Source: Cyanoderma ruficeps (lineage: Eukaryota > Chordata > Aves > Passeriformes > Timaliidae). From it: a DNA stretch of 64,000 bases. The DNA is taken from the NCBI GenBank assembly GCA_008694505.1, contig VZDJ01007755.1, positions 11,120,596 through 11,184,595 of the forward strand. The letters run 5' to 3'. The notes beneath the pieces were generated by a model. It had not been told where the DNA came from and did no database searches. It was given only the letters and a program-made list of their open reading frames with translations. The stretch's first letter is position 1. Each line of letters starts with the position of its first letter. Of this stretch, positions 1-64,000 are shown piece by piece. The translations under genes were made by a program, and so were the position numbers.

Positions 1-2439
1 TCCATCATCACTCTTACATATTTCACAGTGAGAGAAGAGCTGTCATTAGAACAGGTCCCACTGGATGCCATTTATGCTCCTCTTTTCCTCAATGTTTCTA
101 CTTTTCCACATGCTTTCACAGCTTCCCCTTGATGCCCATCTCCATTCAGTCTTTTAATGACAGCAGTACACCTTCCACCCAGGTTCACTGCCAAAGGGAG
201 GACCATGGTCCTTCCTTAGGGATTTACCTCTCTCAGGACCTACGGTAGGAGCTTCCATCCCACCAACTCACTGTGTCCAGCCCAGCAGCTGCTGTGCTGT
301 GTAAACACTTGCTCCTGTTTCAGCAGGGTCCAGTAATCAAATGGGGATCTCTGGCCCCAAGCTCCCATTCATCAGAGCACCCTGTTACGTGGAAAGTTTC
401 ATTCAAAATTATTAGGAACCCCTCGGGCCAGGGGAAAAAAAACAAACAAACAAACAAGATAGGTTTATTGTGGTTGCTTTTGTCCCAGAGATAAATAATT
501 TTCTCTAAATTTGCAAAAAACACTCTTGGCAGCATTATGAAGGTTTTAAAGCTAAAAATATAACAAAATTTAATGGTTTCAGATGCTTTTCATGTCAATG
601 TGACTGGAAAATACCTTTAATATGGAAACAAATTAAATTTGGCAAAGAATTAGTACTTAAGACAGTCCAACGGCATTTTGTAACTCAAAAAAACTGAAAA
701 CAGATAAGACACTGTGAATTAAAAATAACTTCTGCATGTTAAATTCTCATGAACTTAAGGTTTGTGTTACTGTCCCAAATGTCCCATTGTATGTTGTAAT
801 ACACTACATCCCTTTATTTATAAAATACTTTTAAAGCTACTGATAGCTAAAGCCAGAAAAATGACTATATAAAAATGTTATCTTCTGAAATTACAACTTC
901 CTTTCCAATGTGTGTGTTTAAAAGAGAGATGCAATCTCAATTTCAATATTTCAGACGCACAGCTGAACTTTCAGTGCCAATTGGATCCATCAGCTGTGTC
1001 TGTTTATTTTACTGATAAAACCTGGTACCAAAGCTGACACAGCTATATTAGAGATAGAGCTGGATTCTCTTCTAGTTTGGGAATTACCTGCAGGCTAACC
1101 AACTGTCCCATAGTTGCAGTTCTTTACAGATGATGAATGAAGGAATCAGAGGGGACTTGTTCTGACCTTCTTGGGCTGGGTTCACAAGGCTACCATCCAG
1201 AAAGAAAAAAGGGGTTCATTTCATTTTCCCTACAAGCATACATCATTTATCAAATGTTCCAGTGACCTGACAAATTTTTTATCATCCCTATAGAGCAGTA
1301 TTTTTCAGGTTAGAACCCAAGAAACTTTCATCTGGAATGCTATATTGTCATCTCTTGAGAATTTTAAAATTGGATTTGGCTTGGCCTGTCAGATTAAACT
1401 ACGTCTTCCACAATGCACTATATATTGGGCCTCCTTCTTGAACATACCGAGAAAGTTTCTTTGGTGTTTCATGGCAAATATTTCATTCCTTAAAGAAAAA
1501 TGTTAACGTGGAACTACAAAGTTTGTAGCAAGAGAAGTAATTATTTTGTTTGTTTTTGGTTTGGTTTTTTGTGGTTTTGTTTGGGTTTTTCAGATGTTCA
1601 GTTTTTTGATGAAATGTCCAAGGTTTTAGTAATAAAAACCTCTGATGTCCTCATTTTTTGGTCAAAAATAGAGGAGAAGCAAATTTTTGAAATCATTCTG
1701 AACCAGGTGGCAGTGAAAAAAGCAGCTCTTGCAGAGTTCAGTGTTTACCATCACTCCAACTACACGGTTACTATATTTGACCATAAGATCTTTCACATGA
1801 ACAAGAAATTAATGTATTTCAAATCAGCCTGTTCTATTTCCTGGTATGCCAAAAGTATATTCAGCTCTCAGAGAATTTTTCTCCTCACACCTCAGCAAAC
1901 TATAATCCTTATCAAGGGAAGGGGTCACATTTTGGATGGCACTAGGATTTTGGAAGGGAAGTCCCTTCTCTTCAACTAGCCAGATGTAACACCGTGTTTC
2001 ATGTGCTGAAAACAAGACTGGTTTCTTTTAAGACCAAAAGGACCGATTAAATAATTTAATTTGACATCTTGCAAAATATCCTGCTTCCTGTAATTTTTTA
2101 TGCCGTAAGACCTGCCCTGGAAACTTGTCATGGACCAAGATCCAATAGTCTCCATTTTCTCAATCTCACAGCACAGCTGTGCCACAGCTCTTCAGCCCCT
2201 CACTTCAGGGTCAGCTGCTACTCCATTTGCAAGAACATAAGGGCACTGGTACAGAAGCCCAGCTTTGTGCCAGCACTCATTTTGACCATTTAATAATTTA
2301 CAAAAAAAAAAAACAAACAAAAAAAAAAAGCAAGCTTAAGACAAAGTAGGTGGAAAGTATACTTTACAGAAAGGCACCTCCACTCTAGTTGACTCTAAAG
2401 TCAGCTGTTTAAAGAGTATTTTTATTGTTTCCTTCATGG
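1..2439. other. No gene seen
   Basis: AT-rich sequence with a CAAA-type tract near 436-460, a T/G-rich patch near 1543-1592 and an A-rich tract near 2300-2330. The 159-codon open frame at 1500-1979 begins in the T/G-rich patch and shows no family motif. Confidence 0.6.
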
Positions 2440-2566
2440 ACTCATAGAATGGTTTGTGTTGGAAGGAGTCTTAAAGATCATCCAGTTCCAAACCCTCTGT
2501 CATGGGCAGGGACACCTTCAACTAGACCAGGTTGCTCAAGGCCCCATCCAACCTGACCTTGGCCTT
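2440..2566 (-). mobile_element. CR1 LINE 3'-end fragment
   Basis: This is the reverse complement of the CR1 terminus: CATAGAATGGTTTGTGTTGG at the left, then AAAGATCATCCAGTTCCAA and CACCTTCAACTAGACCAGG. Confidence 0.9.
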
Positions 2567-2935
2567 TCTCTTACCATAGCAAGTTCTAAGGCAGCAAGTG
2601 CATGAACAAGTCTCACATAAGACATAGTGTGCACTGAAAACCTTTTGCACCTCCAAGTCCAGCCAGCCCTGCCAGAGCACCTCCTGGAGTAACACCCAGC
2701 TCCCTTTTCAGGCTCTCCTCGTTGCCTACATAACACAGCAGGTACCAGCAGGCACTTATAAACCAGGGAGGGACAAACCATTTCATACTGTGAGCTGCTT
2801 TCATCCTTACTTTCCAGCTGAAGGAGCAGACAGGAAGAGGGAAAAACAGGAGGTCAAGGTGGCAGAAGCAGCCCTCACCCAACTGGAGGTAGGGGCTGCT
2901 CAAGGCGAACAGGCACTACAGTTTCACATAATGAG

Positions 2936-2995
2936 GAATCACAGAATATCCTGAGTTGGAAGGGACCCACTCACAAAGATGCTCGAAGGCACAGC
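2936..2995 (-). mobile_element. Short CR1 3'-end fragment
   Basis: AATCACAGAATATCCTGAGT followed by TGGAAGGGACCCAC is the reverse complement of the end of another CR1 subtype. Only about 60 bp remain. Confidence 0.75.
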
Positions 2996-5900
2996 TTATA
3001 TAGACTTTTTCTAGCATCCCATTTCTCAAGAAGAAACCTGAGAACTTACACCCAATTAATATCCAAATTTAATCCAAACCTGATACATATTTTGTTGCCC
3101 AGTTAATGTACCATTCATCCATCTTTGCTTGTAGAACAGAGCTCTCATCCATTAGATCTGGACTCCCTCAAGAGAAATTTAAGTTAATGAGGATTCTTGG
3201 CCTCCTGATGGTCTCTTTAGCAGCCAGAGATTGTTTTCACTGTTTGGTCTTCAAACATCAGCTATGCACTATTACCTTACTCAACTCAAGAAGGAAAGAT
3301 GTGGAATTTATGTTTGTGTTGGCATTTTCAAAAACATCCTTCCTGCTTGCATCATCATCACTGCAAAGGGTTTCAAATGCAGCATCCTACAACCACTGAC
3401 CAGCTCTCTGGTGAAAAACCTGTACTGGTACCAGGCAGATTTGACATGCATTTTAGAAGTTTTGCGCTTATTTTTCTAACATCTTATATCACCGTTCTGA
3501 TTTTGTTGTAACTTCCCTTTAGTTACCTGGATTGGATGGTTGTCTGTTCTGTATCCTCACATCACATCTGTAAAACAATGCCCCACTTAAATTTCTTGTG
3601 AAAGGACTTGAGCTTCTTGAGAGTCTCTCTCAGAGGAACTGAGAAAGGTAACCCCAGAATCTGCAACAATGCATCCTGCCTATAATTTCAGGTAAGTACA
3701 TTTTGCCTAAATTAGAAGTACTGAAGGAATACGCAGAGAGGGGAGAGGCAAGGATTTAGTTGTTACTACGTGCTGTCAGAGCTATTTCACCACACTTACT
3801 CCAGATGACCTGTAGCAATACTGTGGAACCTGCCAGAAGCATGCATTACAAGTGAGGTATTTGAATTACGAAAAAAGAAAAGTTCATTTTCATTACCAAT
3901 GGAATGTGTATAACAAATACATATCAAATTTCCTAACTATAGGACAGTGGTCACTTACAGCACCGTAGTTTATTATATACAGTGCTCTGCCTGTTTTAAC
4001 ATAGGCATCAAACAACAGAAAGCATGAACAAACCTCATTTCATTACTGCCTTTAGAACCAGATGATTTTACATACAGCTTTTTACTCCTGCCATATTGCA
4101 GACTCAGACAGACATTAACAAGCAACTTTTCATAATGGGCTGACCCCCCATCAGATGGTTATATTTCAGTAACAATATCATGCCCATTAGCACAACCCGT
4201 TCATTCACAGCAGCCACACCCACCACTCACAGAAGACTCTGGGACAGTCTCTCTTGGGAGAGCTAATCCCGTGAGGAGATTTCCCTTTGGTTTATACAAC
4301 GACATTGCATTTCCACTTCCAAATCCTGGGGAATAGTCTCTTTTCTCCTTTAGTCTGCATCTGTCAAAGGCCTGATATTCCAGTGTTTCACACTCAGAGA
4401 AGGGTTTAGAGGCTTAACCTTTTCAGAATTAATTGCATTTCCCATATCCATCAGAAGAGACTTCTTGGAGAAATAAATTTGGCCAATAAAGGGATATGCT
4501 GCTTTAATTCTGTTCGAACAGAATAGGCAAGAAAGGGGTGAGAGTCAGGGTTACTTTCCATCATGTGTAATAGAAGGAAAAACAATTCACAGGACAAAGG
4601 ATCTAAATCGGTGCAAGTGAAAATTCTCTCAGTTTGCACTTAGGCACATCAACAGTAGTGGACACAGACACTAATACTAGGCTAGCCCACAGCCACCTTT
4701 TCTCTGTAACACTTGTGAGACATTTTTACTGAGAATTAAAAATAAAAGGAAGGTTAAAAATACAGAATTAGCCAGAGAGAAAACACACTGCAGAAAGATG
4801 CTATTGCTCTTCCACATCTAGAGCACCCTGAGGCCTGCAAGCTCAGGACACATGACACTTAAAAAGACATGGGAAACAGAAGGCTGTGGGAAGGCAAGTC
4901 ATAAGGCTGTGCCTTGTACTTGCCAAAAAAAATGTCACCACATCTACCCTTTGCCACAAAAAGCTGAGGATGAGGGTCAAGTGTCAGCACGGGGGGTAGA
5001 AACAGGCAGCCAAGAAAGAAGAGGTGGGCAGATGCCTGTGGGGTCTGCCATGAGGGAAAAAAAAAAAAGCATCTTACAAACCTGTTCACTACAAGTCCCA
5101 CATTCATAACTGTTTCCAAATGGAAGGCTGTGAAAAGCCAAAACAAACATTCCCAATTCTTTTTGAACCCATCAGACAATATAGGAAAAATATGTGCATT
5201 TTATGGTTTGAGGGCACAACCTTTTAATTATGTGTTTGCATTGTCATGTCCAAGACCTTTTTTCTCCTCAAAAATTAATATTTCCTCAAGCAATGCAGCT
5301 ATTTGTCTTGGATGAACATAAATTGAAACAGAATCTGCCCGGGCAGAGCGGCACAGAAGGGTTAGAACATGACACCTAGGGGAATTCAGAACGCACTGCA
5401 ATGCAATCCTCGTCATTTTTCTAGGGCCTTTTCAACTCGGTTCCCTACAGTTCTTAAGAGTTTCCAGATACTGGTTTGCATGCACTGTATGTGCATGTGC
5501 AGAGGCACTTTGAAAACAGAGAACAAGTGCAGGTAGTGGGAAAGGTAGAGAGAAACTGAACAAAAGAAAAAGTAGGAATTTTCTTTGTATTGGAGCTGAA
5601 TGAAAAGCAGTTCTGGCATCTAAGACCAGCAAGTGTTCTGGCATATAATCACTTCTCATTTCTCTGTGACAAAGCACAGCCTCATGAGCTGAGGAAAATG
5701 TCAATCAACTGCTTTTGCCCCTAGAGACTTACACCTGCAGAAAGACTGTAAAGTAATGGTTTACAAATGATACTTAAATTAAAATATGTTGAGGCATTAC
5801 AAGAAAATTAAGGCCTACTTTGGGAAAGACATTACATTTAGTCATTATTTGGGCTCTCAGAAAACTTACATCTAGTATTCAGGCATCAACTTTCCCCCCT

Positions 5901-8148
5901 TCAAGTCTTACAGACTTAGCAGTTGGCCAACAATTCACACAGTAATTTCCAAAATGTGCATGACAGCAAAAACAGAAGCAGAAACAGCAGAGATCATTTT
6001 TACTTAATTACTTAATGGATAAGTAGGTGCTAAAGCACCAAGAGGACACTGAAGCAGGACTTTTTCCGTAATCAATCTACTTATTATTTCACAATAGAAA
6101 AGTTTTTTTGCACACACAACACCTTTCAAGCTAGAACATTTGAAAAAGAAAAAGTGCTTCCTACACAATTTACACAGCCTATCTCTAACATGGACCCAGC
6201 TTGGTGTGAGTCCCAATGAAGAGCTACTTTATCAAACACTGTGCAAGAGTGTACTAGGAGGGAAAATCCAGGCTTAGTCACTCCGTGTGAATTCTGACAT
6301 CTGCAAAGATTTCAATGAGATACTTTTGGGCAAAACCAGTTGGGCAGCCAAGTCTGGGTTTAGTCATGGGTGAAATTTCCACACACACTAACACTCACAG
6401 GCCTTGAATGTCCTGCTGTGGAAGGGTGAAAACTTCCCCCTTGTGACCTCAGCTTCACTTGTCTGTTGATTAAGCTGAATTTCAGCTGTGCCTTACAACT
6501 CACTGTCCCCAGGTGTTGCAATCAGGGGGATTTGCAATCAGCAAAGAACACCCTCTCTAAGTAAAAGAATATTATTTGCAAATACTTCAGCTTTCAGAAG
6601 TTTGTCTGGAAAGTATTGTAGTTTGCCTGGAAAGTATTGCAGACTCAAGATGTTCTGTTACGAAAGGAGGAGGAAACAGAAATGCGAAATGTGTTCCAAA
6701 TGAATCCCAAAATTTTGAAATCTATGAGGCATAACTTGACCAGAGAGACCTGTGAGGTTTCCCATTAGATCACTTGCCTATACTCTAAATCCTTCACTTA
6801 CTCTATCCAGGAGGCCATACTCAACCCAAGCGTTAAAAGTTGAATTGTACAAGGGTGTCATCCCCCACAGAAGTGAATTCACAAGGCAAGCAGTGTGACC
6901 TACAGCTGTTTTGTAACCCAGCAGAAGCATCCCTTTTCTTCTTTGTAAACCACTGATGGCATTATCGTTTCTGTAACCTCAAAAAATTAAAGATAGGAAA
7001 AGAGACAGACAGGTTTCTCAGTCAAAGTGTTACTTCCAAACTTACAATCCACAAGTAAAAGTTCCCAGATAAAACAAAACAAAACAAAAAACCCTCTTTG
7101 GGCAAACTAAAAACAGACAGTCCAATAATTTATTTCTCTCTGGTTTAATGTGCATGAGGCACCAGTGCTTTATTTAACTGCAGCAGCAAAAGCTCAACTC
7201 GACCTTGGCCACAAAAATACTGGAAAACTCAACATACCATTATCACAGTGAGAGGGATGGTTAGTCTTAAAACATCTCTGAAAAATGAGGCAGCTCTGAT
7301 GCCAGCAGAGACCTGTATCAATCCATACTCCGTATTCACTAGTTTGAATAAAGGAAACAAGGATCAATCCCATCTGCCTGCCACACAAAGCTCTTCTGCA
7401 GCTGTATACAAGAAGGAAAAGAGCAATCCTTTTTGCCAGTGATGGTGTTTTCTGGAAATGCTTCAACATGTTTTTCATCCCAGATTAATTTTGTCAGGTC
7501 CTGTAGAAACTCCTTTCCCACAAAAGCTCTAGCAACCTTCTTTAGTATGACCATTTACTTAATGCCAATCACAAGCATGAAGCTGCCAGATTTACCACAC
7601 TCTGAAGAAAAAGGACAAACAGCATGTCGGTCTCCATGTCCTTCCAAGCACAATGAAAATTAACCTTATAGCAAAAGTCAAAAGTATAGGTCACAGAAAT
7701 ACACACTGGGATATTTCAGATTAAAAGACCACACTTCTAGAACTCCAGCCTTATATAATTTCTCAAAATTAAATCTCCATTTGCCCCATAAACATGGCAA
7801 GTAAAATATTACACTCATATAATAAATGGGCAAAAAGGAGTAATAGGTATTAATGACTTGGCCAAAACTAACCAGGAATGAAGTTGTGGAGAGAACCCAT
7901 GAGTCCTCAAACCAGCCAACACTGAAGAGCTAAACCAAAATGTAGCACAGGTAATTGCTGATGTGATACACAATATTCCATCCCATGTGCAAGGAATTAG
8001 ATACACAGATTCAAGTGCCAGAAAGTGAACAGGATTTGTACATTCACTTCCCAGAAATCATGAATAATTATTGCTATAATTATTATTCACACAATAGCAA
8101 TTTTTATGATACATATTTTATAGTTATTTCTTTTCTGACTGTGCATGG
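2996..8148. other. No gene seen
   Basis: I see only short open frames without recognisable motifs, an A-run at 5060, a CAAAA-type tract near 7073-7099 and the 21-bp duplication at 6599. No transposon is recognised. Confidence 0.6.
6599..6640. repeat. 21-bp tandem duplication
   Basis: The unit AGTTTG(T/C)CTGGAAAGTATTG plus one base occurs twice head to tail. Confidence 0.9.
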
Positions 8149-8221
8149 GGGGAATTAGCTCAAATGGTAGAGCGCTCGCTTAGCATGCGAGAGGTAGCGG
8201 GATCGATGCCCGCATTCTCCA
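8149..8221 (+). tRNA. tRNA-Ala (anticodon AGC)
   Basis: This 73-nt tRNA folds fully. The acceptor stem is GGGGAAT/ATTCTCC and the D arm GCTC..GAGC. The anticodon stem CTCGC/GCGAG encloses loop TTAGCAT with anticodon AGC, and the T arm is GCGGG/CCCGC. The internal promoter boxes are TAGCTCAAATGG (box A) and GGATCGATGCC (box B). A TTTT pol III terminator follows at 8230-8233, eight bases after the last A. No mismatch to the conserved vertebrate tRNA-Ala(AGC) is visible to me. A CR1 fragment begins about 20 bp downstream, so a retroposed copy cannot be excluded. The absence of an encoded CCA directly after the discriminator base favours a genuine gene. Confidence 0.93.
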
Positions 8222-8240
8222 GCACCACATTTTGCTGAGC

Positions 8241-8683
8241 AAGGGGCTGGAGAGCAGCACTGCAGGAAGGGCCCCAGGGGTTGATGGCAAGATGAACATG
8301 AGCCAGCAGTGCCCTGGCAGCCAGGAAGGCCAACCCTGTCCTGGGGGCCATCAGGCACAGCATCACCAGCCGGGCATTGGGATTGTCCCGGTCTGCTCTG
8401 TGGCCTCACCTCAGCCTCACCTTGAGTCCTGTGAGAAGTTTTGGGCACCACAATATAAAAGAGGCATTAAGCTCTTACAGAGCATCCAAAGGAGGGCCAC
8501 GAGGATGGTGAAGGGTCTGAAGAGGAAGCCTTATGTGTGGCTGAGGTCACTTGGTTTGCTCAGACTGGAGAAGAAGAGGAGACTGAGGGGAGACCTCGTT
8601 GCAGTCTGAAACTTCCTTGTGAGGGGAAGATGAGGGGCTGACACTGATGTCTTCTCTGTGTGACCAGTGACAGGACCCTCAGG
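8241..8683 (+). mobile_element. CR1 LINE fragment, 5' part of a split copy
   Basis: This matches the end of the CR1 reverse-transcriptase ORF and the start of its 3' region. It holds phrases such as GGGCTGGAGAGCAGC, AACATGAGCCAGCAGTG, TTTTGGGCACCACAATATAA and GAGACTGAGGGGAGACCTC. It stops abruptly at 8683 and the same element resumes at 9168. The coding sense is degenerate. Confidence 0.9.
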
Positions 8684-9167
8684 TGCTGCAGGCCCAGACA
8701 CAGAAATGAATACAAGGTTTGATTTGAGACCTTGGAAAAGGCTTCCAGATTTAGAGAACAGAAGCAAGAATGTGGATTTGTAGTTTAAGTAGAAACATGC
8801 TAAGCTAGGTTGTGGAAAGTTTTAGAGTAGAAAATTTGGCTAGAGAATTTGTTACAAAGGTAGTAAGAAGTTTTAAGGTGTAGTACTGTAGGTTTGTGTG
8901 GCATTATATGATTGGTAAAGAACATCCACACTGCGGCAAAATGTGTAAAAAAAAATCGTTAGCAATTGGGGTGAAAACACTAACAAATTCTGTGGCAGTA
9001 TTTTATTGACTAATAAATCTTTAAAAGGCATTGTAGCTAGAGATCTTGTGACCTCTGACAAATGATGTGAAGATGTTCTCACTCTCTCTGAGACTGATGA
9101 AGACCATAGCAATAAATCATGCTTTAAAACGTCTCTCAGTAGTCCCATCTCTCACATAATCCAAATA
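8684..9167 (+). mobile_element. LTR-like insertion inside the CR1 copy
   Basis: These 484 bp separate the two halves of one CR1. They begin TGCTGCAGG and contain AATAAATCATGCTT about 50 bp before the end, as in an LTR polyadenylation region. An internal TGTGGATTTG at 8771, preceded by a purine-rich AGAAGCAAGAA, could be the true LTR start. In that case the first 87 bp would be the tail of an internal region and the LTR would end at CACA (9156). The flanks CTCAGG (8678-8683) and CTGAGG (9168-9173) resemble a 6-bp target duplication. No retroviral ORF is present. Confidence 0.6.
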
Positions 9168-9440
9168 CTGAGGGAATGGCCTGAAGCTGTGACAGGGGAG
9201 GTTTAGGTTGGATATCAGGAAAATGTTTTTCACACAGAGCAGGGTTCCACACTGGAACAGGCTCCCCAGGGAAGTGGTCCAAAGAAGAGCACCAAACCAG
9301 ACAGAGTCCAAGAAGCATTTGAAAAATGCTCTCAGGCCCACGGTATGATTCTTGGAGTGTCCTGTCCAGGGCCAGGAGGAGGACTTTGATGATCTTAGTG
9401 GGTCCCTTCCAGCTCAGGATATTCTATGATTCTATGATTT
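9168..9440 (+). mobile_element. CR1 LINE 3' end, resumed part of the split copy
   Basis: This is typical CR1 3' sequence: GGAATGGCCTGAAGCTGTG, GGTTTAGGTTGGATATCAGG, and GGAACAGGCTCCCCAGGG. It closes with GGGTCCCTTCCAGCTCAGGA and the terminal ATTCTATGATTCTATGATTT octamer repeats that define avian CR1 ends. Confidence 0.95.
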
Positions 9441-12400
9441 GAGGAGCATCATCTTACACCATTACACAACTTTTTCCCATTTATTCATACAAATGATCTA
9501 TTTGATTGATGGATGCAGTTCTGGAATGGTTTTTAAAATGCTATGTAGTCCTAGACTGGTTGTAAAATTAGGTTATCAGGTCAAAAACATGAGTGCTGAC
9601 TGATAGACTTAACTGTCTTTATCTATTCAGCCAAGTACAACATGTTTCAGGAAACACTGCATATTACAAATTCATTTAGACAATATTTTGGGGAGGGCAG
9701 GAGGCGAATACACAGGGGTAGGGCAAAGGCAGGAGGTTGTGCACACAACTAATTCTTTTTATATTTTTTCAATATTTTTGAATGGCATTATGCACTCTGC
9801 AGCCAGGACCCCTTGCTTGATGAACATCAAGCCTCTCAGCTTTACTTCAAGAACCTTGCTCTAGTCCACAACAGCTTTCTGAAAACTACAACGAAGACCC
9901 AACTTCAGTTTTCTCTAAAGTTCAGGGTGTTATGTCCAAGACTAAGGTTCAGGCTATTACATACATAAGAAACAGATAAAAAGTCTGGATCTGAACCCAT
10001 AGTCCTACAGTTACAGAGATGGAGCCAGAAGCCGAGACTCTTTCTGGATCCCCAGAGGATTCAAATGATCTGCACTTGGAAAGTCCACAGTTTTGGCTAT
10101 GGTCCTTCCACAGCTATATTCAGATGATATTTCTTCATTCTTGTCCCCAATTTTAGCATCTCTTTCCAAGCAACCCATCCTGTTCTATCTATACAGCTTC
10201 CTCCAAGCACTTGGCACTTTGCTATTGCCAAGTTTCAACCTACAATTCAGATTGTTGCTACTTGACACAGGCCTTTCGTACAGGAAGCACAAACCAGAAC
10301 TGAAGTATAGGAATAACCAGGCCTCTGGCAAGCCCAGAACCTGCTGTTCAACAGCTAAGGATGAAATAAAATGCCAAAGCAATGCAGAGGGATATGCATC
10401 CAGATTCTTCATGAGTCCCATGTTTAAAAAGCTATGTGATCCTTTGCTTCCCGCCTTCAACTGGAAGCACAGCATCTGCAACATAGAGGAAGAGACACGC
10501 AGAGATACAAAGCATTAAAAGGTCCTTTTACAAAAACGCAGTTTGTAGTAGTTCTCATTTGCCTTAACCTTATATTTAAAAAGCAATAGGTTTACATGAC
10601 AGCTTCAGCATCTGGGGCATTTCCAGGAGAACAAGGAATATATGTTCTCTCCAGTCTGGTCTGTATGATGATGTTAATCCTGATCTAAATAAGGAGAAAC
10701 TGCAGCGATTTAAGCCAAAGAAAGGCAACTGGACTACTTGAGCAGGACTCCTTCCCCCCTTCCTTTCAGAGGCAGCAACTCAGGATCTTCCCAGCATATT
10801 TGTCTCAATTAGTTCTGATATGTCAGAAGAAAATATTACATTACTTCAAAGAAAACCTGCCTTATGAGTGAATATGCTTCAATATGCAAGTTGAGTTTCT
10901 TCTTAAGTATCAACCACGTAACTGCCCTTACCTTGATTGAAGGCTTGATTAGAATATCAATGTGACTCCATCTGGACTAATCCATGCATTTGATGAACAG
11001 CTTGTTTCTGAAATTTCCCTCTTGAGCTGATTTATGCTTAAATATTAAAGGCAAATCAAAAATATTATTGAATGGATGAATATACTTGCCTTGCTAGTGT
11101 GTCGATTTAGACAAAGAGCCAACTTTCCCTTATATATCCCAATTAAGTTGTTTTGTTAACTAATAAATCTAGTTTACTAGATCAGTTTGTTATTTATTCT
11201 ACTAACCCATCTGTTTTATTAATGCTTATATTCCTCTACATAAACTTCTGGCTGCTGAAACCCCTAATTCCCCAAACCAGGAAATAATTTATGCTGTCTA
11301 AACACAGAAAATGGGGGAAAAATATATTAAAATGCATATCCCGGCCTTGACAGCTTTGCCCACACATTGTAACTCTATCAAAGGGGATTATCTGACCAAG
11401 AATGTATCATTCCTGAAGAACACTTTGGTGGATAAGCACACCACCGGGAGCAGATGGATGCATTTGCAATTAGAAAGCTTTGCACTGGAGAGCTGGAAGG
11501 ACTTAGAGGTTTCCTCTTCCACAGCAACCCAGGCTATACTCGAACCACACCTCAAAGACGTCTGTCCCACGCGTTCTCAAAGCTCTCCTTTGGTAAACAC
11601 TGGCACCAGCTATTTCAACATTCTGCTGCTTAGATTGCCAGTTATCATGCTGACCACAACCAGCCTTTCTGTGCAGCTCTGCTATTCCTGGACACTTTCT
11701 CAATCTCTGTCATCCGGAACAACTGAACTCTCCAAGCAGGTACAACTTCCTTCTTCCAGTCTGGAAAGCAGCCGGCATGCTTTGGACATCACCACAGCTT
11801 AGACAGTAACAATATGAACTCTGTTCCTGGAACAAAGAGCAGGAGCTCTGTGGTATTTGACCCACCTGATCCCTGCTCAGAACTACAAGGGAAAATTAAA
11901 ATGCAGCCAACATCTAGTGCAAGAAAATTTCTTCCAGACTCCAGATTGGCAACCAAAGGGACACAAGATACTTCCCAATCTTTGCTTTTTACATTACTCT
12001 AACCCCTCAGACAAGAATATATTCCAAATTCATAATGGTCAATAAAAGAAGAAAAACCTGATTACTCTGCCCTGGTTTTGAAGCCATACAATTGTGTAAC
12101 TCACTTTTATCAAAGACTCAAGTCCTATACATATGTCTTTGCTACCAGTAAAGGAATGCACACTCAAAAAACAGCACATTTGAGAAGCAATTTGAAGCTT
12201 GCAGCAATGCCAAAATAACTGAGAAAGAAACAACAGAAGAAAGTGGGGTTTTACAACTAAAGTACAAATGGTTGAGCAAGAAGAACAAAGCACAGAGTGG
12301 ATGTGTAGGGCTTGTTTACACGCAGGGTTTTGTAGCACTAACTCTTCCTGTTTGAAATCAGTGCATTTGGTGGAGACAGATTCCTCCCTGGTGGGAACAG

Positions 12401-13562
12401 GAGCACTGCACTGCCACACTGCAAGAATACATGTGCAGCACTCAGACTTGCTGATAGAAGAAACCCATTGCTTCTTAACCCCCTTCTCTTTCTTTCCCGT
12501 GACCTCCTAGTCCTTCTCCAAGGAAGATCAAGGCCTGCTGGAAGAGCTACAAAACACTACTGAAAACACTGTAAATGTGTGAGGAGAAGCTATGATAGAA
12601 GAAGGAAGTGCTGTCATGCTGGCATAGCCACATACAGCCCCATCTGGAGCTGCAATCTTTCACTATCACAGCTTAAAAGCAAAACTATACACTCGACTGA
12701 GTTGGATCAGTACACAAGACAAAATTCAGCATCTTACAATTTCTTTGTTACTTGGTTCTTACTGCATCTCTTAAAGTAGCAAGGGTGCTTATTACTAATC
12801 TGTTGGATCTCAAAAGGGTAATTACATTTATCTGCTTGGGGAGCACTGACTGATAAGCTCACATTACACTGAGATGAGCCAAATTTAAACGATTCTAACT
12901 AAAATCTTACAGCTGCAACCATAATTCCCTTTTTCAATTCCAAAGAAAAAGAGAAGAGTGAACAAGCTTCCTTTCCACATTTAGTGTTATTACAAGCTCA
13001 TTAGAGACATCATCACTACCTTCAGCATGTGCATGACCTTACAAAGTCCAGAACAATTTGATGCTTAATTCCTTTCAGATCTATCCAGTTTCAACATGAT
13101 GTACTCTTTATAACTTGTAGCCACACCAAATGAAAAATTGGCACTAAGACCATCCAGCCTCTAGGTTGGATCAGTCTGGCTATTTTTGGTTCAGAGACAG
13201 ACAAAAAACTTATTGTGGTTACAGATGTTTTTCCTTAACAGCAAAAAATAGTTTTGTCTTTAAAAATAACATTTTGAAAGCATTTAGTCCTTAAAATAAA
13301 ATTTAAAAAATAAATAAAATTTTAAAAATTATAAAAAGTTTGTCATAGTGAGGGAAAAGCCTTTTCCTGTAGCAACCCAAATAGCCATTGATACCAAGTC
13401 CTGGTACTAAGTGACAAAGGCTGCTTTTATAAAGAAAATGTAAATACATGTTATAACAAACAATACTGAATCAAGTATTACAAGTCAAGTAACAGACTAG
13501 AATTGGTGGCAAGCACAGGAAAACATGTGAGCTTTCTATAGACTTAAATAAGCTGTTTAGAA
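9441..13562. other. No gene seen
   Basis: Open frames of 141 and 163 codons on the plus strand (10093-10518, 11311-11802) have no domain motif or convincing exon borders. The remainder is AT-rich unique-looking sequence. Confidence 0.55.
13262..13345. repeat. AT-rich low-complexity tract
   Basis: Alternating runs of A and T (AAAATTTAAAAAATAAATAA and similar) with almost no G or C. Confidence 0.85.
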
Positions 13563-13977
13563 TTGTCCTGGTTCTGGCCCAGGATCAGTGGGATGAGGTG
13601 GAGACAGTGAAGGCCTTGTGGAATTCAATACCATTTTACATAAGGAACATCTGAAAAGCCAGGGACAGGGGAAAGGGGCTCTTTTTCTTTCAAGAAGGAG
13701 TGAGTGTGGAAGACACAGGGTCTGTCCACCATTGTTTTTCATTGTCTTGGGCTTCATGAGCATTTGGCATGTAAATCATCTTCTCTCTGTATATTTTTGT
13801 TATTACTATAGTTGCTGTTACTGTTTGTTTCCTTATCTCAGTGCTGTTTCCAGTAAATTGTTCTTATCTCAATCTGTGATTTCTGCTTTTTTCTCCCACC
13901 TTGAGAGGGGAGGGGAGCAGGTCATGGTTTTTAATGGGAGTACTAAATTGGGGAATACCATTCCCAAACCATGATAT
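13563..13977 (+). mobile_element. Probable solo LTR of an avian endogenous retrovirus
   Basis: The block begins TGTCCTGGTTCTGGCCCAGG and ends CCATTCCCAAACCATGATA. It contains a pyrimidine-rich middle, CAGTAAATTGTTCTTATCTC and GAGAGGGGAGGGGAGCAGG. This arrangement resembles LTRs common in songbird genomes. I recognise it by pattern only. It has no internal coding region. Confidence 0.6.
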
Positions 13978-14967
13978 GAATCCAGCCACTAATGGCAAGC
14001 CAGTCAGTATTTACAATTTGTTTTATGCAATGTGTATATGATGCTGCCCATGTGGAAGGACAAATAAATACATTTTACAAATTTATGAACTTGCAAAACT
14101 AGATGTTGGCAGTGGACCATTTGCAATGGCTGTGAAATCAAGCTGCCATTTAACCTCAGTCTGAGCAAGTCTTTTTCTACTTCCTCTGGATTCCTCATAT
14201 GTATTTCTTAAGAAATATACTTGTACTGCAAAGCCTGTATCAGATTCAAGTATCTCTTCAGCTGTTTAACCACAGAATCTCAAACCATTCAGTCGCATAT
14301 TCCCTGGCTGCTCATTATAACAATATTTGCCATTTTAAGTTCCTGGATTACAGTTTGTGCTGGGTTACCTATTCGTGTCCCCACAGAGAAGACTGATCAA
14401 ATCATGTCCCTCAGCCAACTGGAGCTGAGAAAACAAAGATTTTTCATCAGTTTCCAGTTTCAGATTTCCAGTTCAAGCACAGCCTGTCTGCTATAGACTC
14501 ACATACCTATCTAAAAGGCCTTTACGTTTTGTAAAGCAGAATTAGGATTCCAAATGGAAGAATCTGAGTGCTACATACAGCCACGTTTCATGCTCTTTTA
14601 CATGTTTAGCTCCCTTTTGTTTCTTTCTCCTTTTTTCCCCCCTTATTTTGACATGTCAGCAAATGCCTCTCACTGGAAAAGTTTAAGTGTGATTAAATTT
14701 CAGTGATTAAAAGATTAAGTGTAACTTCTGTCTCTACATGAATTCATTTTAAATACTCAGGTCTGACACACCTTTAAATTTTTTCCATCTGAAATCTTTG
14801 CAACAGCAAACTGAAAGAAGTGGTTAATAACTGTATTCACATAGATATGCTCACGGTGATCCTCCCCACTTATGTTTCGGAGTTGTTTCTTGTGTGGCAA
14901 TTTCTCACACTCAAGACAAGAGTGCAAGGAAAGAAATACAGTAAATATACTGTAATAGTTGTCATAC

Positions 14968-15058
14968 ATTCCTGCAGGCATTAAGTAAACAGTCCATTGT
15001 GAGAAGTCAGGATGGACCAAAACAAAGAAAGAAAAGTGTCTAAACCCAATAATGCCAC
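14968..15058 (-). pseudogene. Possible CLC-like relic exon 8 (helix M region)
   Basis: The minus strand reads IIGFRHFSFFVLVHPDFSQ then WTVYLMPAGM and meets a GTATGA donor. CLC proteins have at this point an F-G-Y-G-x-L-F-x-F-x-x-x-(Y/F)-F-x-x-x-x-W-T helix followed by a (S/A)-(S/A)-G-(L/V/M) turn. The spacing from the first G to the W (17 residues) agrees, while W to the AG turn is one residue shorter than usual. The order is right, downstream of exon 7 on the same strand. The acceptor is unclear (a GGGTTTAG inside the block or one further upstream). No later exons were found. Confidence 0.4.
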
Positions 15059-17087
15059 CACTTACCACAAGAAAATTGCCCTTTTGTCCTGCCCATGTAT
15101 CCCACATTTGCTCACAAGCAATGAGTAAGGCCGAGATTCATCCAATCTAACTTCAGGGATGCGACTGTTGCAACCAGGTGACTGACCTCCGACCCTGTGG
15201 CCAGCAGAGAGCACTGGTACCTCCAGGAAGGTTTGGAACACATGGAATGCTCTACACATGGCCAGCCTGTCCACCCTGCACCATGGCAGATGGTGGAGAT
15301 GCAGCCAGACCGAGTTCTTTGCAGGCTGCCACTTGTGCACAGCAGGGACTCGGGATCTATGGGATTTTCTTTAAGGTTTTTTTTTCCGTTGGTACTTAAA
15401 ACTATGCTGTGTGAGAGAAAGGGTCCACTGTTTCAATTTGAATTTCTCCCCACTTATGCAAATTTGAAGTGCCTGGTCAGTATGAACAGTTAAAGACTTG
15501 TTTCTAACTTGCAAACTTATTGCTCCCCTTCTCTCATGAGTATGTTATGAAAGGATTAATACTCAGTCAATAAAAAGAAGTTCCTAGACATCCTAGCAGT
15601 ACTAGACAGCTATAAGTCTAAAGCTAATTAGATGCTCTATGGTAGAGACAGACACTGCAATCCAAATGGCTGAAGACACTTTATCAGGTCCTTCTCATTT
15701 TCCACACACACATTTTTAAGTAAACATGAATGAAACCGAAAACCTTTGAAACAGAACACAGCAGAAGGGGTTTTCACTGGCTGCTTTGCATTCACCAAAA
15801 GCAAAAGGAGTTTTTACATGAGATGACTGTGCTGCATTTCAGTGCTGCATTATTTTTCATCATAATATAGTTATGTAACAGTTATATTTCATTCAAAACT
15901 AATGTTCACGGTTTTATCTTAATTGAGATTAATTTATATTTCTATACAAATGAAGATACACCCAAAATAAATAAAAAAAAATTAGAAAATATTTCAGTAG
16001 ACATCTGGAGAAAAATTACAGGAACACACAACCAGAGTAATAATATATTTTCCAAGCACAAGGTTTCATCCCCTCTGTGGATAGCTATTAAACAGCTCAG
16101 ACAGCACATTTATGGAAACCTTTAAGCCAAGATTTAGCTGTGTGCAGTTGTGACAAGTTGTCAGACAATTGTATCTCAAGCCTTTGTTCCCCTGTATCTC
16201 AAAGATTATAAGCTTATGGGCAGAACACATCTACAACAGACAGATGAGACTGGGAGTAGTTCAGCCTTCACAAAGCTTAGGTCAGGTTTTGTTTTCGAAA
16301 ACTTGACTCTGGGACAGTTCAAACCCAGGTCAACTTTTTGCCAAAACCCTAAAGTCCAAAGGGATTTATAAGGACAGCTAGTCTGAAGCCAGTGGCTACA
16401 CATTTAAAGCAGTAGCCTATCTTCACAGCTAGGTAGAAGGGAAAATAATCCTCTCAAGTATTCCTTTAAAGTTTTGACAGCTTATGTATGAAGTACATAT
16501 GCATATATCCTTAAATTGTCCACCCTGCCCATGGAAACACTGAGCTTTTGGAATAGAAGCATTAGTCAACGTGATAAAAAAAAAAAAATTAGAAAAAGAA
16601 AGATAGCTCTGCCAGATTCTTGGCAAAACATTATCTACATTGTGATTTCCTCACAGAGAGAAAGGTGATGAATTGAGGAGAAGCAAATGCAGGCCAAGGG
16701 GCAGTAGGGCACTCAGAAGACAGCTTCTTCTAATCTATGGGCTGAAGATTAGATATTCAATTCCAGTCAAAGGAATGGTACTCCGGGTTATGTTGTGGGT
16801 GTGGAAGATACCGTGATGGGTTCTTTCCAAGTTTAAATGCAAACTGGTTTATACAAGATTATTTTTGGTTAAAGTCACTGTGACACAGTTTCTTTCAGCT
16901 GCCTCATTATGTGAGTTTATTAAAAAAAAAAAAATTGCATGGTTCTCTCTCAGATCAAACAGTTTCTTTCCTGCCTTTTTCTGCCAAGTTATAATAAAAT
17001 AAGGACTGTGACCTGAGCAGAATCTTCTAGAGCTAACAGAAAAGAAAAAACAGTCCGAATAAGAGTTCATGCCACAAAGTTAAGGTT

Positions 17088-17107
17088 AAAAAAAAAAAAA
17101 AAAAAAA
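17088..17107. repeat. A20 homopolymer
   Basis: Twenty consecutive A, followed by further A-rich sequence to about 17122. No retroposed gene body is recognisable just upstream. Confidence 0.95.
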
Positions 17108-18840
17108 GAATTAAAAAAAATACAGGATTAAGGCTAAAATATATATACTGAAAAGCTCTATAAGCACCACAGCCCTACAAAACACATGCTGTTCTCCCAT
17201 TTTCAGGTATGAGCTGGCAAGGTGCTAATCATTCCATGAACTTTTGGAGTCAGCAAGGCACCGCTTCGTAAACAACAGAAAATAACTCTTAGAGGAGTTT
17301 TCTTAGTGTTTTCTTTATGTCAGGCACTAAATATTTTCTAGATGATCTTACATTTAATTCTGTAGTGTCTTCTAACCTACTGGCTCTTACTGGCTTGTGT
17401 TGATGCATGTTTTGGTTTTTATTCCAGAGAGTAATAAACAGTGGTTTTTATGTGCTTCAGTAGTTTATGCAAGGTTTCTGTGATGTACCATGAGAAAGCC
17501 AAAGGCTTCCCAGTGGTAGGGGAAATGGCTGTCAGACATAGCACTCCATCTCCAAATTGTTAGAACAGTAATTGTTACAAACGCAACCTCTTGCAAGCAG
17601 AGGTCCTTTGGAAACCATGGCATTTCCACTAGTGGGAGTCACACGTGGGACCCCGCTCATCGCCCTGCTGGATTGAAAACTGGATTTTGGTTACAATATC
17701 TCATTGCAGTGCTCAACAGCACAGAGCCACGAACCTGTAGAAAGACAGGAGCAAAGCTATAGCACAACGTGAGGAAGGCTGGGCAGGGGAAAGACTCTCC
17801 CTAAGGCTGAGACATCCTGTTTCCTTACTGACCTTACTCACTCTTTCAAACGTGGAAGCAAAAAGCTTGCAGTGAGGTTCATCGGGGTGTGTTCCCTCAG
17901 GAGATGATGAGCAAACACAGCTGCCAACAGAAATGCCAGCATCCTGCCACTAAGAGGAGCTGAAATTCAGCTGTCATCAACAGCACGGGCATGCTCCAGC
18001 AAAGCCCTTTCACCGGAATCCCTCCTCCTCCTCTTCCTCCTACCCAGGTCAGATTTCACCTCCGATGTGCCAACACAGAGAACCCAACAGCAGATTGCTG
18101 CTCTGACCAGGATCAGGACCAGGCAGAGGAGGTGGTGGACTGCCAGAGCATACACAGAACTTCCAAGAACTAAATTAAATGCACTCTTTCTGACCCTATG
18201 GAGAGGTAAACCATTGGGAAACGTGGTTTTCACATCTGTACCTGTGGAGGCCTGTTTTCACATCTCTCTGTGGAAGAGCTTGCAGAGACTTGGTCATGTG
18301 CCTCAACCTACAGTTATTTACACTTTTAGCTCCAAAAGCTTCCTCTCTCATATTTTAAATATTGTTTTCCTCCCAGTATCATGCAGGCTTGTCAATGCAA
18401 GTCAAGGTGATTGCCTTTCTCTGAAACTTATGTATTTTTGCTGGCTGAGAGTGGAAGCTGCTGAAGGGATGTCTGGGCTGATGGGAGGAGAGCATCTCTA
18501 TAGCAAACTCACTGGTCTTCAGTCAACCAATCCTTTCTCCAATAGGCAGAGAAGAACGAGCAGAATATATATAAAAAACCAAATATGGCATACATAAAAC
18601 ATACTGGCAAGTCTGCCTGGAAGAGGGTAGAACAAAGGGGCTTCATTGTGCACCAGTTTCCCTAAAGATAGGTTATCTCAACACTTAAAAAGACTGGAAA
18701 ACTCCTCAGAAACAATTCCTCAAAAATAATGGAAATGAAGAAAACATATGACAAGCAGGCATTCAGTAAAGAAACTTGCAGAGAATCTTAAATTGCAAAA
18801 TTTATTAAAAGCCCTGAAGATTTTCTTTCTTCACATTTAA

Positions 18841-19160
18841 TCATAGAATGGTTTGCATTGAAAGGGACCTGAAAGATCATCCAGTTCCAATATCCCTGCC
18901 ATTAGCAGGGACACCTTCCACTAGACCATGACCTTGAGCACTTCCAGGGATGGGGAGTACACAACTTCCCTGAGTGATCTTGTACAGTGTCTCACCACCT
19001 TCACATTCAAGAATTTCTTCTAATATCTAATCTAAACGTGCCTTTTTTAAGTTTGAAGCCTTGCACCCCATTCTGTCGCTACATGCTCTCGTAAAAAGTG
19101 TCTCTCCAGCCTTTTTTGCAGCTCTCAGCCTGCAACTCTCTCAGCCTGTCTTTATAGAAT
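18841..19160 (-). mobile_element. CR1 LINE 3' fragment
   Basis: This starts TCATAGAATGGTTTGCATTG and runs through AGATCATCCAGTTCCAA, TCTCACCACCTTCACATTC, CTAATATCTAATCTAAACG and CTCTCAGCCTGTCTTTATAG. This is the standard antisense order of the CR1 3' region. It lies in the intron-like interval between relic exons 7 and 8. Confidence 0.93.
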
Positions 19161-19719
19161 TATTAACTTCATAACATGCTTAAACTATAACGAAAGCATA
19201 AAACTGAAAAGTATTAAAATATTCAAAATACAAGAAGCCTTTGCCTATACCCTTTCTTTTCCAATGGTATGACTCTCCCTAAAGACATATGATAACAAAT
19301 GGAAACTCCAAAGCCTAGATGTAAAGTGGCCCCATCATGTCTTAAGAGGACATTTCAAGCTCTCCATAGATTGCAAATAAATGCAAAAGCACACCAATAC
19401 AACTGCTATGTGTCACTAAGCTGATAAAGTATCATCAGAGTAGAAAAGCAGCTGGAGAGTGACTCTACAGGTAAAATACTTCAAACATAAAAACCAAGCC
19501 AAACTGAACCAAACAAAGAAAAAAACATCTCCTCTATTCTTATATATGTACCAACATTAAATACATATATGCATTTTGAAAATCCATGTTTTCTTTACTC
19601 TGTTGCACATTATTAAGTACCAGCAGGTCAGACTCACTTTTTCATGCAGCAGTTTGTGACCTGCCCTCATTAATCTCTGTAAATGTTATATAATTAAGAG
19701 AACCGTATTATTTACTTAC

Positions 19720-19908
19720 AAAGATAAACACAGTCTCCAAAAGGTTGCTTGTTTTTCTAAGGGATGATTTTGGAATTGAATTAAAGAACTGCATATGTAA
19801 TGGATTCATCTTTAGGGAAAAAAAGAAAGCTCCTAGAAGACCTCTAAACATTCCAAGGAGGATGGTTGGAATGAAGGCCAAGATGTTCATGTCCAGAAAG
19901 TTCTTAAT
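19720..19908 (-). pseudogene. CLC-like relic exon 7 (NILAFIP and GLLGA block)
   Basis: This is the best preserved block: 189 bp, 63 open codons, phase 0 at both ends. It lies between a TTTCTCCTTTCTTTGACTCAG acceptor and CTTT|GTAAGT. It includes MNILAFIPTILLGMFRGLLG, then A-F-F-F-S-L-K-M, and ends LRKTSNLLETVFIF. CLC proteins have F-I-P-x-x-x-(I/L)-G-x-x-G-G-L-L-G-A-x-F here, followed by a charged linker and LLE-like helix start. One Gly of the GG pair is Arg. This residue pattern, with good splice sites on both sides, makes chance very unlikely. Confidence 0.85.
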
Positions 19909-19991
19909 CTGAGTCAAAGAAAGGAGAAATCTGCTCTGAGCATCCTGCCAGTGACATGAATTATTGCATCCTTTCTCACAAAACCTGATAC

Positions 19992-20117
19992 CTCAAAGTA
20001 ATTTCCATGGAAGAAATAAATCTTTCCTTTTGATTTAGAGAACTCAGCTAATTCATTTAAAGCTGATCTCTTCTTGCACACCTCACAGAAGTGGAACCAA
20101 GCAGGTAGACACTGGTG
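19992..20117 (-). pseudogene. CLC-like relic exon 6 (LTW block)
   Basis: This 126-bp block (42 codons, phase 0 at both ends) lies between a TTTTCTGCTCTGTGTGCCAG acceptor and GAG|GTATCA. It begins HQCLPAWFHFCEVCKK and ends KIYFFHGNYFE. It corresponds to the CLC stretch W-N-x-x-L-(T/S)-W-x-x-F-F-C-x-M that follows FSLEE, then the connector to the next helix. The initial VSSFW-type residues are missing, unless a less typical GTGCAG acceptor further upstream is used. It joins exons 5 and 7 in frame. Confidence 0.65.
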
Positions 20118-23100
20118 CTGGCACACAGAGCAGAAAACTATGATGTACTGCACTTGCCACTGGCACTCAGCACTTCAGGTTACATCTGAATAACACAATA
20201 TAATGGCTTTAATGAGCACTTCAAAAGACTTTGCTGAATCAGAGCTTTGCTGAATGTTCATTTCTTAAGTGTCAACCTGCATCCATGTGCATTGAGATAA
20301 TTTCTAAGTAAATTTATTTAAGTAAAACTGTGGAAATTCATGCTGAGCTAGAACAACTCACAAAACAACAAATCACAGGCACAGAACATAATCTGGCAGC
20401 TGTAATAGTAATTGAATTTTCTGCTTGACTCCTCAACAAGCAGCAAGGATGAAAGTAATATCATGTTTTAATTTTATCTTCCAGGCAACAAAATGGGGTC
20501 GAGAGGTTAGTGATAACCTATTAAAAGCGGTGAGGATTTTATTTCCCTAGCCCAGGTTTAGAGTTACACAGGTTTTTGTCATGATTAGGATCTGAACAAA
20601 GTGCAAGATCATAAAATGGACAAAAAGCTACGTGCCAGGATGCAAGAATGTCACATGTCAAGAGTTGCCTGCAAAAACCCCTGAACTGGTGTAACCTCGT
20701 GGTTAGTGGATTGGACAAACCATCAGCTGTCAGCCTGACTTGAATTGCTTAAGCATGAGGTCCTCTTATTCAAATTCTATTTTCTCCTTCTTTTTCTTCT
20801 TGCCCCTAATCTTTTTCTTGTTCTTGCTACTAATAGCCTAGAGTTTAACAAATTCACCAGGTGGCTGTACTAAACATGAGTGGTATTTCCTGAAAAGAGA
20901 AATGCCAGGGTTGAAATGCATCCAAGCTTCAAGTGCTGGTCCACAAGGTTCTGCAGACAGAAGAACTGACTCTGGAAGAGGGAGAATCCCAGGAGCCATT
21001 CCCAAGCACCAGAAGCTCAACACCTGCATGTACAGTCACAGGGAGTAGGGACAGACCAAAGGTGTATTATGCCTTAGAATCAGGATTACAACAATCACCT
21101 ACATAGGTATTCTGTGTACTAAGCAAAGCTTTAATAATGCTAATTTTACCAACAGATGTAACAATATCCATCTCTTTCCACAGGCTTTAAAGAGATCTAA
21201 TATTTAAGGTGTCGAAATTCACAGGGAACAAGCTCAATTTGAAGTAGAAAAAAAAAATCTGGTTTATTTATTCAGGATCCAAATATCTTGCATTATATTC
21301 GACTTAGTTCCAATCCTGCACTAAGACTAAGAATAGACATACATGATTTTATTGTTTTTTCTCCCTACCCCCATTCTTGCTAAGGGAAAGATATACTGAG
21401 ATATTTGCTTTCAAGTACAATATGCACATTACACTGTATGTGTGTGGCAGTAAAGTCAAGAGAGTATTCCAGAGGCTGGAAATGAAAGGTGGCACAGTAT
21501 ACACTTTGTTTTTGTTGTAATATAAACCACAAGTTTTGGCCAGTCATCAAGAAAAAAAATGGTACCTACAGAGCAAGTTTCACCTTTAGAATTAATCCTA
21601 TGGTCTATGTAAAAATAAAGTGAAGTTTCCTGAAAATCTCATGCTCCGGAGTACAATAAATTCCCCTGGTAACATTATGCTAGGTAGAATGAAACTAAAA
21701 AATCCAAATAATTTCTTGAGAAACATAACCCACATGCTTTCAACTCAGTTTATTCACTGTAAACTGTGTTCTGTTAATGCCACAGATTATACAAGAAACA
21801 AAATTTCCCCTGAGCCTCATGTTCAGTGAAATGAAAATGTTTCTGCTTATCTGTACCACATTAAGAGCCGAAAACTTATTGAACCCTGCCAGAAGTTATG
21901 TTGTCAATAATTTTAACTAACTTTTCCCTCTAGTAACACTAAGAGAAGATAGAAGGAGACAGAATCCACTGCTCTTTTCAGAAAACATCCTCAACTGAGT
22001 GTTAAAAGAGCAAAGCTTATTGTAAAATAGCAACAGAAGTGAATCCACTTTCCCCTCTGCATGCATCTGTTCATTACACAATACTTTGGTTTCAGCAATG
22101 AATCTGGCTTCAGAAGGCTTGAGTTCTTCCCTGCCCATGTGGCCTCATCTTTTTGCCACAAACTTTCATCTTCTTGGTGTGTAACTGCAGTTGTTTGGGC
22201 ACCTGTTCGATGGGTTGGTCCACAGAAAGGAGTTGGGTGGAAACACAGTGCCTTCTTCACTTTACCCTGCTAAACCTGTGGTAAAGCAAATATATCAGGG
22301 AGCATGCATGCAAGAAGCATTACCCATTTTCCCAACTGAGATATAGCTACATGTGGAAAATGCCGTGATCTTTAGTTTCTGCATTGCTAGAGGGATACAA
22401 GCCAGAAGAAATTCAAAGATGAATGAAAATTATTTGGCAATTATTTTAGGAAAAAAATAGTAAAAAGTAGCAAAAAGTGGATTGGGATTCAGAACACCAG
22501 GAGTTCATTTCTAGCTCACTAATTGATCTCCAAGTCAAATACAAAGAAGGGTATTTAGGCTGGAAAAAGTGAAGATCCTGATACTGGCACTTCACTATTG
22601 AATCATCATCATGAGCAATAAAAATGAATGAAAGACATGAAAATAAAAGTAACTACTTTTAGGTGGACATAAGGTAAAAGGTTGTGTCAGGCTGGAAGGA
22701 ATAAAGCAAAAGTAGCTGAGGCTGAAGGTCACCTCCATTTTGCAACTAGGAACAAATAGTGATTGCATTTTTTCAAATGTTTAATCTGTAAGCACCAAGG
22801 AACAGGGGCACAGTACAGCAATGCCTACAACAACAACAGAGTGCTTGAGCCAACTACAGAAAGGGAGGACAGCCTATTTAAAAGCTTCTCTGCTTTTCCC
22901 TTTACTTCAAAGTATCTTCTTCTATCCAACACCAGCACAGAAAATTATCTCATGAATAGCTAATAAGCAAACAGTAGATGTTTTGTCTGTTCACTAAAAT
23001 TTAGAACAAAACGCTCTGTGTTGTGTTTAAGTGATTTCCAGATGTAAAGTGTGAAGGCTTCCATAACCCACAGATCTGATAACTGTCCATATCCCAGCTT

Positions 23101-23329
23101 TCCCCCTTCTCTCATACTGCCCCAGCAAAAACACTGGAAGAGGCAAGCCTAAACCCCTGCATCTACTTCCTCCCACACCCACACAGTACATACCCATAAC
23201 AGAACTCTTATCTCTCAAAAAATCCAAAATGACCCCTGCAAACACACCCCTAGAGAGAACAGTAAATGCCTGGTGAAAGTGGCCATCAAGCAGCAGCAGC
23301 AGGTTTGCCAGGCCAGCCCGATGTCTCAC

Positions 23330-23400
23330 TTCTTCTAAGAAGAACAAGAGTCTGCTGATGACAGCACAAAATACCAAAGCTATGCCTGCTTGTGCACCAG
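23330..23400 (-). pseudogene. CLC-like relic exon 5 (AGAAAG to FSLEE block)
   Basis: This 71-bp exon follows a long pyrimidine tract ending ATTACAG and stops at GAAGAA|GTGAGA. It encodes, after a split Ala, GAQAGIALVFCAVISR then LLFFLEE. The family pattern is AGAAAGVAAAFGAP(I/V)GG(L/V)LFSLEE. The AG-A-x-AG start and LLF-x-LEE end are kept, but the GAPxGG turn is replaced by CAVISR, removing the Gly and Pro residues that shape the ion pathway. It ends in phase 0, which matches the next exon. The 251-codon open frame across this site (23027-23782) is a read-through artefact and not a protein. Confidence 0.82.
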
Positions 23401-23966
23401 CTGTAATGAAACGGTGCCAGCAGCAGGTAGAAGTGACAAAATGTGGGTAACAGGGGTAAAAAAAAGAGAAACAAAACCCACCATCATTTCCTGTCAAAGC
23501 TTGCTGGTATATTATGGGGTTATTATAGTGCCTTGTATCTCTAGGATGTGTGTTCAGAGATGTTTGCCTTAACAAAATCCTCAGCCCCATAGCACCGTTT
23601 GGTATCACATGACAGTCAGCTGCTGAACTAGCACCAAACAGCCCAAGAACAGGCAGGTGTGCCACTTCCCACCCTGGAATAGTGCACTCACAGGAGTGAG
23701 ACACTGCAGGGAAAAAATGGTAAGACACCTTGGGATTCACTACAGAATAAGAGCACAGTCCTGGAGCCTGAAGGCTCAACATGCTGCCTCAGTCTGTAAA
23801 TGTCTGAGAAACCCACATGGAGTATGTGCCTACTCCCTTCCTGTAAAGGTGTGGAGCCCACATATGCCCCAAGGAGCAACTCCATTGCTGTAAGCAGCAC
23901 TAGGAGCTCAAATAGCAGAGATCTGCACTGTGAGCCATTCCAAGTAAAGAAAAAAAAAAGGGGGGG

Positions 23967-23967
23967 N
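23967..23967. other. Undetermined base (N)
   Basis: A single N within an A-run followed by a G-run, a typical assembly or base-calling uncertainty. Confidence 0.99.
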
Positions 23968-24757
23968 GAGGAAAATAATTATAGTATTATAAAAAAGGCA
24001 TTAATGGGCAGTCTTCCTTGAACATCTATATTATATATTTTCCCACACACAACATAATTTTCTTTCCAAAACACCCATTTTGTTCTATTAAAACAACATC
24101 CTGCATCAGACAAATGTTACATTTTTAAGGGAGGCCACAGTGTGCAAAACAGGGAAGGCTTTAGAAGGAGGAAATAAAATTATGCTTGAATTCTGCCTTA
24201 GAAAATTAGACTCAAGTCCAGCCTTTGCAGGGGTTACTGGAGTGATGCTGATACATCTAATGAACTAATCAATAGTACTGAAAATCTTATAAGACTTGCA
24301 TCCTCTGGATGTGCTACCTGACACCTCAGGGGTAATTTCTAGACATGCTGGGCATTCGGTACCAGTTGAAGTCAATGAGTGTAAAAAACACATGAGTATT
24401 TTAAAAAGTAACAAACAGCAAATTCTCAGAAAAAAAAAATCAGAGTAATCTCTAAACATCTGGAGGCCCTTTTAACTTCTCTGTAGTGTTCACAAGTTTT
24501 ATCAGACAAGGACAGGTAGCAGTGAGGATAGTGGAGAGAAAGCAAGGGAAAAAATTAAAGAGGTGTCAAAGCCCTTAACAAAGCTCACTGGTAAAGTCAC
24601 ACAATTAACTTCATATCTGATTTCCCAGCTCACAAATGCTAAGACACTTTTGTGCATGGATTTTTACTTCCATGTGGTACTTTCCCAGTGACATTGTTTC
24701 GAGCAGAAGGGAACTCAAGAGGCACTGCATGCCTCAGCACTAGCTGGGCAAGCTTTC

Positions 24758-24896
24758 CTTGGACATCCCCAACTTCTTGCTCCTGGCAGCTGTACGTGCT
24801 ACGTGTCCCACCAGTGGTATCAACAACGAAATTGGGCCCTTCCAACACATCCAGTAGAGCTCTCCAATGGAGAAGGCCTTAAGTGCCTTCAACAGC
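24758..24896 (-). pseudogene. CLC-like relic exon 4 (degenerate GKEGP block)
   Basis: The minus strand reads FSIGELYWMCWKGPISLLIP and then LVGHVARTAARSKKLGM. This aligns with the CLC block G-G-L-x-V-G-K-E-G-P-x-I-H followed by G-x-x-x-x-x-x-x-SK-x-LG. Only the final GP and the SKxLG tail survive, and the GKEGP glutamate region is replaced by CWKGP. The 5' edge is uncertain: a TTAG acceptor would give 24896, but homology starts nearer 24850. At the 3' edge the expected donor reads AAG|GAAAGC, one substitution from AAG|GTAAGC. The short exon that should lead to the next AGAAAG block was not found. Confidence 0.6.
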
Positions 24897-26159
24897 CTAA
24901 TACTTGCTGAGATACTGCTCTGCCTGTGACTGTACCTGGAATGGGTACATCTCTCAAGCCTATTCAGCACCAGAAGGTACCAGCAGAGTGGGAGTTTGTC
25001 ATCCTGGTGTTTGTAAAGAGGAGAAGTCTCACTCAGACTGGCATTTGTCTCTGCTGCTCACCAACAGCCCTCTCTGTGAAGGGGACTGCCATACAACCTG
25101 TTTCCCCCAGATGGTTCCTGACTGCAAGCTAGTGCTTCTTTCTCATTAACTGCATCCTCCACAAAAAAACAAACATTTTCTCCACTTTTCTTACCACAAT
25201 TGCTAATTTCTCCCATGAGTAACATTTTGTTTAACCAGCACATCTCAGATTTATTTAAATGACTGATCTTAAAATGCTAAAGGTAAAGGACATCCCATCT
25301 CTTCTTTTTGATGCTTTTTTGATTTACTTTTAAGCTACAGATAGTTCACAAGTGACTGTTCATTCAAATTCTGGTTTTTGAGCAAATTAACACACAGGAT
25401 TCTCTTTTTTTATCATTATTTTAAAAGACCAAATAAGGTTTTATATGTTAACAGGACAATAAATATCATCCAGAAGTCATAAAGTGGTTGCATTTTCTTT
25501 TCCTGGAAACTAATGTGATTAATTTCAGTAGAACTGCTCAAAAGAGAGTTTATGAGCATTATCTCACAGAGATTCGTGAGGAGAGCCAGACTAAAAAAGT
25601 GTCACAATCAATTTACTTTTTCAAAACTCAAAAAATAAGGCAAAGACCCACTGTGAACACTGGGCAATCCCCATAATCTCTTTATTCCTGGGACAGCATC
25701 ATTAACTTAAGGATGAAGTCCATGAGTAAAAATCCTGCTTTTTCTCCCTCCTTATACAGCCCAGAAAGCAATGGGAAAACATCTTTTGTATTAATGTATT
25801 AAACAACTTGTGAACTTTCATTTAATTAAAAAAAAACTTTAAAGCTGTTTAATTAAACAACTTCCTTCTAATTAGAGTGGTGGCTTTTTCCCCCATTCCA
25901 AAGTGACAAACAGCAGGAATGCTGAAAGATTGCTGGTGCAGCATCTCTGTTTCCCTTCCAGAGGCAATGGGGTCACCAGTGACCCACCAGACAATGCTGG
26001 GGCATCGAGGGCAGGGGTGGGGTGGCCCTCACAGAGCCCCACATCTCTGCCCATCACTTACTTTTTAGCTGGTGAAGACTGGGAGGTGGCTGCCAGTGGT
26101 GTCCAACTGCAGCTGGCTCAGGCCACAGCCCAGGAGAGCACTAAAAGTGCTGTTGTATA

Positions 26160-26860
26160 ATTGAGAGCACTCTTTGGTAAATTATTCATAAATCAGTTAA
26201 AGGCAGAGGAGGACAAAGCCCTAAAAGCAGCAGTAAAGCCAGATTGGTTTCAACAGATTTAAACACGGAAAATGCTGAACACGTCATTCAAATATGCAAA
26301 GTCCCACTGACATAAAGGAGGAAGCTACTGAAGACTCTCAGGTTCTTGACTCAGAGATTTAAATGTTTCTTTTGCAAAGATGATGGCAGTCCATGAAATG
26401 CCTTTGAAGAATTGCATGTTAATGTCTGCCCAAGTGTGTTGACACATCAGACTAGAGCCCATCATTTCAATCATCTGTTCCCAGGTTAACAACCACGGCA
26501 GCCAGAACAGCCCTACTTCTAACAGAAGACGTGTGATGATTTAAATTATTACAGCGTGTTCCCAGGCAGCACTTCAAATTACATTTAAATGGGGAAAAAA
26601 ATTCCAAATCCTTAGTGGAATGAAAAATCTATTCATTGTATAATCTTGGAAGACTTTTCTACAAGACTTAAATTAGGAGCCTTAATAAATCTCACCGAGG
26701 CTTTTAGCAACTTACGTTGTGTTTATGTTTAATAAAAATGGTGGAGGGTTCCAACTAAATTAAATTAAACTAGCTCTTAATTCCTATGTTTTGAAAAGGC
26801 ATCACGTTGATACTGTGATGACTTTATTCATGGAAATATGATTCAACTCTTTGGCTCACA
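26160..26860. other. Repeat-free, balanced-composition stretch; possible conserved noncoding element
   Basis: This segment lacks transposons and ORFs. It carries many AT-core motifs (ATTTAAAT, TAATAAA, AAATTAAATTAAAC) separated by mixed sequence, the texture of many vertebrate developmental enhancers. It lies within an intron of the CLC-like relic. Sequence alone cannot establish conservation. Confidence 0.25.
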
Positions 26861-28253
26861 AATCACTGTTACCAACCCAGCACGAAGGAAAAAAAGAAAT
26901 CACAGCTGCAGTCTCTGAGCTCCTGGAGACAAATGTCTGAGAGCAAAGAAAACAAAAGAAACCAAAAAGGATAGCTAAGCCTTGGGAAGCATTGTCTAGA
27001 AGGTTTGTGGCCACCTCTGACTAACCATGCACTCCTATTTTTGAGCATCTGAGTCATCCCCGAAGATGCTGCACCTCTGTGCAAATAAATAAATAAGTAT
27101 AAACCCACACAGCAACAGAAAATGTGAATGGTTGGTGGGGAGGAACACATTTGGTCAGGGTGGTGAAGAGGGGAGAACAAACCTCAAGGATGAATACTTT
27201 CCAACCCCAAAAAGGATCAGAAATAAAACAGCAAAACAGCCAACAAACAATCTACATCCTTTCAGCAGAGACCAATTCTACCATGTCTATTCAAGATATG
27301 CTTCCAGATAGGAAATAAAGCGCAGCAGGATTCTCCTCTGAATGATGAATAAAAGAAATTATGTCACTTTCCAAAACAAACAAAAAACCCCAAAATCTGG
27401 CCTGCAGTTACCAAGTTTGATTGTATTGCAACACAGCAAATTTTAAGATCCTCTCTGACCCACACAGGAAGACCAGGCAAGCCTCCTCTATCCCCCTCAC
27501 AAGGCCAAGGACAACGGCAGGGCAATGGGAATTCTCTTCCTTTGTACATAAGAAAGCGGCATAAAAACATTATCCTTCAGAAAGACTATGAACTCTAGTT
27601 TTCCCCACCTAGAAACACAGGGTAACACTACTGCATCAAAAACAAGCCGCTCCAGCCCAACTTGCAATCTGCCACCTGCAGAGCAGCTCCTGGTTCCTGC
27701 AGTTGCCCTCAGCTGGCACTGGTGGCTGCTGTGTTCCCAAGCTGGAAACACAGACCCCATCAGTCTGTGCCTCGCACAGCCACCTAGGGCACTTCTGCAG
27801 GTGGCTTTAAAATTACTGTCCCTGTTGTGTGAAGCCACTTGACACGAGCTTTATTTTTATACAGACTCTGCACAGGTAAAAGCAGTTACAGGAGATGTGA
27901 AGCAGCCAGCAGGCCATGGCTGTGTGGCAGGTGTTTTCAGAAACAAAACCGACTGCAGTTATCCACATAACTGCTTGCTGAGCATCACTCAGGGAATAGT
28001 ACTAGGGAACCAAGCCAGTATTTAAAACACACAGAAAACAAATCCTTTCCTTCACTGCATGGCATGAATAGTTGTGCTAATGCAAAAGGGATGGGGAACA
28101 GCACAGGTGAAAAGTGCTCCTAGTGCAGGGTATTTTTTAAGCCAGTGCTGCTACTAAGCCAAATGTTACAAAGCCATTCTCTCAGCCTGGTAGCTTTAAC
28201 ATTGAGAATTGCTATTTCTCACCCCAAATGGATCATGGGACCTCCTGGCTCAC

Positions 28254-28399
28254 AGAGGAGCCCTGTAGGCTACAGCCAGCATGCATGAGAGAAATATCCC
28301 TAAAAATGTCTTGATGTTAAAATGATGTTGAATAGAAGTGCCATTCAAAATACCCAGTGATTTCTGGCAAGCCAGACAGCAAAGCTTCTGGCAAAAGAA
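28254..28399 (-). pseudogene. CLC-like relic exon 3 (SGxPE and LNGT motifs), frameshifted
   Basis: This 146-bp block follows a very long T-rich tract ending CCTTTGCAG and stops at a GTGAGC donor. In one frame it reads LLPEALLSGLPEITGY, matching the chloride-pathway signature P-x-A-A-x-S-G-x-P-E-x-x-x-Y-L-N-G. In the next frame it continues LNGTSIQHHFNIKTF and FLSCMLAVAYRAPL, matching the LNGT and following helix of the family. The two frames meet inside a run of four T (28347-28350); family members would need three. This is a one-base insertion that breaks the protein about one third into the membrane domain. A sequencing error in the homopolymer is possible, but the other lesions argue for true decay. 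Confidence 0.8.
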
Positions 28400-28406
28400 C
28401 TGCAAA

Positions 28407-28508
28407 GGAAAAAAAAAAACCAAAAAAACAAAAAAAAAAAAAAAAAAAACAAAAAAAACAAAAAAAAAAACAAAAAAAACCAAAAAAAAAACCCAAAAAA
28501 ACCCAAAA
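28407..28508. repeat. A-rich low-complexity tract (T-rich on minus strand)
   Basis: About 100 bp of A runs interrupted by C or CC. On the minus strand it reads as T runs and directly precedes the CCTTTGCAG acceptor of relic exon 3, forming an exceptionally long polypyrimidine tract. Lysine-rich open frames over it are artefacts. Confidence 0.95.
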
Positions 28509-30475
28509 ACAGAGTCAACAATTATTAAATGTTGATGTGTTAGATGTGTCTATGGACAATTTTTCAGTGTGACCCTCACCTTGCTCTGTTCACAAACACT
28601 TTCCCAGAATTAGCAGACAACACAGATGCCCATATAGCTTCTGGCAGTGCACAGAAATTCAAGCTCCTGACAGTGTTGCTATAAACATACTGGGGCTAAT
28701 GAGAGAAGAAAGCAACTGACAAGGGCCCGTCCCAAGCCCCAGCCTCCATCCTGATTCCTGCAGCCCATCAGTCCTTGTACAGGTTGTCTATGGGGCAAGG
28801 TGTACATGTGAACCCCTGTAATTTGTCCAGTCAGTTTGGTCTTTAGAAAGCTGAAACCTGCTCAGTTATTGTATGCATAACAGCAAACTCCCTTTTCCTA
28901 CTGTTGGTGGATTTGGGGGTAAGTCTAGTAAAATATTCACTTTTTCTCTCACCTATGCTGTTAATTGCCTGTCTATAATTAAATTGAACACAGCAGGACA
29001 GTAAATGACAGAAAGGCTGAATGTTCTAGCTTTGGTGCCTCATAAATTACTAACCTGGGCCACATGCAATACCCACACAGCACAGCTAAATGATCAATCT
29101 AAAACCAACAGGAACTTTTATATGGACTGATGGTCTTTGGCTTAGGTCCCTTCCAAACATTGAGTTTTCATGAGTTATACCAGCTGCCACTTGTATTTAT
29201 TTTATAAACACCACATGCTAAGTGTAAATTGCATCGCCACCACCACTGATTTCACCCCAGACACTTTTAATACAAGTTACGGGTGGTGGAATCCAGGTTT
29301 AGGCTGAAGGCCAAGAAAGACCTCTCCAATGGGGTTGTATAATTGAGGTACAATTGAGGAGCTTTTTTTTTTTTTAAATAAAATACTGAAACAACAAGTA
29401 TATGGAAAAGGAATATATTTGGTTTAACAGTGTTACTGACTTGTTGCATAGGAGACCTGACACTTGCCAACACAGAACCTGTGGAGAGAACAACATGCCC
29501 AGAAGCACTCACAGCCAGGTCATCAGCACCCAGAGACCAGGTCCTGCTTTTCAGTCATCTTTTGTACTACAAATTTCTGCAGGCAGAAGATATATGATAG
29601 GGAAAAAACAAAACAAGCAATGCACGCTCTTCAGAAGGAAGGGAGTGAATAAGGGTAAGGTGAATGATGACTGTCAAAGTCATGGGGTTTTTTTCTAGGA
29701 CTTCCTGCCCATCTCTAAAAACTCTATAAAGGAAATGTCATTACTCCTCAAGGCCCTTTTCAGGCTAGAAGCAGGGTTCAAGTACCTTAAGAATAAATAC
29801 AAAAACACACTCCCGGATGTCTTCAGGCATTTTACCTGAATGGAGCCTTCAAAGTCTTAGATCAGTGATGACCTTAATGAATTTGCAGCTATTATTAGTA
29901 GACAGAATATACGTGAGGAAGTTGCTTCCTGCTTTATTTAAACCAGAAGCACATCTCTCATACGGGGCATTATCACATTCAAAACATGTTTTGTTCACCC
30001 CAGGTTTTTGGTCGGTTTGTTTGTTTGTGTTTGGGCTGACCACGTGCACGCTGCCTCCAGACTTCCTCAACTCCCACACACTTTGCTGCCTTCCGCAGGG
30101 CTCAGCTGTGACACATTGTGGGTGCAGGTCAAGCACATCCCTGGCGTTTCTGAGGTCACAGAGTTACAGCCTTCCCAGCAGCATGTCCCATCAAGTGTTT
30201 TGTAAACGCATCATGCAGTACGGCCAAACAGCAAAGCAAAGTGCACAAAAAAAAGAGCTTTGCTCATCTGCAGCTGAAGGAGGTATTCGGATGGGAAGAT
30301 CTTCCAGGGCAGGAATTACATGTTTGTACTGATGTCTGAGCTTACCTCCTGCCCTTCTGTATTAATAATACAATAAGACAGATTTTATAACAGAACAGGA
30401 CCAAGAGTGTGTGTAACAGTTGTTGTGATGACCTGGAGTCAAAGTGTGGTTTCTTTCTATGTATTATTTACTTAT

Positions 30476-30605
30476 ACTTTAGTGTGTATATATACACACA
30501 TGCTTGTATATACATACAAATGCATATATACACATTTGCATGTGTATTTATCCACTGTTTATGTATTTTATAAACATACACATAGTTTGTATATAAAAAA
30601 GGGAA
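30476..30605. repeat. TA/CA-rich microsatellite-like tract
   Basis: Imperfect repeats of GTGTATATATACACACATGC type and TATACATACAAATGCATATA. It is rich in short palindromes and lies just left of the LINE. Confidence 0.85.
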
Positions 30606-30719
30606 ATAATATTCCAAGAGGATTATATATGCTTTCCTAATGGAAAACCTAAACTTGTTCATTTTTTTAATATTTCCTCTGATATATTCAGCTTCCATCT
30701 GTTTTGCAGAATAACTCTT

Positions 30720-31735
30720 CCCTTGCATTTCTGAAGTACACTGAGATCTGTCCTTCAGCAGTTGGCAGTATTATTCCATTATTTTGAGTCCACTCCAGAA
30801 TACTGGAGGACACATCCACATCTCCATTGCACTGGAGAGCCCAGAACTGGACCCAGTACTCCAGATGTGGCCTCACCAATGCTGAAAAGAGGGGAAGGAT
30901 CACTTCCCTCAGCCTGCTGATAACCCTCTGAATGCAGTCCAGGAACCTGTTGGCCTTGGATGTGGCCTATCAAGAAGCACTGCTTCCTTTTATTTTTACT
31001 TTTGTCTGCAAGTTTGCTGAGGGTGCACCAAAGCATTATCCCATCATCCAGGTCATTAGTGAGAACATCCAACAGTATTTGACCCCTGGACCGACCCAGG
31101 GTATATCTTTGAGGACTAGACTCTGGCTGGAATTCGTGCCACTGACCATAATGCTTTGAGCCCAGCAGTTCCGCTAGGTAAATCCATTCACTGTCCAAAC
31201 ATCTAATCCATACACCATTAGTTCATCTATGAGACTGTTATGGGAGACAGTGATGAAAGCCTTGCTAAAGCTGAAATAAAAAACAGTCACTGTTCCAGTC
31301 ACGTCACTGTAGAAAGTTGTTGTCCACTGTAAATCCATGCTTGATTTTGCTTGATTTACTCATTGGAATGGACAGCTCCTCACCATGGATGAAAATCAAG
31401 CAGCCCTCTTGGACCCCAGCTCTCTCCAGGATGATCTCCTCTGGGATTCTTCCACACAAATCTCTGAACAGACCAAAGTGCTCTCCTGAAGTCCAGTCCC
31501 TCACCTTTTCCCCCTCATGTCAGGATCCCATACACCCCAATCTCATGGTTACTGCTGCCCTCAGCCCTCACATCCCTGATCAGTCTTTTGTTCTCTGCAA
31601 ATAAAAGATCGAGCAGAGTATGTCCCCTCATCTGCTTCATGATCACCTTATCAGGAAGTTGTTATCAATGCACTCCAGAAACCTCATGGCTTGTGCCCTG
31701 ATGTGTGTCCTTCCAGCATGTATTGGGATGTTTGG
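30720..31735 (-). mobile_element. Degenerate CR1-type LINE with reverse-transcriptase remnant
   Basis: The minus strand retains the RT motif (D/S)FSKAF as FYFSFSKAFITVSHNSL (about 31215-31290), followed by LDVWTVNGF and a broken LNDLDDG-like stretch. Upstream come an FRDLCGRIPEEI stretch and MRFLECIDNNFL typical of these LINEs. The 3' portion shows CTCCAGATGTGGCCTCACCA in antisense. Stops and frameshifts are frequent. It lies inside the second intron of the CLC-like relic. Confidence 0.85.
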
Positions 31736-32300
31736 CTAGACTCCCACAAAGATCTGGGCCAGTGACCACAAGACTTCTTCCAAACATCTGAAAACAGCTT
31801 TGCCTAATTCCTCAGAGTTTACAGCAGACATCCACACCACCACCCCATGTGTTGGTGTGCCCTCTATCACTGCTCTGCAAGCTCTCAGCTGACTCTCATC
31901 TCTACCAAAGCAGAGCTCCAACCATTCCCACTTGTAACTGTGGTGTGGCCTTCCTAAAGAGCCTCTCTCCAGCCACTGCAGTGCTACAGCAGTGACAGCT
32001 ATCCCACATCTGTGCAGACAAGGAGCTCCTCTGCCTTGCTCCAGCCTCAGTGAGAAATCCTTGGCCCCAAATTTGCAGAGCTGTACCCTCCTCAGCAGCT
32101 TGCTCTGGGCTGTGGCCTCTGCTGAGTCAGGAATTTCTCCACCGAGTGCTGGGGACCACCTCTGGTAGCTCACTGCCACTGCTGCTGAGCACAAAAGCAC
32201 TGCCAGCCCAGATCTTGGCCTCCTTCTGCACAAAGCTGCTGGCTGCATGCCATGACTGATGGTTTTACAGGCTCCCCCCAGCACCAGCTGCCAGGATTCC
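31736..32300 (-). repeat. Possible 5' continuation of the LINE, or unclassified repeat
   Basis: A GC-richer block directly follows the recognisable LINE and is open for 182 codons on the minus strand (31736-32284). The frame is rich in Leu, Arg, Ala and Cys without any motif I know. Its abrupt composition change and adjacency suggest LINE upstream sequence, but I cannot prove this. Confidence 0.4.
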
Positions 32301-32524
32301 TCACCCTGCCTGGTCAGGATTCAGCTGGAACAAAAGCCCCTTCTCACAAGAAACTCTTCAATTATACCATCTACTATTATTCATTTATACCATCTACTAG
32401 AGATATCACAAGCCAAGTAAAAATTTTACCATCTGCTTCTTTCTACAGGTGAGGAAAAGCAAGCAGTCAGGGTCAGAGATGCCTTAACACTTACATTGGT
32501 TTCATCCATCCAGTGATTTTTTAC

Positions 32525-32598
32525 CACCACCATTCCAATTATCACAAAGCTAATGATAGCCATGAAGGACAAATTAGTATTTCCACAATAATCTATCA
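32525..32598 (-). pseudogene. CLC-like relic exon 2 (possible helix C)
   Basis: This hydrophobic block follows a TATATTTTCAG acceptor and reads GNTNLSFMAIISFVIIGMVV. It sits where the CLC helix C exon belongs, between helix B and the SGxPE exon. The donor is ambiguous: GTAAAA directly after the helix, or a better GTAAGT at 32494-32489, which would extend the exon to 32495. Starting from the preceding exon's phase the acceptor leads straight into TGA, and neither donor matches the phase of the next exon. So either the exon is broken or I have its edges wrong. The assignment rests on position and hydrophobicity more than on residues. Confidence 0.45.
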
Positions 32599-32990
32599 CT
32601 GAAAATATAGCTGGCCCAGACACAGAGTGAAATAGTAGGTCTGATACCAAGTCCACACTCACTAAGTACCTTAATGAAAGTTAATCCCTTCCCTTGGACA
32701 TCACCCAGACCTAAAGCAGCACATGCGTCTGGCGTACAAGGAGGAAGAGGAAGGCCACAGTGTATTAAAGACTGTTTTCATCAATCCCATAACAAGCACA
32801 AAATCAGATATTATACTGTATTATAGGCCAAGCTGTAGCAAAGGACACCAACGTGCATGTACACAAAGGACAAAGGGATCTGATCTCCACACCCACCTCC
32901 ACAGGCAGCACCTTCAGGCAGTTAAATCTTGACACTGTGCATTTTCTAATAAACTAACATGGAAAATGTCACTGACTTTCTCTTGCTCAC

Positions 32991-33120
32991 CTGCAGGTAA
33001 TTTTCCACCAGGTTCCATTTCAATTTGATGAGAGACTTAATTATCTGATGGATCAAAAACCCCAGCACCCCCACTGCTGTTCTTATTAGCCCCATCAGCA
33101 GCCATTGATTCCACTCTTTT
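32991..33120 (-). pseudogene. CLC-like relic exon 1 (helix B)
   Basis: This 130-bp block lies between a TTTTTAG acceptor and a CAG|GTGAGC donor. It is open for 43 codons after a one-base split codon, beginning KEWNQWLLMGLIRTAVG and ending KLKWNLVENYLQ. The W-x(3)-LMGLI-x(3)-VG-x(2)-GFLIH pattern followed by LKW is the first long helix (helix B) of CLC proteins. The conserved Gly after LMGLI is replaced by Arg in LIRT. The block ends in phase 0. An upstream N-terminal exon would have to end in phase 2; I could not identify it between 33.1 and 40 kb. Confidence 0.8.
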
Positions 33121-33424
33121 CTAAAAACAAGGAGACACAGTTACCTCTCAGACCATAACACAGGGTTATTTGCCATGCTGCCTCTCACAAAGACACAAAT
33201 TCCATTTTTAGAGCATTTTGATTATAACCTGTGACTGCCTGAACAACCGGGTGTTCTTGCCAATATCCCTTTTAAAAGTGTACACTCAACAAAGATTTAC
33301 CTTCAGCTGAAAGTCATTTTCATTTGGGTAAGGAATACAGTTGGATTTTCTGGTTTTGGATTTGTTTTTTCTTTAATATAGAAGTACCAATGCAGTCTGA
33401 TCTCTGATGTTGAATGCTTGATGT

Positions 33425-33584
33425 CATATCAAAATCAATTATATGATCCAGTAATTAAACATTTGGTAGAGCACTCTGAACACATTTCAAAGTAATCCCT
33501 GTTTCATATCAAAAGCAATTATATGATCCAGTAATTAAACATTTGGTAGAGCACTCTGAAAACAGTTCAAAGTAATCCCTGTTT
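33425..33584. repeat. 80-bp tandem duplication, two copies
   Basis: Copies at 33425-33504 and 33505-33584 begin CATATCAAAA and end AATCCCTGTTT. They differ at only a few positions, so the duplication is young compared with the neighbouring LINE copies. It lies just upstream (minus-strand sense) of relic exon 1. Confidence 0.96.
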
Positions 33585-34480
33585 CCTTTCCCTGCAATAA
33601 TGCCCTGAGCACCCATCATGTAAATGTGCGAACTTTTACCTCCAGTTCTTGTCTTCCCTAAACTTACACTTCTAATAATAACTGTGCACCAGTAATGACA
33701 GATTTGAGTATCACCTAGTATGTAGGACTAGAGCAGGCCTACTGAGATTCAAACACCATGGTTCCTGCAGATTATGCTGAGAAAAAAAATTAGAATTAAT
33801 TACTTTTAATAGTAATTTTAAAAATTAATTGTAATTTAAAAATTAATTGTAATTATTTTCAAGAAGTCTCAGTAAAAGAACATTTGCCCCAACTTCTGCC
33901 AAGTCTCTTCCTTTTAAGTTGTATACATTGAGAAGTTTGTAATTCTTTTTTGCATATTCCGTAAGTTGTGAAGAACAAAGACACAAGCACTTACAAAATA
34001 TGCTGTTAATCCCTTGGCCCCTTTCCACATTCAAAAAATATTTCTTTTCATATTTAAAATTTTCTTAATTCCTTCTGCTATCTGGCATCTACCTGGAGTG
34101 TCCAAATTACACACAGTTTTAGAGGCAACTTAACACAATTTAAGGTAAGTTTACCTGTATGTTTTCCTTTCTAGCCACTTCTTATAAACCTTTTTGTGTG
34201 AAGCCAAATAATCCAGGCTTTCATGGGCTAGCAGGTGTTCTCCCTACCAAAGGTACTACAGCTTGGATGCTTTACCAAGTTGCAAGTTGGCAGCTTGGAG
34301 AGGAGAAAAAGACTCAGTGCATGTCAAATGTCTACAGTAAATCAGAATCAGCAGCATGCCGTGTGTTTGCCACCTCCAAGGTGTGACTTTGGTAACCAAA
34401 GAAAGAGTACAAAAGGATTTCTGCTGCTCTCCACCAGCTGGAATTTGGACCAATTTGGCAAGGTCTCATCTGAAATAATC

Positions 34481-34868
34481 GTAGAATCACAGAACCATAG
34501 AATGGTTTGTATTGGAAGGGACCTAAAAGATCATCTAGTGCCAAACCCTGTGCCTTGGACAGGGAGATCTTGCACTAGACCAGGTTGCTCAAAGCCCCAT
34601 CCAACCTGGCCTTGAGCACATCCACAGATGGGGCATCTGCACTTCTCTGGGCAACCAGTTCCAGTGCCTTACCACCCTCACAGTGAAAAATTTCTTCTTA
34701 ATATCCAATCTAAACCTACCCTCTGGCAATTTTAAAGCATTCCCCCTTGTCCTTTCACTACATGCCCTTGTAAATAGTCTCTCTCCATCTTTCTTGTAGG
34801 CTCCCTACCGGTACTGGAAGGCCATAACTGGGTCACCCCAAAGCCTTCTCTCTTCCAGGCAATGAAGA
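34481..34868 (-). mobile_element. CR1 LINE 3' fragment
   Basis: This is a long, well preserved antisense CR1 end: GTAGAATCACAGAACCATAG, GGAAGGGACCTAAAAGATCA, CCCCATCCAACCTGGCCTTG, ATATCCAATCTAAACCTACC, and CCCCCTTGTCCTTTCACTAC. Confidence 0.95.
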
Positions 34869-36239
34869 AACAAACAGTTCCTGGTTGTGAATCAGTGAGT
34901 ATTAAAGGGCAAGAGAGAAGAAAAGTTCTTTACACAAGACACATGCAAATTACCCCAAATAGTCTCTTGGACCTATGGTTTTACAACGCTTAAAGTTTCC
35001 TTGCAGTCCACTACTCACACTTCTCAAATGTAACAGCATAGAGTCATGAAGGAAATACTGCCCAGGGCGAGGGGTACATCCAGAATATACAGGATATAGC
35101 AATGGCACAAGTCCAATTTCCTACACCCTGACTGGGGTTTTTTGCCAGCTCAATCAGCCATTTCTTTCTAGAGACTTCAAAAGTATTATGCAAACTGCAG
35201 ACCTGGCAACAACCAATCTGACAAAAAAGAGAACGAGTTGAAGGGAATTGATCTGGGTGGAAATCAAAGACTGCAGAAGATAATTGTTGCTGGAAACTGT
35301 GAATAGCTACGAGCAACAGTAAATGCATTAGAAAAGTTACCTCCCTTCAGATATGGGGAAATAAATGTATCTGCCACCAACACCTCCATAGTGAAGTATC
35401 TAACAAATACACATTGTTATCTAACAAATACACAATTAAATCCCTCCAGTCAAAGGTGAAGAATTAAGGAAGAGCAGGTGTCTGACTGATTATGTACATT
35501 AATAATGTAAAAAGCCAGGTTTAACTACTCCTATTCCAAGTTTAAAATGGAGTAAAAGAAAGCAGAAGCCAGGCAAGAAAAGCAGGCACCTGAGCAGAGC
35601 TCCTGGCTGGGATCCCATTACCATTTCATTCAGGTATGCCAGACTGGCTACCCCAAGGTCTCCATGTAGCCCATTTATTTCTGTAACATGGCAATTTGTA
35701 TGATGTCATTTTCTAGCTGTGTTAGACCAAATGGTATATGTGAATAGATCTGGGTATTATAAAGATTGCAGCACAAACAAAAATACAAAACCCACTGAAC
35801 AATACAGATGGGGGATGGGAGAGGAACACTGAAACTAAAACTACATTTCTAGGGGAAACAGATGAGGCCAAGTCACAGATGATACAGATATTCTTCATTC
35901 CATGTCACAATGACTTGTTATGTGAACAGGATGACTGTTTTTACCCAAACAGGAATATCATTCCCATCTGTAAGAGCACACCTGAGCATTTGCCTTTGCT
36001 GTCCCCAGTTGCCAGAAAACCAAAGCTGACAACTCCTCTTCCACCAGACTCGGTCTCTGCAGCAGTGGCTCAGCTGTACTGCAAATTCTCACACCCACTC
36101 GTGCATTCAAATTTTAACAAACAAAATAGAGTAAGAAAGTGTTTTTGAACTTTGACCCCTAATTATTTGTTCCCCATGGACTCCTCTGTAGCCAGCTTAA
36201 ACCCACCAGTACACTCACTCGTCTGAAATATATTCCATC

Positions 36240-36840
36240 AATCTCTGAGAAGCAGTGCACCAATGGCCACAGTTAAAAAGCTAGATGGTGAAAAACAAAG
36301 ATTTGAGATTGCAGGGGGACATTTGTCGCTGGCGATGTGACATAAGACTGGACCAGCCAGGCTGACAATTGAAACAGGGACGGGAACAAAAAATAACTTT
36401 AATAAATAGCCTAAAAAATAACTTTAATAAATAGCCCGAGCCAACAAAAGAACACAAGCCAACCTCAAAAGACAATGGGACAAACATATCAATATATACA
36501 GTGCAATCTGAGGACAGGGAACCAATGAATAGCAAGAACTCAAAGCATTGCCTTATATGTAAAGCACTGTTAACCAGTCAAAAACAAGATCTCAAAACAT
36601 AACCTTATTTGGCATGAATGTATTTTCATAACCTTTCCCATGATTCCATTTTCTCCTCACCATAACCTAACTTGAGTTTTCTTTTTCTTAACATCCCATT
36701 TCCCATGGCCTCAGATTGATGCCCGCTTCATTGTTGGCCAAGGCCAACTCACTGTCCATCCCAGCCAGTCCAACTCCCACAGGCATTGCTGCATCCCTGA
36801 GATGCAGGAGTTGAGACAACTCTCCAGAGGACAGACAAGG
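36240..36840 (-). mobile_element. Possible LTR-derived block
   Basis: This 600-bp block differs in texture from its surroundings. On the minus strand it contains CTATTTATTAAAGTTATTTT followed by GTTCCCGTCCCTGTTTCAAT, which reminds me of avian ERV LTR tails. It also carries a 25-bp tandem duplication at 36388-36436. No clear TG/CA ends were found. Confidence 0.35.
36388..36436. repeat. 25-bp tandem duplication
   Basis: AAAAAATAACTTTAATAAAT followed by AGCC(C/T) occurs twice in direct succession with a period of 25 bp. Confidence 0.9.
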
Positions 36841-39800
36841 CCTTACAAAACACATACACACACAGAGCTTTGTTCAATTACGTTGAAACCTGTAGACTGA
36901 AAGACATGAAGGCAAATGTAAACCGGGGTTGTAAAAGCTTCTGCACCAGACACTCCTCTCCTAAGATTACAAACTTCTTAATTAGCCTGTAAGAATCTGA
37001 CCCAAGACCTATGCATTTTGGCTGTCACTGTTACATACACTAACACCTCCCAGTGCATAACATGAGTCTTCATCTTTCTTTTGAAAAGTATTTCAGATAA
37101 TTTATTTTTAGTTCTGTGAAGTTTACATAAGGATTGTCCTGCTCTCTGCAATGTTTTTATCTCCAAACATCACACAAGGATCTTTCTGCTTCTTCAAGAC
37201 CTTCCAAAACTCACGTTTTGCTATGGATAAAGAAAATCAGAGACAATGATGAAAAAATACTTCTCCATACTGGAAGATAAAATGTCCCCACCTATGTAAG
37301 GAGACCAAAGAATCCACACTGCAACCAGTTCCCAGGCTTTTCACTAACTTCAGACTTCAGCAAGGCATGCTACCTGACTTAAAAGTGTGCTAACCTCAGC
37401 ACGGCCTAATTGGGAATGGCTGCTTTGAAGACAAGGAGGGAAAGAAGGAAAAGCTACCTACACACTTCTTTGCATAAAAGCTTTGAGGAGTCAAGTTATA
37501 AATTGAGTTTTACTCAGTTAGGAAAGAGTTTTGAAAGGCCAGTGTGGGGAGAACCCATGCAGCTACCACATATCAGCAGCTGGCCATTCCAAAAAAACGG
37601 TTTTGGGCTAGCTCATCTAACTCCTCTCTCAAACAACTAAGAAGGAACAACACAATTTTATTTGCCTAAATGTTTTGCAAGTGTAAGAACATGTGTATGC
37701 ATGCATCACATGTGTTCTTTATCCCTTAAAAGACCAGGATGGAATAACCCCAACTAATACTATGGAAATACAAAGTAAGAGTTGGTAAATTAGAAGCCAG
37801 AGCAACTAAGAACTACCCACCAAACAGCAGCAGAGATAGATCATGAATTTAATACCAAGACATTTTGCCACTTGTCTTTAAATAGTACAGACATAAATCA
37901 GACTCCAGCTATTATACACAAAAGCACCTACCACAGAACTCTGATTCTTGCTACAGTTGTACTAAACCTCTCCTACCTGAGCACAAGTTACTGGTCTCCT
38001 CTCTATCTAGATAGCTCTATAATGTAATTTTAACTCCATAGTGGCAAGCATGTAGAAAAACAGCAAATACTTAGTTGGCATCTCAGTTTTAAGCAGACAG
38101 AGAACCATGTACTTTTTAAACGGTATCAGGACTTGTATATACTTAAATGATAAGAATTTCTTCCCTTTCCACTGCCCTTCTGACTTCAGCTACAGGCTCA
38201 TTTAGTGCAGCACATGTGATCTGTCCATCTGTCAAGTAAAGCAGTGCACCATTCTTGTTGGCTTCAATTTTAATACTAGAATCATATAATATTATAGGAT
38301 CATACAATCACAACAGCACAATAAAGGATTAGCGACTGTGAGTTAACATTGTTACACTGTATGGGTAACACATCGATTCCAAACAAATCAGAAGGTAAAA
38401 GTGAAGAGGTTTTGAAATGATAGAAGAAATAATTTCTACTCTAATGAACATGAGCAGTTAAGAATATATTTTTCAACAGATTGAAAGCAGGGTGGTAGAA
38501 CCAAGAGCTTCCGAAGCAGTACTCTGTTCACAGCATCCCACTCCAAAGATCAAAATCCATTACACTACTAATCGAGGTGACACTCAAAGACTTCAAATAA
38601 TGAGTGTTTAATGTGCAATCTGAATGACAGCTCAAGGAAGCAAATAATTATCACAGTCATTGAACAGAGATATAAAGGCATTGTTAACTAGAAATGTCAT
38701 GGCTATCAACTTTAATTTCATATTATTTCAGTATTTCAGAGTTACAGCATTTCAGGAATGAAAGTATAATACTAACTTGGCACGAGAATTTTCCTATAAA
38801 TGCAATGACTCATACATATGATGCTGACTTAAAGGACATAGATGCTGAAACATTTTCTGATAACGCTGCAATAAGTATCACATAGTGCAACAGGTTAGTA
38901 GTACCATATGATACAGTAAATTTAATCTGCAAATCTTCATTGAGAAAAAAAATGTACATACGACAGGAAATCATTTCAGAAAACACAACCAAAGATGACT
39001 ATGACCATCTCCACAAATCCTCAAATTGTGATGTTGTGGCAAGGAGTTATTTTAGATTTCTCAGAAGCAGACAGTCCCAGAGTTCAAAGCGCAACATACC
39101 TCCCAGAGATGGGAAATAATGCTCTCTCCCAAAACTGCAGTCGTGCAAACAACAAACACTGGAGGAATCTGTGGGCCAGAAAAGGTCAGGGCTGTTGGCA
39201 ATTTGCCTGATACCATTACAAAAGCGGAGCTTTCAGTACAGACTTTTCTCAGAATAGCACTGACTCTCTTAACTACACACACACACATATTTAAACCCAA
39301 AACTGCTGATCACCAACCACTTAGATGGATGTGGAAACTAAAGAACCAGCTGCCACCACCACACACTTCCATGCTTTTGGTTTACACCGCTCCTCATTGT
39401 GGCAAATTCTGCCAAAACTTAAGAGAAACAAAGTCATCTCAACCTGCTGTACTTCACCACAATGTTTTAACAATTGTATGCAGGAATATTCTATCTTTAA
39501 AAAGTGAAAGAGATGAAGAGAATTGGGTTAAGTCCTGTGAAGCTGGCTTTAAGGAGCTCCAAATGCTACATCATTTCCCAAAGCCATTCTGTGAAGAACT
39601 CTCACTCCCATATTAACCCAATTTCCATTATGCTGGAAGATCTGCCAGAAACACCCTCTTCCGTATCTTCATGACAAATACACAGCTCTACTGTTTGACC
39701 TGCTCTTATCCTAATCGAAACTGCTCTTATTTCTATGACAATTGGAAAAATACAGAAAATTCTTCACGTGCTATTTTCAAGTCAAGTCAGGAAGAGATGT

Positions 39801-40093
39801 GTTTACCTCTACCAGGTTTCTTTTTTTTCTTGGTAACTTTTAATAGAAATTGCAGAGGGAAATCAAACTCCTCCCCTTTCCGTCATTCCCACATGCTTAA
39901 AAATAATAATAAGATATAATAATAATAATAGTAATATTAAAATTGAAACAGCCAATATTTTAAATCAGCATACCTACACATCTCTAACAATCAGCAGGGA
40001 GCAGAGTGGGAACAAGCACAAACCAGCTTAGGAAAGCCTTCAGAGTATGACTGCACAGCCATTCCTTCAGTACTTCTAGTTTAACAAATATAC

Positions 40094-40118
40094 AGTTTGG
40101 GGTTTTCTACCCCAAACT
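40094..40118. other. Perfect 10-bp hairpin below UBE2V2
   Basis: AGTTTGGGGT, loop TTTCT, then ACCCCAAACT. The arms are perfect. It lies about 0.7 kb beyond the most distal listed poly(A) hexamer. Confidence 0.9.
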
Positions 40119-40825
40119 ACACAGTTTATAAATTATAGATTATAAAACCATGTTTACATTTAATCCATACTGCTTATATTAAAAGCAGAAGGTTGGGATG
40201 CTGCTGTTAAGAAATGGTGAAAAGTCATAAATTAGCATAGAAAACAAATCTTATCAAGCAACCCAAAACATTGGTTATGTGTGCATTACCTCAACATCTT
40301 CCATTAAGTTATCCATTTATACAGTTTGTCACTTATATAAATATTTTTTAAAATATTTATCACTATTTTAAAATGGTAAAGACTAAAAAACTATAGAACT
40401 GCTTGAATATGGAAATGCTACTTGACAGTTGGCTTATGTGTATTTCAAAGAACAGAACTGACTGTACATAAACTTACAGCTCTTTACAAATTGAGCTGAA
40501 AGTATACATCCATTTAGTAGAAAAAAAAAAAACACCAAGATTATAAACCACTATGACCACTATGATAGTAACACTATGGTAATGTAAGAAGTTATTTTGT
40601 GTGGAGTTTTTTAAAGCATCAAGTATGTTATTTTTATACTTCCAGCATTACATCCTTCATACTTTAGCCCATGGTCAGTTGAGTCTTCAATAGAAAATGT
40701 ACAGCACATTGATTCAGGGAATAAGGCAATCAGCAGAACAAGAAACAGAAACAAACATCTCCCACAATTGTTTGAACAGAGAGAGTTAAAACAGATGGAT
40801 TAACAAGTTTTGAAGCTTTTTAAAA

Positions 40826-43800
40826 TTTATTATCATTATTATTAAATAAAGACTACAGACAGTCATGTCCCTCCAACACCTCCCCACCTCATAAATCTTT
40901 CAAGCTTCACAAAAGAGTTCTGAACGCATTATTTAGTAACATTGACGAGAAACGTATTTTGTCCTACTGCTTCAGATATATCTGGAATTTTACTCACATA
41001 AAAGACCAACAGGAGTTTTAAGTCATCTTTCTTTGGTACAGTAATACATGTTCAGACTTACTTAGTACCAGCTTGCTCCTCCTCTAGCAGCTGAAATTAG
41101 CCACACCAGGGCAATCTGGTTGAGTTTTCATAAACTAGACGCCAGAATTAAAGCAAGTAGTAGTCAGACATCCTGCCTCTGCCACAGGACAACTATCTGG
41201 TGGTGTACTAAGTGTGCCTTCTGCATCAAAAGAGAGCATAAGAGAAGTGTAACAAATATTCTGAGGCCTTGAGTTATTGTCTCAAAAACTACTAAATAGC
41301 TACAAACTCACCATGTAAGTAATCATGAAAAATGCAAACACTTGTCTAAATTATACAGTTGTTACCATTTTAGATGATCAACTGCCATAACATGCACTAG
41401 AATTTTCTTTAGGTATCCCCTATACAGTAACAAACATTTAGGAGGAATGTGCATTATGCATTTATTTGATAATTGTTGAGGGATGCACTGCTGACTCTGT
41501 CTTGCTTGGTGAAAAGTATTCTCAGCTTGCGTTCAGGAAGAGGAGAGCAATCAAGGCCATTGGTAACTTCACACCTTCCAATGTTTTCTGTACTTTATTA
41601 TCTATGAGTAAGGCACATCATTTGTAATGTGGCTATTTCCATAGGCTTGCTCATTGTATCTTAAGGTTTAACGAAGTATGAATCATACCATCTTTGGCTT
41701 TTTTTCTTTGCTTTATAGAAAATATATCTCTGCCTCGAACAACTGAAACACAAACACAAGAACTTCGGCAATGCTTCAGAGCACAAATCCAGTTTAAATC
41801 CCAGCCAATGACCACCAACACAGAATTATGTTTTTAGAGCTTTTCTGCTTTACCCCTCATTCAATTGCTCTGCTTTGCAAGATGTTCAAATATGGGCTTG
41901 AAAAGAAAAAAAAATAAAAATACACATCTAGTAACAATGGCAAATTCAAATCTTGAACGCCAGAAGAATATAACACAAATTACATACTTGTGACAGGTAA
42001 ATTAAAATTCTGTTATCTAAGTGGGGTACCTAAGGAAACCACAAGAATATGAGAAAGCAGACTTGAAGTAAACACTGATCAGACATAGACACTTCTAAAA
42101 TATAACTTTTCTGGACCAGAGTAAACGCAGTGCTTCAAAATCTTCTTCAAGTAATAGAAGAGTTTTGAGGAGGCTCTGAACTTCATGCAGTAGTTGAAGA
42201 CATTTTAAAATTTCATAATTAATTACACTTCAGACTTGTCCCAGTGTGAGCAAAATGGAAAACCAACACACCTAAGTCACTGCAGGAATATTTTTTATAG
42301 TCATCCATGTATTGCATACTCCAGGATCAGAAATCAGTTCAACACCCTCAAGAACCGATTTTTCCTTCTGCAAAATGTATCTGATTAGAGCTGGATATGC
42401 AGATTCTCACCAATACAAATGGACAGACTATTACAGGATCACCTTGCACCACACACAACCATGCGAACAGGCTCTTCTTGATGCTCCGTGAATAAGCCAG
42501 TCTCTTAAATTATGTTACCAACCAAATAACAGTCTACAAGCATTCTCTAATTAGTTTATGTTGCAATCTTCCCAAAAATTCACATTTCAGAACTGTACAG
42601 TTCCATTATTTTAATTGATTAAATATAGATTAGCAGTGTTAGTGTAAGAAATAAGATTTAATGGCATCAAAATCATTCAAAGTAAAACAAGGGGGAAAAA
42701 ATGCTGCAATGCACTTCAGCCAGACTATCACAAATGATATGTTATATAAATACAGACACGAGGTAGCTGGCAGCTATAAATCCACCAATTCTAGAAGTGC
42801 CCAATTTGTCTAAAAAGCATAAACTGACAAATATCAATCAAACCTTTCCATTAAAAAAAAAGAATACCTAGTTTATTGCTTTTCATTGTTTACATCAGAA
42901 ACAGGCAAAGGCTTACCAAAGAACGTTACCTAGCTGCTGATGGCTTTTGATTATATCCACTTTTTCAAAAGAACCACTAAATAAAACTTTGAATGCAAAC
43001 AGCTGACTCACTCCCAATGTTACATATTCTCACGAAAATGAACAAAGGTTTGCATTCTCCAAGGTGAGGGACAGGGAAAGAAGGCATAATATCCAAAAGA
43101 ACAGCATTAGCTACTTGCTTATGAGAAATCAGTAACAGAAATAAAACCAGTGTTCCCACAAGACAGAATACACTGAAAAAACAGACTAAGGACTGCAGGA
43201 AAGGCAGAAAGCTTCTAGCTACAAACACAGTGGCACCACAGCAAATGATTCATGTTAAGCAGATGGAAATACATGATCAGTAGCACAGGTGTGATTTTTA
43301 GTAAAGCTTCCTGAAGTTTCTTTTTTGGGTTTCAGAAAAGGCAAAAGCAGAACAGACAAGAAAAAAAGGCAACATAAAAGAGGAAAAGATGCAAGAAAGC
43401 AAGACAAAGGACTGAGAAGTAGGACAGACTTTAGCAATGTGATTTGAAAACTGCTTACAGGTCTAGTAAGCAAAGTGAAAGTTATGCTTATTTCTCAAAA
43501 GAATCTGGAGGGGAACTAAAGGGAAGATGTTTAGGCAAGGGGGGTTTGTTTGTTTTTATTTTGGGGTTGGTTTGGTGTCTGGGTTTTTGTTTTTTTTAAT
43601 ATATATATATACACACACACACACAGTGCAAGTTTGTCGAAAGAAGTGATACTACAGATGACAGAACTTACTCCCCTGCAACATATGGAATATCCTGACC
43701 TCTCAAGTAAACTAAGCATACAAAAGTGATAAGAACAAAAGGTGCATGTAACACCAGCAGCAATATTATGTTTGGCTTTCCACTACTTCTGCCAGTTACT

Positions 43801-44559
43801 GTACATATATTACATGACTATTATAGAAATGGCACAGCCTCAGACACTTTCCACATTTTATTTACATTTTAAGACTAACTTTAATCTCAATCACATATCC
43901 ATACATTTCCTTTGTTTCACTAAAACTTAAATGCATGGTTTATTAGAACAAAACTGTAAACAAATATTTGCCATGTCCAATACATGTAACACAGGAGCTG
44001 CTTAACAGAAATTAATCCCCCCATTTTATAAATACAGGTATCAAAACAATCCTGAACATACTTTGTGACACTACTAGTAGTCGGCACCCACACCCTTGCA
44101 AAATTAAACAAGATGAGCAATGGTATTCACTGTACCTGCTACCTTAAAACAAATTTAACTGCAGCTCTTTTACTAAGCAAGATGGATAAAGCATGCCATT
44201 TATATTTTGCCTCTCCAGAGATTATTTTCAGTAACATATATTATTCCACAGCAATCTGACACTTTCTGTCATGCTTTCATCTTGTAAAACCTGAATTCCA
44301 ATTATAGGCTATTTCAGGCTTATGCTTAAATGACAGTGCCTCAATAAGAGAAAAAAAATAATTGTGCTGCCTTTTTCTCCCATAGTGCCTGAAAACATAT
44401 TGGGCATACATATATTATATATATTCTTACAAATGTCCAGGTCATGTATACCAGCTGAAATTCTTTAATGTGTGGGTGTTTGCATTGTGAGATTTAATCA
44501 AGACATTACATGAGTAGAAGGTTGTTGTTTTAAGACAGAAGTTTGAGAATCAGCTAAAA
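40826..44559 (-). other. UBE2V2: Probable 3' UTR of UBE2V2 (far end uncertain)
   Basis: This AT-rich stretch follows the UBE2V2 stop codon. It has only short, unconvincing ORFs and no recognisable transposon. Minus-strand AATAAA hexamers (TTTATT on the plus strand) occur at 43939-43944, 43857-43862, 41594-41599, 41461-41466 and 40826-40831. Any of these could be the poly(A) site, giving a 3' UTR of about 0.6 to 3.7 kb. Which is used cannot be decided from sequence alone. The interval drawn runs to the most distal hexamer listed. It also contains a T-run, (TA)n and (CA)n block at about 43590-43625. Confidence 0.45.
43588..43625. repeat. T-run, (TA)n and (CA)n compound microsatellite
   Basis: A T run passes into (AT)n and then (AC)n within about 40 bp, inside the probable UBE2V2 3' UTR. 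It would read (TG)n(TA)n in the transcript. Confidence 0.95.
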
Positions 44560-44706
44560 TTAATTATTGTAAGTTTGTCCCTCTGGAGGTTGTGGAAGCT
44601 TCATATTTTCTTTGGACATCATTAGACGTCTTAGCTCTTGAAGTACAACTTTAATGCTATATGAATTTTGCCATTTTGCTAACACTGGTATGCTCCGTGC
44701 ATCCAC
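44560..44706 (-). CDS. UBE2V2: UBE2V2 (MMS2) terminal coding exon 4, residues 98-145 and stop
   Basis: This is the last coding exon. It follows a pyrimidine-rich TTTTTCCAG acceptor and carries 48 codons plus TAA (147 bp, phase 0 start). It begins [20 protein letters not shown], continues through [20 protein letters not shown], and ends [18 protein letters not shown] and the QTYNN end identify UBE2V2 rather than UBE2V1. With exons 2 and 3 and seven expected residues from exon 1, the total is 145 residues, the usual length. There are no frameshifts or premature stops, so the gene appears functional. The 3' UTR continues to lower coordinates on the minus strand. Confidence 0.97.
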
Positions 44707-47700
44707 CTGGAAAAAGAAGAGAGAAATCTAATTTATGATGGAACACAAAATCTCTACATAAGTAACTGTTATCGACCTAATTGCTCTCAGAAACGGTCTA
44801 AGCATTCCCTGACATCTTCTCTGTGGCATAAAGTCCCTGTGTTTCTGAAATATTTTAAGGAAAGCAACCATATACTTACACACAGACACAGATTCTGCAA
44901 TAAAATCCATGCAGGTGGACCCTTCCATCTGTGCTGCTACTTATATTAATGAGAAGGAAAGGAGGAGGGGAGGAGGACATCAGCAAACTGTTCACTACAA
45001 AACTGGAGCTGCTATCTCGCAAAATTTATAGGGTTTTTTTTTTCAAATTACCCCCGAAAAAGGAACAAGAAATCACCTTCACTATGCTAATATATGCATC
45101 TGGGTGTTCCTCAGTTCTTTAAAAGAACCTGCCACACAAGAGTCCATAGAATACCTTTCTAAAGGACCATTTCCCTTATTATTTTTTTGCTACAAGTATT
45201 GTTAGTGATTTCTTTCACAGCGCTATTACACGGTGCTTCTGATACATCTAGAGCCACTACATGTACTAAGAAATGTCTTGAAATCCTGGAATAACTGATT
45301 TGTAATGCTTGGACATTTCTTAGCCCTTTGCATCATTCTCACAGTAAGTCATCTTATGGAGCTGTGAAGATTACTGTACATCACTTACCAATTGGAATAT
45401 GAACTGAAAGGAAAGGACATGGGACTTCTCCTATGCGTTTATAAAACCTGTGGGACAATTTACACAATTATATTATAACAGGGAGGTTTCCATAGGAAAG
45501 TCAGCAATTGAAAGTCATCCTGGGAATTGTTCTGGCAGCAGGTTAAGTCCCAGCCCCTGCGTGGGGGAACCTAAGAACACAGAGGGGCCTACAGCTGTGC
45601 AACTGCAAAGCAGGCCCTGGGGCAGGAACAGGGCTATTGCATGCTACTGGATTCCTTTGGTAGAGTTGCAGCCCAGATAGCTACAAGAGTGCTGGAAACC
45701 ACTGTTTTATGATTTAGGCAACATAAAACATCAAGAAGTTTCTTATCCCATCTTAATTAGGGCAAGCTGAAAGAAAAAAAGACCTGGAATCAGAAATAAG
45801 AATGTTAACACAGATGTTTTATTTCTAGATTATTTGAAGTGAGGATCTCTATTTTCAGAAAACTAGATGAGATTAAACCTTTCTGTAGGAGGAAGCTGAG
45901 GCTAAGGTTTAACAAGATGCTGGCTTGGGCAGCAATACTATCCTAAGAAACTTCTGTTCTTTCTCTTGTTCCTTTAACACTGCTACTGCCTATCAGCTCA
46001 GGTAAACCATGTACAGGGAAATATTTCCTGAACTGAACTGACAGAACCCACCCAGTTTAAAACACCACCTTGAAAAGAAACAGGATCCTCCCTAGGCAGG
46101 ATCCTTGACCTTATTTACAGCTCAGCACTCAAAAGCATTTCTTTTCACACAGTGTTCTGCTCAGAGTTGGGAACCCCAAAAAGTCAGTAGAGCTGCCAAC
46201 AATGGTGTATCATCAAGCTACAGTACGAATGGCAGTCAGATTACTTAATAATTAGTGCAAACATTTGATAAAAAAAGAGAAACAGCATCAAAAGAAAACC
46301 TCTATTATGCAGCGACATTATGCCAGTTTAAAATACACAAGTGTATGAGCTAATATAGAAAGGTTTTGAAAGTTATCACTGGTGAAATCATCACTGTAAT
46401 TCCTGTACTATTACTACTTTTTTAAAAGGGGATTTGGGTGAACGTGGTAGATAGGAGGCAAAATGGCTGGAAAGGAAGTGGCTCTGGGACTACAGAAATG
46501 AACATCTATCTTCAGTCTTGAAGACTTCACACCATCTTCCTTCTCCTTGCATCTCCTTGACTTTGCCTTTGTCGGCTCCCTCAGGTCTGGGCATTTGCCT
46601 CAATTACCGCACACAGCAGCCAGTCACCTCTGCTGTTCAAATACAGTTCTACAAAGACTGGAATATGAGAGCTGATCACTTAAGAGTAAGCTCCTCCTGC
46701 TTTTCTTTTTTGCTGGGAATTTGCAACAAAAAACTCACAGACTGCAAATTCTGCTTCAATATTGCTATGAATGTTTTCTGACTAAAGACTACTGCAACGT
46801 GACATTTTTGTTGCTTGTTTATCTCAAGTCTCTTTTCTGCAAGTCACCAACTTCTTTCATAACATCTTGCAGTAAAGATTTTGGCTCTGTTTTCTGTCTT
46901 GCAGAACTGATTTCCAAGTTAGTGCATAATAAACTCACTGTATGAACAATGATAAGACGTTTAAAGACATTTAAGAGAGTGACACAATATAATATACAAC
47001 GTAATATTTGAACATAGTTTGCTATGTTCAAATCACACAAAAGCATTAGGTAATATTCAAATGCACACCCTGGAACACAGAGGGAGACACTTCAAGGTCA
47101 CATAAAAGCCAATAAAACTGCAATCTGAAGACTATTTTATTTAGACTATTTTATTGGGAGGGTACACCACTGTGGAATCTTCAAAAGTAGCAAGAGAAGA
47201 AATATATAAAATGCATTATTTTTTTATAAACAGTTGAAAATAAAACCAATTATTTTACACAATGATGCAAAGTATTCAGTTTATGATGTCCCAAGTAACT
47301 TCCAACAAGTAGCAAATGTCTACAGCAAACATACTCAAAGCAGTAACTGGACAGCTTACAGACTTACAGCTGAGAGTCCCAAGTGATTTAAAAAGAAACA
47401 AGTATTTCCAGCTGTAAACAGTATATAAATGAACGTTAGTGATTGCAAATCCTGCAAGATAGACTGCCGAGGAGTGCTATCACAGATGCAAAAATCAGAT
47501 AACCTCAAAAGAAAATGGGAAAACAAACAGCACATTAGAATGCAACCGGTGTTTTATCAATATGGGATACGTAAGTCTCCAAGAGAAAAGGCCCTGTAGC
47601 ATTAGGAATGATAATCCACAGTTTTACAACAGTGATGCCATTAGCACTTAAAAGCATTTTGTCCAGCTCTATACATGTACTTGGACTAGTTTTTCTGACC

Positions 47701-50311
47701 TCAGTAATCTAATTCTGTATAAAAATACAGCAGATCCATAGGTAAATTAAAAAGAAAACACCCACAGAAAACTAACTTGCAGATAAGAAAAGAAAGATAT
47801 TTTAACAGGGTGCCTCAGAGCACCTAAGTCTTCTGAGATAAAATATTCCTGAACTAGTTCTCTCCTTTCCTGCATTAAACTTACTAAAAAGTGATTCCTG
47901 AAGATATGCTGCTGCCAGAAAAGTTACTTACAAACTCCTCTCTCACAGAATAATCAAACAAAAATCAATGAAGTTGTACGTGTCAGTACCGATAAATTCA
48001 TTACACACATGCCCTTCTCATGCGAAGTGTAAAAGAATTTTTAAGTCAAGAAAGTTGAGAACCACTGCCCACGGGGCAGTAGGAGAACGGTTTCCTCAGA
48101 TCCCTAGTAATTGCACTTATCCACCTTTCCCTTCCACCACTCACACTCTAACTCAACAGAAATTATTACCCTCTAAAACTCCCAATGTGGGCCCTACACT
48201 TCCACAGACGTTAACTGGCACACAAGCCTACCTTAACAATATTACAAATGTTTTGAGCATAATCTACTATGGTAGAACAATTTCAGCTGCTGTTTGTCTC
48301 TTTTCAGCAAGTCACAACTTCTTCCTGACATCTATAAGCAATGTGACCAAAAGCTGGCCACACGTCAAAACCCAGGGTGCCTGCAGAAGCGCAGAGTGCA
48401 GATGAAACCCTGCCATTAATTCAAAGAATGCAGCAAACCACTTGTGATCTATTAAATGAAAGGTGACCAGAAAGTAGGAGAATAGCTTGGAAGAAACATG
48501 AAGGATCTATCAGGAAGCAGCAATATTAACTGCTCCAGGATGCTGAACATGCCCCCACTGTTTATTTCACAGTTTCTCTAATGACCACAAAGACAAAATA
48601 TAAAATGTGAGACACTGGGACAATGGGCACATTAAAAATTACATAATAAATATGTTTTAAATTCATTACTTATGAAAATTCTTTTCATTAAAAATACTAT
48701 TTATTCCTATTTAAATCCATTGAAAAAAGAAGTTATGTATTTCCATAGCAAATCCTTCATAAGATACACAAGTTTATCTAATGATGGTTTGATGTAAGGT
48801 TATTAACTTATTAAAATCAATTTTTCCTGTAGCAATGACTCAGTTTGAACAGTGCTTTTGAAACAACCAGGCAGATTTCCTGTCACAGTAGTCACCCTGT
48901 TCCTCAGCAAGCTGATCACCTTTTCCAAACAAAAACTCAAACTTACTGGCTTCAGTAAACACGAGCCTTCAGGCTCTGCTAGTCTAAGGTCCTGCTTCTG
49001 AAAACCAACACCTGTACCATGAGGTATGCAGAGATGAAGCCATGAGAGTATACTTCTTCACTGAATCACAATAAATACATGTTCCTAAGGTACTAGGAAG
49101 AGGTATGAAAATCATCTTCCAAATACACTATAAGCAGTGCTTTTGCTTCTGACAACTTCTCAGCAAACACGCACCCTTAGACAACAAGTCACAGTTGTGA
49201 TTAAGGGCATGAGCCAATTTGCAGGTAGCAATTTTAACAGGATCTTCAGGTAGAGTAAGATTGTTAGCTACATAAAAGTATTTTCAGAGTAATTTTAGAT
49301 TATTTCTGAAGCATTAGTGCACTAGCTTTGGATGACCAACCACAACACTACTCTACAACCTGCAACAGCTGCAAAGATCCCCTGAGAACCTCTTCCCCTG
49401 CTACAGTCATTGAGACACTTGAGCTTCACAGTTCAGTACTGTTAATCACAGAAATGCAAGTCCATGTTTCTTTGAAATCTTACAAATTATTTAAAATCCA
49501 AAGATACTAACACACCTTTAGGTATTACCTTAACCCAATTACTCTGCATTCACTAAAGACAAATCTACGCAAATGTGACTGTGGTTGCTGCTGATAGACG
49601 CACACACCACTGAAAATGCACAGCCAGTTCCCACCTCCTCTCTCTGAGCACAGGGGCACCTCCCTTGTTCACAGTATTTAAGGACCTGGCGAGTAACAGA
49701 GTAACAAACTTGCTTGAGCTGCTGCCACAGCTTATGTCTGTGAACTCATCCCACCCTAACTGCAGGACCAGGGAAAGCAAGTGATTACCAGCCATATCAA
49801 AAGGTCTTAAGACCAAAGTTCAGAATCACCTAGGATTTGATTAAATCCAGTATAAAGGAAACAAGAGTATAAATGCACCAGTTCATTACAGCTGAGTTAA
49901 TATATCCAGAGTGAGTCTCATCGGAATAACCTCCATTTTTAATTAGTGGAAAAGATCAGTAAAATTCCTACTACAATATGAAACTAATCCCCTTTTGTAA
50001 GAGTATTATGAGGGAAATACCTACACACAGCTTAAACACTTATTGTTTTCCTGTTCAAAACTAAACCTCCATCTTCATTTAAAAGAAACAACTGTCTCAA
50101 TATTATAAATAATGCTCGTCTCATTAGTAAGCCACAAAAAGCCACAAAGATTTGAAGTAGGAGGCCACCAAAATTCAATTTAAATCTGTGTTTATATTAT
50201 AAAGATTAAATACAAAAGCTTTGTCCAACATGCATATACCTCACCTGATTTTCACAGAAATATTTTTTAGTATAAATTAACAACATGATTGATCTTACCA
50301 TTTCAACTTAC
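44707..50311 (-). other. UBE2V2: UBE2V2 intron 3
   Basis: This 5.6-kb intron is bounded by a GTAAGT donor next to exon 3 and a TTTTTCCAG acceptor next to exon 4. I see no coding sequence or clear transposon in it. The notable structure is a perfect 12-bp inverted repeat with a 4-nt loop at 47006-47033. Confidence 0.9.
47006..47033. other. Perfect 12-bp hairpin in UBE2V2 intron 3
   Basis: ATTTGAACATAG, loop TTTG, then CTATGTTCAAAT: perfect arms with no mismatch. The stem is shorter than a microRNA precursor. Confidence 0.9.
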
Positions 50312-50437
50312 CATTCCATTGGAATTATTTATTCCATTCATATTAATTTTAGTTACAAATCTAACTGTAGGAGGTGCTTCTGGGTATTTAGGTCCACACT
50401 CTACTTTCAGACTGTATATTCTGTTTTCATAGTTTGT
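50312..50437 (-). CDS. UBE2V2: UBE2V2 (MMS2) coding exon 3, residues 56-97
   Basis: This exon encodes the central sheet of the UEV domain. The 126-bp exon (42 codons, phase 0 at both ends) lies between a TTTCTAG acceptor and an ATG|GTAAGT donor. It begins [20 protein letters not shown] and ends [11 protein letters not shown]. The residues TNYENR, KVECG, PPTVRF and GINNSNGM are those of UBE2V2; UBE2V1 differs at several of these positions. The single Cys falls at residue 69, which has been reported in human UBE2V2 as an electrophile-sensing cysteine (known from literature, not shown here). No HPN catalytic motif is present, as expected for a UEV. It joins exon 2 across a 3.3-kb intron and exon 4 across a 5.6-kb intron. 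Confidence 0.97.

Positions 50438-64000
<13,563 letters not shown>

Follow-up and report, generated by a model that had tools for sequence, protein, structure and literature searches.

A decayed CLC chloride transporter gene beside UBE2V2 in the passerine Cyanoderma ruficeps

A question raised by a 64,000-nucleotide stretch of the Cyanoderma ruficeps genome (the window; contig VZDJ01007755.1, positions 11,120,596 to 11,184,595) is whether scattered membrane-like frames on its minus strand are what is left of a CLC gene and, if so, whether the gene was lost from this bird lineage or survives as a working copy elsewhere. A sequence-only reading had assigned eight blocks between 14968 and 33120 to a unitary CLC pseudogene next to UBE2V2.

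Identity and extent of the remnant

We compared 144 kb (the window and its flanks) with the full-length Leptosomus orthologue P0233 using tblastn (E ≤ 1e-3) and obtained 17 matches on the minus strand and 0 on the plus strand. Reversed P0233 gave 0 matches, none of 30 shuffled versions gave any, and two CLC-7 proteins gave 0 at the same threshold. The translated search with an orthologue, which had been proposed as a check, thus bears out a minus-strand CLC gene and confirms that the window holds its remnant, collinear and above chance expectation (16 of 17 tested segments of the locus are placed in order). The decayed, intron-containing gene lies downstream of UBE2V2. Within the window its exons lie between 34.2 and 7.2 kb, and beyond the left edge they reach as far as 40 kb out, giving a span of about 75 kb; 11 decayed exons are inside the window and 5 beyond that edge. 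The readable residues are identical to P0233 at 504 of 666 positions. The neighbour was also correctly named: three open UBE2V2 exons (44563..53919, minus strand; 53919-53767, 50437-50309 and 44706-44563; residues 7-145; 95-100% identity by tblastn) lie upstream on the same strand.

Other CLC proteins gave weak matches at this locus (best E 0.002), and the CLC-6 and CLC-7 queries that had the correct exons among their top matches scored a cysteine-rich stretch and an A-rich tract as well. This weakness, together with the fact that three of the eight blocks are truly chance, is what could favour a chance likeness of unrelated membrane-like frames; the strand, reverse and shuffle controls nevertheless rule that reading out. 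The Pfam Voltage_CLC model (PF00654) scores pieces of the pseudogene at 15.7 and 14.9 bits, below its cut-off of 24.8, and the intact orthologues P0233, P0158 and P0264 at 240-276 bits. Many splice sites survive at the exons. Nothing that we found favours an origin by retrotransposition or as a processed CLC copy, and this exon structure rules it out, given that introns and splice sites persist and the exons are spread over such a distance.

Exon structure

All exons are on the minus strand, and residue numbers are those of P0233. An N-terminal cytosolic piece with the motif HESLDYL (E1b, 34154..34240; residues 55-83) is lesion-free, with 23 of 29 residues identical and E 4e-10 against P0123. 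The first membrane helices follow in E2 (32991..33120; residues 84-126; 35/43 identical), also lesion-free and with both splice sites intact (acceptor tttttag, donor gtgagc). E3 is a remnant (29468..29523; residues 132-153) that carries a stop at 29511, a 1-nt deletion, the loss of three codons and a GC donor. Its score of 52 was reached by 0 of 200 shuffles, its score in an ungapped test by 26 of 300, and its placement was identical with three of four other references and overlapped with the fourth. It replaces the 32.6 kb block, initially read here as the helix-C exon, which scores 17.

The anion-site and gate motifs are in E4 (28222..28399; residues 154-212; 42/56 identical), which has three frameshifts and reads SGLPE at the first motif and EPGGP in place of GPEGP at the second. 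E5 (26044..26139; residues 213-244; 20/32 identical; stop at 26067; ungapped score reached by 0 of 300 shuffles) takes the place of a block at 24.9 kb that has no orthologue match. The FITAGA...LEE region lies in E6 (23194..23413; residues 245-324; 53/72 identical), where four frameshifts were called and four residues are absent. E7 (19717..19908; residues 325-390; 48/64 identical) has an open frame and keeps both splice sites, although the final codon read overlaps the donor gtaagt; the exon begins at 19908, and the block proposed at 20.1 kb lacks an orthologue match. E8 (14876..14968; residues 391-421; 22/31 identical) has an ungapped score reached by 0 of 300 shuffles.

Further downstream are E9 (10933..11038; residues 422-455; 25/33 identical), with a frameshift at 10966 and a stop at 10959; E10 (10293..10476; residues 456-516; 42/60 identical), with stops at 10434 and 10350 and a frameshift close to its end (10302); and E11 (7238..7391; residues 517-570; 39/51 identical), with a 2-nt deletion at 7307. 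Of the paired CBS domains, the first CBS exon was found, as was the end of the second domain.

The sequence-only reading was thus right about the blocks at 33.1, 28.4, 23.4, 19.9 and 15.0 kb. Its outer coordinates fall at exon edges: 33120 marks the acceptor side of E2, and the first E8 codon to be matched is at 14968, three bases in from a likely acceptor. The gene extends over several times the interval between them; the exons at 34.2, 29.5, 26.1, 11.0, 10.4 and 7.3 kb and the five outside the window had been missed.

Decay of the gene

The whole locus carries 9 in-frame stops and 11-13 frameshifts, which upholds the earlier description of the gene as decayed. Two coding segments, the CBS core segment E16 and residues 1-54, were not found in the locus search, their scores being equalled by 21 and 33 of 200 shuffles, respectively. 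Among the readable columns that are fixed in 19 intact animal sequences, 26 of 121 are altered here, compared with 0-2 in seven held-out intact birds. The gating glutamate of the G-x-E-G-P motif, which all 19 intact orthologues retain, is a glycine, and the terminal branch of the locus in the tree (0.38) is 5-10 times longer than those of its intact sisters (0.035-0.071). With no long reading left uncut and with damage to the gate, the pore and the CBS parts, the locus is unlikely to yield a working transporter in this bird. Six exons at the locus (E1b, E2, E7, E8, E14 and E15) are free of lesions.

A separate animal CLC subfamily

Full-length orthologue models occur in non-passerine birds, reptiles, amphibians and sharks (for example, P0229, P0233, P0237 and P0230), and chicken has a 491-residue protein-database entry of this gene (P0138). 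The exon read-through of the locus retrieved orthologues named 'chloride channel protein B/C/D-like' (66 hits, E down to 3.6e-129), and the locus nests with three birds in a CLC-C-like clade (support 100/98) inside an animal clade (100/100), the search query and the tree row each containing about 28 wrong E3 residues from the 32.6 kb block. This animal clade is separate from CLC-6 and CLC-7, and no grouping of the locus with either was seen in the tree. By sequence, tree and exon order, the gene is the same as the 'chloride channel protein C-like' gene (also B-like, D-like or CLCB) of non-passerine birds, reptiles, amphibians and cartilaginous fish, where the models, some full-length and some partial, keep an open frame, whereas the locus here is broken. 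The gene is a member of a deep-branching animal subfamily of CLC proteins, distinct from CLC-6/7. Our literature searches turned up no description of this subfamily.

CLC-6 and CLC-7 are late endosomal and lysosomal chloride/proton exchangers. Among solved structures they come nearest to the intact orthologue, at 344 and 331 bits, followed by plant CLC-a (285 bits). The earlier placement nearest the ClC-6/7-like and plant-like branch fits these best solved relatives, although the tree sets the orthologue in an animal clade of its own, outside them. CLC-6 and CLC-7 share the gate and LEE glutamates, but their gate reads GKEGP, compared with GPEGP in 17 of 19 subfamily sequences. Plant CLC-a is on a long branch, its sister placement lacks good support, and it has GPGIP where most members have SGLP or SGIP. 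All 19 intact sequences retain both glutamates, and the intact protein would therefore be predicted to exchange chloride for protons across a membrane. The anion site has tyrosine or cysteine in turtle and alligator sequences.

Copy number

Searching the whole assembly gave 15 matches, of which 8 are this locus and 7 are other CLC genes (27-58% identity); a second copy was not found, and the CLC-6 and CLC-7 loci are elsewhere in the assembly. Bird microchromosomes are frequently absent from assemblies, and this one, of 481 contigs, may be incomplete, so that an extra copy could lie on an unassembled chromosome and the locus could be the decayed spare of a working gene. We consider this improbable, since only this locus matches and it adjoins UBE2V2, as do the orthologous exons in one turkey model. 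Among relatives, UBE2V2 was seen joined with these exons only in that model, whose exon order is scrambled. Given the lesions, the single copy in the assembly and the open orthologues in relatives, the locus is very probably, as first suggested, a unitary pseudogene, left by the loss of the 'chloride channel protein C-like' gene from the passerine lineage.

Timing of the loss

The hawfinch protein record P0186, a gene model, covers the same decayed locus, collinear in exon order, and includes intron sequence. It continues in the shifted frame in E11, implying that the deletion at 7307 is present there too. Most other lesions are not shared: P0186 has fewer in E9, E10 and E13, and shows neither the stops at 10434 and -24369 nor the E9 lesions. 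The one common deletion suggests that decay was already under way when this lineage and that of the hawfinch parted.

These unshared lesions would fit a recent loss limited to the branch of this bird and hawfinch, with a working gene in other passerines. We regard this as the less likely course, as the sole passerine among 60 bird clusters in a protein-database search was the decayed hawfinch model, passerine CLC-7 proteins are present in the same database, and the end branch is long. Loss of the transporter in a bird lineage is in keeping with full-length models in non-passerine birds, and it may be passerine-wide. The assembly also contains two growth-hormone genes, a passerine mark. Its CLC-7 does not discriminate between host groups, with 92-97% identity among the 25 matches listed, galliforms and passerines mixed.

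Implications

An ion-channel survey reports 9 CLCN genes for the zebra finch and for the chicken, without novel paralogues, and CLCA, BEST4 and CATSPER2 as missing from passerines (PMC6679542). These are, like this gene, ion-transport losses in the same bird order; CLCA is said to leave no trace, whereas the CLC gene left a readable remnant. The detailed survey does not list this vertebrate gene, although the protein database has the chicken entry. Such a gene, a predicted chloride/proton exchanger, would tend to be overlooked by human-based gene lists. It is an evenly balanced proposition that animals have a deep CLC subfamily, as yet without a name and with GPEGP as its gate motif, which reaches from sponges and sea anemones through sharks, frogs and reptiles to most birds. 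It would have been overlooked because it is absent in mammals, and passerines, the largest order of birds, would have killed it near their origin, its corpse still lying beside UBE2V2. If the gene is gone from the entire bird order but retained in relatives, passerines would be a natural knock-out in which its role is testable, and the altered motifs (the GPEGP gate, and the tyrosine or cysteine anion site of turtle and alligator) would provide a test of models of CLC chloride-proton coupling.

An ordered series of CLC exons on the minus strand

The intact Leptosomus orthologue (P0233, 831 residues) was aligned to the locus of the decayed CLC gene with frameshifts permitted. This gave clear placements for 15 of 17 exon segments (E1b–E17), and for 16 once E3 was located on the minus strand at 29523–29468 (score 52, reached by none of 200 shuffles). 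Neither E16, which carries the second CBS core (its score was reached by 21 of 200 shuffles), nor P0233 residues 1–54 (33 of 200) could be located. The series continues to the left of the window (C480:11120596–11184595), where positions are negative and equal the C480 position minus 11120595. It includes a membrane exon at about −9 kb, the first CBS domain at about −24.3 kb and the final part of the second at about −40.3 kb; in the P0233 alignment the minus-strand exons outside the window are E12 (−8930 to −9097), E13 (−24282 to −24461), E14 (−37094 to −37192), E15 (−38187 to −38279) and E17 (−40258 to −40401). Among the surviving splice sites are the pairs flanking E2, E4, E7 and E13, the E12 acceptor, and donors at E6, E9, E11 and E15. 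Within the intron between E1b and E2, an 80-base unit occurs twice in tandem with about 96% identity (33424–33585).

At E ≤ 1e-3, P0233 has 17 matches on the minus strand and none on the plus strand, and at this threshold there was no match for reversed P0233, 30 shuffles or two CLC-7 proteins. Translated search with CLC proteins bears out in part the sequence-only reading of CLC blocks lying in order on the minus strand. CLC-6 and CLC-7 queries against the window place several of their top matches in order on that strand (33.1, 28.4, 23.4, 19.9, 10.4 and 7.3 kb; best E = 0.002), and also score a cysteine-rich stretch and an A-rich tract at 28.4 kb. The tract (28409–28509, about 90 bases, T-rich on the strand of the gene) lies immediately before the E4 acceptor and yields spurious poly-phenylalanine frames. 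Voltage_CLC matches occur in two of nine scanned pieces (E = 0.0088 at 23 kb and 0.016 at 19.9 kb), both below the family cut-off. The window DNA has a GC content near 0.4, is CpG-depleted and carries a dispersed repeat family, which we take to be CR1-like, with copies 76–88% alike at 2442–2561, 18839–18928, 34493–34669 and 51539–51699.

A probable single copy beside UBE2V2

Three open exons of UBE2V2 (residues 7–145) lie at 53.9–44.6 kb on the strand of the pseudogene, in agreement with the proposed adjacency. The turkey record P0185, named UBE2V2, also carries CLC-C-like exons (those of the subfamily of the intact orthologues) and may support this neighbourhood despite their scrambled order; the fusion is probably an assembly or annotation error. 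The pseudogene is likely unitary, as proposed: across the assembly (1.025 Gb, 481 contigs), the parrot orthologue matches no second locus of this gene, with eight of its 15 matches at the pseudogene and seven in other CLC genes at 27–58% identity. CLC-6 and CLC-7 exons sit elsewhere in the assembly.

Lesions in the gate, pore and CBS parts

Nine in-frame stops were identified (29511, 26067, 10959, 10434, 10350, −9023, −9095, −24369 and −40369), of which −9095 is the final aligned codon of E12 and may be an exon-edge position, and 10959 and −40369 each lie downstream of a frameshift. Frameshifts total 11–13. E6 has four, two of them separated by just 4 bases; E4 has three; E17 has two, of which the one at its first residue may be an edge effect; and E3, E9, E10 and E11 have one each. 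E1b, E2, E7, E8, E14 and E15 contain no stop or frameshift. Across 19 intact animal sequences 137 columns are invariant, and 121 of these are readable in the pseudogene, which alters 26; among the altered positions are the gate glutamate and, two residues before it, a glycine. Over these 121 columns, seven intact birds outside that alignment show 0, 2, 0, 1, 0, 1 and 0 changes. With frameshifts in the gate exon and damage to the gate, pore and CBS parts, the locus most likely makes no working transporter in this bird.

Intact relatives and their place in the CLC family

Read as a single 453-residue protein, the exons have 66 matches among 5.8 billion proteins (best E = 3.6e-129), most of them named CLCB protein or chloride channel protein B-, C- or D-like; by hand count of the listing, 60 are bird clusters and 6 are squamate or frog. 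The frog orthologue P0158 has 231 matches at E ≤ 1e-10, and the 120 listed include frogs, salamanders, caecilians, turtles, alligator, squamates, birds, sharks, rays and bichir, as well as acorn worm, sea anemone, clam, brachiopod and sponge. These 120, some of which are nameless, include no named mammal or teleost, and absence of the gene from both groups is a lead only. The model of the caecilian Rhinatrema (P0223) has its first CBS segment in tandem repeat, which may reflect a duplicated exon or an error in the model.

Against solved structures, the intact orthologue scores highest with human CLC-6, at 344 bits, followed by CLC-7 at 331, plant CLC-a at 285, CLC-3 at 175 and CLC-2 at 126. 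The CLC-C-like sequences form a single clade (support 100/100) in which Calidris, Leptosomus and Amazona join the pseudogene (100/98); its terminal branch is 0.38, compared with 0.044, 0.035 and 0.071, respectively, for theirs. The tree is rooted on one CLC-5, and the CLC-5 and CLC-a branches are flagged as long; the deep branch order is therefore unsure.

All 19 intact sequences retain the gate glutamate and the EE pair, and given the roles of these glutamates in CLC proteins, the relatives are predicted to be chloride/proton exchangers like CLC-6/7. In place of the lysine of GKEGP, 18 of the 19 have proline and one frog has glutamine, with GPEGP as the full motif in 17; two frogs have phenylalanine for the tyrosine near helix R. 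The anion-site serine is replaced by tyrosine in a turtle (P0219, PYGLP) and by cysteine in the alligator (P0224, PCGLP), changes that may alter selectivity.

Our searches, mainly of open-access literature, found no paper describing the CLC-C-like gene or its loss, although an earlier description may exist. The closest found is a zebra finch ion-channel survey (PMC6679542), which counts nine CLCN genes in each of finch and chicken and reports no novel paralogues; a term search of PMC4377847 had no match.

Decay probably shared with another passerine

The assembly has two growth-hormone genes, on contigs C325 and C55, both with YLKVMKCRRYGEGNC and respectively 71% and 73% identical to the chicken C terminus; prolactin-type loci are additionally present on C480 and C454. 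A second growth hormone is reported from all major passerine lineages and not from other birds (PMC10016047), which makes it a passerine marker.

The hawfinch (P0186), its order checked, is the sole passerine named among the 60 bird clusters, each of which is labelled by one member and could contain another passerine; the other birds named are presumably non-passerine. P0186 has no Pfam match at 1e-3, is collinear with the locus from 14.4 kb (14433) to −40.4 kb (−40401) and enters intron sequence past E15, and it appears to be a gene model built over the same decayed locus, intron sequence included. Some lesions, among them the stops at 10434 and −24369, are absent from P0186. It passes through E11 in the frame shifted by the 2-nt deletion at 7307, from which we infer that this deletion would be older than the split of the Cyanoderma ruficeps and hawfinch lines.
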